A stretch of 64,000 nt of DNA from an uncultured Verrucomicrobia subdivision 3 bacterium (GTDB lineage: Bacteria > Verrucomicrobiota > Verrucomicrobiia > Limisphaerales > UBA11358): the NCBI GenBank assembly GCA_903858275.1, contig CAIOIC010000085.1, forward strand, positions 1-64,000, read 5' to 3'. Shown piece after piece: positions 1-64,000 of this stretch. Below the pieces are notes generated by a model. It did no database searches, was not told where the DNA came from, and saw only the letters and a program-made list of their open reading frames with translations. Positions within the stretch are counted from its first letter, which is position 1. Every line of letters starts with the position of its first letter. The position numbers and the translations under genes are program-made.

Positions 1-1
1 A

Positions 2-394
2 AGTGCCCATCAAATGCTCGGCCTCATCAATACGAGGTTTGACGAGATGGAAGCTACGTTTCAAGCCATGTCCCGCGTAAAGATGGATTCAAACCGTCTC
101 GCTGATTATCTAGGCACGGTTTATCCCACAGTCAAAGAACCGGACAAGATGGAACTGGTGCAACGGGATCGGAGTTGGAGTGAATATTTCTTTGATCAAG
201 GCCAGGGAAATCGTGTGCCTGGCGTTGCCGGGACTTTGTGGGCTGCGTTCAATGGCGTCACGGAATGGCAAGATCACAGGAAATCTAGGCAAAACGAGAA
301 TCAGCGTTTGGTTTCTTCGTGGTTTGGAGGCTCGTATCAGACCAAAGCCAGAGCGTTTACGGTTGCTAGCGAGAAAATGCTGGCGTGGAATTGA
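2..394 (+). CDS. DUF932 family protein, C-terminal part (cut by window edge)
   Basis: The reading frame is open from base 2, so the gene starts outside the window and only the last ~130 residues are seen. The tail has a W-x-D-HRxS segment, a conserved run around SSWFGG and an Ala/Lys-rich helix ending in AWN. This resembles the C-terminus of DUF932 (phage/plasmid-like TIGR03299) proteins, often found on plasmids, prophages and in accessory regions; their function is not settled. A strong hairpin terminator follows the stop. The family call rests on the C-terminus only, by recall, so it is moderately sure. Confidence 0.6.
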   Translation, partial: SAHQMLGLINTRFDEMEATFQAMSRVKMDSNRLADYLGTVYPTVKEPDKMELVQRDRSWSEYFFDQGQGNRVPGVAGTLWAAFNGVTEWQDHRKSRQNENQRLVSSWFGGSYQTKARAFTVASEKMLAWN

Positions 395-402
395 GAATCG
401 AA

Positions 403-434
403 GGGGGTTGCGTTCTGCGCAACCTCCTTTTTTT
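403..434 (+). terminator. Rho-independent terminator after the DUF932 gene
   Basis: The stem pairs GGGGGTTGCG (403-412) with CGCAACCTCC (418-427) around a 5-base loop, with one G-T pair, and seven T follow at 428-434. It lies 9 bases after the stop codon. Confidence 0.85.
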
Positions 435-508
435 AGATAGCTTAACCCATTTACGGTCGTTTCCGGGGTGGTGGCTGGCAAACCTGATGCAGGGCGAGTT
501 AACTTTAA

Positions 509-538
509 TTTGATTCTGAGAGTAATCCTAGAATCAAT
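509..538 (+). promoter_or_regulatory. Inverted repeat in the leader of a tiny ORF
   Basis: TTGATTCT (510-517) and AGAATCAA (530-537) form an inverted repeat with a 12-base centre, about 25 bases before the ATG at 563. It could be an operator or a structured leader. There is no T-run, so it is not a terminator. Confidence 0.4.
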
Positions 539-562
539 TAACAAACAACCAAAAGGAATAGT

Positions 563-700
563 ATGAACAAGTGCATGAGCAAATCGGAGACAAGCTGCTG
601 CGACGGACGAGGACAAGGCAACGGTGGTGGCTGGCCAAGTGGCACTCCTGGACACCCGTCTGGTGGTGGCAGATCCAATAATCCACCAGGAGGGAAATGA
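563..700 (+). CDS. Small Gly/Cys-rich protein (45 aa), unknown
   Basis: A 45-codon ORF starts at ATG 563 with a good ribosome site (AAAAGGA, about 6 bases upstream). The protein begins MNKCMSKSETSCCDG and continues as a Gly/Pro/Ser/Asn-rich tail, with three Cys in the first 13 residues. It has its own flanking terminators (403-434 and 747-778), which suggests an independent small transcript. The composition recalls small modified peptides or low-complexity proteins, but no modification enzyme is adjacent. Function unknown. The ribosome site and isolated unit support expression; the low complexity argues for caution. Confidence 0.45.
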   Translation: MNKCMSKSETSCCDGRGQGNGGGWPSGTPGHPSGGGRSNNPPGGK

Positions 701-746
701 TTCTGTAATACAGACCATGGGCGAATAGCTGATGCCCATCGTGCAA

Positions 747-778
747 GGCCGGCGGTTCGTAAACCGTCGGCCCCTTTT
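747..778 (+). terminator. Rho-independent terminator
   Basis: GGCCGGCGGTT (747-757) pairs with AACCGTCGGCC (762-772) around a 4-base loop, with one G-T pair, followed by CCTTTT. It ends the small ORF transcript and abuts the end of the convergent gene. Confidence 0.8.
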
Positions 779-1982
779 ATGTCAAAAGCCGATTCACTTC
801 TGCAATTCCGAGCTCAAGGATTTGCTGCGGTAATGGCTTCGGATTAATCAAAACCTCATCGTTTTTTATCGAAAGCTGTTCTGCTTCATTCTTGATGTAT
901 TCGAGCAGAAAGTTACCCGAATTCATGTCGCGCTCCAATCTCTGCCGGCTTTGTTCTATTTCGTTCTCATTTGCAGAATCTGGAACACTGACCATTTTCC
1001 CCTTTGAAATCGCTGCAATTTTGCTCTTCCATTCTGACCCATCTTTTAATCGCTGGTAAATGAGCCGAGCTACAAAAAAAGTTCTTCTGTCTGCCAGAAT
1101 TTCATCAGTGTCTATCGGAACGCATTCTTTTTCGATTTCTCCAAGCAGTCCTAATAGCTTGAACGAGAAGCCAGGTTCAAGAGATGAGAAATATTTGTCC
1201 ATACTCACGCAAAGCCTGTGCATAGCTGCTGCAAAAACCAACCGCCCTTTCCAAGTCCCGGCGTCATCAAACCGATTTGTGTCTTTTTGAAAGGAATCAA
1301 CAAATTTACCTATGGCCTTGGCATCCGGCACGTTCTTGCCCTTAAGCCAGTTTCTAATTACTTTTCGCTTAGAATCTGACTGCAATGATTTGCCAACATC
1401 CTCGGCGTAGCGAAAGCCAGCCGCATTCAGCCATGCTTCGACCACTCGCGGAAATGGATATTCTGGCTGCCCTCTATCCTTCCTTGGAAAATACCAGCAT
1501 TCGGTCACGCTCAACTCGTTTCCTCGGTTGCGATTGAGATAATTCGCCTTCTTTAATTCCAAGAAGAATGTTGGAAGAAAAACCTCGCGAATCAGTACCT
1601 CGAAAGCTCTCTGTTCGGTGGTTTTACCTACTCGCAGACTTGATAGCATTTCTGCATATAAATGAGGCAAACCAAGCGCACCATTCTCGGCTAAAGTTGC
1701 TGTTGGACCAACGAACGGTTTCGCGAATGAATAATGAATATGGCTGTATAAAGCTCGACGGGCGACGGTGCAAAGGCCTTCAATATGGTCTACAGGCTTC
1801 TTCTCGGCATTGTTAAGCAGGACTCTGTTTAGTTTCTTTGGAAAATATTGATCCGGATCAGCCTCTTTTTTCCTTATTTCTTGGAGTGTTTTTCCCAGCT
1901 CTGGCATGTTGACACCAAAGCATCGACATGCCATCCGAATCGCAGCAAAACCTGTGGGAAGAGAATTTGTTTGTGGATTCAT
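777..1982 (-). CDS. Hypothetical protein (401 aa)
   Basis: I do not recognise this family. The protein is soluble with no signal peptide or membrane segment and no catalytic motif I can name. It is mixed alpha-helical with many Lys/Glu/Arg. The middle (about 200-225) reads like a short DNA- or nucleic-acid-binding helical stretch (SDSKRKVIRNWLKG...VPDAKAIGKF), reminiscent of an XRE-like helix-turn-helix, but this is weak. It stands alone on the minus strand, with a TCGCCAA/TTGGCGA palindrome about 57 bases upstream of the ATG that might be its operator. Real gene by length and codon pattern; function unknown. Confidence 0.6.
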   Translation of the reverse strand: MNPQTNSLPTGFAAIRMACRCFGVNMPELGKTLQEIRKKEADPDQYFPKKLNRVLLNNAEKKPVDHIEGLCTVARRALYSHIHYSFAKPFVGPTATLAENGALGLPHLYAEMLSSLRVGKTTEQRAFEVLIREVFLPTFFLELKKANYLNRNRGNELSVTECWYFPRKDRGQPEYPFPRVVEAWLNAAGFRYAEDVGKSLQSDSKRKVIRNWLKGKNVPDAKAIGKFVDSFQKDTNRFDDAGTWKGRLVFAAAMHRLCVSMDKYFSSLEPGFSFKLLGLLGEIEKECVPIDTDEILADRRTFFVARLIYQRLKDGSEWKSKIAAISKGKMVSVPDSANENEIEQSRQRLERDMNSGNFLLEYIKNEAEQLSIKNDEVLINPKPLPQQILELGIAEVNRLLT

Positions 1983-2038
1983 CGGGCGTCTAATCTATCA
2001 CGATTCAAAGCTCCCCAATATCAGCCGTATTGGCAGTG

Positions 2039-2053
2039 TCGCCAATTTGGCGA
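2039..2053. promoter_or_regulatory. Palindrome TCGCCAA-T-TTGGCGA
   Basis: A 15-base palindrome with a one-base centre, upstream of the minus-strand gene that starts at 1982. The same palindrome recurs at 47015-47029 (centre G) and, without a centre base, inside 44379-44400. It has no T-run here, so an operator is more likely than a terminator. Confidence 0.4.
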
Positions 2054-2089
2054 GACTTGATATTTATGGGTTTTACGGGTTTCCCCGGA

Positions 2090-2170
2090 TGTTATCCAGA
2101 TTGGCTAGGATGGGGTATAAATGAGCTTTCACGCCAAAAACCATAACATTCAACCCCAGCAAATACAATG
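2090..2170 (+). repeat. Decayed copy of the 10.1 kb promoter and leader
   Basis: Bases 2103-2170 match 10130-10196 at most positions: both contain GGCTAGG, then T-GGG-TATAAATGAGC, a CAAATA stretch and an ATG at the same distance. The upstream half-site reads TGTTA instead of TGTCA and the spacer to the -10-like TAGGAT (2106-2111) is 11 rather than 12. The ATG at 2168 opens only 15 codons. It looks like the remains of a duplicated regulon promoter whose gene has been lost. Confidence 0.6.
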
Positions 2171-2257
2171 GGCTGGAGTTGCTCACAGGGAAAATCAGAA
2201 CCTCTGAAATTTTAAACACCAAGACGCTGAGCCTGCCAAATCAGCGGATCTGGGCGT

Positions 2258-2287
2258 GAAAAGAGCCCAGACACTACTCTGGGCTCT
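2258..2287 (-). terminator. Terminator for the polymerase/SRAP/ankyrin operon
   Basis: AGAGCCCAG (2262-2270) and CTGGGCTCT (2279-2287) form a perfect 9-bp stem with an 8-base loop. Read on the minus strand it is followed by TTTT (2258-2261). It lies about 130 bases after the stop of the ankyrin gene and fits as the end of that operon. Confidence 0.65.
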
Positions 2288-2418
2288 ATCAACAACACTT
2301 TGTTTTCGGTCGGGACACAACTCCCAACGAGGAAAGCTTACCAGAGACGGGATTTTCCGCATGTCACCAGTTGTGGGGACATGGGTCCGATGGGAAATAT
2401 ACCCGGGTTTTCTCGAGT

Positions 2419-3558
2419 CTAAAAAAATCTTTTGAGGGGCTTCCCCGATTTTAGCTGCTGGATCAACTCTTCATATCCAAAGCCGTATTTTTCCAACACG
2501 CTGGAGTTTTTCATGAGCTGCAACAAAATCTTGCGATCACAAACCTGGTGCGCGTCGAATTCTTCGACAAGATGCTGCATGAATTCCCGGTCGTATTGAT
2601 AAATATACCGGCGGAAACGCCTAATTTCACTCGTGCCGGGATTCCATCGAGCCCCCAGCTTCGACACTTTTATCACAAAGGCAATCGCATCATTGGCGGC
2701 ACAAGTGCTGCGAAAGCCGTATCGTTCTTCCATAGCACTCTGAAGATGGAATATGGCATTATCCATGAGCTGCTCACGGAATTTCTCCGACAGATTCGAC
2801 GCAAATGGCACCAGTCGATCCAGCATTTCTGGATACCCGCGTATGGTGACGAGATCCAACATCACGGAAAGGCTGTCCCGTTTTGGATCAATGCCGATCT
2901 TATCAACGATTTCCTTCCGGTTGAGCGTAACTGCCTCTTCAACGGCATTGGTGTCAGTTCTCGGACATGGTTTTTCGCCAATTTCCGGAAGATGCAAATG
3001 CGGGTCGCCACCAGCCCACATGAGCAAAGAGACCCACTTCAGATTGTTCCGCTGCGCATGATATCGAAGCGCCAAGTTCATTTGCCGCTTAAAGGAGGGG
3101 AATTTTTTTCGGTAGCGCATGTAAACGCCAAGATACCGACGCTTGGGGTGGCAAAGAGCACGGGCGAATGGATAATCCGTTTCGGTATCGATGCCATGGT
3201 TGATAAAATATTCAATGATCAACGGATTGCCGGTATGGCAAATCACATCGAAATCCACGCTGTTAATTCTGGCTCCGTATTCCACGAGCAACTTGATGTT
3301 CTCGAAATTGCCTTCGCCAGTCGCATAGTTCAACGCTTGGTCCAAATCTTCCTGTTCGGGTTTTTGTTGTAAGAAGACTTCAATCATGCTGTGGAAGCCG
3401 GTTTCCACGGCCAGACTCAGCGGGGTTTCCCAGTATATTTCAGGGGCGGTGATGCGTTTTCCTTCGGCGATCCACTTTTGCACCGCGAATATTTTGCCCG
3501 TCTTAATGAGTTGCCTGAACTCTTTAATATCAGATGGCAATGCGGGGCGGTGGTTCAT
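2419..3558 (-). CDS. Ankyrin-repeat protein (379 aa)
   Basis: Ankyrin-like repeats are clear in the first ~130 residues (ETPLSLAVETGFHSMIEVFL; NFENIKLLVEYGARINSVDFD; NPLIIEYFINHGIDTETDY). They are degenerate in the middle and C-terminal parts (LKWVSLLMWAGGDPHLH; YPEMLDRLVPFA). No signal peptide or enzymatic domain is visible, so a protein-binding role in the cytoplasm is likely. It starts 25 bases after the SRAP gene and is the last gene of the minus-strand operon headed by the 84-aa protein and the Y-family polymerase. A role in damage tolerance is inferred from context only. Confidence 0.75.
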   Translation of the reverse strand: MNHRPALPSDIKEFRQLIKTGKIFAVQKWIAEGKRITAPEIYWETPLSLAVETGFHSMIEVFLQQKPEQEDLDQALNYATGEGNFENIKLLVEYGARINSVDFDVICHTGNPLIIEYFINHGIDTETDYPFARALCHPKRRYLGVYMRYRKKFPSFKRQMNLALRYHAQRNNLKWVSLLMWAGGDPHLHLPEIGEKPCPRTDTNAVEEAVTLNRKEIVDKIGIDPKRDSLSVMLDLVTIRGYPEMLDRLVPFASNLSEKFREQLMDNAIFHLQSAMEERYGFRSTCAANDAIAFVIKVSKLGARWNPGTSEIRRFRRYIYQYDREFMQHLVEEFDAHQVCDRKILLQLMKNSSVLEKYGFGYEELIQQLKSGKPLKRFF

Positions 3559-3583
3559 AATGCCAGCAATTTGCTAATATTTG

Positions 3584-4291
3584 TCAGCCATGGTTGAGGC
3601 AGGCGGGGTCGTCGAAGCGAGCGTTGTTCACGAGTTTGGAGACGCGACAGCAGGCCATGTCTTCGGCGGGATACGGGCGAAGCAGGGTTTTCAGGAATTG
3701 CGGTTCGAAGCGGTTGGGCTCCAGCCACCATTGATAATGTTCCGGGCCGAGAATGACCGGCATCCGGTTGTGGACGGCGGCGACCATTGGATTCGGCTCG
3801 GTGGTGATGATGGTGAAGGTCTCGACCATTTGACTGACGGCGGGGCCGGCATCATCGAGGCCAAGTTCACTTTCGTTCGGCGGACGGATCCATTTTTCCC
3901 ACAAACCAGCCATGCAGAAGAATCCGCCCTCTTTGCGCGTGAACCGGAAGGGTTGTTTGCCGGTGGGTGTGGTCTGCCACTCGTAAAATCCGTCAGCAGG
4001 GATCAGGCAGCGCTGCTTTTCAAACGGTTTCCGGTAGCTGGGCTTCTCACTGATGGTGTCGGCGCGGGCGTTGGTGAGCTTATCGCCGATGGTTTCATCC
4101 TTGGACCACGAGGGAATCAAACCCCAGCGCATGGATTTCAGGGTGGGCTGGCCGTTTTCCCAGACGAGGACGGGGGCCTGCTGGCGCGGGGCGAGATTGT
4201 AACGAGGCTTAAAGTCCGCGACCTTGCAGATGAACCGGACGAGTTTTTCCAGTTCAGCTAAATCGCCCGTGATGGTGTAGCGGCCGCACAT
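3584..4291 (-). CDS. yedK: SRAP/HMCES family abasic-site DNA-protein crosslinker (YedK-like)
   Basis: SRAP proteins form a covalent thiazolidine link to abasic sites in single-stranded DNA through Cys2 and shield them. Everything needed is visible: MCGRYT start with Cys2, N-x-A-P-R at about 32, WGLIPSW at about 56, ARADTISEKPSYR, a catalytic Glu in PADGFYEW at about 103, and HNRMPVIL with the active His at about 169. The length (235 aa) is normal for the family. It lies between a small membrane protein gene and the ankyrin gene, downstream of a translesion polymerase, so the operon is devoted to DNA damage tolerance. Control is probably by the shared promoter element at 6256-6288. Confidence 0.95.
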   Translation of the reverse strand: MCGRYTITGDLAELEKLVRFICKVADFKPRYNLAPRQQAPVLVWENGQPTLKSMRWGLIPSWSKDETIGDKLTNARADTISEKPSYRKPFEKQRCLIPADGFYEWQTTPTGKQPFRFTRKEGGFFCMAGLWEKWIRPPNESELGLDDAGPAVSQMVETFTIITTEPNPMVAAVHNRMPVILGPEHYQWWLEPNRFEPQFLKTLLRPYPAEDMACCRVSKLVNNARFDDPACLNHG

Positions 4292-4315
4292 GAGAGAACA
4301 GGCCAGTGTGAAGAA

Positions 4316-4591
4316 TCAATCTTCGTTATAGAAATCGTGGTCGCGTTCCATGCCGACATAGGCACGCCAAACAAACCTGCTGCAGATCGCCACCAGCAAC
4401 AGATACAGGCCGGCATTGATTAACGCGTAATGGGCAATCGGCATGAGTTTATCCACTGCATCAAAGCCGGTTTTGGCAATGCACCACGCCACCAAAACAG
4501 TTAAAAAGATTATCAAATGGCGCCAAAACTTCTTTGGCTGGCTTCGGCCCCAGCTTTCGACTTCGAGGTAATAATTTATGAGCTTTATCAT
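4316..4591 (-). CDS. Small membrane protein (91 aa)
   Basis: The longer open frame would overlap the polymerase gene. The ATG at 4591 removes the overlap and leaves a 43-base gap after it, so I chose that start. The protein MIKLINYYLEVESWG... has two hydrophobic segments (about 25-42 and 50-74) and ends in charged residues (ERDHDFYNED), so it is probably an inner-membrane protein with two helices. I recognise no family. It lies inside the polymerase/SRAP operon, 24 bases before SRAP. Its function is unknown. Confidence 0.55.
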   Translation of the reverse strand: MIKLINYYLEVESWGRSQPKKFWRHLIIFLTVLVAWCIAKTGFDAVDKLMPIAHYALINAGLYLLLVAICSRFVWRAYVGMERDHDFYNED

Positions 4592-4634
4592 ATTATTGAA
4601 ACAACCTGCGGCGAATAAAGTTGCATCAGTGCGA

Positions 4635-5996
4635 TCACAATAATGTCCCCTGAACGGGTTTGACCGGACCATCTGCGCCCCACAGTTTTGAAATCATTTC
4701 CCGCTGCGGCGTGAATGGACATTTTGCCTTGGGTTGCTTCTGCGATTCGTCGATGTGGCGCAAGGCAAGTTGGGCGCCGGTCATCAGGGCGGTTTTGCCG
4801 AGTTTTTGATTCAGTGCGTGCGTGGCGTCGTCGAGGGCGCCCCAGCGTTCTTCATTCGTGCGGCCCCAGAGCGTCGGGTGCGTGTCGAGGCGCTCCAGAT
4901 TGAACATGACAATGCGGATCTGGCGCACGGGGCGGTGCGCGTCGGCCATGAGGTCGCGGAACATCTGCTCCAAGACCGAATTGATGACGGAGTTGAGAAA
5001 TTGCGGGTGCTTGAAACGGTGGCTCGTGCCGACTTCGGTGAAATCGTTGAACCGCACGGCCAGACTGAATTCCCGCGCCTGCATCAATTCCCGGCGCAAC
5101 TGGCCGGTGAGGCGGGTGGCTTCGCTGAGCATGAAGGTCAGCGCGGCTTCGTAATCGTGTTCGTCCTGCGGCAAGGTGGTGCTACTGGAAATGGTGGTGC
5201 GGTCTTTGATCTCCAGCACGAGCGGCTCGTTCCACTGGCCATTCGAGAACAGCCAGAGCTGCTGGCCCCAGATGCCGAATTTCTGTTTCAGCAGCATCGA
5301 GGGCAGTCGGGCGACGTCGCCGAAGGTGAAGGCCATGAAGGCGGCGAGCGAGCGTTGTCGGTTTTTGCCGATGCCGGACATTTCCGACACGGGCCGGTCT
5401 TTCAGGAATTCTTTTTCTGAGCCGGCTGGAACTTCAAGAAAACCGGTGCCTTTGGCGGCGTCGGTAGCGAGCTTGGCGAGTTTGGCGGAATTTGCCAGGC
5501 CAGCGGTCACGGGGAGACGGGTTTCTTTTTTTATGCGGGCGCGGATGCCTTGAACGTAATCGGTGGCGGTGGTGTTGCGCCAGACGTGTTCGTCCATCGT
5601 GGAAAAATCCAGAAAACCCTCGTCGATGGAATACGGGACGAGGGTGGGTGTGTATTCCTCCAGAATCAGGAACATCTGGCGGGACAATTCGCGGTAGGCG
5701 TCGTAGTGCGGTTTGCAGAGGACGCCATTGGGACAGAGCCGCTTCGCCTCGAAACAGGCGGTGCCGGTCTTGATGCCATATTTCTTGGCGAGCCGGTTGG
5801 CGGCAATGACGATGCCATCACCACGCCGGCCGCCACCTACCCAGACGGGGCGGCCTTCCAGCCTGGAATCGAGCGCGATTTCGCAACTGGCGAAGAAGGA
5901 ATCTCCGTCAATATGTAAAATGCGGTTGTTGTGCCGGCTCATGGGCAGAAGACACGTTACGCTCTCTGCACCATCCGTCCATGACGAGTTGTTCAC
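4635..5996 (-). CDS. Y-family translesion DNA polymerase (UmuC/DinB type)
   Basis: Y-family polymerases copy damaged DNA. The fingers/palm motifs are intact: HIDGDSFFASCE (first metal-binding Asp and the steric-gate Phe region) and SIDEGFLDF (catalytic Asp-Glu), then an HhH-like segment (SGIGKNRQRSLAAF) and a little-finger domain. So it is an active-type enzyme, unlike ImuB proteins that have lost these residues. The called start is GTG at 5996, which overlaps the TGA of the 84-aa gene as GTGA; an internal ATG at 5942 begins MSRHNNRILHIDGD and is an alternative. No obvious C-terminal clamp motif is seen. It is the second gene of an operon with SRAP. Confidence 0.9.
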   Translation of the reverse strand: MNNSSWTDGAESVTCLLPMSRHNNRILHIDGDSFFASCEIALDSRLEGRPVWVGGGRRGDGIVIAANRLAKKYGIKTGTACFEAKRLCPNGVLCKPHYDAYRELSRQMFLILEEYTPTLVPYSIDEGFLDFSTMDEHVWRNTTATDYVQGIRARIKKETRLPVTAGLANSAKLAKLATDAAKGTGFLEVPAGSEKEFLKDRPVSEMSGIGKNRQRSLAAFMAFTFGDVARLPSMLLKQKFGIWGQQLWLFSNGQWNEPLVLEIKDRTTISSSTTLPQDEHDYEAALTFMLSEATRLTGQLRRELMQAREFSLAVRFNDFTEVGTSHRFKHPQFLNSVINSVLEQMFRDLMADAHRPVRQIRIVMFNLERLDTHPTLWGRTNEERWGALDDATHALNQKLGKTALMTGAQLALRHIDESQKQPKAKCPFTPQREMISKLWGADGPVKPVQGTLL

Positions 5997-6247
5997 ATCG
6001 CGGGTTGAAGGCGGGAGGAGAACAGAGGTTTGCGAGTGCGACAGGGAAATTGGGCTTCACGGTGGAAATGGGTGAATACGATTTCGTGGGCGAAGAGCGT
6101 GGACCATTCAAAGGCGGCGGCGCGGTCGGCATCGGTGCCGCCCAAAAGCTCGTGTTGTCCATTAGGGAGTTTTACGAGTTTAGCCCGACCAAATTGTTGG
6201 ATCACTTGTTGGCGACGGCGTTGGGGAATCAGATTTTTTAGTTTCAT
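5993..6247 (-). CDS. Small protein translationally coupled to the Y-family polymerase (84 aa)
   Basis: A short basic protein, MKLKNLIPQRRRQQVIQQFG..., whose TGA overlaps the polymerase GTG (GTGA). It has a central motif HELLGGTDADRAAAFEW followed by SLFAHEIVF-like residues (STLFAHEIVF). I recall similar short proteins beside polymerase genes in Verrucomicrobia and Planctomycetes but know no named family. The ATG at 6247 lies only about 9 bases downstream of a -10-like TAAAGT, so the message should be almost leaderless. By position it may be a polymerase accessory factor; that is inference. Confidence 0.7.
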   Translation of the reverse strand: MKLKNLIPQRRRQQVIQQFGRAKLVKLPNGQHELLGGTDADRAAAFEWSTLFAHEIVFTHFHREAQFPCRTRKPLFSSRLQPAM

Positions 6248-6255
6248 ACGTCATC

Positions 6256-6288
6256 ACTTTACGGAAGGGGGTAGGACAACCGCTGTCC
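6256..6288 (-). promoter_or_regulatory. Shared regulon promoter upstream of the polymerase operon
   Basis: Read on the minus strand: GGACAGCGGTTGTCC (6288-6274), TACC, 8 bases, then TAAAGT (6261-6256), with the ATG at 6247. The 12-base spacing from the second half-site to the -10 is identical to that at 10116-10133, 12887-12904, 42464-42451 and 43655-43642. There is no consensus -35 at 17-bp spacing. This suggests that an activator replaces -35 recognition, most simply the WYL protein at 11773-12765. Confidence 0.75.
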
Positions 6289-6417
6289 AAGGCAAAAAAT
6301 AATAAAAAAATCGGTTGGCGGCCGGGGTGGGATATTGGAGAAATTTGAGGTTGAATCGCGCTTCTGCCGGCGAATACGGATTCATCTGGCCGAAGCGCAT
6401 AACCCACAAATAAGACC

Positions 6418-6753
6418 ATGATACCCAACAGATACAGGCTCGTTGCAAACTTGAATGCTGCCCATGATCGAATCCTCCGAATCTTGCTGGCCTCGCCAGA
6501 GACGTTGGAGACGATTGACCGGGTGTTGGACGGGAAAACCGAACCGGTCCGGCCGGAACGTAAGGGGCCATTTCTCATGAAAATGGGCGACGCGGCGGCG
6601 TTAATGGGCATCAGCCGCGCGACGCTGTGGCGGATGCTGAATACCGGGCGATTGACACGGGTGGAGATTCTGCCCGCGACGTATCGGGTCCGGCGAGAAG
6701 AAGTAGAGGCGATCGTGTTTGGCAAACCGGCAACTGCTGCACCTTCCGCTTGA
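6418..6753 (+). CDS. Helix-turn-helix (excisionase/MerR-type) DNA-binding protein (111 aa)
   Basis: The C-terminal half (about 52-105) reads MKMGDAAALMGISRATLWRMLN...RVEILPATYRVRREEVEA, a winged helix-turn-helix of the excisionase/MerR 'HTH_17' type. The N-terminus is a short helical extension. It probably regulates or recruits to DNA. It starts on the plus strand, divergent from the polymerase operon, and its end is close to the next gene, which also looks MerR-like. The cognate site is not visible. Confidence 0.7.
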   Translation: MIPNRYRLVANLNAAHDRILRILLASPETLETIDRVLDGKTEPVRPERKGPFLMKMGDAAALMGISRATLWRMLNTGRLTRVEILPATYRVRREEVEAIVFGKPATAAPSA

Positions 6754-6784
6754 AGTCGCGGGTGAGCGGGAGCAGACTCGCGAG

Positions 6785-7309
6785 GTGCATTCGCTGAACC
6801 AGATAGCCACGACTCTGAACCGTTCGACGGTCTATCTGTCGGGATTGCAAAAGCGATTTGGTCTGCCGACTTGTGAGGGCACAACCTACACGGATGCTTA
6901 TCTGGAGTTTTTTCGCACGGTAGTTTATCTCCGCACGTTCGGCATTAACGAAGAGTCACTGCGTGACCTTTGGGTGTTGGAAAAGAAGCTGCTGACTCTG
7001 CTGCATGTTGATTCCACCGGCAGCCAGACCTGGTTTCTAGATGCGTGCGGACGCACCAAGCATCGGGAACGGCGCTTGATGCTCAGTAATTTTGATCTCG
7101 GCATCCCGTTGGCTGCTCGCGAGGTCCAAACTGGCTTGGATTTTAGCGACCGGTTACCGGAATTGTTTGAGGGTAAGGCGATGGGTGAGGACGCGCTGCG
7201 CCTGTTGGATGAATGTCTGAAACTTGAAAAAACCATTCTCAAGGACGTGCGGTCAGAATTGCCGCAAATCCGGGCGGCGACGAAATGGGCGGGGCATTTG
7301 CCGAAGTAA
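6785..7309 (+). CDS. MerR-like helical protein (174 aa), unknown
   Basis: I chose GTG 6785, giving VHSLNQIATTLNRSTVYL; the open frame extends back to a TTG at 6719 but would overlap the previous gene. The first ~30 residues form a helix-turn-helix (LNQIATTLNRSTVYLSGLQKRFGL) and the next block (FFRTVVYLRTFGINEESLRDLWVLE) matches the coiled part of MerR-like proteins. The rest is helical with no known catalytic motif. It sits 31 bases after the HTH gene and 2 bases before the methyltransferase-HNH gene, so all three are likely one operon. Confidence 0.6.
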   Translation: MHSLNQIATTLNRSTVYLSGLQKRFGLPTCEGTTYTDAYLEFFRTVVYLRTFGINEESLRDLWVLEKKLLTLLHVDSTGSQTWFLDACGRTKHRERRLMLSNFDLGIPLAAREVQTGLDFSDRLPELFEGKAMGEDALRLLDECLKLEKTILKDVRSELPQIRAATKWAGHLPK

Positions 7310-7311
7310 AC

Positions 7312-8967
7312 ATGGATCAGTCGACACTTAATTATTATGACGGGTGTGCAGCGGAAACGGCAGCGAAGTATCGCGCCGTTGATCCGAGCGCGTGGCAGCA
7401 ACAGTTTAAAGAGGCGTTTCCTGCTGGTGGTCGAGTTTTGGATGTCGGATCGGGTTCCGGGCGCGATCTGGCGTTGCTGCTCCAACTAGGATTTGAGGCT
7501 TATGGGACAGAGCCGGTGGAAGGAATGCGGACGGAGGCGATCCGGGCCTTTCCGAAGTTGGAGGGACGAATTTTCCCATTTGGGTTGCCCGTGCCGGAGG
7601 AAGCGGACCTTGGTGGCCAATATGATGGCATAATTTGCTCGGCGGTGTTTCAACACATCCCGGAAGCAGACCGGTTCAATGCCGCGTTCAGCCTGAAACG
7701 GCTATTAAGGGAAAAGGGGCGCTTGTGGATATCGGTGCCGGGAGAACGACCGGATTTGGATGCGGGGCATCGGGATCCCACCGGGCGATTGTTTCAACCG
7801 GTGCATCCGGAATATCTGGTGCTGCTGTTTGAACGGTTGGGATTTCAACTGGTGCGGCGCTGGGAAGAGACGGACCGGTTGGGTCGGCCGGGGTTCCATT
7901 GGAACAGTTTTTTGTTCGAGTTGGACAGTGTGCGCGGGCGGCCACTGGATCGAATTGAAGGCGTTCTCAATCGCGACCGCAAGACGGCGACTTACAAGCT
8001 GGCGCTGTTTCGTGCGCTCAGCGAACTCGGAACATTACAAAATCATCAAGCGGAATGGCTCCCGGGCCGGGAAGTGGCGCTACCGCTGCGCCTCATTGCT
8101 GAAAAATGGTTTCGGTATTATTGGCCACTCTTCGAGTCCACGGAATTTATCCCGCAAAATAATGGTGAGCAACCCATGTGCGCAAAGCCGGTGGCTTTCC
8201 GTAAACGACAGATGGAAATCATCGAGGCATATCGAAGCCGAGGCGGGCTTTCCCAGTTTCTGATGGATTCGGCGAGCGGGGAATTGCCCGAACCGGTGAA
8301 GCAGCAATACCAAGAGACGTTGCGAAGCATTGGCTCAACCATCAAGGATGGGCCGGTGGTTTATGCGTCGGGAAACATGTTCCGGTATGACAAGGGACGC
8401 GTGGTAGTGGAAGCCGGGGCCTGGCGGGAATTTTGTCAACTTGGTCACTGGATCGAACCGGCAGTGGTATTGCGCTGGGCGGAAGAAACGAACCGGATGT
8501 CCGGTGGACGGGTAACGGTGGCGGAGGTGCTCAATCGTTTGGTGGTGAATCCGACTGAGGAGCGGAATGTAGGCGCGGCAAAAGACGTGTTTGATGGAAT
8601 GGCGGAAAAACGGTGTGTCTGGACGGATAAGGCGCTGCGGACGGGTTACGCGGTGGACCATGTGATTCCGTTCAGCCTGTGGCATTGCAATGATTTGTGG
8701 AACCTCTTGCCTTGTGATGCGCGGGTGAATGGCAGCAAAAGCGACAAGCTGCCAGAGCGCGGACTATTATTTCAGCGGAAGGAAGCCATCGTGTTCTGCT
8801 GGGAGTCGGTGAAGCAGCGGCACGAGCGGCGATTTGAATACGAGTTAACGAATTTTACCGGCGAGAAGCCGACGGCAGCAAACTGGCAGGACGGGGCGTT
8901 TCAGCGATTGGTGGAGGCGGTGGAGGTGACGGCGATTCAGCGAGGGGCCGAGCGGTGGAGGCCGTAA
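7312..8967 (+). CDS. SAM-dependent methyltransferase fused to an HNH endonuclease (551 aa)
   Basis: The N-terminal ~200 residues are a class I methyltransferase: GGRVLDVGSGSGRDLALLL (motif I), an acidic GTEPVEGM (motif II), YDGIICSAVFQHIP (motif IV region) and LLREKGRLWISVPG. The C-terminal ~250 residues carry an HNH nuclease: DHVIPFSLWHCNDLWNLLPCDARVNGSKSDKLP, with the His/Asn/Lys pattern of an HNH core. The middle links the two with an unannotated domain. The start at ATG 7312 is 2 bases after the preceding stop. A methylase and a nuclease in one chain suggest self-versus-nonself discrimination or substrate tailoring, but the methyl acceptor is unknown (there is no NPPY/DPPY motif). Confidence 0.75.
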   Translation: MDQSTLNYYDGCAAETAAKYRAVDPSAWQQQFKEAFPAGGRVLDVGSGSGRDLALLLQLGFEAYGTEPVEGMRTEAIRAFPKLEGRIFPFGLPVPEEADLGGQYDGIICSAVFQHIPEADRFNAAFSLKRLLREKGRLWISVPGERPDLDAGHRDPTGRLFQPVHPEYLVLLFERLGFQLVRRWEETDRLGRPGFHWNSFLFELDSVRGRPLDRIEGVLNRDRKTATYKLALFRALSELGTLQNHQAEWLPGREVALPLRLIAEKWFRYYWPLFESTEFIPQNNGEQPMCAKPVAFRKRQMEIIEAYRSRGGLSQFLMDSASGELPEPVKQQYQETLRSIGSTIKDGPVVYASGNMFRYDKGRVVVEAGAWREFCQLGHWIEPAVVLRWAEETNRMSGGRVTVAEVLNRLVVNPTEERNVGAAKDVFDGMAEKRCVWTDKALRTGYAVDHVIPFSLWHCNDLWNLLPCDARVNGSKSDKLPERGLLFQRKEAIVFCWESVKQRHERRFEYELTNFTGEKPTAANWQDGAFQRLVEAVEVTAIQRGAERWRP

Positions 8968-8972
8968 AACAT

Positions 8973-10007
8973 TTAATTCTTTTTAGCGAACCAACCGAAG
9001 CGGTGTTCGCGGTGCCACGCAAGTGCTTCCGGATGCGGGTGGTAGGCCGAATCACTGGGCAAAATAATCCGTTTTCGGTCGGTGGCCATGAGCGGGAATG
9101 CCTTGGTGTCGGCAAGCTTTGCTTTGGGATGTATTTCGACTTCGTATTGGTCCGTGATGGTAAAGATTCCTCGATCGAAGGCCCAGTGCACCGACTTGGA
9201 TAGCGCGAGACCATTGCGCGGATCATCCGTTCCACACTTTTCTTTGCCGATGATGTGGGCGGCATCCGCCTCCACCGTGTCTGAATAGACAAACTTTTGG
9301 CCGGTCACCGCGCAGGTTTTGTCATAGTTATCGAGAACTACGTCCCGAAAAGCCTGATCACGCCGCTGGGCATTAACCTTGTATAGCACCCGGTCTTCAC
9401 GCAAAAACGGCTGCCAATCTTCGAGTGATTCCAACCGCAACACGGTTTCAATCAGTTCATCCTGAAGCGGGAGGTTGAGGTAATCGGTAAACCGGTCGGC
9501 CGGAACACCACGTATGCTGAACAAATCGCGCCGATCATCAAACGACTCTACCAACCCCAGACCAAGCATGCGATAACGCGTGCCGGTGGCGGACGTTTTA
9601 TCACTGACCTGCTTTAGCACCAGCAGCGGCTCTGCATCGGTCATGCATCGGATCAAAGCGACATTCGCCGCAATATTCATCCCGCCGGTCTTGGGGCTGT
9701 AATTCATCCACCAAGTCCCGTCTGAGTGAAAATGGGTCTGGTCGTGGTAGGGGCTCTTGAGCATGGAAGCGATGCTCAACGGGTAATTCGACCAAGCTGG
9801 CTTGTAAATTCCTTCAATTAAATGATGAACGCGTTCAACGCCAGGCAACTTGGGATTTTGAACGAAGCTGGCCGGAACAATTCGGCCAAAACGGGAGGCC
9901 AAAAGCTCGAAAATCTGTCGCCGCTTGGCGCGATCCTCGTCCATAGCTACTGTTGACCGGTTTGGCATTTGCAAAGCCAGGATGCGAAGATTGATGGCAG
10001 ACTGCAC
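8973..10007 (-). CDS. HNH endonuclease (HNH_2 type)
   Basis: The C-terminal third has the HNH_2 pattern: CAVTGQKF, VEADAAHIIGKEKCGTDDPRNGLALSKSVHWAFDRGIFTI, where AAHI, N-GL-L and HWAFD supply the metal and catalytic residues. The N-terminal ~200 residues are typical of the large restriction-like HNH proteins and may recognise DNA. It converges on the methyltransferase-HNH gene, 5 bases away. Start is uncertain: ATG 10007 as listed, or ATG 9968 or 9944 (MDEDRAKRRQ). Likely a modification-dependent or defence nuclease; target unknown. Confidence 0.75.
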   Translation of the reverse strand: MQSAINLRILALQMPNRSTVAMDEDRAKRRQIFELLASRFGRIVPASFVQNPKLPGVERVHHLIEGIYKPAWSNYPLSIASMLKSPYHDQTHFHSDGTWWMNYSPKTGGMNIAANVALIRCMTDAEPLLVLKQVSDKTSATGTRYRMLGLGLVESFDDRRDLFSIRGVPADRFTDYLNLPLQDELIETVLRLESLEDWQPFLREDRVLYKVNAQRRDQAFRDVVLDNYDKTCAVTGQKFVYSDTVEADAAHIIGKEKCGTDDPRNGLALSKSVHWAFDRGIFTITDQYEVEIHPKAKLADTKAFPLMATDRKRIILPSDSAYHPHPEALAWHREHRFGWFAKKN

Positions 10008-10105
10008 GGATAAACTTCTGCATCACACCGGTATTGATTAACCGGAATACGTTCGTGCAGGTGGCATGGGGATGGTGAAATTTTAAACCTACATTTTTTT
10101 AGGGA

Positions 10106-10138
10106 TGTCAGCGGATGTCACACCTGACTGGCTAGGCT
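10106..10138 (+). promoter_or_regulatory. Shared regulon promoter upstream of the ClpP-like gene
   Basis: TGTCAGCGGATGTCA (10106-10120) is a direct repeat of TGTCA spaced by 5 bases, followed by CACC, 8 bases and TAGGCT (10133-10138). It has the same half-site and -10 spacing as the promoter of the polymerase operon. A decayed copy of this promoter and leader lies at 2090-2170. Confidence 0.75.
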
Positions 10139-10157
10139 GGGATATAAATGAGCATTC

Positions 10158-10784
10158 ATGCCGAAAATTAAACCCTTAACCCCTGCAAATATCATGGACA
10201 CCATCCCCATTCCCCTTACGGGCGCGTTTGATTTCAAAATCATTGAACTAGCCGATCGGTTTCAAGACACCAAACTGGGCGACGACTTAAATTTGTGCCT
10301 CTATGACACCGGCACGGTGACGGTAGACGCGGCGCTGGCATTTTATGACGTGGTCCGGTCGCGGCCCAAGGGCATCGGCGTGCATATTCACTCGCACGTT
10401 TGTTTGATGGGCAGTGATGTGCTGATCTGGCTGGCGGGCGACACGCGGACGTTGCGCGGCGAAGCATGGGTTCATTTCCGGGAATATCCGCGCCATTGGC
10501 TGGAGCGGTCGGAGGTGGAGAAACTTCAAGACGTGTTGGACCGACGGGATTTGCAGTTGAGCAAGACGCCTTTTCAGGAGAATTACCTGACGGTGGAGCG
10601 GCTGGTCAAAAAACATCTGCCAGTGAATCTATGGAACCGTCGGGTCTGGGGCAGCGAACTAGAGGAATGGAATATCACCAAGCCTCCGGTGCCTGCGAGC
10701 AAACTGGTGGAGCCAGAGAAACCGGCGGTCAAGAAGCCGGTCACGGTGAAGAGCAACAAACAGACGCAGATGGCTCTTTTCTGA
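10158..10784 (+). CDS. ClpP/crotonase-fold-like protein with C-terminal QMALF (208 aa)
   Basis: I recognise no close family. The block TVTVDAALAFYDVVRSRPKGIGVHIHSH-CLMGSDVLIWLAGD-RTLRGEAWVHF aligns by eye with ClpP ((A/S)-x-MGA, LLAAG, MIHQP). The nucleophile Ser position would be Leu and His is kept (WVHF), so it may be a pseudoprotease; this is inference. A basic, Pro/Lys-rich linker leads to the terminal peptide QTQMALF, which fits a beta-clamp-binding pentapeptide (QL[S/D]LF-like). Starts: ATG 10158 lies about 13 bases after the expected transcript start; ATG 10194 (MDTIPIPL) is the one kept in the decayed copy at 2168. It is under the shared promoter element, so a damage-related role is plausible. 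Confidence 0.55.
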   Translation: MPKIKPLTPANIMDTIPIPLTGAFDFKIIELADRFQDTKLGDDLNLCLYDTGTVTVDAALAFYDVVRSRPKGIGVHIHSHVCLMGSDVLIWLAGDTRTLRGEAWVHFREYPRHWLERSEVEKLQDVLDRRDLQLSKTPFQENYLTVERLVKKHLPVNLWNRRVWGSELEEWNITKPPVPASKLVEPEKPAVKKPVTVKSNKQTQMALF

Positions 10785-10798
10785 AAAAAGCTGAAAAC

Positions 10799-11269
10799 AT
10801 GTTCAACCTTTTGAAATCCAAAGAACGTATTCGGCAGGAAAAGTATGAGCGAGCAGGTCTCACTCCCGACCATCTCATTCAGATCTGGCGGATTTGCCTG
10901 CCTGCAGACATGACCGCCTCGGCGGAGACAGTGGGGAAAAGTTGGAGAACGGAAGACTGGGGCCAGGTGGCCCATCAATATTACCAAAGAATCCAGGAAA
11001 CCATTCATTTTGACCATGACGACAAATTTGAATTCGAACTAAGCCTTCAATCGTGGTTGAGGGTTTATGATGAGGCGGTTCTCCCTCGTGTCGGATCCTT
11101 TACCGCCGAAGATATTAAGATGCTATGGGAATATATCGCGGTCGCCATCATATGTGGCCAGCCAGCCACCGAGGCCATTAATGGAGGACTGAGCAGAAAG
11201 GTCGTTCGACGTTTGCCGCGTGAAACTTTGAAAACAGCCGGTTTGGTGATTGCAGAGGATGGAGATTGA
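10799..11269 (+). CDS. Hypothetical protein (156 aa)
   Basis: The longer open frame runs through the preceding gene in another phase, so I start at ATG 10799 (MFNLLKSKERIRQEKYERAGL), 14 bases after the previous stop. The protein is helical and soluble, with a conserved-looking W-RTEDW-QVA-QYY segment and a C-terminal REFLPRE-like basic helix. No family is recognised. It is in the same operon as the ClpP-like gene and therefore may share its promoter. Confidence 0.55.
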   Translation: MFNLLKSKERIRQEKYERAGLTPDHLIQIWRICLPADMTASAETVGKSWRTEDWGQVAHQYYQRIQETIHFDHDDKFEFELSLQSWLRVYDEAVLPRVGSFTAEDIKMLWEYIAVAIICGQPATEAINGGLSRKVVRRLPRETLKTAGLVIAEDGD

Positions 11270-11293
11270 TCCGGCGTGGCTCAGCCCTCCGGC

Positions 11294-11767
11294 TCATTGA
11301 CCGGCGCGTTTTTTCAGGACGTTCTCCACGTGGGTTTTGTATTTCAGGAAGTTTTTCAGGCGACATTCGGCAACGAAGCGGCTGCATTCTTTGATGAAGG
11401 ATTTCCGGCTTCTCCAGCAGGGATGTCCGGCTGGGGGCAGAAATTCGTTTTTCAATCCGTTACAGCCCGCGCAGCACACGGCCATGTTGTGCTCGTTGTC
11501 ATACTTGACGCCACTCGCCTCCAGCAACGAACGCGGCACGAGATGTTCTTCAGTGGATTCGGCTAGAGCGTCGGTACTGGCAGCCAAGTCGCGCGAACAA
11601 TAGACGCATTTTCCATCGCTCTTTTCGAAGACTTTTACCCACCCGAATTCGGGTCCCCGCTTGGCTCCACCCAGCCACCACGCAGGCCCATTGAGCCCGG
11701 CATAGAAAGCTTTGCGGGCGTCGTCGCTGGTGAGCCGCTGGAATTGGGATGGGATGGATTCGCTCAT
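11294..11767 (-). CDS. HNH endonuclease (157 aa)
   Basis: A compact HNH nuclease: CVYCSRDL (first zinc knuckle), EEHLVPRSLLEASG (HNH His, HLVPR), then NMAVCCAGCNGLKN (second zinc knuckle and the catalytic-site Asn/Lys), all between residues ~54 and ~110. Zn-finger HNH proteins of this size usually act as single-chain DNA nickers or nucleases. It begins 5 bases after the end of the WYL regulator gene on the same strand, so the two are one transcript and the regulator controls this nuclease too. Confidence 0.8.
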   Translation of the reverse strand: MSESIPSQFQRLTSDDARKAFYAGLNGPAWWLGGAKRGPEFGWVKVFEKSDGKCVYCSRDLAASTDALAESTEEHLVPRSLLEASGVKYDNEHNMAVCCAGCNGLKNEFLPPAGHPCWRSRKSFIKECSRFVAECRLKNFLKYKTHVENVLKKRAGQ

Positions 11768-11772
11768 ACGTG

Positions 11773-12765
11773 TCAGGGTTGGTAGCGAGCTTGGAGTGAT
11801 TTGGCGGTTTCACGGAGGCGGTTGGCGAGTGCTTGGGGGCGGACGACGGTGGCGTGCGCGCCCCAGCTCAGGACCCAGCGCTCGGCTTCCTCGATGCTGT
11901 TTAGGCGCAAGCGCAGGCGAAGTTGGCGGTGGGGCAACTCGGTGATTTCCTGGCTGGCGTGCCATTTGCGGCCCCGGATAAGGTCGGCGCCCCATGAATC
12001 AAAATCCACCACCACTTCGTAATCATCCTCGCCCTTGAACACGGTTAAGCTGCCTTTCAGGTGTTCACTGAGGTTGAATTTCTTGGGGATGGTAAAGCGT
12101 TCGGTGGTAATTTCCGGGGATTTCAGGCGTGGCAGGGCGAAGGTGCGCATGGCCTGGCGCTTCACGTCGAAGGCAAACAGATACCAGTGGTTGTCCACGC
12201 AGGCCAAGTGATAGGGATGAACCAACCGGGTCTGGGCTTTGTCGGCATCGAGGTTGCGGTATTGAAATTTCACAACGCGGCGCTCTTTCAAGGCGCGAGT
12301 GAGGACTTCGTAGGTATCCAGATCGTTGTCCTCGGGCGCAAACGGCCGGAAGGACAGTGCTTCATCCAGATTGTTAAGGGAATATTTGGCCGAGGAATCG
12401 AGCTGGCCGGTCAGGCGTTTGAAGGCCAGCGCCAGCGGTTGTTCAAAGGGCGTGCCCCGGTATTGGGCCACGGCCTTGTGGGCGACGAGGAGGGCGAAGA
12501 TTTCCGCCTCGGAAAAGGGCACCTGAGGGAACTGCTCCACCGGTTCGGTGTAAAAAAAGCCGTTGCGCTGAGTATTAAATTCGATGGGCAGATTCAGCCG
12601 GTCACGCATGAAATCCAAATCGCGCATGACTGTGCGCACGGTCACCTCAAATTCCTGAGCCAGCTTTGAGCAATTGGGGAAGGATTCTTCCTTGATGAGG
12701 TTGTGGAAGCGCATCATGCGCTCCAGTGGCGGGCGGCTGAAGGGCTGTGAAATGGATTTGGCCAT
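11773..12765 (-). CDS. WYL-domain transcriptional regulator (330 aa)
   Basis: The N-terminus has a DeoR-like winged helix (LERMMRFHNLI...SKLAQEFEVTVRTVMRDLDFMRDRL), followed by a WYL domain (KERRVVKFQYRNLD...RLVHPYHLACVDNHWYLFAFD, with the HWYLFAFD signature) and a C-terminal WCX extension. WYL regulators such as PafBC and DriD respond to DNA damage or single-stranded nucleic acid; others (BrxR, CapW) control phage-defence operons. I use ATG 12765 (MAKSIS); the open frame continues 54 bases upstream over its own promoter. The operator-like palindrome at 12804-12818 covers its -35, so it is probably autorepressed. It shares a transcript with the HNH gene. Confidence 0.9.
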   Translation of the reverse strand: MAKSISQPFSRPPLERMMRFHNLIKEESFPNCSKLAQEFEVTVRTVMRDLDFMRDRLNLPIEFNTQRNGFFYTEPVEQFPQVPFSEAEIFALLVAHKAVAQYRGTPFEQPLALAFKRLTGQLDSSAKYSLNNLDEALSFRPFAPEDNDLDTYEVLTRALKERRVVKFQYRNLDADKAQTRLVHPYHLACVDNHWYLFAFDVKRQAMRTFALPRLKSPEITTERFTIPKKFNLSEHLKGSLTVFKGEDDYEVVVDFDSWGADLIRGRKWHASQEITELPHRQLRLRLRLNSIEEAERWVLSWGAHATVVRPQALANRLRETAKSLQARYQP

Positions 12766-12790
12766 AAAGTTTTCCCAGTGGGTTGAGGTC

Positions 12791-12819
12791 TTTATGAACC
12801 CTGTGACATGGAATGTCAA
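12791..12819 (-). promoter_or_regulatory. Promoter of the WYL regulator with palindromic operator on the -35
   Basis: On the minus strand TTGACA (12819-12814) and CATAAA (12796-12791) are 17 bases apart, a near-consensus sigma-70 promoter. The palindrome TGACATTCCATGTCA (12818-12804) overlaps the -35, with TGACA, 5 bases, TGTCA as in the target promoters. This arrangement predicts autorepression by the WYL protein. Confidence 0.7.
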
Positions 12820-12876
12820 GGGGCCGAAGAGAAAAGCTGAAAATCTGAAAGCTGAAACTTGAAAATAATATGGCTA

Positions 12877-12909
12877 TGACCGTATTTGTCATACCCAAAT
12901 GGCTAAAGT
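12877..12909 (+). promoter_or_regulatory. Shared regulon promoter upstream of the TPR gene
   Basis: TGACCGTATTTGTCA (12877-12891), TACC, 8 bases, TAAAGT (12904-12909). The GTG start codon at 12916 is 6 bases after the -10, so the message is predicted to be leaderless. Element spacing is the same as at 10106-10138. Confidence 0.75.
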
Positions 12910-12915
12910 GGAGGC

Positions 12916-13950
12916 GTGAAATTTCAACGGTTTACGACCAACGTTCTGGATTGCAGCACCACCCAGAGCGGTTCGCAGAATGATGCCTCTTCCACTTCGG
13001 TTAACCCAATGCAGGGCACACTGCCCTTGGATCCGACACCTAAAGAAGCGACGCAGCTGACTTTGCAGTCGTTGCTGGTGAAATATAAAAATGAGTTGGC
13101 TGAAAAACCGGATTCCGCGTGGGCCTGGTATCTTTACGGCGACACCCTACTGGCTTTGAGGCGACCGGATGAGGCTGTGCCGATTCTGCGCGCGGCGGTG
13201 AAACTCGCCCCGGAAATCGCTCTATTTCGCTATGACCTGGGGCTGGCGCTTTATGATTTGGAACAATCCGAGGCCGCCCGCGATGAGTTCGCCAGTATTG
13301 TGTCGGACGATCCGCAATTAAAGCATGCGTGGTCAAATCTGATGATTGCCGCCATGACGAATCTGGCGCTGAGCCAGGAAAAACTGGGGCAACGCGACGA
13401 GGCTATCCAGACGTTGCTGCCGGCCATGGACACGGCGTTGGGGATTTTATTCAACCTGGGTTTTATACATTTCCAGGCCAAGCGGGTTGAGGCGGCCCTG
13501 CCGTATGCGCGCGCAGCCTACGTCTTGAAACCAAACAACGAAGACGTGGTTCATCAATACGGGGCGATCTTGAACGAATTGAAACGGCACAAGGAGGCGG
13601 TTAAGGTGCTGACACTGGCAACGGAATTGAATCCAAGCTGCGCCAGTGCATGGTATGACCTGGGGTTGGCGCATGTCGGGCTCAAACATCGGAAGCTGGC
13701 ACGAAGGATTTTTATAAAATCACTAGAAGTCGATCCGAGCCGACAAATGCCCTATTACGATCTCGCCTGTCTGGACGCGCTGGAGGGGAAAAGAGATTCA
13801 GCCTTTGGTAATTTATGGAAAGCCGTGGAACGCGGTTTTCGGGCAGCAAAATATATGCAGCGGGACAAGGATTTCAGTTCACTGCGGCGAGATGCACGTT
13901 GGAAAGAGGTGTTGGAGACTATCAATCGGCTGGAGAACTCAAAAAACTGA
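12916..13950 (+). CDS. Tetratricopeptide-repeat protein (344 aa)
   Basis: Several TPR units are visible: DSAWAWYLYGDTLLALRRPDEAV, IALFRYDLGLALYDLEQSEAA, EAIQ...GILFNLGFIHFQAKRVEAALPYARAAYVLKP, and CASAWYDLGLAHVGLKHRKLA. No signal peptide or enzymatic domain is seen, so a cytoplasmic scaffold is likely. The listed GTG 12916 would sit at the transcript start; ATG 13009 (MQGTLPLDP) is the alternative. It is divergent from the WYL regulator and carries the same promoter element, so it belongs to the proposed regulon. Its partner is unknown. Confidence 0.8.
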   Translation: MKFQRFTTNVLDCSTTQSGSQNDASSTSVNPMQGTLPLDPTPKEATQLTLQSLLVKYKNELAEKPDSAWAWYLYGDTLLALRRPDEAVPILRAAVKLAPEIALFRYDLGLALYDLEQSEAARDEFASIVSDDPQLKHAWSNLMIAAMTNLALSQEKLGQRDEAIQTLLPAMDTALGILFNLGFIHFQAKRVEAALPYARAAYVLKPNNEDVVHQYGAILNELKRHKEAVKVLTLATELNPSCASAWYDLGLAHVGLKHRKLARRIFIKSLEVDPSRQMPYYDLACLDALEGKRDSAFGNLWKAVERGFRAAKYMQRDKDFSSLRRDARWKEVLETINRLENSKN

Positions 13951-14033
13951 TGTGCCGGCCGGTGGTAGTACCGATGGCACTGGGCCAACGATATTGCAAG
14001 ATGGCGGATGATTGAGCCTCCTGACGTTGGCTG

Positions 14034-15512
14034 CTACGCGATTAGGCGGTTCAACTTATCCACGATTTGAACCATGCCGAGGGTGTCGAGTCCGCAGTAG
14101 GCTTCGAGGTCCTGGCGGACCTGCTGGCGTTCGGCTTCGGGCACTTTGCCGTAGGTCACACGGAGGAATTCACGGCTAGCGGCGCCACCTTCCTGAATGG
14201 TCAGATGCTCGTAGCCGCCACCGCCAAGGGCTGGCAGCACGGCTTTCATGGAGGCACTGCCGTGTTGGTCCGGATGGTAGTATCGGAAGCCACGGAACGG
14301 CAGCAGCAAATCCACGATGCGCGGTTTTAACTTTTTCAGCCAGGGTTGGTATTCGGGCAACAGCTCGCAACATTCGTCCAACCGGCTGGTTTCAAAGCTG
14401 GCGTTGTAGGTCACCACGGATCCGGTGGCGGGCAAAGATCCGCGCAGATGGCGCATGAATTCCGGACGGGGGTCGGCAGTGCTTTCGGCCAGGAATGAAT
14501 GATGCTCGGGCTCGGCACCAGCCTTACGGACGATGTGCAGGGAGTATTGAAATGGCACCTGTTGGTAGGGTCTAACGCCGTTAAATAAGGGGATGGCGGT
14601 GCCGATGGTCTCGAAATCCAAAAAGCTGACGGGATATTCGAGCTGGCTGAGAAACGCTGCGAGCGCGGGGCGGTCAATATGCGGGTGGCCGGCGAGCAAG
14701 ACGTCACGCTGGATAGCCTGAATATCTGTGAGCGGCTCATCGGCAGGAATGTCGGCGAGTTTTTGGATGCCTCGTTGGAGCAGGCTAAAACCTTTCTGAC
14801 CGCCGCGGTAGAGGGTGAAGACGCTGGCCTCAGGCAAAAATGACCAGCAGCGGTCGTGCAACGCGCAGGTGTAAGGGCTATCGCAATGCGGGCCGATTTG
14901 AACATCGGGCTGAGCCTTGGCACCAATGACATGCTGCATGGCTTCGATTTGATCCGGAATATCGCCGGTCATGGCGGAGACGGGCTCGGTAACGTCTTCG
15001 AGTGTGAAAAACTTTTGTGGGTCAACTGGTCCTTGCCGGACAAACTCGTTGTTGATGTGGGCGAGGAAACATTTGCGGAGTTTGATGCCGGCACCGGTGA
15101 GCACGAACGTCTGGAATGCGATGTCGGGGAGATGGACATCTTCCTTGAGGCTGGTGGTGGATTTGACTTCGACCAGATCCCACGCATCGCCGGCGACGGG
15201 CACAAGGATGTCCGCGCGGGCATAACCGCCGTGGTGAGAAAAGGCGGCTTCATAAAGCGGCACCCGTTTTGAGATGGCCGCTTGGGTCTGGGCGATTACC
15301 TCCTGCGGATTGATGATGCCGAGGGCGACAACCATGCCGCCGGGGAAAAGTTGCTGTGCAAGTTCGCCGACTTCGGTGCCCTGATCAAAGACGGCCTGTT
15401 TGGCTTCATCGGGCGCGGGAATCTGGTCTTTGGCGTTGTAACGGAACCAGAGGAGCTTCGAGCATTGCCTTCCCATCAGGAAAGTGGATTTGGAGAGGCC
15501 GGGCATAGTCAT
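14034..15512 (-). CDS. DUF2779 (TM0106-like) nuclease: Cas4-like plus DnaQ-like domains
   Basis: The N-terminal half has a PD-(D/E)XK core (YARADILVPVAGDAWDLVEVKS, Asp and E-x-K) and a Cys cluster resembling Cas4 iron-sulfur ligands (QC at about 17, CDSPYTCALHDRC at about 210-222). The C-terminal half (about 290-490) looks like a DEDD exonuclease fold: VSFLDFETIGT (D-x-E), VVTYNASFETSRLDE, LEAYCGLDTLGMV. So the chain may hold two nuclease activities. It is the last gene of a minus-strand operon with an unknown protein and the SNF2/PLD genes; a defence role is inferred from context. Confidence 0.8.
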   Translation of the reverse strand: MTMPGLSKSTFLMGRQCSKLLWFRYNAKDQIPAPDEAKQAVFDQGTEVGELAQQLFPGGMVVALGIINPQEVIAQTQAAISKRVPLYEAAFSHHGGYARADILVPVAGDAWDLVEVKSTTSLKEDVHLPDIAFQTFVLTGAGIKLRKCFLAHINNEFVRQGPVDPQKFFTLEDVTEPVSAMTGDIPDQIEAMQHVIGAKAQPDVQIGPHCDSPYTCALHDRCWSFLPEASVFTLYRGGQKGFSLLQRGIQKLADIPADEPLTDIQAIQRDVLLAGHPHIDRPALAAFLSQLEYPVSFLDFETIGTAIPLFNGVRPYQQVPFQYSLHIVRKAGAEPEHHSFLAESTADPRPEFMRHLRGSLPATGSVVTYNASFETSRLDECCELLPEYQPWLKKLKPRIVDLLLPFRGFRYYHPDQHGSASMKAVLPALGGGGYEHLTIQEGGAASREFLRVTYGKVPEAERQQVRQDLEAYCGLDTLGMVQIVDKLNRLIA

Positions 15513-15514
15513 AG

Positions 15515-16183
15515 TCAGGATTCATTCGGGTGCTTTTGCTTAAGCAGCGGAATGTGCTCCGTGATGTCCCTGAGGGCAACGTGGCGCTCCCGGGGAGCAT
15601 AATAGTCACGAACGCACCGGAACAGGTCGCCGTATTTGGCTCGGAAAGCCTCGCCGAGTTTCCTGTTCCCATCGAGGATAGCGTGCAGAGCGCGTCGGCT
15701 GTTGAAAAACTTTTTCGGGTGGTCAGTGCCGATGGTGTATAACTCTCGTTTCTTGGTTGTGTTGGCTTCGGCGAGAAAATAGAAGTCTTTGAAGATTTTG
15801 TTTTGGCGAATGACTTCAGGGCCCCCCTGCCAATGAATAAAAGTGAATTCCGCAATTCGCAAATTGGTTTCGAGGTCGAACCCTTTCCCGGTGTTTCCCG
15901 CAGCGAGGGAAAGTGATTCGATAATTTCCCCCTTTTGGAGAATGCTTGGAAGGGCGAGAAGAATCCCAACAGCATGAATGATCTCGTCAATCTGACTGGA
16001 GTTTTTTTTGATGAGGATGGTGGCGGCGAGCAACTCAGGGCCAATCCCCAAGGTGGCAAGCTTTTGACTCGACGGTTCCGCGGTCGCGGAGGAAAGATCT
16101 TTTTCAATCGCGGCAATCGTGGCGCGGAGAGAACCGGCCCGGAAGGATTGGATCATTTCGGAGGCCTGGAACAGTGCGTTCAT
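15515..16183 (-). CDS. Hypothetical protein (222 aa)
   Basis: I do not recognise this family. The protein is soluble and helical in its N-terminal half (SLRATIAAIEKDLS), then carries a mixed block (FTFIHWQGGPEVIRQNKIFKDFYFLAEA) and ends basic. It lies 18 bases after the SNF2 helicase and 2 bases before the DUF2779 nuclease, so it is the fourth gene of one operon. By position it is a candidate accessory subunit of the PLD/SNF2 system. Confidence 0.55.
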   Translation of the reverse strand: MNALFQASEMIQSFRAGSLRATIAAIEKDLSSATAEPSSQKLATLGIGPELLAATILIKKNSSQIDEIIHAVGILLALPSILQKGEIIESLSLAAGNTGKGFDLETNLRIAEFTFIHWQGGPEVIRQNKIFKDFYFLAEANTTKKRELYTIGTDHPKKFFNSRRALHAILDGNRKLGEAFRAKYGDLFRCVRDYYAPRERHVALRDITEHIPLLKQKHPNES

Positions 16184-16201
16184 AGTTTTAGGCTGGCAAC
16201 A

Positions 16202-19069
16202 TCACGGGATCGAACCGGCAATACCAAGTTCAAAACTTAGTTCCTCGGAAATGCCGTCGGGTAAAGGAAACGAACCGCCAGAATCTGACGTAATCAGGCG
16301 GGCCACCTCGTCCTGTCCCATGACGACGCGAAACCAGCGTTCCCGATCCGTCATCACCCGATACTGCCGCTCATCGGCAGTGCCATCGAGATAGGGCAAA
16401 TACACGACGATGGATTGCCGGCCCTCCGCCTTACAACCCAAGCGGTCAATGCGGCCGGTGCGTTGTTCAATATCACTCGGGTTCCACGCGAGATCATGAT
16501 GGATGACATGGCGGCAGAACCGCTGGAGATCCACCCCTTCACCCATGACCTGGCTACATACCAATATATCCGGGAAAAATGGGGTGTTGAACGCTCGCAT
16601 CAGGCGGCTCCTTTTTTCACGTTTCGTTTTACCCGTGGCTTCCTGCACGTTGGCCAGAGCAATGGTTACCCCTTCGTCGTCGTCCTCGTCTCTGTCTTCA
16701 CCTTCGACCCGAATGCCACCGGTCTGGGTCCGAGATGCGGCTTCAAGGTAAAAGCGGCGTTCTTCGGTCGAACACTGTTCGGTGATAAACTCAATAAAGG
16801 TTTGGAATTTCTGTTGCCAGGAAATGCCGGATTCATCACTGAAAGACAAAGTTTTATCCACGGCCAGCTCGGGGGCGAGAGAATTGAGTTCGGCGAGCGG
16901 GAAACAGCGAATCAAGGTGGTTTTGACGCGCAGGAACCGACGCATGACGTCGATCAACATTTCGCGCTGTTCATGGGAAACCTGAGCGGTGGCAAGTGAT
17001 TTCGAATGCTTTTTTACCAATACGCCCAGTGCGGCATCCACGGCCTTGCGGCCCGGGGTTTTAACATCATCAAAGAATTTTTTTTGGATGCGCTCCACCA
17101 ATCGCTCAATATTTTCCGGATCGGCGGCAACGCCAGTTTCCCGGAGTTGGATTTGGGCGCGTATAATCAGGCGGCGCTCAATCTCATCACTAATGTGGAT
17201 GCGCAACGCCCGGCAGGTTTGACGGTAAAAAGCAAAAACCAGCACCTTTTCCCCCGTTTCCCATAGATCCACCACCTTGCGAACTGTCGCATAAACCTTG
17301 GGATGAGCGGAACCGCTGCACTCTTGCAATGTCGAATCAAACTCGGATAAATACCATTGGGTATGTGCCAAATCCAAGGTTAACGGCACGGATTCCTCCT
17401 GATCATCCTTTCCAGTTTTGCGACTCTGGCGAGTGAAGCGAAACGCCTCATAGGAAGACGACAAAGCCTCACCCAGCAAATCCTGACCCGCCTTGACCGC
17501 ACTTCGAGCCGCCAGGAAGAAGGGTAATAGCTGCGTGGTCGGAACTGGAATTCCTTTAGACGGGTCCTGCCCGACGATAGCGGCCCCAATAATCCGCTGC
17601 CGACGATCGATATTGGTGTCCGCCCATTTAGCCCCCTTGTTGTGCCGCAGAATCCACGGACGAAGGGCAGCTTCCGCTTTCACCCGGCAGGCTTTGGCAG
17701 AAATAAAGGCATCCATCACCGCGCGCTGATGATTCGTCAGGCTATCTCGTGGGGATTGTTGAAGCTGACACCACCACGTCGCAATTTCGCCCTTACAATC
17801 GGCTGGTTGAAGTCGTCCCCAACTCCGTTGGAGGGCAATGGCCGCGCGCTGGCTTTCCGTTAGCCGTTCACCCAATTCGGTTAACTGGGTTGGAAAAGCG
17901 GCAGCGTCACCCAACTCGACAGGGTTCCAGCGGACATCACCAAAGCGACGCAGCACGCCCACGAGTTCATGATGGCCAAGCTGAAACGGGGTGGCGGTCA
18001 GAAACAGCATCCGGTCGAATTTCTCCGCCATCGCACCATCGCCCGTGCGCAAGTCCTGTTCGAGTTCAGGCGACTGGAGTTGCCGAGCGAGCGAGGTCGC
18101 CGGGTTTTTCAAATGATGCGCTTCGTCCATGACCAGCAATGGTGACCGCCAACGCGCTTGAACCAAGAGGTTGTTCCATAAATCATCCTCGATCACCCTC
18201 AAAACTCGTCTTACTTCCTGCACCCGCTCGGTGATTCTGGACCCGCCGCCGACGGCACGGATGGGCATCCCTTCCATTGCGACGGCAAGTTCCTTCAAGT
18301 CAATCCGGTGAAGGCTGCGGACGACGGCCTTGGGAACCGGATCATCCGATAATTTGCGGCCATCCTGGGCCGCCTGATTATACACTTCTTTCCAAGATTG
18401 GGGATCGGTCGTAAGCAGGTGTTGCCACAATTCGTCACCCCAGCCGTGAGATTTCTCATCACCAATCGCCCAGAGCAGCTCGGCAAGATAGCGGTGGATA
18501 TACCGCTTGACCTGAATTAAACGACTGGCCCCGCCACGGCCATGTCGCCGCAACGCTTCGGCAATCAGAGCGAGCCGAACCCATCTGTCTGTTTGGCGCC
18601 GACTCATGGCTCCCTGGGCGAGAAAAATGAGGTGGCATCGCTCGCGCGGGGCGTCGTCGAGGAGCTTCATCAAATCGATGCTATGCCGGGCGACACCGTA
18701 ACGAAGCGACGTTGGCGCGATGAGCACACTTCTGGAGGCGAGATCACGATTCACCGGCTGCCGGTTGGCTAGATATAGTTCGCAAAATGTTTTAAGATCC
18801 TGCTCCCATTTTTCCACGAGGTTGGCTGGAGCCATAATAATGACCGGCCCACGGGGACTGCTAATCGCCACGCTGTAGGCGACAGCCAAGGCCACAAAGG
18901 TCTTACCCATGCCAACTTCATCGGCGAGGATTACGCCGGGTTGTTGCCGGAACCGGCGCAAAATCTCGGCCACCTCAATCCGCTGCCGCCGTTGGTCCCC
19001 CTTTGGCACCTGCCGGCTGAGCCGGGTGCCCAACACCAAATCCGGCGGCAGCCGGTATATATCGCTCAT
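16202..19069 (-). CDS. SNF2-family helicase (955 aa)
   Basis: Superfamily 2 DNA translocase motifs are complete: ILADEVGMGKTFVAL (Walker A, about 48), LLVMDEAHHLKNP (DEAH, about 318), LFLTATPFQL (motif III), and ILVCSQVMGEGVDLQ...QRTGRIDRLG (motifs V and VI, about 870). It starts at ATG 19069, overlapping the PLD gene stop as ATGA, the usual mark of translational coupling. With the adjacent PLD-type nuclease it forms a helicase-nuclease pair common in antiphage defence. The gene set recalls the three-gene Azaca-type systems by memory only. Confidence 0.85.
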   Translation of the reverse strand: MSDIYRLPPDLVLGTRLSRQVPKGDQRRQRIEVAEILRRFRQQPGVILADEVGMGKTFVALAVAYSVAISSPRGPVIIMAPANLVEKWEQDLKTFCELYLANRQPVNRDLASRSVLIAPTSLRYGVARHSIDLMKLLDDAPRERCHLIFLAQGAMSRRQTDRWVRLALIAEALRRHGRGGASRLIQVKRYIHRYLAELLWAIGDEKSHGWGDELWQHLLTTDPQSWKEVYNQAAQDGRKLSDDPVPKAVVRSLHRIDLKELAVAMEGMPIRAVGGGSRITERVQEVRRVLRVIEDDLWNNLLVQARWRSPLLVMDEAHHLKNPATSLARQLQSPELEQDLRTGDGAMAEKFDRMLFLTATPFQLGHHELVGVLRRFGDVRWNPVELGDAAAFPTQLTELGERLTESQRAAIALQRSWGRLQPADCKGEIATWWCQLQQSPRDSLTNHQRAVMDAFISAKACRVKAEAALRPWILRHNKGAKWADTNIDRRQRIIGAAIVGQDPSKGIPVPTTQLLPFFLAARSAVKAGQDLLGEALSSSYEAFRFTRQSRKTGKDDQEESVPLTLDLAHTQWYLSEFDSTLQECSGSAHPKVYATVRKVVDLWETGEKVLVFAFYRQTCRALRIHISDEIERRLIIRAQIQLRETGVAADPENIERLVERIQKKFFDDVKTPGRKAVDAALGVLVKKHSKSLATAQVSHEQREMLIDVMRRFLRVKTTLIRCFPLAELNSLAPELAVDKTLSFSDESGISWQQKFQTFIEFITEQCSTEERRFYLEAASRTQTGGIRVEGEDRDEDDDEGVTIALANVQEATGKTKREKRSRLMRAFNTPFFPDILVCSQVMGEGVDLQRFCRHVIHHDLAWNPSDIEQRTGRIDRLGCKAEGRQSIVVYLPYLDGTADERQYRVMTDRERWFRVVMGQDEVARLITSDSGGSFPLPDGISEELSFELGIAGSIP

Positions 19070-21174
19070 GTTTGGCATCGTTTGACTACGCGTTTCCAGA
19101 AACTCATGGCTTCCGCTGAAATCTTATTTTCATGCGGTGCGACCGACTGATCCAGTTTCATCACCAATTCCTTGAGAAAAAATTGGAACACTTCGTTAAA
19201 CGACTTGCGTGATAAAGAGCCATCAACGGGTTGATAATCCACTTCATGGAGAACAATCATGAAATCGGCCAGCGTCAGCAACGCTTCATCGGGTGCGACC
19301 TGATTGCGGGACAACTCCAGCGCCAAACGTGCAGCGAGCGGCTCGATGCCAATCATTCCCCGCAAGCGCCATTCCAACGACTGCGGGCCAGCGACGGGAC
19401 GTTGAAGGTTCGCGCGCAATTGCGCCAACACACGAGCCCGGCGGCGAATCCGGTGCAGAAAAGTGGTTTGCAGATCGTAACGACGCAACGGATCCAAATC
19501 AACCGGGGTGGCCGAATCCAAGTCCGTATCAAACAAATCGGACGGCTGTTGCTGCCTAGTCCAAGCGCGAAATGCGGCGCTGGGATCCACGGCTGCAAGA
19601 ATCCAGAGCATATCGTCGGCAGACATGTTTTCTAACAGAGGGGGCGGCGGGAGCCGGCTGGCATCCTCCACATTGAGGGTCAGAAACGCCTCTTGATCGC
19701 CCCATTTTACCAGCAGCTTCTCGGGTGGTTGGGCCGGCTCCCAAGGTAGGTCTATCAGGATAAGACTTCCACCTTCGCGCCACCGTCCGGCATTTAGCAA
19801 TTCCGGCTTTTCCTGGCCGCACGCATAGACACACCAGTCGGCGGGAAGATGCGCCGGATTCATTCGTAAAAGAATCCGTCTTTGATCACCCGCGCGATAG
19901 GTGGCCGACAGGAACCCGGCAGGCAACGGCGGCGTCTTGGCTTGTTCTTCCTCGTCATTTTCAGGACGCGCCCCCAACCATTCGGCTGATTCCGGGTCCT
20001 CGACCGGATTCAACTCGGGCCAAACCGACTCCAGCAACGCGGCTTCGCGGCGGTAAGCATTACGGTCGGCAATGGTAACCAGGTTTGCCTCGGCATTGCG
20101 ATAACGGCCCACCCCCATGCCGGCACAGGTAAAGTTGGAGGAACCGATCATTAGGGCCGAATACCCACCCGTTAATAATCCCAGCATTTTGGCGTGCCAC
20201 GGGCGACGATTTCGATCCTGGTCCTCCTGAGGCAACACATTAACACCCACCGTGACTCCATACTTGGCCGGAGTCACAAGCAAAGATTTCGGGGCCGCGA
20301 GCCGAGGAACACCGGCTTCCCCCTCGTCTCCGACCGACGGCACAAAAAAACGGATATCCCGTTCCACCCCGCGCGCCATGAGTTTGCAGGTGGCCGTAGC
20401 AACCCGGCAGTTGTCTTCATCAAAATCAAAGAATGGCGAAGCCACCCAAATATCACTCGGCGACCCCGCGCGCCGCCGACAAGCCTGAATCGCCTCGTCG
20501 AGACTGCTGCGCTCCGGCTGGCCAGCACCATTCGCGGGAATGGTAAAGACAAATTGCTGGCGCACGTTTCCATCCCGGCCGGCTGGTTTCCAGGACTTCA
20601 CCAATTGCAAAACCTGCTTGAGAAACGTCCCGGCACGTTGAATTTCCGGCGGACTGGCGGCGGCACCGGGCACAAGCTGAAGCAAACTTTGAAGGAAACC
20701 GACCGCCTCAACCAACATTCCAACATCGGCATCCTGAATTGAGAAATCCACAGCGGAAGCCACTTCATAATTTGAGCGGTAGCCGGGTTCGGTGAGATTG
20801 GCGGACGCAATTATGACCCGGATATGCCGATTCCAGACCAGGAGGCTCAGCTTGGCGTGTTGCTTGCCGCCGTGAATTCGCACTGGCAGCACATCCCAAC
20901 GCAGCGAATGCTCCACCCCGGCCTGGGTATGATCCACCAGCACGCCGGCATAGACACCGCCCAGGCGGCTTTCGCGTTCCAGCAAGAAGGCCAAGTCTTC
21001 ACGATTGGGTTCGGATTCGATTTCCAGAAAGCGGGCGAGACACTGTTCATCGAACAACCCCGGTGCAAACGTGTAGGTGGTGGCCAGGCAGCCAATGGGA
21101 TCACCGGCATCCTTGGGTGGCCGCCATAGGTCGAGCATCATTCCGCTGCTCGTGGAGTTGTTGTGCTTGCTCAT
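19066..21174 (-). CDS. Phospholipase D-superfamily nuclease (702 aa)
   Basis: Two HxK motifs of the PLD nuclease family are present: HAKLSLLVWNRHIRVIIASANLT (about 107) and HAKMLGLLTGGYSALMIGSSNFT (about 318), each with the downstream SxN motif. PLD nucleases work as a pair of such motifs, so the active site is probably complete. The rest is alpha/beta with a long C-terminal helical extension. The gene starts with an ATGA overlap with the upstream 433-aa gene and ends with one into the SNF2 helicase. Likely the nuclease of a defence complex; specificity is unknown. Confidence 0.85.
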   Translation of the reverse strand: MSKHNNSTSSGMMLDLWRPPKDAGDPIGCLATTYTFAPGLFDEQCLARFLEIESEPNREDLAFLLERESRLGGVYAGVLVDHTQAGVEHSLRWDVLPVRIHGGKQHAKLSLLVWNRHIRVIIASANLTEPGYRSNYEVASAVDFSIQDADVGMLVEAVGFLQSLLQLVPGAAASPPEIQRAGTFLKQVLQLVKSWKPAGRDGNVRQQFVFTIPANGAGQPERSSLDEAIQACRRRAGSPSDIWVASPFFDFDEDNCRVATATCKLMARGVERDIRFFVPSVGDEGEAGVPRLAAPKSLLVTPAKYGVTVGVNVLPQEDQDRNRRPWHAKMLGLLTGGYSALMIGSSNFTCAGMGVGRYRNAEANLVTIADRNAYRREAALLESVWPELNPVEDPESAEWLGARPENDEEEQAKTPPLPAGFLSATYRAGDQRRILLRMNPAHLPADWCVYACGQEKPELLNAGRWREGGSLILIDLPWEPAQPPEKLLVKWGDQEAFLTLNVEDASRLPPPPLLENMSADDMLWILAAVDPSAAFRAWTRQQQPSDLFDTDLDSATPVDLDPLRRYDLQTTFLHRIRRRARVLAQLRANLQRPVAGPQSLEWRLRGMIGIEPLAARLALELSRNQVAPDEALLTLADFMIVLHEVDYQPVDGSLSRKSFNEVFQFFLKELVMKLDQSVAPHENKISAEAMSFWKRVVKRCQT

Positions 21175-22472
21175 GTGAGGTCGGAATAGAAACGTCGGAT
21201 GGGTTTACCACGATAATCATGAACATAACGGCCCGGTAAAATATCGCGGCGTGGCGTGCGATAGGCGTGCCGAATGTAGATACGGTCCTGACCGATGCGG
21301 TCGAACCAAGGCCGCTTGCCATCCGCCGATTTTCCCCGTTGAACCACTTCGTGATGGGCGCACAAAGCGAGGGCGCAATCGGTTTCATTCATCAGTTCGC
21401 CAAAAACACCGAAGCGGTCACTGAACAAATTGGGAAGGGAAAGACTGGCCAGTGCTACCTCGCCGAGGGCCGCCTGGGTGGCGGCGAAGCGCGCGTGCAG
21501 TTGTTTCACGCTTTGTTTGAACTCCCGGTTCCCGGCAATCTGCGGCACATCATATCCCTGCGCATCACGGCCCGCCGCTTCGGCCTTCAGGACATCGAAG
21601 GCATCCTGCAAGCCACGGGCAAAATTCTCGTAAGTTCTGATCGCCACCAACAAGGATCCCAGACCGGGAACTTTTTTTTCGAGATCGTCATGCAGCCGTT
21701 CTTCCTGAAAATCATCGACCTGAAATTTTTCCTGCAACTTCCATATTTCCGTCAGCGCTCCCAAACGCCGCTCATCAGACGCGTGCAACAACTCACGGAG
21801 GTAGCGCCGTTCCCTAGCCTTGCCGCCGGCCGGGGCAAAAGCCTTTGCCAGTTCAAGCCAAGCCTCGGTTTTCCAACCCGCCCGCGTGCGTGGTGGTTTT
21901 TCTGCCACACTGCGAGAAACGGCAGCCGACCATCGTTGCAATAGCGGCCGCGCACCGGCGAGACCGCCCAAACCTTGATCCCGTGCCCAAGCATCCACCA
22001 AACCCTCCGCGTTGGGGCCCGGCCCGAGGTTGACATCCACCAGTCCCAAATGAATAGCGAGGCGTTTGTAAACACCATAGAAGCCGAAAATGCGCGGTGT
22101 TTTCAAGTAGCTGCGAGCATCGAGATATCCATGCTGGTTCAGCGCCCGGCGGGCAACTAAGGTTCCCGGCACACCCCAGATTTCGGGATCATCATCCATG
22201 GTTCGAAGAAAGGCCTCGACAATCAACCATTCCCAAACGAGGTAGGGCGAAGCATCACGGACTTGTGGGTCGTCCTCGATATCCTCCGTCACCACCGCAC
22301 CCACGGCCATTGCGGTAAGAAACCGGATACGCTGCATCCGCTCCCGCACCGCCGGCACCAGTTGAACTGCCAGTTGGTCGGCAATCTGGTAGAGCCCTAG
22401 TGGATCAAGCGTGCCCTCACTCGTGCCCGGAGGATCATAGGTGGTCAGGAATGGAAGCGTCAGCGTCATCAA
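21171..22472 (-). CDS. Unknown protein at the head of the PLD/SNF2 operon (433 aa)
   Basis: I do not recognise this family. The protein is soluble, with several Trp-rich and Arg-rich helical segments. Near the C-terminus it has ALALCAHHEVVQRGKSADGKRPWFDRIG followed by IYIRHAYRTPRR, suggestive of a nucleic-acid binding site. ATG ATG at 22472/22469 gives two possible starts. Its end overlaps the PLD gene by ATGA. It is the first gene of the five-gene operon (433 aa, PLD, SNF2, 222 aa, DUF2779), so it may be the sensor or a structural subunit. Confidence 0.6.
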   Translation of the reverse strand: MMTLTLPFLTTYDPPGTSEGTLDPLGLYQIADQLAVQLVPAVRERMQRIRFLTAMAVGAVVTEDIEDDPQVRDASPYLVWEWLIVEAFLRTMDDDPEIWGVPGTLVARRALNQHGYLDARSYLKTPRIFGFYGVYKRLAIHLGLVDVNLGPGPNAEGLVDAWARDQGLGGLAGARPLLQRWSAAVSRSVAEKPPRTRAGWKTEAWLELAKAFAPAGGKARERRYLRELLHASDERRLGALTEIWKLQEKFQVDDFQEERLHDDLEKKVPGLGSLLVAIRTYENFARGLQDAFDVLKAEAAGRDAQGYDVPQIAGNREFKQSVKQLHARFAATQAALGEVALASLSLPNLFSDRFGVFGELMNETDCALALCAHHEVVQRGKSADGKRPWFDRIGQDRIYIRHAYRTPRRDILPGRYVHDYRGKPIRRFYSDLT

Positions 22473-22528
22473 ATCAACAAAGGCTCATGTTATTAAAATG
22501 GCATGGTTCCGGTTGGTCGTAGGTCGGA

Positions 22529-23641
22529 TTACTTGGGGGCATAGCGGCTAAAGTATTTTTTCAGAGCGGCAACATCGTGCAGGCGTTTCAAATCCAATGC
22601 AAACACACCCTCTTTTTTGTGAGCCAAATAAATTTGGATTTTTGATCCACTCAGGCGTTCCTGATTTTCTTTTTCCAGCAAAGCAACCAATTGATTAACC
22701 AACTCACGACTTGCATCGTTATTGAGGTTTTCAGAAAACCGACAACCAATGATTATTCCTTTTAGGGTGTAGCGCTTATATTTTTTTGGGCCGGGGCCGT
22801 TGTGTGAAACGTAGCGGCTTTCACCCTCGTAACGCCACTCTTTAGCCTTTCTGGTATAAAGTTTAATAAATGAATTAGGCCATCCCTCCTTAGCAACATT
22901 AACCTTTCGGTCCTGTGAATAATCCACCGGGCGATGCGATATTCCAGTTTGCCTTTCAATGATGCGGTGGGAAGCGTCGAAGGCCAGTGCAAACCCAGTG
23001 TGATTGTCTGCGTAGTGTGACCACATTAAAATACTGGTGGGATCACCCCCCATGGAACAGATGCCAAACTTTTCTTTTCCTAGTCTAATTAGCGAAGCAT
23101 AAAATTCTTTCAGCAATAGGCGGCGATGGTGAGGATCATTCCCAGCGGTTTCTCCATTCAAAAGGGAATCATATTCCTCAATAAATTGTAGCAGCACATC
23201 ACGACCGTGGTGATCATCCAGGCGGGATCTCCAAAAGTTATGATCATCACGCTCGTCCTTTGGGTCTGAAAACCCATCTCGATAGCGCGTATACATCAAT
23301 CGTTCCTTCTGGCGGACTCGAATTACTTCGTTAAAACAAGCTTCCCAAAGACTTTCTAATTGCTCAACAGGCCCTTCAACAATTGACTCCAAATCGCAGT
23401 CGAAAGGATCATTTAGGCTGGAGGGATTGGAAAAGTGCAGTTGGCGTTTACTGATTATTTCAATCGCTCGCTGGTTCAATTTGCGATACTTAAACACGAA
23501 TTTCTTCCCCGGCAGACCTGGCAAACCAGACTGTGTCGGTTTGTTTGCGGTTTGTAATGGACCGGACAGGGATTTATTCTTGAATGCATCTTCGAAAGCA
23601 GTCTCAATCGAGTCTGCGGATGTAGATGCGTCCTCGCTCAT
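22529..23641 (-). CDS. DUF2971 protein in the Pycsar-like operon (370 aa)
   Basis: The DUF2971 pattern is clear: KYRKLNQRAIEIISKRQLHFSNPSSLNDPFDCD near residue 50 and FGICSMGGDPTSILMWSHYADNHTGFALAF in the middle. ATG 23641 has a good ribosome site (AGGAG, 8 bases upstream); the open frame extends 102 bases further but would overlap the upstream gene. It starts 11 bases after the stop of the membrane effector gene. DUF2971 proteins occur in defence and abortive-infection settings but their activity is not settled. It is either a third component of the Pycsar-like unit or a separate defence gene. Confidence 0.75.
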   Translation of the reverse strand: MSEDASTSADSIETAFEDAFKNKSLSGPLQTANKPTQSGLPGLPGKKFVFKYRKLNQRAIEIISKRQLHFSNPSSLNDPFDCDLESIVEGPVEQLESLWEACFNEVIRVRQKERLMYTRYRDGFSDPKDERDDHNFWRSRLDDHHGRDVLLQFIEEYDSLLNGETAGNDPHHRRLLLKEFYASLIRLGKEKFGICSMGGDPTSILMWSHYADNHTGFALAFDASHRIIERQTGISHRPVDYSQDRKVNVAKEGWPNSFIKLYTRKAKEWRYEGESRYVSHNGPGPKKYKRYTLKGIIIGCRFSENLNNDASRELVNQLVALLEKENQERLSGSKIQIYLAHKKEGVFALDLKRLHDVAALKKYFSRYAPK

Positions 23642-23652
23642 CGTTCGTGCTC

Positions 23653-24312
23653 CTAGTAAAAAGCCAAATAAACTACTGAAGCGATGAGGCCCGCGCCTCC
23701 GCACCACAAAGCCCAAGCCACAATTCGGTATTTTCGCTGGCACACGCTGGCTATTTCGTAGCAGTGTTCCAGCTTGGCCCCGGCCAGTTCCGCAGGGTCA
23801 CATTTTTGCACATGAGATGCATACTCCTTTCCATTCGCGAAATTGGTAATGGCGTTCCAAAATACGATGCCTCGTGCTGCTCCACCAAGCCGGGGTAAAA
23901 CAACGTAAATTGCAAGCAGTGCACCTAACAACAGACCAGTGACGGCAATAAAGGCAATCGCATCAGGTAAATTCCATAGCCGTGGATCTTTCAACCAAAG
24001 TTTGGTTATTCCCCGACCGTGAAGAAAAGCAGTCATGGCCGCGACGCCTGCGAATAGAAATGCGGCCTTTTGATCCGCGATCTGGATGTATTGACGGATG
24101 TAGGTATGCACGTCGCTGGCAAACTTATCAGCAGCGTCATTTTTCTTTTCTGTTTCCGGAGTCGTCCGTTTCCGCGGCCGGACACCCGTCTTTGACTCAG
24201 GCGAACTTGGCGCGCTTGTTTTATTCACGGCCAGCGTTTTACCTTGGAGTGCCGACAGAACCTCTGGCTGTCGAGATTCATCCGATTGAGCGCTTTGTAA
24301 ATTGTCGTTCAT
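23653..24312 (-). CDS. pycTM: Pycsar-type transmembrane effector (PycTM-like, 219 aa)
   Basis: The segment IQIADQKAAFLFAGVAAMTAF (residues ~77-97) is the hallmark of Pycsar membrane effectors: an A-D-x-K-A-x-F-L motif running into the first hydrophobic helix. Two more hydrophobic segments follow (118-139 and 197-217), with a soluble loop between them. The N-terminal ~60 residues are low-complexity and charged. In Pycsar systems a cyclase makes cCMP or cUMP on infection and the effector damages the membrane. The start ATG 24312 lies 7 bases after the cyclase stop; a longer frame begins at 24465 inside that gene. Family assignment is by motif only, without a search. Confidence 0.8.
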   Translation of the reverse strand: MNDNLQSAQSDESRQPEVLSALQGKTLAVNKTSAPSSPESKTGVRPRKRTTPETEKKNDAADKFASDVHTYIRQYIQIADQKAAFLFAGVAAMTAFLHGRGITKLWLKDPRLWNLPDAIAFIAVTGLLLGALLAIYVVLPRLGGAARGIVFWNAITNFANGKEYASHVQKCDPAELAGAKLEHCYEIASVCQRKYRIVAWALWCGGAGLIASVVYLAFY

Positions 24313-24319
24313 AGCGATT

Positions 24320-25072
24320 TTATCGAGGGTTTGTCCAATGTCCGGTGAAGGCGAAAAACCGGTAAGGCTGTTGGCTACTTCGAAATACCCAGCCTGTGTC
24401 GGATTTCTTGAGGACGCACCATTGATGCCACGATGATGGTAATTTTTGGGTGACGGTTTCTCCAATTATAATTTCATCCGGGTCCGCAGCGGCGAGCATT
24501 TTACACGCAACATTGGCAGTGGTGCCAATCGCAACCAACGAACCGAAGCGCCGGGCCGACCCAATTTGGGCAACCGTTATCTGGCCGTAATCTATCCCGA
24601 TACGAAACTTAAGAGGCTCAACGGTCGAGGCCGTGAGTATGGGGTTAATCAGAAGAGCATTGGTGCGCATCATGGTCAACGCACACGCTACGGCTCGTTT
24701 ACATCCTGATTCAGGAGGATTGCCATCGTTGTCGTTGAAGTAGGCCATCAAACCATCGCCAGTATTTTTTTCTACAACGCCGCCGTATTCCTCAGCAATC
24801 TTGACCATCTCGGTAAAGAAGAGATTCAACACCTTAAGCATCAACTCTTGTTCAGCAGGCGTTTCAGAAGGTCGCCCGGAAAAACTGCATATATCGAGGA
24901 ACATAATCGCCATTTCGAGCCGACGACCGGTGCCAAGGGTCAATTCTTCATCCTCTGGCACTACCCGCCCAGTTGCAACAGCGCCCTCACGCGAAATGAT
25001 CTTGTCCCGCACTTCGATCACACGGGCAACCTGCTCATCCCAGTAAGTTTTTGTCAACCGTTCGTAATCCAT
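24320..25072 (-). CDS. pycC: Pycsar-type nucleotide cyclase (class III, 250 aa)
   Basis: A class III nucleotidyl cyclase domain fills the protein. Metal-binding Asp residues are in AIMFLDICSFSG (about 60) and KNTGDGLMAYF (about 108), and the Asn-x-x-x-Arg/Lys element is ANVACKM, with Lys in place of the usual Arg. Pycsar cyclases make cCMP or cUMP when phage infection is sensed. Linkage to the membrane effector (stop 24320, effector ATG 24312) makes Pycsar more likely than a housekeeping adenylate cyclase. Substrate choice (pyrimidine versus purine) cannot be read from the sequence alone. Confidence 0.8.
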   Translation of the reverse strand: MDYERLTKTYWDEQVARVIEVRDKIISREGAVATGRVVPEDEELTLGTGRRLEMAIMFLDICSFSGRPSETPAEQELMLKVLNLFFTEMVKIAEEYGGVVEKNTGDGLMAYFNDNDGNPPESGCKRAVACALTMMRTNALLINPILTASTVEPLKFRIGIDYGQITVAQIGSARRFGSLVAIGTTANVACKMLAAADPDEIIIGETVTQKLPSSWHQWCVLKKSDTGWVFRSSQQPYRFFAFTGHWTNPR

Positions 25073-25277
25073 AAAATCATATCTAATTAGTTTTCAATTT
25101 ATTTAAGAAAGTTGTGCATTCCAAAAAATGGGCTGCTGATTTGGCGTGCTTCGTCCCGCACGACGTGCCGGGCGGCAGGCGGATTGAACCGGCGACGAAA
25201 ATGAATTGCGGGACCAAAACGACGTGGATGGATAAAGATTGCCAATCTGGAATCTCATAAATCGGGATACCTGTTAA

Positions 25278-28200
25278 TTATTTTGTCTGCGCCAAATGCA
25301 GGTGGACGGGCTGGCGCTGGCCTTCGGAGAAGAACAGGGCTTCGTATTTGGGCAGCGTTTTTAGGCGGTCGGCTGTCCGGCGTTCAATTTCTGAAGGAGC
25401 AACATTACGCGCCAGTGTCCGGGCATCCTGATCGGTTACACGGAGAATGAGGTAATTCGCGATGGCCGAAAATAGGCTTGAGTCGAAGTCTTTGGCTTCC
25501 TGCGACGCGACAATCATCGCGAGGCCGTATTTGCGGCACTCCTTGGCCATGGTTGGAATGAGCTTCAACTTAGCGGCACGGTGCGCCTCGTCGAAAATTA
25601 CCGCATGAGTGATGCGGTCGGGACGACCGCGGCGGAACATATCCTGGTAAATACTGTAGAGCGCAAAGCTCGCATATGCGCGTTGCACAGCATCACTCTT
25701 GGAGGCGTGAACCCGAAGGATCTGCGGACTGGTCGAATCAAGCAGACTCTTTGCACCCTGCTCGGCACCGAAAAACTCGAAGTCGTCGAGCTCGGCTAGG
25801 CGCGCAAGAAGTGTCTGGGTTCTGGTGTCGGGACGCTCTTGCTGGCGCAGCAAATCTACGAAACGACGGAACGGGGGTGGCTGCAAGCCTGCGGTGGAGC
25901 CGTTGCCCCAACCATGTTCTTGGTAACTGGACTTGATCGCACCGCGCAAATTTTCGAGCTGTAATTCCCCCAGATCCGGGAAGATGGCGGAGAAAATGTC
26001 CCGCAACTGGCCGGCGCTTTCTACGTGGGCCAAGGGGCCGTCATGAGTGACACGCATCGGGTTAAATCCTAAACTCCGACCATCACTATAAGACAAGTTG
26101 GGGAATGCGCTGGCCAGCTTTTCATCTATATCATCGTGGTAGGAGAAAACGATGGGCATGACATTGCCGGCCACAAGTTCCTGACAGATGTTTATGAGAC
26201 AGGTCGTTTTACCCATGCCGGGAAGGCCCGCGATCATCAGGTGAGGGTTACTCTTAATGGATGGGGACCACGTAACTGTCCCACCGCCGCGAGCATCGCC
26301 AAGAGGCACCGTGGGAACGATTGGCGCGGCTTCGCTGCCTGCATCGGGTTGTGGAGGAATTACTGCTTCAGTATTAACCGGCGCGGTTGACGGAATGGGC
26401 GAAACCGATGGAACTATGGAAGCTTCCGCCACACTGTTAATTTCAAAATCAGGCTTTGGTGCCGGTGATGCCGGTGGGTTGGAGGGTGGCAACACTTCTG
26501 CGCGCACCTCGGTTGGTTTATCCGGCAACGTGTCTGGTCCAAATAGCCAAACGCGACATTCTTCGGCCAAGCCCGGGAATAATTCCTCGGGTGTGGTTGG
26601 AGCAAAATCCGGGCAAAAGATAAACGCACGATCTGACCGTTCTGCCAGATTCGGTTCGTATGCGGCCGGCTCGCGGATCAGGCGATCCAATTCCTCGCAC
26701 ACGCGGTTGTAAACCGCCTCATCAAGATGGTGACGACGAGCCTTATCGGCGTAAAACCGAAGCGCCCGAACCAGCCGACCGGCTCGAATGGCGCGCTCAG
26801 ACGGCTTCAACGACGCACCAAAAAACCAATCCATCCAACGGGTGCGGGTGCTGCTAGTCTGTTCAAGGACGGAGCTAACCAGCGCCGCCGCGCGAGCCAT
26901 GGCTAAATGGCGGCGATACTTAACTTCGGCAAAGCGAAACTGGAGACGCCCTTTGGAAGCCACTGAGACAAAGAGCATGTCCGCGCGGCGGGAATCTTCC
27001 TGTTCCAGGCCGTCGCCATCAGTCGGTTTATCCTGATCCTCATCCTCAAACAACTCTGTTGGAACAAGGTCGCGCACATCGTCGAGGGGAACCAGAAACC
27101 CGGACGAAAGCGGCAACCAGCATTCCGACTCGGGTTCGGACTTCAGGCAATTGGCGCGAACAAGGGAGAGGGCAACCAATTCTGCCCCAACCCGTTTGGC
27201 CGGCATATCATCCCCTCCCGCCGCCAAGCGCATCGCAAGCCGGCCGCTCAATCCTTTGAGCTGCCCAAGCAGATATTCGCAATTGCGCATCGAACCGCTC
27301 AAACCCATCAAGGCCAGAGTCTGATCCAGCAAATGACGCACCTCGTCAAAATGTGCGGTCGAAGTAATCATCTGCAAACATCCGAGGTCATCGCGCTCCG
27401 GCACTGCATCGATTAAATAGGCATCGTAAACAGCCGGTGACTGCTGAGGAGAATCAAAATATTCAACACCAGCATTACGATCCACGGTAACAACCCAGTC
27501 ACAGAGCCGGTGGAGGGTATCCAACATCTCCACGTCATCACCGGACGGAACGGTGAGGATAAGCGGCTGGCCTTCCGGCAATCCAGCCCAGCGAGCAACA
27601 GTGCCTGCGATGGCGCTCTGAAGTTTCTGGAGGCGCTCGGTGACCACTCGGTTTGGAAGCTTCAGGCCATCCTGTTCCAGGGGGACAAACAACCGCCAAC
27701 ATGGCTGAGATCCACTGATGGAAAAAATGCGCTGCAAGTTGGCCGCCAATCCGAAGGCGAGAATGGGACTCGTGCCAGGATGCTTGGGTTCTGCGGCAAC
27801 TTGTGAGGTGAACGAGTCGAAGGCGATGGCTAGATGGGCGGGCTGGTTCAAGGATTTAGGATCACGGCGGGCCCAGCGAAGCCGGGGCAAGACGCGTCCG
27901 CCACCACGGTTTAGAGATTCCAAACTCCATGCATCCTCTGCGGGGACACGAGCGACGCCGGCCCGCCGCCGTTGGTTAATCTTCACTAAATGCGCACCAG
28001 CCGCGCCAGACTGTGCTTCGGAGGGATGTAAATCGAGCTGGTAGGCGACATTACGAAGGTGAGGTCCATCTTCAGACTCGTCATCCGGATGCGGTTCGTC
28101 AATGAGGGCTTTACCCAAGGCTCGCACCACCGTGGCAGCATCCCCCGGACGCAAGGCATGAACTCGAACCAACGAGCATTCCGGGTGGGAATCCAAGTAA

Positions 28201-30290
28201 TGACCCACTTCACGTGCCAGAGCATCGCCCGAATTTGTGCTCAAACCAGGCACAATGCGTTCCGAATCACCGGCAAAGCAGGCGGCGAGCGTGGCAATAG
28301 CTGATTTTGGTTCGCGATCGCGATCCGCAACCATCGCCACGGCCGATAGGCCGAGCACATCGCCGAAGACAAAATGGGAATTAGGCAAAAGGCCCGGAAG
28401 AATGAAAGGGAAATGGGCTGCATCCAGCCAGCCAAGAGTATTGCGAATACGCCGAGGGGGTATTTGCTCCTCAAACCGCATCTGATATGCAAGTTCATCA
28501 TAGGCGCTTTGCCAAGCCACGCGCGCCGGATGCGAGGGCAGCACAATCAGGCCGGTGGTGCGGCCGGCGGGATTCTGAACTTCAATAGTGTGCGCCAATG
28601 CAAGCTGGGGATCACCAGACTCCAATGCGGTTTGCCAGGCGTTCAAGTATTCGGCGGTCAGCGCAGCCGAGCTATGCCCGTGCAAATAAAAGCGGGACAT
28701 CGTGCCTGCTGCCTTGAGGGCATTATCTCGAAAACGGCGCGATACATCCTGCAGGCGCGACAGTGTGTCATCCATTGTTTCCGCCGCGACGACGGATTTG
28801 AACTCCAAAGAACTCGTCCAAAATCCATCCGCCCGGCATCGAATGATCCAACGCCCGATACAGGCTTCACCTTGACGTTGCCAGTCACGCTCCACTTCTT
28901 GGAGCAAACGCGGACGTTCGACACGAAAGCCACGCCGCATGCCGGGAAGGCGGCAGGTTACGAAGCCATGCTTATCCGCTACGGCCTGCTCACCCTTTTG
29001 ACGCTGTTCAAGGAACAATTCAATATCGTCCCGGGAATTTGCCTGGATCAAGCCATCGGCAAGACAGCGCAAGATTTCACCACTACTGATGCGTTCAGAA
29101 ACGGGGGCTTCGCCAAAGGTGATAATGAAATCTTCGGTCCTTTCTGGTTTTACACTGGTTTGGGCCGCGGCCGAAATCTCAACGAATGCCTCCAATTTGG
29201 AGGAGTCATCCAAGTCTTCAAAATCCTCGTGAGTAAAGATCACTTTTTGCTCGGAATTCCCGCTGTGCTCGACCTGGCGAGAAGCGATAGTTTCCGACCC
29301 AGCGAGCACTCTGACTTCATAATTGACTGATCCCCGAGGAAGGGTTTCCGGCTCCGTTTTCCACCTGATCTCTAGTTTTGTTTTTGGATTCTCGGTATCA
29401 ATGATTAGGTGCGGAAGAGATTCGTCTGGAACGATTTTCAACCCTGACCAAGCCAAGAGTTTGTTGTTCCGGCGCCATGGTATGATGTCAATCTTAGCGA
29501 GGCTGCTATCCAAGAATGCCGGCCGCAAATTTCCAAGCCACAGCATTGGGGTCGCAGCAACTGCCTCCAAAACCACCGAGCGTGGTTGCGAGCCAGAGTT
29601 ACGCAACACCTGCTCAAGGGCGGCAAGCTGCGCCTCAGTTTGCTGGGATAATACGAGGCTACTTATGCGCATGGCCGGTGCCTGGCTGGTGGCAGGAGGC
29701 ATTAACAGTTTCTCCACCATCAGTGCTGACTCGCCTAAAAGACTGCCACATTCTTCAGCCGTTTTGCCCACCACAGGCCACAAGTCAAGCAGATGAACCA
29801 GTTGGCCCGCTTCTTTATAATTTTGATTGAGCAACCCAAAAAACTCAAACTCCTGACGCAAGGAGGTGCTATTGCGACGTCCGCCCAAGCGACGGGCGCG
29901 TTTGATGGCATCTTCCGCGAAAGTTCTCCACGCACGCTCAGTATTCTGCCGAAGGATGGTAATCGCTTCTTTGAATAATGTTTTTTCGTCAATTTCACGG
30001 GCGGCGCTATAGATGCCATCCATGCCTGCTCCAGCACCATGCGCGTCAATCAGTAGAAAGGTAGCCGGCCCTTTGTTCTCGCGCACCTCGACAGCTCGAT
30101 CAGCAGTTATCCAGCCTTCACCGTTGGCGGAGCCGACAGCAACAATTTGCCAGCCAGAAACATTGCGGACTCCGGCGCCAACGATTTGCTGGATGTCGCT
30201 GCGCGCGAAGGCACGGGTAAAGGCCAAGTCTCCCTCCGCCCCCCGACCGAGGAGGCGCTCCAGCGCACGACTCAGAATCTGAATGTTCAT
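25278..30290 (-). CDS. Giant HerA/FtsK-like ATPase of a defence system (1670 aa, MAD8- or DptH-like)
   Basis: The C-terminal ~320 residues are a HerA/FtsK-type motor: HLMIAGLPGMGKTTCLINIC (Walker A, about 1355) and HAVIFDEAHRAAK (Walker B, about 1560), followed by an Arg-rich sensor region. The N-terminal 1350 residues have a repeating alpha/beta layout with an Asp-His-Gly-Ala loop (IDAHGAGAGMDGIYSAAREI) and no other motif I can name. I recall this shape from MAD8 (methylation-associated defence) and DptH (Dnd restriction). Its ATG overlaps the previous stop by 4 bases, so it is translated with the 596-aa protein. Probably a DNA-pumping or nuclease-loading motor; target unknown. Confidence 0.65.
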   Translation of the reverse strand: MNIQILSRALERLLGRGAEGDLAFTRAFARSDIQQIVGAGVRNVSGWQIVAVGSANGEGWITADRAVEVRENKGPATFLLIDAHGAGAGMDGIYSAAREIDEKTLFKEAITILRQNTERAWRTFAEDAIKRARRLGGRRNSTSLRQEFEFFGLLNQNYKEAGQLVHLLDLWPVVGKTAEECGSLLGESALMVEKLLMPPATSQAPAMRISSLVLSQQTEAQLAALEQVLRNSGSQPRSVVLEAVAATPMLWLGNLRPAFLDSSLAKIDIIPWRRNNKLLAWSGLKIVPDESLPHLIIDTENPKTKLEIRWKTEPETLPRGSVNYEVRVLAGSETIASRQVEHSGNSEQKVIFTHEDFEDLDDSSKLEAFVEISAAAQTSVKPERTEDFIITFGEAPVSERISSGEILRCLADGLIQANSRDDIELFLEQRQKGEQAVADKHGFVTCRLPGMRRGFRVERPRLLQEVERDWQRQGEACIGRWIIRCRADGFWTSSLEFKSVVAAETMDDTLSRLQDVSRRFRDNALKAAGTMSRFYLHGHSSAALTAEYLNAWQTALESGDPQLALAHTIEVQNPAGRTTGLIVLPSHPARVAWQSAYDELAYQMRFEEQIPPRRIRNTLGWLDAAHFPFILPGLLPNSHFVFGDVLGLSAVAMVADRDREPKSAIATLAACFAGDSERIVPGLSTNSGDALAREVGHYLDSHPECSLVRVHALRPGDAATVVRALGKALIDEPHPDDESEDGPHLRNVAYQLDLHPSEAQSGAAGAHLVKINQRRRAGVARVPAEDAWSLESLNRGGGRVLPRLRWARRDPKSLNQPAHLAIAFDSFTSQVAAEPKHPGTSPILAFGLAANLQRIFSISGSQPCWRLFVPLEQDGLKLPNRVVTERLQKLQSAIAGTVARWAGLPEGQPLILTVPSGDDVEMLDTLHRLCDWVVTVDRNAGVEYFDSPQQSPAVYDAYLIDAVPERDDLGCLQMITSTAHFDEVRHLLDQTLALMGLSGSMRNCEYLLGQLKGLSGRLAMRLAAGGDDMPAKRVGAELVALSLVRANCLKSEPESECWLPLSSGFLVPLDDVRDLVPTELFEDEDQDKPTDGDGLEQEDSRRADMLFVSVASKGRLQFRFAEVKYRRHLAMARAAALVSSVLEQTSSTRTRWMDWFFGASLKPSERAIRAGRLVRALRFYADKARRHHLDEAVYNRVCEELDRLIREPAAYEPNLAERSDRAFIFCPDFAPTTPEELFPGLAEECRVWLFGPDTLPDKPTEVRAEVLPPSNPPASPAPKPDFEINSVAEASIVPSVSPIPSTAPVNTEAVIPPQPDAGSEAAPIVPTVPLGDARGGGTVTWSPSIKSNPHLMIAGLPGMGKTTCLINICQELVAGNVMPIVFSYHDDIDEKLASAFPNLSYSDGRSLGFNPMRVTHDGPLAHVESAGQLRDIFSAIFPDLGELQLENLRGAIKSSYQEHGWGNGSTAGLQPPPFRRFVDLLRQQERPDTRTQTLLARLAELDDFEFFGAEQGAKSLLDSTSPQILRVHASKSDAVQRAYASFALYSIYQDMFRRGRPDRITHAVIFDEAHRAAKLKLIPTMAKECRKYGLAMIVASQEAKDFDSSLFSAIANYLILRVTDQDARTLARNVAPSEIERRTADRLKTLPKYEALFFSEGQRQPVHLHLAQTK

Positions 30291-32077
30291 ACCTCTTTAT
30301 TCCGTTGAAACCGCGGACGGAGATGTTTCATAAATTCGGCATCATTGACGCCAACGAGCAAGCCCAGATCACGAAGGCGGCGTTCCAACATGGCGCGGTT
30401 ATTCAACAAGTCTTCTCGGGAAGCGGAGACACCAGGCGGGCATTCATCCACCCAAATTCCATAGCGTTCGCGTAAAATGCGAAGGAATTCCGCGAACGAG
30501 AGCACGCCTTGACGGGCAATGAGGTGCAGGTGAACAAGCGTTTCGAGAACAGTATTTGAAAGAATCATAGACCTCATATCCATCATTTTTCTTTTACGTC
30601 CCGCAATCGTCCTAGAGACACGTCTTTTGCGGCCTAACCCATGGGCCTCGTTCAACATCAAACAAGAGTCAATAAATTTGAGCGGATTTGAGTGGAGCAG
30701 CTTATCACCCATCATGACACACATGCTTTCAGCGAGTATCCGTAAAGGGTCTTTTGAAGTTTTCGTCCCGCGAAGGATTTCAACAGCCTCAGTCTCGATA
30801 CCTTCGGTTTCGAGCCGCGCCGCCAGCGCTTCAATTTTCTCAAATAAATCATTCAGTATTGCGTCGGAGCGCTCGTGTTTTTCAAAGCGGACTCGTCCCA
30901 ATAAGTTAAGCCAATCCGCGGTGTCTGGCCCCTTGGGAGTATGATCGCGTAATACCCGATCATATCTGCATTTTGCATCCAGGATTCGAATAGCCATCAA
31001 GCTTGAAGATGACTGATCAAACAACCGCATAACTTCTTCAAATGAACGCTCTGATAGATCACGAAGACGCGAGTCGCTTCCATTTGAGGCATCTGCAAGC
31101 ACAGCTACTGGCTTCTGGTCCAGTTTCGGGGTAATATTCCCACTACTGTCCCAGGCAACAGCAATTTCGCAACTTTCCAAATAAATGCATAAAAGGCCTA
31201 AGCCAATTAATGATTCGAGCATGGGAGTGATCGACCGCCTCGGAACAACATCGCCATACTCTTGAAGAAACCCTGTTAGATCGTCTCTGAAAACATCGGC
31301 TGCACGCTGTGAAAGCGGCCACAAATTCTGAATGAAGGGAAGAGCATTGGCGGTAGCCCGGGCCGTCTCCGGTGCTTCACCGCAGGCCATAGCCAACCTA
31401 ACCATTAATAACTCCTCTATGGAAAGCTGTGCTTGCTCATCGAGCGTGTCAGTGCACAAATTAGCTATGTTGTCACCGAATTGAACCCCCCGTCCAAAAA
31501 TACCCAAAAACAGATTTTTTTCAGGAAAACATCCAACTGGAAAAGCCGTGTTCGCGGATGCTGAAGTTGGCTTTAGTTTCTGTTCATCACTCTGATTTGC
31601 AAGCAAGCTAACTATCATTTCAGGGACATAACGGAGATGTCCTACAAACGGCGGCAGGTCGAGCCAGGAAGCAAAGAAGTGGACTGGAAACGCCCGTTGA
31701 ATTTCTATTCGCTGCCCCTCTTCGTGGCCTTTGTTTTCAAGTTGGTCACAAAGAATAAGATCTCCCAAAATGTCCTTGGCAACTTCAGAGTCGAAGCCAA
31801 CAAAATGTTTTTCATCTTGAGAAAGTTTAGCAGCCACCGACCACACATCTGCTCTGCGATCAGGCAAACCAAACGTGTTCTGAAACCTTCCTTTCCCACG
31901 CCGACAACCACGTCGACACATATAAAAAACTGCGGGAAGCACTGAACCCACAGCAAAACCTTGCGGAGTCAAAGGCAACACCACTAGGGTGTTGGCAGTC
32001 CAGATCAACTCTTTGAGTGGTTTGGTGAACACCTCCTCAACGATTGCACTTGCGATCTTACCTTCGTTTACGGGCAT
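30287..32077 (-). CDS. Defence-system protein between kinase and HerA ATPase (596 aa, MAD7-like)
   Basis: I recognise no catalytic motif. The chain is soluble, and its final ~120 residues form a helical domain with RYGIWVDECPPG and LRDLGLLVGVNDAEFMKHLRPRF. It is fixed between the kinase-NTPase (10-base overlap) and the HerA ATPase (4-base overlap), so all three are translationally coupled. The position matches MAD7, which I recall lying between the kinase MAD6 and the ATPase MAD8. It is probably a structural or regulatory subunit; the name is inference. Confidence 0.55.
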   Translation of the reverse strand: MPVNEGKIASAIVEEVFTKPLKELIWTANTLVVLPLTPQGFAVGSVLPAVFYMCRRGCRRGKGRFQNTFGLPDRRADVWSVAAKLSQDEKHFVGFDSEVAKDILGDLILCDQLENKGHEEGQRIEIQRAFPVHFFASWLDLPPFVGHLRYVPEMIVSLLANQSDEQKLKPTSASANTAFPVGCFPEKNLFLGIFGRGVQFGDNIANLCTDTLDEQAQLSIEELLMVRLAMACGEAPETARATANALPFIQNLWPLSQRAADVFRDDLTGFLQEYGDVVPRRSITPMLESLIGLGLLCIYLESCEIAVAWDSSGNITPKLDQKPVAVLADASNGSDSRLRDLSERSFEEVMRLFDQSSSSLMAIRILDAKCRYDRVLRDHTPKGPDTADWLNLLGRVRFEKHERSDAILNDLFEKIEALAARLETEGIETEAVEILRGTKTSKDPLRILAESMCVMMGDKLLHSNPLKFIDSCLMLNEAHGLGRKRRVSRTIAGRKRKMMDMRSMILSNTVLETLVHLHLIARQGVLSFAEFLRILRERYGIWVDECPPGVSASREDLLNNRAMLERRLRDLGLLVGVNDAEFMKHLRPRFQRNKEV

Positions 32078-35000
32078 ATCAGTGAGGGGTTGATGGCTTC
32101 ACAGGCCAATTGCTGTTCCGAGAGAGACCGCTTGATTCCCAAGCGATACAAGGTTGTATCAGACTTGGGATTACAGGCAAGAAGGTGGCCTTCGTCCTCC
32201 TTGGCGAGTCGTTGGGTAAAAATGGCCAGATTGGCAAACAGGTCATCTGAGCGCAGTTCACTTAATTGCTCGCCCGAAGCCAACGACAACAGCGTATGGA
32301 ACAGTTCATAGCCCATGGACAAAACGTCTTCACGGCCGTTCGCGGCCCGGTAAACCAGATTCAGGCGACGCGGAAGTATTGGGAGCGGGATGTCTCGAAC
32401 CAGCGGCCATTCGGCTTCAAGCCGGAAACGATCCAGCGGTTTCTCGACCCAGAAATACGTTTCGGTCGGTGTGCGCGGCGTGATGCGCAGTGGAACAATA
32501 GCGCTGCGCACCAAGGCCAGTGGCGGCAGGCTTTCAAGTTGGGAAATGCCGCGACAAAGACGGGAGCAAAGATCGGCATTGTCCGCTGCAGACCTGAGAG
32601 CAGCTTCCTTGAACAGGCGCAAATGATCGCCATTCGCCAAGGGGAGAGAATTGGAATCGCCTGTCAACGCCTCAAGTTGTGCCTCGCTCCACTCCAGGTA
32701 AGCACGGCGGCGGGCAGAATCGCGCGCGAGACCAGGATAACCTTGGCCCGCACCCGGAACTTCGCGAGCAGTGCGACCCATAAGCCAGCGATCCAGTTGA
32801 GGGTGTGATTCAAGCGCGGGATCCAGTGCGGCAAGTTCGCGAAGCAGTTCACCTTGTCGAAAGGGCGACTCGGGGGAAAAGAGCATATCCCAAAGTGAAC
32901 CTGCTTTTAGTCCTGGATCATTATGTAATTCACTGCAGCTATTAACACCGAACAAGACGTAACTAAGCACACCCCGTAATTCGCGGGTCGTGATGTGAAT
33001 TTGTCCCCGCTGATGGACCGCCTGCAACGCATCGCTTAGACGGGCCCGCAAGCGTTTGCCTAGGTCTTCTTGCGGAGTTCCAGCCGGGGCAAGCAGGCGA
33101 TGCGCATAAGGACCAGCGGTGCAACGATCCCAAGCTTCACATTTCAGACACGGCGCCCATGTCTGGGCCGCCCGCTCACCGCCCAACAATCGCCGAATTA
33201 GTCGGTCCAGAAAATCGTCGGACCATTGTCCGGCGGGTGTCCGCCCACCGACGAGTGAACGATGATTCAGGCTGATGAACTGGACGTGAGCGGGCGTGGC
33301 TCCGTCTTCGTCATCGTGCGAAAGAAAAGAACGGAGCGCGCGGGTGAATGAACTGGGGCCAGAAGTGTGCTCGCGGTTTTCAAGCCATTCATAAAGACGT
33401 CCATCGTTGATGGCCAGCAAATGGGCAATGTCATTTTCCGGCAAACCATTCAGGAAAGGCTGGAGTATGTCGTCGAGTAAATCGTTAGCACTGCGGCCCT
33501 GCCACGATGCCGATCCATCGAGGTTGGCGCGAAGCACCAAACCATCAGTGGTTGTGGCCTCCCAGATGCGGTTAGCAGACTGGTGCCGGGTAATTCCAAA
33601 TTTTGCCGCCAAGTGTTGAAGCAATGCCGTCTTGCCATCCCCCGCATTGCCACATAACAAAACCAGGCGCGTGGTGCGGGAGCGAACAGCGTCGAACAAG
33701 GCTTGTTCAAGCGGGGTTTCAACATAGGTGGCGAGTGCGAAGTCACTATCCAGACCCCGAGTCTCAATGTTGCCATGAGGTGAACCAGGATAAATCCGGA
33801 GAAGTGAATCCAGCCATTCAACCTGCTGTTGGGATCGTTGGACCACTTCTGGAACAGGCGTAACTGGTTCGTTTGCTGGGGGAATCTCCCCGATGCCGAG
33901 GGAAGAAAGGGCGCGAATCGCGGCCTGGGCATCTTGGAAACGACGGTCGCGGTCCGGGTGCGTGGCCTGATCCAAAAAAGGGGCGAGCTTGGGAAGCGAT
34001 TCTCTTTCGCCCGTTCGCCAATCAAGACCATGGTTTTTGTCCATGGCACCGTGAGGGCTAGGGAAAGCGGAATGGTTGAAAGCAACTTCAAACAGACTGG
34101 AAGCGAGCGCAAAAAAATCATCTGAAGGTTGGAGGCCTTCACGGCGTTGAGCTTCGGGCGAACAATACGCCGTGGCGCCAGTCCCCCAGGATTGCTTGGC
34201 CACGGCAGTGACAAGGTCGTAGTCCGTGAGAGTCAAACCGCCACGATCGCAAATCAAGTTGCGCGGGCTGACATCGCCGTGAACCAGTCCTTGGGCGTGC
34301 AAGGCCGCGAGCGACTGACAAACCTCGGTGCACCAGCGGACGAGGAGGTTTTCGACCGATTCATCGCCGGCCTCTTCAGCTGCGATGGCCAAAACCCCGG
34401 CAAGGCCGTCCAGCGAATCTCCCTCGATCCATTTCAGCAAGGCAACGATGCGATCCTGCTGCCAATTCCGGGCCGTTTCAAAAACGACGGACAGGCCGGG
34501 AGACGTGGTGTGACTGCGCACACGCTGGTATGCCTGAAGGGCGGCGCGACCAGAATCCGGCGACTTCATCACCTTGGCGACGAACGTCCCATAGTTTTCC
34601 CCGCTGGCTGGATCAACCTGCTCGACTTTGAATGTCCTCCCGACCCCGCCTGAACCCAAGCGGCTGACGATTCGCAATGTCATGTCACGAAAGGGAAGAA
34701 GCTGGCCTTCCGACCAATATTCGGCTGGCGGAATTTCCCCCTCGTCGGGTGGGGCGAAGGGAAGTTCAGGTTCAGGAGCCGCAATTAAACACGCACGCAA
34801 TTCCGTTTCGATGGTCTTCAGTGGGGCGCGGGATTCTGGGACATCCACACACCCCAAGAGCAACGCTTTTCGGGCGGTTTCGGCCTTGCTGTCCGTGGCA
34901 TTGCCAAACACCGTGAGTAAGGCGGAACAGAGGGAGAATACATCGCTGAGTTGGGAGGCGGCAGCAAGACCGCCGGCGCGAACTTCAGGAGCATCAAACT

Positions 35001-36078
35001 CGGAATCGGTTGGTTCAACGGCGCCGAGGGTCTGAGTGTTGGGCAGTCGCGACAGGCTGAAATTAACGAAGACGGGTTCGTTGCGAGAAGCGACCAAAAC
35101 ACTCTGCGGACACAGATTGCGATGAACAATTTTGACTGAATCCGGATCGGTGAGTCCGTGAATGTCGTGGAGAGCCAGGCAGCAGTTGGCGGCGTATTCG
35201 ATGCGTTCGGATGTAGTCCAAGACGCATCCACAGCCCGCTCGGCAAGAGTCGGCGCGCCGGGATCAATCAAAGTGAAGTAGGACAACTCGCCGGGAAATT
35301 CTGGCAATTCGCGGAGCGTATCGCGGACGCGCGGCACGAAACGCGTTTTCTGTAGCATTTGCAGGGCGCGGGATTCTCGCTCGGCCTGTCGTTCTGGATT
35401 CTTTTCTTCGCTGGCGGAGATATCGTAGAGATGAAGAATTACGCGCTCCTTGGTGCGCTGGTGCGTGCCCGTGTAAACGCGGTGGAATGCCTGCTCATGG
35501 GGCGTTTGAAGTTCCAGATTCTGATAAGTCGCGATGCGGCGAATCTTGCCATCCAACTGCAACTTGGCCGCCGGTTCAAGCGTGCCCGTGAGGAGTTTCA
35601 CTTGCGATTCGTTTAACTCGCCTTGGGGAAGCTCACGGAAGATTTTGACCAGTTCACGCAATGTCCATACCGGCACGCCACGAATAGTTGAGGGTAGATT
35701 GGGGCCAACCGGTTCACGGGTGATCAGAAATGCCTGATTCACTTTGGGGCTGTCTGACAGGGCGCGTTTGACCCGACCAGCGAACCGTTTGGCCTTGGCC
35801 GTTAGTTTTTCCGCCTCCGCCTCGGCGCTGGCCCGGTTGTTGTTGATCCAAGCAGCGTCCCAATGTTTGACTTCAATTACAAAAATTCCTCTGGGTCCAA
35901 TGGGGACGAGATCCAAGTCATCTGACTGGTGCAAGGGAGATGACGATGAGGACAGTCCCGCGAAAACAATCCAGGGCGGTGCATCCACCAAGGCTTCGAG
36001 CGCGGTTTTGCACCTGGTTTCGGCGGCAACCTCACTGGCGTTTACGGCCTTGCTGAAGCGGATGATTTTTACAGCCAT
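32068..36078 (-). CDS. NERD, tandem kinase and AAA-like NTPase fusion (1336 aa, PglW/MAD6-like)
   Basis: Four parts are visible. (a) N-terminus: NERD nuclease-like domain with DDLDLVPIGPRGIFVIEVKHW. (b) about 190-430: kinase-like, but with VHRNL in place of HRD and NFS in place of DFG, so probably a pseudokinase. (c) about 470-730: a second kinase with RLGSGGVGRTFKV, FVAKVMK, VHGDVSPRNLICD and TDYDL, which looks active. (d) from about 820: an NTPase with LCGNAGDGKTALLQHL (Walker A) and a CLKCEAWDRC cysteine cluster. NERD-kinase chains are known from PglW; fusion to this NTPase recalls MAD6 or a DptF-type protein. It sits between type III Res and the 596-aa protein, so it is a likely signalling and control hub of the operon. 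Confidence 0.75.
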   Translation of the reverse strand: MAVKIIRFSKAVNASEVAAETRCKTALEALVDAPPWIVFAGLSSSSSPLHQSDDLDLVPIGPRGIFVIEVKHWDAAWINNNRASAEAEAEKLTAKAKRFAGRVKRALSDSPKVNQAFLITREPVGPNLPSTIRGVPVWTLRELVKIFRELPQGELNESQVKLLTGTLEPAAKLQLDGKIRRIATYQNLELQTPHEQAFHRVYTGTHQRTKERVILHLYDISASEEKNPERQAERESRALQMLQKTRFVPRVRDTLRELPEFPGELSYFTLIDPGAPTLAERAVDASWTTSERIEYAANCCLALHDIHGLTDPDSVKIVHRNLCPQSVLVASRNEPVFVNFSLSRLPNTQTLGAVEPTDSEFDAPEVRAGGLAAASQLSDVFSLCSALLTVFGNATDSKAETARKALLLGCVDVPESRAPLKTIETELRACLIAAPEPELPFAPPDEGEIPPAEYWSEGQLLPFRDMTLRIVSRLGSGGVGRTFKVEQVDPASGENYGTFVAKVMKSPDSGRAALQAYQRVRSHTTSPGLSVVFETARNWQQDRIVALLKWIEGDSLDGLAGVLAIAAEEAGDESVENLLVRWCTEVCQSLAALHAQGLVHGDVSPRNLICDRGGLTLTDYDLVTAVAKQSWGTGATAYCSPEAQRREGLQPSDDFFALASSLFEVAFNHSAFPSPHGAMDKNHGLDWRTGERESLPKLAPFLDQATHPDRDRRFQDAQAAIRALSSLGIGEIPPANEPVTPVPEVVQRSQQQVEWLDSLLRIYPGSPHGNIETRGLDSDFALATYVETPLEQALFDAVRSRTTRLVLLCGNAGDGKTALLQHLAAKFGITRHQSANRIWEATTTDGLVLRANLDGSASWQGRSANDLLDDILQPFLNGLPENDIAHLLAINDGRLYEWLENREHTSGPSSFTRALRSFLSHDDEDGATPAHVQFISLNHRSLVGGRTPAGQWSDDFLDRLIRRLLGGERAAQTWAPCLKCEAWDRCTAGPYAHRLLAPAGTPQEDLGKRLRARLSDALQAVHQRGQIHITTRELRGVLSYVLFGVNSCSELHNDPGLKAGSLWDMLFSPESPFRQGELLRELAALDPALESHPQLDRWLMGRTAREVPGAGQGYPGLARDSARRRAYLEWSEAQLEALTGDSNSLPLANGDHLRLFKEAALRSAADNADLCSRLCRGISQLESLPPLALVRSAIVPLRITPRTPTETYFWVEKPLDRFRLEAEWPLVRDIPLPILPRRLNLVYRAANGREDVLSMGYELFHTLLSLASGEQLSELRSDDLFANLAIFTQRLAKEDEGHLLACNPKSDTTLYRLGIKRSLSEQQLACEAINPSLICP

Positions 36079-36177
36079 AGACTATTTACCCTTTGGTCTT
36101 GGCGACGCAGGCTCACGCCGAGCATCACGCGCCCGTCAAGCATATCGGTTGGTTGCGTGACGATATTCATTTATAAA

Positions 36178-38772
36178 TCAACTGGCAATTAATTGCAGCA
36201 TCAGCCCCGAGCGCCAGGTGGCATACGTTTTATTGCGCACCTGCTCAAAGAAGCTGGTGTAGTCCTCCGGGGAGAGAAAATAGAAGTGGTATTGCCACGG
36301 TTCCTCCGCGGCTTTAAGACGTTCATTCAACGCCTCGAAATGTTTAAGCCCATCGCGGCACTTGGCTTTATTTCGGTTTGCATCGTCGTCGTCGGCTTTC
36401 ACCTCCACGACCAAAATATGATCCGCCTCACGGATCTTGATGAAGAAATCCGGGTTGAAGTGTTCATTAGCAACATGCGTCCGGGCCGCTTTGGCTGGCT
36501 TGTAAGAATACGGAAAAGCATATCCGCCCGTGTTGGGCATTTTCACAAACGCATCAAATAGGTGCCCATTCTCGAACAACAGGTCCGAGAATTTGCGTTC
36601 CGGCTCATGGCTCGCGTAATGGATATTCCACGGCGATTTAAACATCGTCAGGTCAACCTGCTGAATTCGGGAGCCAATGGCTTTGGCTTGATCTGAAGCA
36701 TCGTCGCCGTAGTCGGCACACATCTTCCTGAACTTCTGATACTGTTCCCACAGGTGAACTTCGTGTCCGCTGAACGGCTTGGCATCCTCCGTCACGGCAT
36801 AGATTGCCCCATGCTCTTTGAGGGAGCTTTCCGACACCGACTGCCGGGGCACCGCCTTCAAATCGATATGGATAATTCCCTTTGCCGTCTGGCTCATGCG
36901 CGGGTGTTCTTTGTCCAATTCCCGGAACATGGGTCCAAAACTCTGCTGGAGACGCAGAAAATTTTCCTTGCTCAGAAACGTCTCGTCCTGCCACGCCGCT
37001 TTGAGCCGCGAGACAATGAATTCGCGTATCCGTTTCTTCGGCCAAGCCTCAGCGATCTGCTCGTCTTTCTCGCGCAGGAAAAGCCGGATTAGCCGCACCG
37101 CGTCGTCGATCTCAAACAGATTGTGATGCTGAATTTCCACCGCGAGGGTTCCGGTGTCAGAAAAAGTGGAATACTCCGTGGTCTTCCGATCCTGCGGCTG
37201 GAACTTCACGTCCGGTTCTTTGGCCGGTTCACGCTTGGTCTCGGTGGTTGTCTGCTCCGGCTCGTAACGCAAATTGTGCAACGGAAAGACATACTGGCTG
37301 CGGCGCGGGTCATAGCCCCACGACAGCGTGTTCTCCACTTCGAGCACTTCCTTCAACAGATTGGCGATTTCTTCGGACCACGCCTCGTGATTGTTGATTT
37401 TCACGCGTGGCTGCGCCGGCAGTCCTGGCGGCACGCGGAGGCCACGCCCTAGCACCTGTTGGATGAGCAGCTTGGAGTTGAACGCCCGCGACTCGTGGGG
37501 AACAACCTGAAATACGTTCTTCACATCCCAGCCTTCGGTCAGCATGGAAACCGATATGATCCACTCGACTGGGCTGGCCGTTTCATCAACCTGCTTGAGG
37601 GCGATGAGGTTTTCCTGCCGACGTTTCTCGGGTGAATCATCGTTATTGCGCGGGCTGTAAACCGCCTCGACCCGGGCTTTGACCGGGCCGCTGGACGGCA
37701 CGCCGGAAGTGACCCAGATGGCTTTCTTCTCCGCCTCCTCACGGGTGATGGATTCTTTTTCAACCAGAAAATCCACCAACTGACGCCAGACTTCCACGCA
37801 CGTTGCAATCTCTTGGGTGACGACGATGGAGATCGGCTTTAGATACTTCCCGTAATCCTTCCGGTTCTGCTGATGAATGGCGTAGGTCTTCTGCCAATCG
37901 TGTTCGGTGTAAGTATCCTCCACCTTGTAGTCTGGTTTCTTCACCACGCCGTCGGCGATGGCCTGCTTGAGGCCATAGCGGAAAACCACGTCCGGGAAAT
38001 AATCATTATCAACGTAGGGGGTGCCCGTGACATTCACGATCTGGTGAAACCAGTAATCCGGGCTCTGCAAAAATTTCATCCACTCCTTCATCGCCTTGTC
38101 GGGCTGACCGAACAGGTGGTGCGCCTCATCGTTCAAGACCAAGGTGCGCATCCCTTTTCCCTTGAAGCTGTCCCGGATGGATGAACCGGTGTTTTCATAA
38201 ACAGCGTGGATGTTTTCCACACAGATGTCGCCCGCCTGAATCGTCTGGTTACCGCGCTTGATGCTGGGGATGGGATGAGCAGCCTCCAGCTCCTTCATGA
38301 TGCCGGACAACTCGCCGTTGCCCGCGAGCATGGTAAATTTTTCTATCAATCCTTCCTCGATGGTCAACGACGGGCACAAGACGAGGACGCGATCCGCCAA
38401 GCCCTCCGCCAGCGCAATTGCCGCCAAGGCATACATGACGTAACTCTTACCCGTGCCGGTGGCGAGGTCCAGCGATGCCGATTTACGATTCCGCAGCGGC
38501 ATCCGGATCAGAAAATAATCCACGCCAGCCTCGTGCCGCTGGCGGATGGACTCGTTGTGGCTCCAGTTTTCTTTAGCCAAATCTTCAAGATCCCGATACT
38601 TATCGGACACGAGGAAGCGCAATGTTGCGCGCACGGCATCCCGTTGAAACTGGTAGCGTTCGGAGCAGAGCAGATTTAAAAAGGCATCATACTTGTGCAC
38701 CACCGCCTCCACGGCGTCGCGTTTGTCGTCCACGACCAACACCTGATCAGCAATGCGGAATTGCAGGCTCAT
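36178..38772 (-). CDS. res: Type III restriction endonuclease subunit Res (864 aa)
   Basis: Type III R-M enzymes need two inversely oriented sites and ATP-driven translocation to cut DNA. Helicase motifs are all present: LATGTGKSYVMYAL (Walker A), LNDEAHHLFG (DEAH), NVTGTPY (motif III) and VLGRGLRVPP (motif VI). A PD-(D/E)XK nuclease lies near the C-terminus: NPDFFIKIREADHILVVEVKADDDD (PD then E-V-K). The length is close to the usual Res. The start overlaps the Mod stop by 4 bases (ATGA). A 99-base gap separates it from the kinase gene. Confidence 0.9.
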   Translation of the reverse strand: MSLQFRIADQVLVVDDKRDAVEAVVHKYDAFLNLLCSERYQFQRDAVRATLRFLVSDKYRDLEDLAKENWSHNESIRQRHEAGVDYFLIRMPLRNRKSASLDLATGTGKSYVMYALAAIALAEGLADRVLVLCPSLTIEEGLIEKFTMLAGNGELSGIMKELEAAHPIPSIKRGNQTIQAGDICVENIHAVYENTGSSIRDSFKGKGMRTLVLNDEAHHLFGQPDKAMKEWMKFLQSPDYWFHQIVNVTGTPYVDNDYFPDVVFRYGLKQAIADGVVKKPDYKVEDTYTEHDWQKTYAIHQQNRKDYGKYLKPISIVVTQEIATCVEVWRQLVDFLVEKESITREEAEKKAIWVTSGVPSSGPVKARVEAVYSPRNNDDSPEKRRQENLIALKQVDETASPVEWIISVSMLTEGWDVKNVFQVVPHESRAFNSKLLIQQVLGRGLRVPPGLPAQPRVKINNHEAWSEEIANLLKEVLEVENTLSWGYDPRRSQYVFPLHNLRYEPEQTTTETKREPAKEPDVKFQPQDRKTTEYSTFSDTGTLAVEIQHHNLFEIDDAVRLIRLFLREKDEQIAEAWPKKRIREFIVSRLKAAWQDETFLSKENFLRLQQSFGPMFRELDKEHPRMSQTAKGIIHIDLKAVPRQSVSESSLKEHGAIYAVTEDAKPFSGHEVHLWEQYQKFRKMCADYGDDASDQAKAIGSRIQQVDLTMFKSPWNIHYASHEPERKFSDLLFENGHLFDAFVKMPNTGGYAFPYSYKPAKAARTHVANEHFNPDFFIKIREADHILVVEVKADDDDANRNKAKCRDGLKHFEALNERLKAAEEPWQYHFYFLSPEDYTSFFEQVRNKTYATWRSGLMLQLIAS

Positions 38773-41216
38773 TTTTTAGTCTTCCCTTTCTTGGTGGGCT
38801 TCTTGGTGCTTCGGGCCGCCGATATAAAATCCTTTTTCTCGAACACCAGCGCTTTCTCGTTCCCGTAGCGGTCGCACAAAACCACCATCATTTTTTTGCC
38901 GCTGAAATCCTGCTCGGGTATCCGCAGCTCCAACTGCTCCGCGTCATCCAAGCCGCCAGCAGCCTTGATAAGCTCTTCGCCCCAGAAAACACGCGAGAGC
39001 CGGAAGACATCGCCGTTGTAATCCAAATCCACCATGGCCAGGGAGAACGTCTCGAAATTCTTGAAGTCTTCCGGGTCGGTGGCGAGCGTTTGCGCGCGGA
39101 AACGTTGAATTTCCACCACGAAATCGGCGAAGATTTCATCGTCCCGGCTGTCTTTCTTGGCCTGAAACTCCACCTGGGGCTGGGAAATAAAATCAAAGCC
39201 CACGGCATCAATCACCTCGTTGACATCTTCCTCCTTGGCGGGTTGCTTCAGCGCGGCCGGCAGCCGGTTCTCAATGAGACGGAGCAATACCGAGAGTGGC
39301 ACTTTGAGAAACACATAGGTGGTATCATTACGAACCACTTCATCTTCCGCGAATGCCATCGCGACAACCGGGGCGATGACATAAAAGCGTTCGCCCGGCT
39401 TGCCGCGTAACATTTTGTGGAGGTCGTCCACATAACCATGATCGAGGGTCAGTTTTTTGTAGTCGGGATAATTCCAAACCAACGCGGAGTGCGTGCCGAT
39501 GTAGCCATCGAGATTGAATCCGTAGCGAGCGTGGGGATGTTCGCGGACGCCGAACAGCTTCAGGACGAACGGACGATAATCGGACCACGGAAGATTTTTG
39601 ATGCCTTCCATGTCATAGACACCGGCGCGATAGAGCGCAAATTCCTTCGCAGGCAACGACTGCTCTTTATCGGTTTTGTCCTTGGACGCAATGAGCGAAA
39701 TCCGGAAATCTACTCCATCAACTTTGATAACTTTCGTCCCTGGCCCTTCTTCGACATCTCCAAGTTTATCAGCTGGCACGCACAATTTGTCTTCGGGGCA
39801 GACCAGAGATAGCGCGGCATCTTTTTTCAACAGCCCGTGTTTCTGAATAATCGCGGCGAGATCATGCAGCAATTCGAGCGTTATCTCGCATTCCCCTTTG
39901 CGTGCTTTTTCTGTAATGAACATGACACCAGGCGCATTTTTCAAATGGTTTCCCCAATCCTCCACGCGCTCCGGCTCGGTGCGGTCGTCTTTTTTGGCCG
40001 AGCCAATGTTCTTTGTCAGGGCAAACAGCCGTTTTTGCGTTGTGTAAATTGACAATTTTCCGCAATCCATCGCGATCCAACGGCGGTTTAGTTTTTCCGC
40101 TGTCGCCGCTGCCGTGCCGCTTCCTGCGAAACAATCAAGAACAATGTCGCCTTCGTTTGATGATGAATAAATTACTCGTTCCAAAAGCTCTTCTGGCTTT
40201 TGAGTTGGATAATCAAGGCGCTCCTCTGCCTGCGAATTGATTGGTGAAATATCATCCCAGACTGAACCAATTGTGGCCCCTTTGAGGTATGATTTCTTTT
40301 GGGGCATTCCATCCTCACCAAGAACATACTCATTCAAATGTTCATCGATATATTTCTGTGATGGCCAGTGCCGTCCTGCTGGCGGGGAAATTTTGCGTCC
40401 AAAAAATACTCGCGGTTGCCCTTGACCTGCGCCAGAGGCATCGCTTAACCGGTAGCGTTGCCCATCAGCGTCTTCATTCTTGTATTTTACCGCAAGGTAT
40501 TCGCTCGAATGATGAGCTGGGGGTTTTCGGAAAATAAACTTTTCGCCGCGCGAATATTGAAAAATAGAGTCGTGAACAAACGCAAATCGCTCGGCTGTGA
40601 AATGGGCAGTTGTGCGCCGCCAAACGATTTCAGTGACAAAATTTTCTTCTCCGAAAACTTCATCGAGTGCGGCCTTTAGATAATGTCCCTTTTTCCAATC
40701 TAAATGGACAAAAATACTACCATCATCTGCTAGTAGTTCTCGAAGGATAATCAGGCGGCGGCGGAGGAACTCGATGAACTGCGCGCCGAGCACCTTGTCG
40801 CGGTAAGCCTTCTCCTTGTCCTTCATGAAGTCCTGCTTGGTGGCAAAAGGAGGATCAATGTAGATGAGCTTGATTTTTCCGCGTGTGCCGAAACGATCCG
40901 GCCCTTGCTGGTCGGCCAGCAGTCCGCGCAACGCGAGCAAATTGTCGCCCCACACGAGCAGGTTGCGCCAATCCTTTTCTGTGTGCGGGCGATCGGCACA
41001 AAAGGAGCGGACCAACTGCCACGGTGCGGCGGGCGTTTGGGCCAGCACCTCCTCACGTTTCATCTTTCCATCGTAGGCGAGGCGATATTCCTTGCCCGTT
41101 TCGGGCGTCCCTAGTGTTTGAGGGAACAAGCGCCATTGCCATTTCGATGGCAATGCCGCACCGCTGGCCACCAAGCCGAGCAATTCCTGTTTTTCAGATT
41201 CTGTGAGTGGGTTCAT
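38769..41216 (-). CDS. mod: Type III DNA methyltransferase subunit Mod (815 aa)
   Basis: Type III Mod methylates adenine and provides site recognition to Res. The catalytic motif is YIDPPFATKQDF (DPPF, about 120) and the SAM motif I, FAGSGTAAATAEKLNRRW (about 360), comes after it, the beta-class order expected for type III. The region between (WRRTTAHF..., GEKFIFRK) is the target-recognition part. At 815 aa the protein is longer than many Mod subunits; the C-terminal ~300 residues carry extra structure of unknown role. It is the first gene of the five-gene operon ending with the HerA ATPase. The specificity cannot be read from sequence. Confidence 0.9.
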   Translation of the reverse strand: MNPLTESEKQELLGLVASGAALPSKWQWRLFPQTLGTPETGKEYRLAYDGKMKREEVLAQTPAAPWQLVRSFCADRPHTEKDWRNLLVWGDNLLALRGLLADQQGPDRFGTRGKIKLIYIDPPFATKQDFMKDKEKAYRDKVLGAQFIEFLRRRLIILRELLADDGSIFVHLDWKKGHYLKAALDEVFGEENFVTEIVWRRTTAHFTAERFAFVHDSIFQYSRGEKFIFRKPPAHHSSEYLAVKYKNEDADGQRYRLSDASGAGQGQPRVFFGRKISPPAGRHWPSQKYIDEHLNEYVLGEDGMPQKKSYLKGATIGSVWDDISPINSQAEERLDYPTQKPEELLERVIYSSSNEGDIVLDCFAGSGTAAATAEKLNRRWIAMDCGKLSIYTTQKRLFALTKNIGSAKKDDRTEPERVEDWGNHLKNAPGVMFITEKARKGECEITLELLHDLAAIIQKHGLLKKDAALSLVCPEDKLCVPADKLGDVEEGPGTKVIKVDGVDFRISLIASKDKTDKEQSLPAKEFALYRAGVYDMEGIKNLPWSDYRPFVLKLFGVREHPHARYGFNLDGYIGTHSALVWNYPDYKKLTLDHGYVDDLHKMLRGKPGERFYVIAPVVAMAFAEDEVVRNDTTYVFLKVPLSVLLRLIENRLPAALKQPAKEEDVNEVIDAVGFDFISQPQVEFQAKKDSRDDEIFADFVVEIQRFRAQTLATDPEDFKNFETFSLAMVDLDYNGDVFRLSRVFWGEELIKAAGGLDDAEQLELRIPEQDFSGKKMMVVLCDRYGNEKALVFEKKDFISAARSTKKPTKKGKTKK

Positions 41217-41256
41217 TTTAGCCCGCTAAGCCATGGTAGTTAAAAGGTTGTGGAAT

Positions 41257-41278
41257 CTTGCAGGAAAAAAAATGCAAG
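41257..41278 (-). promoter_or_regulatory. Inverted repeat upstream of mod
   Basis: CTTGCA (41257-41262) and TGCAAG (41273-41278) flank an A-rich centre. It lies about 40-60 bases upstream of the mod start, in the mod/ankyrin gap of about 100 bases, and may be an operator. No strong promoter consensus is seen beside it. Confidence 0.3.
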
Positions 41279-41317
41279 CGCACTAATAAATTATGATTTG
41301 CTTCATGACTGTCGGGT

Positions 41318-41869
41318 TCAATTGTTGATTCCGGGAGGCAGCTTGAGTTTGGGCTTTTTATGGCGGGCCAGATGGCGTCGGAGGAGGTTGGCCACATCAA
41401 TGGTCGCCACATCAAGCGGGGTCTGTCCTTCAGAATTCTTCGACAGAGGATTAGCACCGCCGGCCAGCAGCAGTTTAACCACCTTGCATGAGCCCTTGTC
41501 AGCGGCGATGTGCAGCGGCGTGCAACCTTTTATGTCGGGAACGTCCACCAAAGCACCGTGTTTCAAAAATACCCGGGCGGTTTCCACATGATCATTCAGG
41601 GCAGCATAAATCAGCGGAACGCCGCCAAGATAGTTTTTGAGGTTCGGGTCAGCCTTATTCTCCAGAAGTAAATTTGCGGCCTGGTGCTGGTTTTTGATGG
41701 CGGCCGAGTGGAGCGGAGTCATGGATCGATTGGTCGGGACGTTGACATCAAATCCATGGGCGAGTAAAAACGGGATCACCTCGGTTTTACCTTCCCACGC
41801 GGCGTGGTGCAGGAGCGTTAAAACTTCTTTTTCTTCGGGCGGTTCCGGGAGTGTAGGTGTGCGATCCAT
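41318..41869 (-). CDS. Ankyrin-repeat protein (183 aa)
   Basis: Four regular ankyrin repeats are visible: LTLLHHAAWEGKTEVIPFLLAHGFDVN, MTPLHSAAIKNQHQAANLLLENKADPN, PLIYAALNDHVETARVFLKHGALVDV, and TPLHIAADKGSCKVVKLLLAGGANP. It is soluble and probably a protein-binding adaptor. It begins 20 bases after the YbjN-like gene on the same strand, so it shares that promoter element. Such short ankyrin proteins are not informative by themselves. The link to the 2.4 kb ankyrin protein (same proposed regulon) is worth noting. Confidence 0.85.
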   Translation of the reverse strand: MDRTPTLPEPPEEKEVLTLLHHAAWEGKTEVIPFLLAHGFDVNVPTNRSMTPLHSAAIKNQHQAANLLLENKADPNLKNYLGGVPLIYAALNDHVETARVFLKHGALVDVPDIKGCTPLHIAADKGSCKVVKLLLAGGANPLSKNSEGQTPLDVATIDVANLLRRHLARHKKPKLKLPPGINN

Positions 41870-41889
41870 AATATTTTCTGGTATGGCGT

Positions 41890-42435
41890 TTAATTAAAGT
41901 CGAAACGGGGTTGCGCATTATCGTCAGCTTTTGCCTCTTTGGGTTTAATGGCGTCCTCTGGGGATGTGCTGGAATACAGCACGGCCATGATCTGGTTGAT
42001 GCGTTCATCCACAATGGCGAGATTGGACCCTAGGAGGTGTTTGACGATGCCATCCGTGATATCAGCGGCGGGCAGCATGACGCTGGTGCGAAAACGGATT
42101 TCACCATCGGCGTGATTCATCTCGAAACAGCCCATGGTCAGCTCCCAATTGATGCGGGTGAGAAGCTCGGCGCAGGCGGCGCGACGCTCAGGTCGGGCTT
42201 TGTTTGGTATGAAAGAGCTGACACCCAATAAAAATTGGGCGTCGCCTTTTGCGCGGGCGACCATGTTGAAATCCCAGAGGGCATCGCCGCCGTTAAACCC
42301 GCAGAACAACGTCGGATGGCCGGTGGAGCGGTGGTATTGCCATTTCAGCCCGTCCAGATGGCGAGCGAAGAATGCCAGGGCGGTTTCTTCGGTTAACTCG
42401 GTTTGTTCTTTGGTCTTTTTCATAGGCTTTTTCAT
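41890..42435 (-). CDS. YbjN-domain-like protein (181 aa)
   Basis: The middle fits the YbjN (bacterial sensory transduction regulator) fold: W-YHRSTGHPTLFCGFNGGDALWDFNMVARAKGD then R-AACAELLTRINWELTMGCFEMNHADGEIRF. YbjN-domain proteins act as small adaptors or chaperones. The start is ATG 42435 (MKKPMKKTKEQ); the longer frame to 42447 would begin inside the -10, so it is rejected. The C-terminus ends QPRFDFN, a weak match to a clamp-binding peptide. It lies under the shared promoter element (42446-42478) and precedes an ankyrin gene. Confidence 0.7.
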   Translation of the reverse strand: MKKPMKKTKEQTELTEETALAFFARHLDGLKWQYHRSTGHPTLFCGFNGGDALWDFNMVARAKGDAQFLLGVSSFIPNKARPERRAACAELLTRINWELTMGCFEMNHADGEIRFRTSVMLPAADITDGIVKHLLGSNLAIVDERINQIMAVLYSSTSPEDAIKPKEAKADDNAQPRFDFN

Positions 42436-42445
42436 ATTTGAAATC

Positions 42446-42478
42446 ATGGTAACGGAGTAGGTATGACAAAGGCTGACA
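42446..42478 (-). promoter_or_regulatory. Shared regulon promoter upstream of the YbjN-like gene
   Basis: On the minus strand TGTCAGCCTTTGTCA (42478-42464), TACC, 8 bases, TACCAT (42451-42446). The ATG at 42435 is about 10 bases after the -10, so the transcript is nearly leaderless. The half-site pair is identical to that at 43655-43669. Confidence 0.75.
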
Positions 42479-42531
42479 GAGGCTAAAACATTTAGGGTTT
42501 TCGATTGCCGTTTACCGCTTGTGGGATGAGG

Positions 42532-42561
42532 GAAAGCGTCGCCGGATTGCTCCGGAGACGC
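42532..42561 (-). terminator. Hairpin after the DUF6569-like gene
   Basis: GCGTCGCCGGA (42536-42546) and TCCGGAGACGC (42551-42561) form an 11-bp stem with one mismatch and a 4-base loop, about 11 bases after the stop. On the minus strand it is followed by TTTCCC, a weak T-run. Confidence 0.5.
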
Positions 42562-42572
42562 CTCTTTGCCCT

Positions 42573-43568
42573 TTATTCGCGGGTGTAACGACGACGGCGC
42601 TGGGAGAATGCAGCCATGTCGCTCGGGACCTGTGCAGCCGCTTCCAATTTGAAAGCTGCGGCATGGATTACGTGTTCATCGGCTACGAGAGCGTTACCAG
42701 CCAAACCATCGGCGCGGAGACGGAAATCCCAGCCATAACCGGTTGACTGGAACTTCTGCTCTCCAGCCTTGGCAATATCGCCTAAAAAGTTCTGCGCCTT
42801 GTCACGGGCACGCTTCGGATCTTCGGGTTCGGCGGCCTTTTCCAGGAGCCCTTCGATCACGTAACTGCGCACGAATTTCTCATGTAGCCGGGCATAAACC
42901 TCAGGCCGTGATATGAGATCGAGTCCCGCAACTTGGCCATTATGGAGCACGATCAATCCCTGCTGGCCGGGTTGACATGTGAATCGGGCCAAGCATTCCT
43001 TGAGCTTTTCTTCATTCGCTTTGAACACGTCGCTCATGGCTGACGTAGGTGAGGCCATGCACGCCTTGACCTGAAGCTTGGAAACCTCATTCCAGACTTC
43101 GCCTTGGTCAGAATGGAAAGATGCGCCCTCATTTAGTGAGGCGGATACGGAACGGGATTTGCGTGCTCTGGATTTGGCGGACATAATGTCTTTCGAGGAA
43201 GCAAATTGCGCTGAACTATACGCCCACCGACCTTGTTCTACGCAGGAAACAGGGATTTTGGTCTCGGATTTGCCACGGACAAGGACGCTGGTATTGAGGA
43301 CGCGGTTCTGTTTAGCACCGACCAGTTCCTCGCCATCTACGAGGAGAACCGCGATATCGCCTTTGTTGATGACGAATAATTCTGGAACGGAGCCGGACTG
43401 GGAAGTTTCCGTGACCGTGAACGTGCCAGCAGCAATAGCTTCGGCTAGGGTGACATAGGGCAGCACACCGTTTTGAGGTGCTTGCAAAGGAAACAAAACG
43501 AGGTTGTGGTAGGACTGTGGTTCGCCAATCTGCACGGTGCTGAGGTAGTTCTTGATTTGATTTTCCAT
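42573..43568 (-). CDS. DUF6569 (ARPP-1-type) protein (331 aa)
   Basis: The N-terminal ~150 residues carry the ARPP/DUF6569 core I recall: SYHNLVLFPLQAP, YVTLAEAIAAG, INKGDIAVLLVDGEELVGAKQNRVLNTSVLVRGKSETKIPVSCVEQGRW. The family occurs with ADP-ribose and rhodanese-type signalling enzymes; its exact function is unsettled. The C-terminal part is helical (EDPKRARDKAQNFLGDI). There is no signal peptide. The 5' leader is about 60 bases after the shared promoter element at 43637-43669. It is monocistronic, with a hairpin after the stop. Confidence 0.7.
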   Translation of the reverse strand: MENQIKNYLSTVQIGEPQSYHNLVLFPLQAPQNGVLPYVTLAEAIAAGTFTVTETSQSGSVPELFVINKGDIAVLLVDGEELVGAKQNRVLNTSVLVRGKSETKIPVSCVEQGRWAYSSAQFASSKDIMSAKSRARKSRSVSASLNEGASFHSDQGEVWNEVSKLQVKACMASPTSAMSDVFKANEEKLKECLARFTCQPGQQGLIVLHNGQVAGLDLISRPEVYARLHEKFVRSYVIEGLLEKAAEPEDPKRARDKAQNFLGDIAKAGEQKFQSTGYGWDFRLRADGLAGNALVADEHVIHAAAFKLEAAAQVPSDMAAFSQRRRRYTRE

Positions 43569-43636
43569 AGTTTTGTCTTTCTTTGCTTTCGTGTTGAGCT
43601 GCTCATCCCAAGCAGCAGTTTTCCCATTGAAAAATC

Positions 43637-43669
43637 ATTTTACCAATGGGGGTGTGACAAAGGCTGACA
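43637..43669 (-). promoter_or_regulatory. Shared regulon promoter upstream of the DUF6569-like gene
   Basis: On the minus strand TGTCAGCCTTTGTCA (43669-43655), CACC, 8 bases, TAAAAT (43642-43637). It has the same half-site and -10 spacing as the other promoters of the set. Confidence 0.75.
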
Positions 43670-43700
43670 GGGGAGCAAAACTAAAAAATGAACGACCCTA

Positions 43701-43732
43701 TGACAGCGTTTGACATGGGGTCTTGGTATTCT
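43701..43732 (+). promoter_or_regulatory. Divergent, weaker member of the promoter set
   Basis: TGACAGCGTTTGACA (43701-43715) is a direct repeat with 5-base spacing, followed after 11 bases by TATTCT (43727-43732); ATG 43743 is 10 bases further. The second half-site lacks the TGTC core and YACC, and the spacer is one base short. On the other strand it reads TGTCAAACGCTGTCA, so it could also be a second operator of the minus-strand gene. Confidence 0.5.
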
Positions 43733-43742
43733 CAGGGAAATT

Positions 43743-44372
43743 ATGACACCTGGACCAAACAAAATCCTACGCCTACCCACATCTGGTAAACTCGTAAAAA
43801 TCACAACAATCGCCTCCGGAAACACGTTTGGCGCTCGATATTGGACGGACGGCAAGCGGGAAGCAGATATGTTGCCGGACAATCCATGGTTGCGCTGTCA
43901 CCCCGAAAACAAAGAGCTATTCTGGACTAACGAATGTGACGAGGTTGCAGAAGAATTGCCTTGGGAACGCGATTTCAAATACAGCGATGTGCCGTTTGCT
44001 GAGGATCCTGAACTGGACGATTATCGTAGAGCTTTGACATTGCCTGCGTTGACAAAAGACAAAGAACGATATTTACGGATGCGTTTTTGGTGGGCTGCCA
44101 ATGATCCTGTTCGACGTGGTGAGATTCCCAATCCTGTTGCGGATGGTTACCGAGAAAATCTGGAGAAGCTTCTGTCTCTTTTAAACGCCCCAGACCCCGA
44201 CAGCCGACTGATGGCCGCTGAAGCTTCCCGACAATTGGGAGCTTTTGATAAAGCAGCGGAATTACTCAAATTCGAATTCGAGCCGGGCTATGCTTCTGCA
44301 GTAGATCGTATCCGTTCATTGGTTGAAAATAAGGACAATGTCGTGCGTGAATTGCTCGCTGAGGAGGATTGA
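43743..44372 (+). CDS. Hypothetical protein (209 aa)
   Basis: I do not recognise this family. Start at ATG 43743 (MTPGPNKILRLPTSGKLVKI); the open frame extends to a TTG at 43710 that lies inside the promoter element. The first ~60 residues look like a small beta-rich domain (KLVKITTIASGNTFGARYWTDGK), the next block is Trp-rich (PENKELFWTNECDEVAEELPWERDF), and the last ~80 residues are a helical repeat-like tail (PDSRLMAAEASRQLGAFDKAAELL). A divergent promoter-like element lies just upstream. The gene is closed by a perfect palindromic terminator. Confidence 0.55.
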   Translation: MTPGPNKILRLPTSGKLVKITTIASGNTFGARYWTDGKREADMLPDNPWLRCHPENKELFWTNECDEVAEELPWERDFKYSDVPFAEDPELDDYRRALTLPALTKDKERYLRMRFWWAANDPVRRGEIPNPVADGYRENLEKLLSLLNAPDPDSRLMAAEASRQLGAFDKAAELLKFEFEPGYASAVDRIRSLVENKDNVVRELLAEED

Positions 44373-44378
44373 AAAACG

Positions 44379-44400
44379 AGTCTCGCCAATTGGCGAGACT
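44379..44400. terminator. Perfect palindromic terminator between convergent genes
   Basis: A 22-base perfect palindrome, with TCGCCAATTGGCGA at its centre, lies 6 bases after the stop at 44372 and 27 bases before the end of the opposite gene. A short T-run follows on the minus strand (CGTTTTT) and TTTC on the plus strand, so it may act in both directions. Its core recurs at 2039-2053 and 47015-47029. Confidence 0.6.
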
Positions 44401-44427
44401 TTCGAGTTGCCGGCTCAAGACGTTAAA

Positions 44428-46965
44428 TCAAGCTCCAGATGGTCTCAAAATGGAAATTACGCGATAGTCGGGATCGAAGTGAATTTTTGCTGCTTGCCGG
44501 ATCTCATCACCCGTAACAGCTAAATATCGATCGGAATTCTGCTGCTGAAATTCGTATCCTACGCCAAAAAGTTCGTCGAGTGATGTTGTAGCGGCTAATT
44601 TTTCCAAATTCGCCTGCTCTAATGTCCGCTTGCCGATTAGTTTTGCCTTGGCACGCTGCAATTCAATCTCACTTAAACCATCGGAGCAAAAACCATCTAT
44701 TTCTTTTTGGAGTGCAGCTTCAACTTGCAAAACTTTGTCTGGGTGGGTCATGACGTAGAACGCGAAAAAACCGCTGTTCATTCCACACATATGAAACGCA
44801 CCGAGTTGGTAGGCCAAACCCAATTTATCTCGAATTTGAACAAAAAGGCGCGAACCCAGATCACTACAAGCTGCCTCCAATAATGCCAAAGCTAATCGGC
44901 TTTTTGATGATATCGAGCAACCCGGAAAGCCAACCACCAGTGCAACCTGCTTTTGCTTGTGTTCCGCTATTATGCGTGGTGTCGATGATTTTTGTGGATT
45001 TGCCACATTGATCTGAACATCCGCACCTTTTTTCCATCCAGCGAAGGCGGATTCAGCCAATTTTATCACCTCAGATGTTTTTACATCTCCAAAGATCGTT
45101 ATAACACAATTGTTTGGAACACAATGACGAGCATGGAATGCGCGCACATCGTCCAGGGTGATGGACTTGATGCTTAATTCAGATCCATCTGCGTAAAGGC
45201 CGAAGCCTGATGCCCCGAACATGGCTTTGCGCATGGAATTTCTTGCCGTAGTCAACAAATCGCTCTGCAAACTTTGAACTTCAGCAAGTTGACCCTGCTG
45301 TTCCAATGCAAAAGCTTCATGAGAGAAGGCTGGGTTCTGAACAACATCTGCCACCAAATCTATGCCCACAGCCAAATCATCACTCAAGACCTGAGCTGTC
45401 ACGGCGAAAAACTGATTGCCTCGATCCGAGGCCAGTGACCCTCCAATCGCTTCAATTTCTGACGCTAGTTGTTGGGCATTTCGTGTGCCGGTTCCTTTTG
45501 TCAGAAGCTTGCTCAGTAATGCGCTGATTCCGTTATTTGATTCATTTTCAACGAGCAGGCTTCCGAGGAATGCCGCTCGGATTTGAACGAGCGGCAATCG
45601 ATTGTCTTCTTTTACAAGAAGTCTCAATCCGTTGGGAAGAGTGATTTTTTGAATCGATTTGGCCAATGACTGCCGAGTTTCGTCGGGTTGTGCATTGACT
45701 GCCTCCTCCGGCAACATGGCATAGATCGTTCGGCTTTCGTCAGTGATGTATTTGTTGGCTGCGCGCAACACATCAGCAGGCGTAACCCGCTTAATTCGTT
45801 CCAGCAGTCGTTCGGAATAATTCACATCGCCGGCCAGCAACCAATTCATGGCAAGATTGTTGGCCTGTTCCGACAGAGTTTTTCGTGCTGAAAGTTTGGA
45901 CACGATTATCTGTTTGACCGCTTTTTTTAACTCCGCGTCAGGAACAGGGATGGTTTTAAGTTTTCCTATTTCTGCCAGGATCGCCTCCCGAGTCTCGTCA
46001 TAACGATCTTGTTCAATTACCGCAAAAGTTCCAAACAGCCCCGACAGCGTAAAGCTGTGAACAAACGCATCCACTTCGTGAGCCAATCCTTTCTCGAGAA
46101 TTCCTTGCTTCAGGCGCGAGCTCATTCCAGATCCTAAAATAGTCGCTAAAACTTCGATGGCGGGGAGATCTGGGTGCAAAGCTTCCGGGATATGCCACAG
46201 AGCAAACATCAATCCGACAGATGTTGGGGCGCGTTCAACGACTTCACATGGAACGGTGTGTCTTGGCTCCAATGGAATGAACATCTCCTGCTTTATGGAC
46301 ATCGGCGCATCGGCATAGGCTGCTTTTATTTGCGATACGACCTCGCTTGTTTTCACAGCTCCCGCAACAACGTAAAACACATTGGCTGGCGTGTATTTCT
46401 CAGCATAATAATTTTGGATGTCCTGCCGCTGAACCTGATTAAATAAATCGACGTATCCGATTGGTTTATATCGGTAGGGACTTTTGGTGAACGCCACCTC
46501 CAACATGCGCCGGCTGCTCCGCCTAAAAGGGTCGTCAGCGCCCATGTCCATTTCGCGACGTATGACGTCCAGTTCCTTAGCCAAAGCCTCTTCTGGAAAT
46601 GAAGCGTTCCGCATAATGTCGCAAAGCACATCGATGGCGACTTTCGATCCTTTGCTCAGCCCATCAACATTGAAAACCGAATAATCGTAAAATGTGTATG
46701 CGGTGATGTTGCAGCCCACTTCCTGAACCTCTTGAGAAATCCGCTCGCCGGTGCGGGTCTTGGTGCCCTTGAGCAGCATGTGTTCGAGAATATGCGACAT
46801 GCCAGCTCCCAACCATTTGCCCTCATGAATGCTCCCAACCGAGCACCAGGCTTGAACCGAAATGACTGGGTCTGTGTGATCTTCGCGGACGATGATGGTC
46901 AGGCCGTTATCCAGCGTCGCGAGTGTGACTCCGGTTGGGATTGCGGAAATTTTGTCTGCGTTCAT
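44428..46965 (-). CDS. M16 family zinc metallopeptidase (845 aa)
   Basis: Two tandem M16 domains are present. The first has the inverted zinc motif HILEHMLLKG (HxxEH, about 57-61) and a downstream Glu in REMDMG..., so it is probably active. The second (from about 430; QIRAAFLGSLLVENESNNGISALLSKLL) lacks the motif and acts as the inactive partner. The pair form a clamshell protease for short peptides, like other bacterial M16 enzymes. The ATG at 46965 (MNADKISAIP) is chosen over one 12 bases upstream. No signal peptide is evident. Confidence 0.9.
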   Translation of the reverse strand: MNADKISAIPTGVTLATLDNGLTIIVREDHTDPVISVQAWCSVGSIHEGKWLGAGMSHILEHMLLKGTKTRTGERISQEVQEVGCNITAYTFYDYSVFNVDGLSKGSKVAIDVLCDIMRNASFPEEALAKELDVIRREMDMGADDPFRRSSRRMLEVAFTKSPYRYKPIGYVDLFNQVQRQDIQNYYAEKYTPANVFYVVAGAVKTSEVVSQIKAAYADAPMSIKQEMFIPLEPRHTVPCEVVERAPTSVGLMFALWHIPEALHPDLPAIEVLATILGSGMSSRLKQGILEKGLAHEVDAFVHSFTLSGLFGTFAVIEQDRYDETREAILAEIGKLKTIPVPDAELKKAVKQIIVSKLSARKTLSEQANNLAMNWLLAGDVNYSERLLERIKRVTPADVLRAANKYITDESRTIYAMLPEEAVNAQPDETRQSLAKSIQKITLPNGLRLLVKEDNRLPLVQIRAAFLGSLLVENESNNGISALLSKLLTKGTGTRNAQQLASEIEAIGGSLASDRGNQFFAVTAQVLSDDLAVGIDLVADVVQNPAFSHEAFALEQQGQLAEVQSLQSDLLTTARNSMRKAMFGASGFGLYADGSELSIKSITLDDVRAFHARHCVPNNCVITIFGDVKTSEVIKLAESAFAGWKKGADVQINVANPQKSSTPRIIAEHKQKQVALVVGFPGCSISSKSRLALALLEAACSDLGSRLFVQIRDKLGLAYQLGAFHMCGMNSGFFAFYVMTHPDKVLQVEAALQKEIDGFCSDGLSEIELQRAKAKLIGKRTLEQANLEKLAATTSLDELFGVGYEFQQQNSDRYLAVTGDEIRQAAKIHFDPDYRVISILRPSGA

Positions 46966-47014
46966 AGGGAATGCCAAATCTTACCCAGAACGATTACCTC
47001 GGGGAAATTTTTTG

Positions 47015-47029
47015 TCGCCAAGTTGGCGA
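47015..47029. promoter_or_regulatory. Palindrome TCGCCAA-G-TTGGCGA
   Basis: A third copy of the palindrome seen at 2039-2053 and inside 44379-44400, placed about 50 bases upstream of the M16 peptidase start. It is AT-rich on both sides but has no T-run right after the stem, so an operator is more likely than a terminator. Confidence 0.4.
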
Positions 47030-47179
47030 TAAAATTATTTTGGTAAGGCCAACCGAATGAAAAAGCCTTATCACCGTTGACACCTTTGAAAACCTTCGAA
47101 CGAGCTGAAAATTTTCAAATTGTTGTAACTGGATGTTGTAACTGCGGGGGCGATTTACGTAAGTGCCTGTAAATGAAAA

Positions 47180-47255
47180 TGGAGCGAGCGAAGGGATTTG
47201 AACCCTCGACATTCACGTTGGCAACGTGATGCTCTACCAACTGAGCTACGCTCGC
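47180..47255 (-). tRNA. tRNA-Gly(GCC)
   Basis: On the minus strand a full cloverleaf folds: acceptor GCGAGCG/CGCTCGC, D-arm GCTC/GAGC, anticodon stem TCACG/CGTGA with the loop TTGCCAA (anticodon GCC, glycine), T-arm GAGGG/CCCTT with TTCAAAT. The 3' CCA is encoded (47180-47182). Confidence 0.95.
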
Positions 47256-47313
47256 TTCCAAAAGCGTTGGAATAATACGCGGACATTTCCGGCTGGCAAG
47301 CCAGAATTAATTA

Positions 47314-47733
47314 CTATTTGACTGGGTCGCCCAAAGTTGCACGAACAACTTTAATCAAATAATCGTGTTCCAGCGGTTTCTGAAAATACGCAATCGCGCC
47401 GGAACTGGTGGCACGCTCCCGAGCCTTAGGGTCTTCAGTGCCGGTGATGATGATGATGGGAATCTTTTTTGCCGTATCCAGTCGCTGAAACCATTCCATG
47501 ATGCGAAACCCGTCCCACGGCACACCCCCGACGTCCGGTGGAAAAGATATGTCGAGCAAAATCAAATCCGGAGTTTCCTTCCGCGCCGCCGCCACCGCCT
47601 CGGCGCCGTCCAAAGCTGTGATCACCTGATAGCCCGCCCCTTGAAGTTTTAGCGACAGCGTCCTGACAACAATTTCATTGTCATCGACCACCAAAATTTT
47701 CTTCAAAGGCGCCGCAGACGAATCGGTGCTCAT
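47314..47733 (-). CDS. Response regulator receiver protein (139 aa)
   Basis: A single REC domain with the full set: ILVVDDNE (acidic pair), DLILLDISF (phospho-acceptor Asp), IIIITGTED (Thr) and YFQKPLE (Lys). There is no output domain, so it acts through partners like CheY or Spo0F. The nearest histidine kinase is 6 kb away (53094-56399), a hybrid with its own REC and HPt domains, so partnership is possible but unproven. Orphan by position. Confidence 0.9.
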   Translation of the reverse strand: MSTDSSAAPLKKILVVDDNEIVVRTLSLKLQGAGYQVITALDGAEAVAAARKETPDLILLDISFPPDVGGVPWDGFRIMEWFQRLDTAKKIPIIIITGTEDPKARERATSSGAIAYFQKPLEHDYLIKVVRATLGDPVK

Positions 47734-47863
47734 AAATAATTGTTTTTAGTTATCCAATATCAGGACGTTGTTGTTCTGACAAATCGACACTAGCAAAGCT
47801 GCACTCCGGAGCAAAGATATTTCTCGGCTTTGCCCCGCCGCGTCCCACCGCTAGACTTGGCAG

Positions 47864-48616
47864 GTGAGCAATGAATTTTACACGCCCGGCGAACAGCGAG
47901 CCGCGAAAGTCAACGACCTCTTCGCCCGCATCGCCCGCCGTTACGATTTTTTGAACGACCTCCAGAGTTTCGGCATGCACCGCAACTGGAAACGTCAGGT
48001 CGTTGAACTGGCCAAAGCAACTTCCAACACAAGCGCCCTCGACCTTTGTTGCGGCACCGGCGATATCACGTTCGCTCTCGCGCAACGCGGCGCGGCCGCC
48101 ACCGGACTCGATTTCAGCCCGCAAATGCTCGAAGTCGCCAAAAACAGGAGCAAGAAGCAGGAAACCAGAAAACGGGCTGAAATTCCGCAATCCACAATCC
48201 GCAATCCGCAATTCTTGCAGGGCGACGCGCAGCAATTGCCCTTTGCGGAAAACAGTTTTGATATCGTCACCATCGGCTACGGCCTGCGAAATCTCACGAG
48301 TTGGGAACGCGGTGTCGATGAGATGTTCCGCGTGGCGCGACCCGGCGCCCGTCTCCTTGTATTGGACTTCGGCAAGCCGCCCAACACCTTGTGGCGCACG
48401 ATTTATTTCACGCACCTGCGGCTGTCGGTGCCGCTCATCGGCCTTCTGTTCTGTGGCAACGCCTCGGCATACGCCTATATTTTGGAATCGCTGAAACATT
48501 ATCCGGCCCAGTTCGCCGTGGCGGAAAAAATGCGCGATTTGAATCTAAATAACGTCCGCGTCATCAACCTGCTGGGCGGCGCGATGGCTATCAACTACGG
48601 CGAAAAGCCGCTATAA
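47864..48616 (+). CDS. ubiE: Demethylmenaquinone (ubiquinone-type) methyltransferase UbiE/MenG
   Basis: The enzyme methylates demethylmenaquinone (or a ubiquinone precursor) using SAM, the last menaquinone step. Motifs: AARRYDFLNDLQSFGMHRNWKR, SALDLCCGTGDITFAL (SAM motif I), GYGLRNL and the tail INLLGGAMAINYGEKPL. The start is GTG 47864 (MSNEFYTPG). Between SAM motif and next block, about residues 92-110 (KKQETRKRAEIPQST), there is an insertion coming from a tandem short repeat (CAATCCGC-like) in the DNA, so it may be a recent in-frame expansion. Otherwise normal in length. Confidence 0.9.
   Translation: MSNEFYTPGEQRAAKVNDLFARIARRYDFLNDLQSFGMHRNWKRQVVELAKATSNTSALDLCCGTGDITFALAQRGAAATGLDFSPQMLEVAKNRSKKQETRKRAEIPQSTIRNPQFLQGDAQQLPFAENSFDIVTIGYGLRNLTSWERGVDEMFRVARPGARLLVLDFGKPPNTLWRTIYFTHLRLSVPLIGLLFCGNASAYAYILESLKHYPAQFAVAEKMRDLNLNNVRVINLLGGAMAINYGEKPL
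48182..48216. repeat. Short tandem repeat inside ubiE
   Basis: The sequence ATTCCGCAATCCACAATCCGC runs on as near-repeats of CAATCCG to about base 48214, in frame, encoding IPQSTIRNPQ. It is typical of spreading intergenic repeats in this group, here captured in a coding region without breaking the frame. Confidence 0.55.
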
Positions 48617-48699
48617 AGTTTTCTTCGATTTCCGCACAGCACCCACGGCAAAAAGAATTTCGTGCCAGTTTGCCCGATTCATGGTTTCATTTCCAACCG

Positions 48700-49434
48700 A
48701 TGAACATTGAGAATCCTGAAATCAGCCTCGTTATTCCCTGCTACAACGAGGAAGGCAACCTGCGCGAACTCATCAAGGCCATCCGCGAATCCGTGAATCC
48801 GCTGAAGATTTCCTACGAGGTTGTCATCACCGACGATTGCAGCAAGGACAAGTCCTGGGAAATTCTCAAGGAACTCGCCGCCGCCGACCCGCACATCCGC
48901 GCGCAAAAACTCGCGTTTAACTGCGGCGAGAGCGCGGCGAGCTACGCCGGCCTCAAGGCGGCGCACGGCAAATATCTTTTCACGCTCGACGCGGATTTGC
49001 AGAACGACCCGAAGGATTTGCCGAAGTTTCTGGAGCAGTTGAAGCATTTCGACTGCGTCTGCGGCACGCGCGTGAAAGTGCGCGGCGAAGGCGACCATTT
49101 CATCCGCGTGGCATCGTCCCGCATCGCCAACGCGGTGCGCAACAAGCTTTCCGGCGAAAAAATTTCCGACGCTGGCTGCACCTATCGCGCCTTCAAGCGC
49201 GAGTGTATCGAGAACTTGAAATTTTTCAAGGGCATGCACCGTTTTCTGCCGACGCTGTTCAAGATCGAAGGGCACACGGTCACGGAGATCGAGGTCAGCA
49301 ACAATCCGCGCTTCGCCGGCCAGAGCAATTACGGCGTGTGGAACCGGTTGTTCGCGTCGTTTTACGATTTGCTGGCCGTCCGCTGGATGAAGAAGCGGAT
49401 GTTCAAATACCAGATTGCCGAGCGGATCAACTGA
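48700..49434 (+). CDS. Family 2 glycosyltransferase (dolichyl/polyprenyl-phosphate sugar type, 244 aa)
   Basis: GT-A fold motifs: SLVIPCYNEEGNLRELI, VITDDCSKDKSWEIL, LDADLQNDPKDLPKFL (the D-x-D) and DAGCTYRAFKRECI. The length (244 aa) and absence of membrane segments match the DPM1-like group that transfers a sugar onto a polyprenyl phosphate. The start ATG 48700 (MNIENPEIS) is used; 48670 opens the same frame 30 bases earlier. Sugar and acceptor are unknown. Confidence 0.85.
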   Translation: MNIENPEISLVIPCYNEEGNLRELIKAIRESVNPLKISYEVVITDDCSKDKSWEILKELAAADPHIRAQKLAFNCGESAASYAGLKAAHGKYLFTLDADLQNDPKDLPKFLEQLKHFDCVCGTRVKVRGEGDHFIRVASSRIANAVRNKLSGEKISDAGCTYRAFKRECIENLKFFKGMHRFLPTLFKIEGHTVTEIEVSNNPRFAGQSNYGVWNRLFASFYDLLAVRWMKKRMFKYQIAERIN

Positions 49435-49492
49435 GGACGAAGATGGCGGGTGGAGAATTGAGGATGGCTGGAGCCGCCGTTCCATCCTCGTT

Positions 49493-52400
49493 TCAGCCTT
49501 TAGCGTAATTCTCAATCGGCTCCGCCCCAATTGTGCCGGCCAGTTTCTTCAGGTAATCCGGCGACTCCACTGTTTCCAGGGTTTTCCGCGCGGCGGTCAG
49601 ACGTTCGGCAATGCGCAGTTTTTCAGCGACATCCGTGTAATTCGGCCGGCGCAGGAACTGGTTCAGGTGTTCGACATGGCATTTCCACAACGCGCGGTCA
49701 ATCTTCTGTTTCGCCAACAAACGCGCAGCATACCACGAACTCACCAAAAGATTTTCGCACAAGAACATGTTCCGGAATCCCGGGTTATCCAGACCTTTGC
49801 CCTCGAACTCATTGTTCAACATGATGTGCAGCAGCGCCTTTAGCGGTGGGCACGCCTGATTGATGCTTCCGTCATCGAAATACATTTGGGCGACGCGCTT
49901 CTGCGTGGCGATGATGTTGTCCATTCCATCGGCAAAAATATCTTTGCTCTGCAGTTCCGGCTTGAGCATCGCCTCGGTGAAGACGGCGTGTGGATGATTG
50001 AACACGCGACCAAAAAACGCGTGGACGAACCGCGCGCTGATGCGCCAGCCAAGCCGGCTCGCGAGCACTTTTTTGCCGTCGTGGTCGAAGTCCGCGCACT
50101 TTTCCAGAAAGCGGTTTTCGATCAGAAATTTCGGGTCATGCTCCCCGGCGCTCATGCGCGACCAGACTTCCGGCACAATCAGACTCACGTCGTGATCCAC
50201 GCGCAGTTGCGGGCCGACGTAACCAGCAGCGGTGACGAAGGCGTTGTGGCCGGTGAGGATGAACGACACCAGCGCGTTGTTCAGGTCAATGATCGGCGGC
50301 AGCGCGTTGAACGGGCCTTTCGTCAGCGCGCCTTCGGAACCGGCGCCGGTGGTGGATGGCGATTTGCCGGTCATGCTGCAAATCACTTCCATGAAAAATT
50401 CCGGCAGCTCCATGTGGTGCACCGGATTGTAGCAGGCGAGCGGGCGCACGCCTTTTTCCGGAGGATTGTTACGGCGGCCCGGCAGCACGGCGGTGACTGG
50501 CGTGTGCAACGGCAGGCTCATCGGCACGCGGCGCCGCAGGCGCGCGGAGATTTCCGCGAGATAGGTTTCGCTCGCGCGGACGAGGTCGGGACGTTTCTGA
50601 AGGTAGCGCGGATTTTTCGTGGGCTTGCCGTCCACGAGGCGCGGGCTGGCGGTGCAGACAAAATAATCTGGCCGTCCGGTCTCCGCGACTTCGCGGATGA
50701 ATTTCTGCATCGGTTCGGTGAACTGGTAAAACCCCAGCGCATCCGCGCTCATGGCCTGCGCATCCGCCGGCGTGAGCGGCTGGTAGTTGGAAAAGAAATT
50801 TTCCGGTTGCACGAAATCGCTTTCCGACTGCTTGTCGTAGCCGGGATGAATCGCATCGTCCGGCCGCTGAAACAAACGCTGTTCGCAGTTCTGCACGAAT
50901 TTAAGCGACAGATTTTTGTCCGTGCCTTCCGGCAGATTTTCCAGCGCGGCGGCGGGAACCACCGTCGAGACCGTAATGTCATCTTCCATCTGCACTTTGA
51001 CGGCTGGATGAAAATCTTTGCGCAGGCCGAACGTGCGCCACGCGCCATCATCATCGAAACCGACGCGCAGATACGTCGTGACGAGCTTGCGGTTGTCGCA
51101 CTTCAACTCGTTGCCGGGCGTACCGTTGATGATGTCCACACTGAAATGGTCGCGCCAGTTGCCATTCCACTCCGGTTTGTAATAGCGCTTCACGACGAAG
51201 ACGAGTTCCTTGACGTATTGCGGCACACCGGTGAGCCAGGTGTTGTATTCCGGCGCATAATCATGCTCATCCGGCGTGAGTAGTTTGATGACCGAGCCAA
51301 GCGAGCGCTCGGTAGCCAGCACACTGCGTTTGTCAGCGCGCGACTTGTCGGCAAACCTTTTCGAGTAATCGCGGTCAATTAATTCGGCAACGCGGTCAAA
51401 ATCTTTTTTCAAATCCGCGACGAACACCGGGCCGGTGAGAATCGCGTCGGTGATGGGCTTGGAAATCTCCGACTTGCCGCCGCCGGAAACCGTGCAGGGC
51501 TTGTGGCAGAACGTGCCCTCGGCAATGGTGCCCACCAGCCGCCACTGGCGTCCGTGACCGGGCGGTTTTTCCATTTTAATTTTGTAACCGGAGGGTCGGA
51601 CGTAGTTTTTTTCCGGCGACAATTGAATTCTTTGCTCGCCAGCGACCGGGTTCAACCAGGTGATGCTTTGGCTGTGCAGGTCAAATTTTGCCGAGGCCGG
51701 GACGTAAACAATCTCAGGAAAGTTTTTATCCACCGCGTAGCCTTCCGGCTTCACATCCATGATATCGGCAAACATCTTCGTCATCTCGACGAACGAATGC
51801 GGCAGCCGGCGCGCGAGGATGTCGCCGTCGAACGCCTCGCCCAAATCATAGCTCGGAAACACCAGCGCGCCGCCGGCGTGTTCTTCCTCCGTGAGACCGA
51901 ACAGGTTCGCCGCGTAGCTCAACTGCGTCTTCACCTCTTTTTTGCAGTAGCCGAAATAGTTGTCAGCGATGATGGTGATGATGACGCCGGTTTCGTCGCG
52001 GCAGGTCAACTTGAAGGCGTTGCCGCCGTTGTAAATTTCGTCCTCTTTTTTCCAACACATCCCATCGCGGCGCTGGCGTTCCGTGGCCTGGTCGAAATGC
52101 GGCAGGCCGACGGATTTTTTCGTCACCTTAATCAAATGCGGCGCGAGGATGACGCAGCCGGTGTGGCCGGTCCAATGTTCGCTGTCGAGCGCGGCGTCAT
52201 TTTCCGGCAGCAGCGGGTCGCCGCCGTTTTCAAAAATCGCTTCGACGAAATCGAGATTGCTAACGAGGTTGCCCGGCACGAAGAAACGGACTTCCATCGT
52301 TTTCTTTTTCGTGAAGCCGGGAACTTCGGGGCAGACGAGCGGACGCAGCAGCAGCGAGACGAAACATTCCGCCGGCTGCGGCTGCGTGGCGGTGAAGGGC

Positions 52401-52909
52401 AGTTTCAGCAATTCCTTCGGCGGCGAGAGCGCGAGCTGGAGGATTTTGGCAAAGGTGATTTTCGGCACGCCAAGCTTATCGTCGGGAATCGGCAAGCCGC
52501 CCTCGGTGACGTGGAAAATACCCACCGTCGTGCGCCGGTCGCTTTTGGGGTTGTGCAAAACGCCTTGTTTGACGCGGTAGGAATTGATGATGTCGGAGGC
52601 AAAATCCTCGCGGTCCACTGGCAGCGAGAGCACGCGGGCGAGGCCGGCGCGGTCGAGCGTAAAGGTGCGTGCGGGGAGTTTTGGCGCGGGAATCTCCTGT
52701 AAATAATCGTGGAGAAAATTCTGGATACGTTGGTCGGCGGGGCAGAGATGCTGGCCGAGGAGGCGGTCTTTCTCGCGCGACTGCGCGGCCATGGCGGCGG
52801 TGATCTCTGCAAATTCCGTATTTTCCTGCATCGGCACCAGCGGGCAGCCGATGAGGGCGAGTTTGACATTGATATGGGCAATAAGATGCGCAGGCAGCTG
52901 GCTGTTCAT
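49493..52909 (-). CDS. Probable PPi-type phosphoenolpyruvate carboxykinase (1138 aa)
   Basis: By recall, this resembles the very long PPi-dependent PEPCK (EC 4.1.1.38) of Propionibacterium and Entamoeba, which makes oxaloacetate and PPi from PEP, phosphate and CO2, or the reverse. Support: size about 1140 aa, and KPCTVSGGGKSEISKP (about 475) followed by an alpha/beta body with no P-loop kinase-type PEPCK signature. I start at ATG 52909 (MNSQLPAHLIAHINVKLALIGCPL), dropping 73 residues of non-coding-like N-terminus. It is divergent from the hybrid kinase and has no obvious operon partner. A search of PPi-PEPCK is needed for certainty. Confidence 0.7.
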   Translation of the reverse strand: MNSQLPAHLIAHINVKLALIGCPLVPMQENTEFAEITAAMAAQSREKDRLLGQHLCPADQRIQNFLHDYLQEIPAPKLPARTFTLDRAGLARVLSLPVDREDFASDIINSYRVKQGVLHNPKSDRRTTVGIFHVTEGGLPIPDDKLGVPKITFAKILQLALSPPKELLKLPFTATQPQPAECFVSLLLRPLVCPEVPGFTKKKTMEVRFFVPGNLVSNLDFVEAIFENGGDPLLPENDAALDSEHWTGHTGCVILAPHLIKVTKKSVGLPHFDQATERQRRDGMCWKKEDEIYNGGNAFKLTCRDETGVIITIIADNYFGYCKKEVKTQLSYAANLFGLTEEEHAGGALVFPSYDLGEAFDGDILARRLPHSFVEMTKMFADIMDVKPEGYAVDKNFPEIVYVPASAKFDLHSQSITWLNPVAGEQRIQLSPEKNYVRPSGYKIKMEKPPGHGRQWRLVGTIAEGTFCHKPCTVSGGGKSEISKPITDAILTGPVFVADLKKDFDRVAELIDRDYSKRFADKSRADKRSVLATERSLGSVIKLLTPDEHDYAPEYNTWLTGVPQYVKELVFVVKRYYKPEWNGNWRDHFSVDIINGTPGNELKCDNRKLVTTYLRVGFDDDGAWRTFGLRKDFHPAVKVQMEDDITVSTVVPAAALENLPEGTDKNLSLKFVQNCEQRLFQRPDDAIHPGYDKQSESDFVQPENFFSNYQPLTPADAQAMSADALGFYQFTEPMQKFIREVAETGRPDYFVCTASPRLVDGKPTKNPRYLQKRPDLVRASETYLAEISARLRRRVPMSLPLHTPVTAVLPGRRNNPPEKGVRPLACYNPVHHMELPEFFMEVICSMTGKSPSTTGAGSEGALTKGPFNALPPIIDLNNALVSFILTGHNAFVTAAGYVGPQLRVDHDVSLIVPEVWSRMSAGEHDPKFLIENRFLEKCADFDHDGKKVLASRLGWRISARFVHAFFGRVFNHPHAVFTEAMLKPELQSKDIFADGMDNIIATQKRVAQMYFDDGSINQACPPLKALLHIMLNNEFEGKGLDNPGFRNMFLCENLLVSSWYAARLLAKQKIDRALWKCHVEHLNQFLRRPNYTDVAEKLRIAERLTAARKTLETVESPDYLKKLAGTIGAEPIENYAKG

Positions 52910-53093
52910 GATTTGGTGAATGCCTTGAGTCTTCTTCTGACTGAAGGACGCCTTCCTTGCCCGCATGATGCCAATAACCGAAAGCTTGGTAAACATTTTT
53001 ACGCTCAAGCCGGTGAATTCGACGCCGTATCGGCGCGGTATATCTGGCACTTCAGGCTGGTCTTCGGATGTTATTTTCGTTAGAAACATTTCA

Positions 53094-56399
<3,306 letters not shown>

Positions 56400-56414
56400 C
56401 CTCGCCACGCCGAT

Positions 56415-57218
56415 TTACTTCACCCGCACCCTGAATCCACTCGCGCCAGAAATTCTCCCGAGGTCGCCGTTGTAGAATTCGTCGCGGTAGGCGTCAGTTT
56501 CGAGCAGATGCTGGCGCAAATCTTTCAGGTCGCGGTGCAGGAGGAATTTCAGCTCCTGCAGATTCGCCGACCAGCGGAAACCGTTAAAAAATTCCGCGCC
56601 GATAAACTGCGTCTTGTAAAGCGCCGCGTCCGAGTAGCAGGTGCCGAGGTAAAGATGCTTCTTGCCGTGCTCGGCGAACAGCGCCACCGCCGAGGTCATC
56701 ATAAACATGCCGAGGTTGCGGGCGTAATAATTCAGGTCGTAAAACGCGTAGTAGTAAAACGCCAGCGCCTTGCCTTCGAGATAGAGCGTCGCAACGCCGA
56801 TCTCCTTGCCAGTCTCCGTGTCCGTGAACACGAGCAGGTGCGAGATGATTGGAGCGGCAAACAGCGCGTCCAGCCGCTCAAAGCTCATCACGTCCTTGCC
56901 GAACTTGATGTCCGCGTAGGTCTTGAAAAATGTGCGGCGATCCGGCGTGTAATCATAATTTTCGCGCGGCACCAGTTCGACACCGATGCCCTTGCCCTTC
57001 CGCAGAATCCGACGATTCTCGGATGACACCTTGAACTTCGCCAGATTCACGCGCACCTGGCGGCAGAGATAAAACCGGTCGAGGTCGCGTGATGACGGCA
57101 GGAAACCCGCGTCAAAAATATCCGCCGGTGTCTCGCCCTCCTCCGGCAGCGCCCAGATGGCATACGGAAACTGGTAGTTTTCGTAGTCGGAGTTTTGCTC
57201 GGAGAAAAGGAGTTTCAT
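56415..57218 (-). CDS. Arginyl/leucyl-tRNA-protein transferase-like protein (267 aa)
   Basis: The sequence matches the ATE/Bpt fold of aminoacyl-tRNA protein transferases: YLCRQVRVNLAKFKVSSENRRILRKGKG in the first half and FYYYAFYDLNYYARNLGMFMMTSAVA...KKHLYLGTCY...LYKTQFIGAEFFNG in the second. The N-terminal Cys cluster of eukaryotic ATE is not present, so a zinc or heme site is missing. Such enzymes tag proteins for Clp-dependent degradation, but here the activity is inference. The start is ATG 57218 (MKLLFSEQN). It lies 16 bases after the alanine racemase gene. Confidence 0.7.
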   Translation of the reverse strand: MKLLFSEQNSDYENYQFPYAIWALPEEGETPADIFDAGFLPSSRDLDRFYLCRQVRVNLAKFKVSSENRRILRKGKGIGVELVPRENYDYTPDRRTFFKTYADIKFGKDVMSFERLDALFAAPIISHLLVFTDTETGKEIGVATLYLEGKALAFYYYAFYDLNYYARNLGMFMMTSAVALFAEHGKKHLYLGTCYSDAALYKTQFIGAEFFNGFRWSANLQELKFLLHRDLKDLRQHLLETDAYRDEFYNGDLGRISGASGFRVRVK

Positions 57219-57224
57219 GGGAGT

Positions 57225-57308
57225 GACACGAGTTTCACGAATTAGCACGATTTGGTTCAGCCTCTGCCGGATTCGTATCAATCCGTGAAATTCGTGTCTC
57301 GGTTTTGT
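57225..57308. repeat. Spreading repeat overlapping the alr 3' end
   Basis: TTTCACGAATTAGCACG (57230-57246) and CCGTGAAATTCGTGTC (57284-57299) form an imperfect inverted repeat of the 'GTGAAATTCGTG' type common in this group's intergenic DNA. It supplies the C-terminal residues of Alr. A related trace (AACCACGAACGGGATGAAATGACACG) lies upstream of alr at 58466-58491. Confidence 0.5.
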
Positions 57309-58446
57309 TTCCGTTCACCGATTTGCGGCGGAGGCGCAACCGCCAGTTCGTCAGCACGTCGTAAGTTACGGAGTTTTTCAGCTTGGCGAGGTCACGCACG
57401 GTGATTTCATCGCCGCCTTGTTTACCCATCAGCACCGCCTCGTCCCACATCTGTGCCTGCGGAATGTCCGTAATGTCCACCATCAGCGCGTCCATCGCGA
57501 TGCCGCCGATGAGCGGCGCACGTTTCCCGTGAATGAGCGCGCAACCTTCGTTGCGCACGCGCGGAAATCCGTCGCCATAGCCAATCGGCAAAATGGCGAT
57601 GCGCCGTTCGCCGGGCGCGGTATAGCGCATCCCATAGCCCACGACTTCGCCGGGTTTTAATTTCTGGATCGCCGCGATTTTCGCCTTCACGGACATCACC
57701 GGTTCGATGCCGGGAATCTGCCGACAAACCGTTGACGGAAAAACACCGTAAAGCAAAATCCCCACACGCACCATGTCCAGATGCGCCTGCGGCAGATCGA
57801 GAAAACCGCCGCTGTTGCAGGCGTGGCGCAGCTTCACCGGGATTTGCTTTTGCGCCAGCGCGGTCAAAATTTCCTGGAAGCGTGAAAATTGAAAGTGGGC
57901 AAAGGTTTTATCCACTTCATCCGACTGCGAGAAGTGGCTCATCACGCCTTCGAGCAAAAGCGATTTTTCCGCGACAACTTTTTCAATGAGCGGCAGCGCC
58001 TCATCCCACCGCACCCCGTAACGGCTCATGCCGGTGTGGATTTTGACGTGAACCGGAACTTGTTTGCCAAATTCCGCCGCGAGCTTTGCCAACTTGCGAA
58101 TGGCATGCGGTTCGTTCACACAGACCGTCAGGTCATGCGCGACGCACCATTCGAGTTCGGCTTCCTGCCGTTCGCCGAGCAACAGCAGCGGCGCAGTGAT
58201 GCCGCCTTCGCGCAGATGCACCGCCTCTTCCAGCGTGCTGAGGCCAAAACCCCACGCGCCTTCCCCGACCGCCACGCGGGCCACGTCCAGCGCGCCATGG
58301 CCGTAAGCTTCGTCCTTCACCACGGCCATCAGCCGGACGTGCTTCGGCAAATCGGAGCGGATGATCCGCAGGTTGCGGCGCAGCTTGCCGAGATCAATCT
58401 CGGTCCACGCGGGGCGCTGCGGAAAATTTTCAGAATTCAAATTCAT
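57235..58446 (-). CDS. alr: Alanine racemase (403 aa)
   Basis: A PLP enzyme making D-alanine for peptidoglycan. The PLP Lys is in AVVKDEAYGHGA (about 44; the usual sequence is AVVKANAYGHG, so this site is slightly variant), and the acid-base Tyr is in VVGYGMRYTAPGERRIAILPIGYGDGFPR. Fold-type III barrel with the C-terminal beta domain; the length is slightly above the usual ~375 because the last ~25 residues (GNKTETRISRIDTNPAEAE) are encoded by an intergenic-type repeat. It precedes the ATE-like gene by 16 bases. Confidence 0.9.
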   Translation of the reverse strand: MNLNSENFPQRPAWTEIDLGKLRRNLRIIRSDLPKHVRLMAVVKDEAYGHGALDVARVAVGEGAWGFGLSTLEEAVHLREGGITAPLLLLGERQEAELEWCVAHDLTVCVNEPHAIRKLAKLAAEFGKQVPVHVKIHTGMSRYGVRWDEALPLIEKVVAEKSLLLEGVMSHFSQSDEVDKTFAHFQFSRFQEILTALAQKQIPVKLRHACNSGGFLDLPQAHLDMVRVGILLYGVFPSTVCRQIPGIEPVMSVKAKIAAIQKLKPGEVVGYGMRYTAPGERRIAILPIGYGDGFPRVRNEGCALIHGKRAPLIGGIAMDALMVDITDIPQAQMWDEAVLMGKQGGDEITVRDLAKLKNSVTYDVLTNWRLRLRRKSVNGNKTETRISRIDTNPAEAEPNRANS

Positions 58447-58563
58447 CCAATCGTTCCTAAAGTTAAACCACGAACGGGATGAAATGACACGAAAAATTCG
58501 CTCCCCGTAACGCGATTGGTTCGCGGACTTGTGTCGTCGGTGGATTAATTTAAGCTCCCGCCG

Positions 58564-60240
58564 GTGAATGCGGCGAATGATTCCATCAAATATTTTGCGG
58601 CCTGGCTGGCGGCGCTGTTTTTGGCGGTTTTCGGCGCGAAACTCTGGGTCGTGCAGCTTTATGGATCGCCATTACCCTGGTGGGACCAGTGGTTTGAGAC
58701 CGCATCCTTTTTTACCCACTGGCGGGCGGGGCTGCTGACTTGGAAGGATTTTATCGCCCCCTATTGTGAACATCGAATCCTGCTCACACGCCTGCTGGAT
58801 TTGGGCGTCGTCTGGCTGAACGGGCGCTGGGAGCCTTTGCTACAAATGGTGGTCAACGCATTCATTCACGCGACCTACGCCGGCGGGCTGGCGTTCACCC
58901 TGTGGAATTTTCTGGGAAGAAGAAACGGCGGGCTCGTCTGTTTTTTCCTGCTGCCATTTTTTGCGTTGCCCTATGCGGCGGAAAACACCCTTTGGGCGTT
59001 TAATTCCCAGGCCTACCTTTTGGCCGTCTGCTTCCTTCCGGCGCTGGTCGGACTGGGGTTCGGCCGACCAGGCGGTGGCGGGTGGTGGCTGGGCTGGGGC
59101 GCGGCGATTCTTGGTTTGTTCACCATGGCTTCCGGCCTACTCACGCCGGCGACGGTGGCAGGCCTGATCATCCTAAGAACCCTCAAAAGCGGTCGGATTG
59201 AAATAGGGAATTTGATCACCCTGGCGGCGGCCCTGGCTGTGGTCGCGCTCGGAGCGGCCCTGTATGTGCCTTATGCCGGCGACGCGGCGTTGCGGGCGCA
59301 CACGGTTGCGGAATTTACAACCGCGCTCACCCGCAACTTGACCTGGCCGTTTTTCAACGCGCCCGTCATGGCGGCGGTTCTGGCGCTACCGCTGCTGCTG
59401 CTTTTCATTCTGTATTTCCGGCCGGGCTTGGAATCACCGCGCGCCGCCGAATTGCTGCTGGCTCTCGGATTATGGAGCGTTCTGCAATCCTTCGCCCTCG
59501 CCTACGGACGCGGAAATTTTGGCGAGGATATTCCCGCCAGCCGTTACATGGACAAATTAAACGTGTTCGTCATTGCGAGCCTTTTCGCCACCGTGCTACT
59601 GGGACAACACTGGTGGCGCGGAAAATACTCTAAAAGATTCGGGCTTTTTCTGGCGCTCGCTTTTTTTTTCGTGGTTCTTTCCGGCCTCTGCCATATTTCA
59701 AAAATCGTGGTGGAAAACCTTGTCCTACCCACCCGCATGATGACTTTGGCGGCAGAAGAACGCGTGGCCACCTACATGACCACTGGTGACGAACACGATT
59801 TGCTGGAACCGCCCACCGTGCGCCCGAATCCGAAAGTCACGCTGGGCGTGCTGCGGGACGCGAAACTGCAAGCCATTCTGCCAGCCTCGTGCCTGCCGCC
59901 CACGCCGGCTCCAGTCACCGGCCGTTTTTCCGCCGTTTCGCAATGGCTCCTACACCACGCCACACTCATTTTGTATGTCGGGCTGGTTTGGTTCATAGGT
60001 CTCTGCGGCTACGGACTGGCACGCAACCCATCGGGCCTGGCGTGGGAAAATCTTTCGGCGTTGATCGCCCTGTTGACCTTGCTGGCAGCGCTCGGCTTCG
60101 CCTGGTCGAAGGAACCCATCCGGCGCGAGACCATCGAACGCGAAATCCATTACCGCCTGGCGGCCCACTTCAAGTCCGTCAACAATCCGACGCGCGCGGC
60201 GATTCACGAACACAAGGCTGAGCTGCTGAAGAACCAGTGA
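58564..60240 (+). CDS. Polytopic membrane protein (558 aa), possible GT-C glycosyltransferase
   Basis: A GTG start (58564) opens a protein with about ten hydrophobic helices (the first at ~10-30, then from ~95 on) and a soluble loop near residue 400-440. The periplasmic loop after helix 1 has SPLPWWDQWFETASFFTHWRAG...FIAPYCEHRILLTRLLD: an acidic Asp and E-H-R pattern that recalls lipid-linked GT-C glycosyltransferases. No family is recognised with certainty. It stands alone, divergent from alr. It could act in envelope polysaccharide assembly; that is inference. Confidence 0.65.
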   Translation: MNAANDSIKYFAAWLAALFLAVFGAKLWVVQLYGSPLPWWDQWFETASFFTHWRAGLLTWKDFIAPYCEHRILLTRLLDLGVVWLNGRWEPLLQMVVNAFIHATYAGGLAFTLWNFLGRRNGGLVCFFLLPFFALPYAAENTLWAFNSQAYLLAVCFLPALVGLGFGRPGGGGWWLGWGAAILGLFTMASGLLTPATVAGLIILRTLKSGRIEIGNLITLAAALAVVALGAALYVPYAGDAALRAHTVAEFTTALTRNLTWPFFNAPVMAAVLALPLLLLFILYFRPGLESPRAAELLLALGLWSVLQSFALAYGRGNFGEDIPASRYMDKLNVFVIASLFATVLLGQHWWRGKYSKRFGLFLALAFFFVVLSGLCHISKIVVENLVLPTRMMTLAAEERVATYMTTGDEHDLLEPPTVRPNPKVTLGVLRDAKLQAILPASCLPPTPAPVTGRFSAVSQWLLHHATLILYVGLVWFIGLCGYGLARNPSGLAWENLSALIALLTLLAALGFAWSKEPIRRETIEREIHYRLAAHFKSVNNPTRAAIHEHKAELLKNQ

Positions 60241-60243
60241 AAC

Positions 60244-61524
60244 TCAAATATTCCCCGGCGGCCACAAACTCTGGCCGACATCCGTACGGAAATAACTGCC
60301 CACGACGCGGATTTTGCGGATGTTTGCGTAGGCTTTTGCAATTGCGGATTTCAGCGTCGGCGCGAGCGCGATCACATCGGCAATGCGCTGGCCGGTGGCA
60401 ATCAAACCGCCGTCCGCACCGCGGGCGACTTCGTTCCACCACACATCGCAGTCAAATTCACCGTCCCTTTCCAGCGGCAACTGCGGCCCGCGCACTTGCG
60501 TGAACGGATAGCCATAACCCGCCATCGTCAGCGAACAGCCAAAGTTCAGCCGTTCATTAAACGCCAGCTTCAGTTTCTCGTTTCGCGCCGTCGCCAAAAC
60601 CACCGCGGCCGGGTTTTTCAGCATCCGCAGAATCATCGGGCCGGAGGTCACGCCGATGCGAATGTTGTATTCGATGACGTGCCATTTGCCGCCGCGCTTG
60701 ATGGCGGTGACTTGCAGCGGCCCGTTGAATCCGGATTCGCTCAGCCAGGGCTTTAGCGGATGAATCAATTCGCGCGCCAGGCCATATTTGTCATTTTCGT
60801 CACGCTCGACCAAGCCGCCGAGCGGCGCTCCGGCGACGATGCCGAGGTTGCCGTTGAAGGCGTATTTGTATTCCTGATTGGTGACGACCGAATGAATCTC
60901 GCCGCCGCTGACCAGCGCGATGTGGCCCGCCTCGGCGCGGCCCAGGTATTCCTGCAAAAAAACGCCTTCAGCATAATTCACGTTGCGCAGCCAGGCGCGC
61001 GTGTCGGCAACGGTCTCGCACATGACGGTATGGATGGGACTGGTCGGCGAGCAGAGCGGATTCTTGATGACGAACGGACGCGGGTTTTGTTCCAGAATTC
61101 TTTCCGCCTCGATCCGGTTGGAGGCGACGAACGACCGGGGAAACGGAATCTTAAACTTGGCGCACAGTTCGCGGGCAAAATCGCGCTCGCGCTCAATCCG
61201 CATCGCCGCGCCGGTGGGGCTGAAAATGCCAACGCCGGAGCCAACCAATTCCTTCGCCCACGGCTGGGTCGCCCAGTCGATGGACTGCGGGATGACGACA
61301 TCAACTTTGTTTTCACGGAGCAACGGCACCGGACTCGGAAACGCGTCGCGGGAAAAGGTTTTTCCGACGAGGGTCGGTGAAAAGTGGCCGTAATTGCGGG
61401 TAAGATAAGTGGAGGCCACCGCGCCACCATCGGCCAGCGCCGTGCCGAGGCTGTGCGCGAAGGAGCCGACGCCGAGAATCATCGCGTTCACGCTGGCTTC
61501 GGGAGTTGGGGCTTTAGGCGACAT
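60244..61524 (-). CDS. PurD-like ATP-grasp ligase (426 aa)
   Basis: The fold is ATP-grasp of the phosphoribosylamine-glycine ligase family: an N-terminal Rossmann-like part (VGSFAHSLGTALADGG), the grasp core (RPFVIKNPLCSPTSPIHTV, FLQEYLGRAEAGHIALVSGG), the metal-binding E-x-N-x-R (WHVIEYNIRIGV) and the C-terminal extension (YFRTDVGQSLW). It may be PurD itself or a paralogue; the active-site details are close but the start region is unusual. ATG 61524 (MSPKAPTPEAS) is used. It converges on the membrane-protein gene, 3 bases away. Confidence 0.75.
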   Translation of the reverse strand: MSPKAPTPEASVNAMILGVGSFAHSLGTALADGGAVASTYLTRNYGHFSPTLVGKTFSRDAFPSPVPLLRENKVDVVIPQSIDWATQPWAKELVGSGVGIFSPTGAAMRIERERDFARELCAKFKIPFPRSFVASNRIEAERILEQNPRPFVIKNPLCSPTSPIHTVMCETVADTRAWLRNVNYAEGVFLQEYLGRAEAGHIALVSGGEIHSVVTNQEYKYAFNGNLGIVAGAPLGGLVERDENDKYGLARELIHPLKPWLSESGFNGPLQVTAIKRGGKWHVIEYNIRIGVTSGPMILRMLKNPAAVVLATARNEKLKLAFNERLNFGCSLTMAGYGYPFTQVRGPQLPLERDGEFDCDVWWNEVARGADGGLIATGQRIADVIALAPTLKSAIAKAYANIRKIRVVGSYFRTDVGQSLWPPGNI

Positions 61525-61602
61525 GAAAACCACGGAAAGTGTTCCTTAATTCGGGACGGCGCGCAATGGTTTCCGGTGCGACTTGGTCGCGGGCGGGCGG
61601 CT

Positions 61603-62898
61603 TCAGCGCTGGGCCCGGGCCGCTTCCTCGGCGATAATTTGATAACCTTCGCGCACGGCTTCCGGTTCGCTGGAAAAATTGAGGCGGAGGCATTCGTGGC
61701 GGTGCGACCAGTCCGATTCCAACCCGAAAAAGAAATATTCGCTGGGCACGGTCAGGACTTTCCGCGCCTTGAGCCGTTCGTAAAGTTCGCGGGTGGTGAG
61801 GCGGAGATTCTTCAGCCAGAGCCAGTGGAAAAACGCGCCTTCGTTAGCGTGCAGCGCCCAGTCCACGCCCGCGGCGTCAAAATATTCCCGCGCCCAGCCG
61901 GCGGCGGCGCGGCTTTTTCCGGCGTAAAAGGGCTGGAGGATTTTCGGGCCGAGCTCGAGAATTTTTCCGCTTTCAATCCACGGCAAAACGAGCTGCTGGC
62001 CGATGGTGCCGTTGGCCAGACCGGTGATGGCGGTGAAGGCGCTGACGGCTTGGGCAATTTTTTCCGGCGCGATGACGATGGCGGTGCGCGTGCCGGGCAA
62101 GCCGAGCTTGGACAAACTCAAAACCAGAATCGCATGCGGCGCCCAAAACGGCTGCGCCGGAGCGAACATGACGCCCGGAAACGGCGAGCCATAGGCGTTG
62201 TCGAGAATCAGCGGGATGCCCTGCGCGGCGGCCAGCGCGGAGAGGCGCGCAACCTCGGCGTCGGTCAGCACATTGCCGCTCGGATTGGTAGGGCGCGAAG
62301 CGGCGATGGCGCCAATATCGCCACGGGCAAGCGCGGCTTCCACGGCGGGAAAATCAATCGCGTATTTGAAAACTTTCCCAGCGCGGCCCGCCGGCCATTC
62401 GATGGCGGGACGGCAGGCGAGAAACAGGTCCGGTTCAATTCCCTGATCCGCGTAGCCGATGTATTCGGGCGCAACGGGCAGGAGAATTTTTTTGCGGCGA
62501 CCGTTTTCGAAGCGGCCGGCCAGCAGGTTAAACAGGTGGAAAAAGGCGTTTTGCCCGCCGCTGGTAATGGCGAGGTTTTGCGGGCCGATGTCCCAACCAT
62601 ATTCGCGCTGCAACAGCGCGGCGAGCGACCGGAGAAAGCGCGGGTTGCCCTGCGGCGGATCGTAGTTGACCAGCATGCGCTCAAAGGCGTCGCCATCCGC
62701 GAGGAGTTCCTGCATCCGTTCCCGGATGAGCGCCTGCAAGGCGGGGACGGCGGCGGGATTGCCACCGCCAAGCATCCGCATCTGCGGTTCGACGGTCATG
62801 GCCCGCCCCATATCATCCATCAATTCGAGGATGCCGCTGGGGCCGGCAAGTTTCCGGACAACGGTGGAAAATTCAACAGGGGTTGCAGGCTGGGACAT
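61603..62898 (-). CDS. avtA: Valine-pyruvate aminotransferase-like enzyme AvtA (431 aa)
   Basis: A fold-type I PLP aminotransferase. PLP-site motifs: NLAITSGGQNAFFHLFNLL, SRPTNPSGNVLTDAEVARL, LILDNAYGSPFPG and the Schiff-base Lys in VLSLSKLGLPGTRTAIV. The pattern (QMRMLGGGNPAAVPA, VNYDPPQGNPRFLRSL) is that of AvtA, which exchanges valine or alanine with pyruvate. The start is ATG 62898 (MSQPATPVEFS). It is 78 bases upstream of the PurD-like gene on the same strand, so they may be co-transcribed. Confidence 0.85.
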   Translation of the reverse strand: MSQPATPVEFSTVVRKLAGPSGILELMDDMGRAMTVEPQMRMLGGGNPAAVPALQALIRERMQELLADGDAFERMLVNYDPPQGNPRFLRSLAALLQREYGWDIGPQNLAITSGGQNAFFHLFNLLAGRFENGRRKKILLPVAPEYIGYADQGIEPDLFLACRPAIEWPAGRAGKVFKYAIDFPAVEAALARGDIGAIAASRPTNPSGNVLTDAEVARLSALAAAQGIPLILDNAYGSPFPGVMFAPAQPFWAPHAILVLSLSKLGLPGTRTAIVIAPEKIAQAVSAFTAITGLANGTIGQQLVLPWIESGKILELGPKILQPFYAGKSRAAAGWAREYFDAAGVDWALHANEGAFFHWLWLKNLRLTTRELYERLKARKVLTVPSEYFFFGLESDWSHRHECLRLNFSSEPEAVREGYQIIAEEAARAQR

Positions 62899-63114
62899 AT
62901 TTAGCTGGGGAAGGTTGAAGCGGGAATCGCCGCCCGACAATCTTAAAATCCGGCGCCCGGAACGGCTGCCGACTGAATGTAGGTTTTAATTCATACCCCA
63001 GCGATTTGAGAACAGTGATTGGAACATGAACACTACACCGGCATTTTCAGTTTGACCCCATGTCGCATAACTCCCATCGTTCTGAACGTACCCCCCCCCA
63101 TTCCGCTGAAACAT

Positions 63115-64000
63115 ATGCTTACACTACTGCAACCATGGCAAACCCGGCTCTTCAAAACGTCAAGCGGGCGGCTGGGGTTGTGCATTGGCCTGGCGGCTTC
63201 GATCAGCGGGTTCGCGGGCGATACCAATTCACTCAAGGGCAAGGTTTATCCCGATGAACACAAGGTGATCATCGCGGAGGAATCCGGTTACGAGGTGCTC
63301 CAGCTCACCACCAATTCGGCGGATGACAGCGGACTTTATTTCACCAGCCGCAGCTTTGTGCCGGATGAAAACGGCCTGGTTTTCACCTCCCGCCGCACCG
63401 GCGCATGGAATCTGTTCTACATGAACCTAAAAACTTTCACGTTCGTGCAGCTGACTGATTCCAAGAAAATCAGCGGCACGGGAGCGGAGGTTTCGCCGGC
63501 CACCCATGAAGTTTTTTATTCCGAGGGCCGCATGATCAAGGCGGTGCATTTGAAAACATTGGCGGAGCGGGTGGTCACCACAGTGCCGGAAGGCTACAGC
63601 CTGGGCTCGGCACTTTCGGTCACAGCCTCGGGCAAAGCGCTAGCCTTCTCGATCACCACCAACCTGGTGCTGACCACGAAGACCAAGGTGATTTATTCCG
63701 ACATGGATGAACATTTCGCCAAACGGCCCTGGAGCGCGGTGCTGACCGGCAACGCGGACGGCTCGGGCTGGCACGAAATCGCCCGGCAGGAAAAATGGCT
63801 CAGCCACACCTTGATCAGCCCGCAAAATCCCAAGCTGATTCTCTACTGCCACGAAGGCCGCTGGAATCAGGTGGAACAACGACTGTGGCTGGTCAACGCC
63901 GACGGCAGCAACATCCACCCGTTGCGGGTGGAAGAAAAACCCGAGATCAGCATCGGACATGAATTCTGGTTCGAAGATGGCATTCACGTCGGCTATCAGG
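63115..64000 (+). CDS. Oligogalacturonate lyase-like secreted protein (PL22-type), 5' part
   Basis: The gene runs off the window end (295 codons seen). It starts at ATG 63115 with a signal peptide (MLTLLQPWQTRLFKTSS..., a hydrophobic GLCIGLAASISGFAG core, then a polar stretch). The body is a seven-bladed propeller: YLTQLTDSKKISGTGAEVSP-like LTDSKKISGTGAEVSP, then LKTLAERVVTTVPEGY and SHTLISPQNPKLILYCHEGRWNQVEQRLW, with a His metal site in GHEFW. By recall these blocks are typical of family PL22 (Ogl). The enzyme would degrade unsaturated oligogalacturonides in the periplasm, so the host probably uses plant pectin. Confidence 0.8.
   Translation, partial: MLTLLQPWQTRLFKTSSGRLGLCIGLAASISGFAGDTNSLKGKVYPDEHKVIIAEESGYEVLQLTTNSADDSGLYFTSRSFVPDENGLVFTSRRTGAWNLFYMNLKTFTFVQLTDSKKISGTGAEVSPATHEVFYSEGRMIKAVHLKTLAERVVTTVPEGYSLGSALSVTASGKALAFSITTNLVLTTKTKVIYSDMDEHFAKRPWSAVLTGNADGSGWHEIARQEKWLSHTLISPQNPKLILYCHEGRWNQVEQRLWLVNADGSNIHPLRVEEKPEISIGHEFWFEDGIHVGYQ

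Follow-up and report, generated by a model that had tools for sequence, protein, structure and literature searches.

Layout of the operon

Within the window (the whole 64,000-nucleotide stretch of DNA analysed here), five large genes follow one another in a single operon and, according to the window's ORF list, all lie on the minus strand. From the first gene to the last, the features are:

38769-41216, minus strand: Mod, a DNA methyltransferase of 815 aa
36178-38772, minus strand: Res, a helicase-nuclease of 864 aa
36079-36177, minus strand: gap of 99 bases between the Res and kinase genes
32068-36078, minus strand: MAD6/DndF-type kinase protein, 1336 aa
30287-32077, minus strand: MAD7/DndG-type protein, 596 aa, a predicted DNA-binding subunit
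25278-30290, minus strand: MAD8/DndH-type ATPase, 1670 aa

The first-pass annotation had described this region as a five-gene run free of foreign genes, and the ORF coordinates agree: Mod and Res overlap by 4 bases, the kinase and 596-aa genes by 10, and the 596-aa and 1670-aa genes by 4, leaving the 99 bases between Res and the kinase gene as the only gap (88 bases in L005, a second locus described below). Long ORFs on the opposite strand are confined to the interiors of the five genes, and a promoter-like match near the gap (36188-36160) stands at chance level, as does the entire promoter and terminator scan from which it came.

Mod and Res form a type III-like restriction-modification pair

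Type III restriction-modification (R-M) systems recognise an asymmetric site, form a Mod2Res complex and cut head-to-head sites in an ATP-dependent manner. In the window, Mod is a beta-class N6-adenine/N4-cytosine DNA methyltransferase (N6_N4_Mtase, 1.3e-43, Pfam; MTase_III, 4.1e-53, and MTase_II, 9.9e-78, PADLOC) with the motifs DPPF at residue 121 and FAGSGT at residue 363. Res matches ResIII (1.3e-15, Pfam), carries the helicase motifs GTGKS (106) and DEAH (215), and contains a C-terminal PD-ExK nuclease motif (PD...EVK, residues 774-792). A Mod methyltransferase and a Res helicase-nuclease are thus encoded in one operon with their motifs intact. The pair resembles EcoP1-like type III R-M in having Mod followed by Res in one operon, a beta-class methyltransferase, and a helicase joined to a C-terminal PD-ExK motif; it differs in that Res obtains its best NCBIfam score from the BPTD_3080 restriction family, at 1.4e-26, a value below that family's cut-off but ahead of the type III endonuclease model. 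Taken together, these features suggest that Mod and Res most likely work as a type III R-M system, and because Res has helicase and nuclease motifs of its own, such a pair should need no outside effector.

Mod/Res pairs are also found on their own. In all three loci of this kind that were read (3/3), the pair had no adjoining kinase, MAD7-like and HerA genes (hereafter the trio). The nearest such pair, in G131, is 66/71% identical to that of the window, and in this genome (75% complete) the kinase found general matches only and MAD7 none; L115 and L116 hold further solitary pairs. Some lone pairs lack the exact motif strings, namely GTGKS in L114, DEAH in L116 and FAGSGT in L115. No match to Res turned up among the viral contigs scanned.

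The three downstream proteins resemble MAD6-8 and DndFGH

The 1336-aa protein combines a NERD nuclease domain, a pseudokinase, an active-looking Ser/Thr kinase and a DndF P-loop core with a zinc-type insert (NERD, 1.2e-7; Pkinase, 2e-21; AAA/SspF core, 1.9e-14; Pfam and PADLOC). It matches MAD6 at 2.1e-47 (NCBIfam; 162 bits against a cut-off of 460) and DptF at 1.6e-4, and its residues 4-1287 align to residues 6-1337 of bona fide MAD6 at E 2.1e-93 (hhalign, with profiles from the MADS loci L142-L144), which places it as a remote homologue, rather than an equivalog, of the MAD6-type NERD-kinase protein. Its catalytic positions are strongly conserved: in an alignment of 57 rows, the NERD residues D56, E69 and K71 are kept in every row, as are H600 and G601 of the kinase, while D602, N607 and D619 are kept in 55, 56 and 55 rows, respectively. 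The Walker A motif GNAGDGKT, N891 and three cysteines of the core are likewise present in 57/57 rows. The core therefore shows the features ascribed to DndF in PMC10853773, that is, a canonical Walker A, an N in place of the Walker B D, and a Zn-chelating insert; that N891 is the probable Walker B position is our own reading.

The 596-aa protein folds like DndG. It is matched by mad7 in PADLOC (6.4e-10) and by MAD7 in NCBIfam over residues 38-590 (3.2e-32; 112 bits against a cut-off of 410), whereas a sequence search of the PDB gave nothing useful for it (best E 0.014, a ribosomal entry). The 1670-aa protein contains a methyltransferase-like fold devoid of the catalytic motif (about 580-980), a PD-ExK-type nuclease motif (D1104, E1122 and K1124, kept in 46-47 of 52 rows) and a C-terminal HerA/FtsK ATPase (Walker A at 1355, Walker B at 1564, motif residues kept in 52/52), the same inactive methyltransferase, nuclease and HerA/FtsK parts that DndH has. 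PADLOC assigns it to mad8 (3.2e-23) and DndH (5e-18); the NCBIfam MAD8 model did not match it, and a PDB sequence search found only HerA-type ATPases. For the inactive SF2, HTH and two beta-sandwich domains at the N-terminus of DndH, Foldseek returned no more than weak matches for the window protein, to Brr2 helicase and beta-galactosidase, the VIA list covering just residues 580-981.

Comparison with MADS, Dnd and BREX

The methylation module of the methylation-associated defence system (MADS) presumably directs MAD6-8, and according to Maestri et al. MADS reportedly couples a related arm to a modification module. The first-pass annotation had likened the last three genes of the operon to MAD6, MAD7 and MAD8, in MADS order, and profile matches, together with the gene order of L142, support this assignment. 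When aligned by hhalign to the L142-L144 profiles, the 596-aa protein (63-591) pairs with MAD7 (39-549) at E 8.2e-20 and the 1670-aa protein (3-1189) with MAD8 (18-1238) at E 3.9e-45, its ATPase region giving a weak separate match only; these comparisons, which the annotation had proposed as a check alongside PADLOC, agree with the mad7 and mad8 assignments of that program. MAD7 and MAD8 types thus directly follow the MAD6 type, as remote homologues only. The suggested parallel with DptF/G/H was also correct, the middle protein having the DndG fold.

The trio shares with MADS the MAD6-MAD7-MAD8 order, homology over most of the protein lengths, a largely common set of motifs, and similar sizes (MAD6 1382-1405, MAD7 553-573 and MAD8 1820-1850 aa in L142-L144). 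It differs in that the window proteins are only about 18-29% identical to these and fall under the NCBIfam cut-offs, and in that a type III Mod/Res pair takes the place of MAD2, MAD3 and MAD5, in keeping with the type III modification part claimed at first pass. These three families were not found: Mod and Res match N6_N4 and type III families, and none of 12 neighbours matched a mad family in PADLOC. We therefore rejected the assignment of the trio to MADS proper. The reference loci were reached with a MAD7-like query in genomes from the window's order, class and phylum. L142 exceeds the cut-offs for MAD2, MAD3, MAD5, MAD6, MAD7 and MAD8, encoded in that order; L144 does so for MAD2, MAD3, MAD5 and MAD6, its MAD7 and MAD8 being recognised by homology, and L143 is recognised as MADS through gene sizes and homology only. 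The MAD6 and MAD8 proteins of these loci far exceed the lengths of the NCBIfam models (612 and 200).

A close match in architecture is a DndFGH described in PMC10853773, in which DndF is fused to NERD and to two kinds of kinase domain, inactive and active. Shared with that account are the NERD domain, the tandem kinases, the P-loop core with N for the Walker B D and the zinc insert, as well as the DndG fold and, in DndH, an inactive methyltransferase, a nuclease and a HerA/FtsK part; the window trio differs in adjoining a type III R-M pair, a pairing that we did not encounter in the accessible portion of the text. The phosphorothioation genes dndBCDE and sspABCD are absent from the five genes and 22 neighbours by Pfam, and from 12 of these by PADLOC. 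For DndFGH itself, two reports describe nickase and translocase activity (PMC11662687) and inactivation through phosphorylation by a phage kinase (PMC12345140). In the single paper reached by our limited search that covers both, DndFGH and MADS are listed separately. The kinase region additionally matches PglW of BREX/Pgl (4.8e-13, PADLOC; 1.7e-11, NCBIfam), but the 12 neighbours scanned with PADLOC hold no PglZ or other BREX gene, general helicase matches aside.

The trio mostly occurs without a recognised R-M partner

The genome scan produced 84 matches, and 80 of them, from many phyla, were retained. In all 80 loci the MAD7-like gene adjoins the kinase gene and/or the HerA gene; 75 have both, in the same order, and the other five are cut. 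Because the MAD7-like gene keeps this company throughout and the order of all five genes recurs identically in L005, the five-gene arrangement is real and goes beyond chance.

Upstream partners could be assessed in 46 loci, with a kinase reading of >1100 aa and >4 kb of upstream sequence, genes being called with a crude caller; two plasmid loci and L117 were added. R-M genes were sought with the window's Mod and Res, EcoKI subunits, Dcm, P1 Res and R-M genes from these same loci, a set that highly diverged R-M genes would escape. Recognised R-M genes precede the kinase gene in a co-directional run in only 4 of the 46 loci and are absent there from 42. The partners vary: L005 has a window-like type III Mod/Res, L023 a 943-aa N6 methyltransferase, L030 a type I HsdR with GIY-YIG, and L058 another type III pair whose Res has no BLAST match to the window's Res at 1e-3. 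Counting either strand raises the number to 7/46 (none in 39/46 within the available stretch), the additional loci holding a type I set (L029) and remnants or weak matches (L053, L080). A methyltransferase-like gene lies upstream in the short flank of L075, R-M genes lie downstream of the trio in L113, L022 and L060, and in L117, whose MAD7 is at 48%, the trio stands alone.

Among 91 co-directional flank genes, upstream and downstream together, the best 25 of 110 Pfam families include N6_N4_Mtase and ResIII five times each and all others at most twice. An apparent enrichment of R-M genes in co-directional neighbours (9/91 versus 7/285 flank genes of at least 150 aa; Fisher p 0.005) was discarded, as six of the labelled queries had come from those very neighbours. 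When 57 kinase proteins were placed on a tree rooted with MAD6, the seven R-M-partnered rows required six changes, in a quick reconstruction with some long branches whose 'none' rows include short-flank loci. Sister loci also differ in this respect, L058 and L023 having an R-M partner and their respective sisters L112 and L018 having none.

A second genome carries the five-gene cassette

The search for the same five-gene order in other genomes, suggested at first pass, was successful: L005, from a Chthoniobacteraceae MAG, carries the same genes in the same order. Identities to the window are 78% for Mod, 83% for Res, 82% for the kinase protein, 71% for MAD7 and 81% for HerA, while between the two hosts identity is 60.7% for gyrB and 63% for an rpoB fragment. 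Since the identities of the five genes (71-83%) exceed that of gyrB, all five have probably been transferred together.

The MAD7 search matched 3 of 146 relatives, 4 of 387 from the phylum, 4 of 320 from the order and 1 of 213 from L005's order, counts that include the window's or L005's own genome; with so few matches, the search led to no other five-gene locus that could be read. One relative in the window's order, G083, has a trio of its own (kinase pieces 78%, MAD7 67-68% and HerA 77% identical; L006 has the same coordinates). An unrelated 336-aa ORF with no Pfam match precedes its kinase start, Mod/Res is absent there, and Res has no match anywhere in this 93% complete genome. Its kinase is seen in two pieces, residues 1-353, which run into a stop codon close to where the contig ends, and residues 674-1332 on another contig, so that the gene may be broken or misassembled. 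In L004 and L006 the contig stops within the kinase gene, so that neither locus can be judged for Mod/Res.

Further defence-like genes lie downstream of the operon

Downstream of the operon, the interval 14034-25072 on the minus strand holds more defence-like genes, among them a 433-aa protein to which no family was assigned. The only tRNA gene of the window lies roughly 6 kb upstream of the operon and may mark an island boundary. The annotated features are:

47180-47255, minus strand: tRNA-Gly
24320-25072, minus strand: Pycsar-like cyclase
23653-24465, minus strand: PycTM effector
22529-23743, minus strand: DUF2971/PDC-S31
19066-21174, minus strand: PLD protein like DrmC/ZacB
16202-19078, minus strand: SNF2-type helicase like PDC-M27C/ZacC/DrmD
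14034-15512, minus strand: DUF2779

Farther along, 3584-5996 and 7285-10007 contain SOS-type genes (SRAP and Y-family polymerase) as well as two HNH genes, of which one carries a fused methyltransferase domain.

Two probable defence modules in one cassette

We read the locus as two adjacent, individually complete defence modules that are carried as one five-gene cassette and would act in parallel. We put the probability of this reading at about 70%, because the trio mostly lacks an R-M partner, Mod/Res occurs alone, and the cassette recurs as a unit. In the first module, Mod would methylate its own sites, and DNA without that mark would be cut by Res, which joins a helicase to a nuclease domain, as judged from family and intact motifs. 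In the second, the DndG-fold protein would contact DNA together with the methyltransferase-like and N-terminal DndH parts, the HerA/FtsK domain would translocate the DNA and the DndH nuclease would nick or cut it; the DndF core with its kinases may sense nucleotides and switch the complex, and the NERD domain could serve as an additional nuclease. Our boldest guess is that the built-in kinases act as an off-switch that spares the host in the absence of a DNA mark. Certain observations count against a division into two modules: co-movement of the five genes can reflect functional coupling, the G083 counter-example is imperfect, the G131 genome is 75% complete, MADS couples the related arm to a modification module, and in the window's near clade the only two genomes with an intact kinase gene and a readable upstream region, those of the window and L005, both have Mod/Res.

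One alternative, somewhat unlikely in our estimate, is that these are ordinary defence-island neighbours related by position only, the L005 cassette being the relic of a single transfer of an island stretch. The unrelated defence genes downstream (the Pycsar-like cyclase and effector, DUF2971 (PDC-S31), PLD and SNF2 helicase) and the variation of the trio's R-M partners between lineages would fit such an origin, but the same-strand genes overlap or nearly do so throughout, and the precise five-gene run is kept in a genome whose gyrB is only 60.7% identical. The first-pass annotation had held that a trio regularly found without mod/res, and mod/res without the trio, would reveal chance adjacency; this largely applies here, yet chance adjacency is not the whole story, since the five genes of the L005 cassette have similar identities, above that of the hosts' gyrB.

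We consider it improbable that the five genes form one integrated MADS-like system, in which Mod labels self and unlabelled DNA is the target of Res as well as of the kinase-DndFGH arm. The tight operon, the reappearance of all five genes in L005 at comparable identities, and the coupling of a homologous arm to another methylation module in MADS speak for such a system. Against it stand the 42 of 46 loci in which no recognised R-M genes precede the trio, the absence of Mod/Res from G083 (where the kinase gene is seen in pieces), the solitary Mod/Res pairs in all three loci read, the motif-complete helicase-nuclease in Res, and the differing partners of sister loci (L058/L112 and L023/L018). 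The earlier proposal of a single system, with type III methylation marking self for a kinase/HerA arm, is not borne out by the loci lacking a preceding R-M pair or by the solitary pairs.

It is likewise doubtful that the trio protects mainly through abortive infection, exerted by its kinase and NERD domains with the DndH nuclease secondary. The kinase looks active, the NERD residues are invariant, and PMC10853773 proposes that such fused domains are back-up suicide effectors; however, the HerA Walker A and B motifs and the nuclease residues D1104, E1122 and K1124 point to conservation of a DNA-directed arm as well. An obligate five-gene system was rejected, given the trio without R-M in most loci, G083 without Mod/Res, and Mod/Res found alone.

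Returning to the reading as two parallel modules, the comparison bears on MADS more widely, whose restriction mechanism is listed as unknown in a 2026 review (PMC12904381). MAD6-8 and DndFGH are homologous arms, and the MAD6-8-like trio is common without a recognised adjacent modification partner. One speculative view, to which we attach a low probability, is that MADS arose as a modification module grafted onto a free-standing, widely shared kinase-type DndFGH nuclease arm that needs no dedicated mark, the fused kinase keeping it off in uninfected cells; lineages could therefore pair the arm with any modification or none (type I, type III, MAD2/3/5 or no partner), the window representing the type III pairing. 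The trio, with or without a methylation partner, offers a simple test bed for phage restriction and host sparing, and the cassette of the window supplies a naturally occurring example paired with type III R-M, useful for asking by what means MADS destroys phage DNA.

Variation of the trio between loci

Two of the trios (L112 and L113) lie on conjugative Rhizobium plasmids. One follows a SIR2 protein gene; the other is followed by two methyltransferase genes and a gene of the phospholipase D family. In L037, L046, L048 and L076, the MAD7-like and HerA genes are separated by genes for a nucleotidyltransferase-like protein (Pfam match in L037 and L076) and a 141-aa partner, an insert that we guess resembles a HEPN/MNT toxin-antitoxin pair. 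An opposite-strand gene of about 215 aa occupies the same position in L025, L034, L036, L046 and L078, and the two examples submitted to Pfam gave no match. We considered whether the MAD7-like protein evolves faster, as a sign of specificity, and dropped the idea, the effect being slight over 703 pairs. In several loci MAD7/DndG-like genes stand in tandem, flanked by the kinase and HerA genes: two in L009 (94% alike), four in L063 (54-86%), two in L066 (50%) and three in L072 (50-52%), with two also seen in L067. Such tandem copies would fit a specificity subunit that is kept in several versions.
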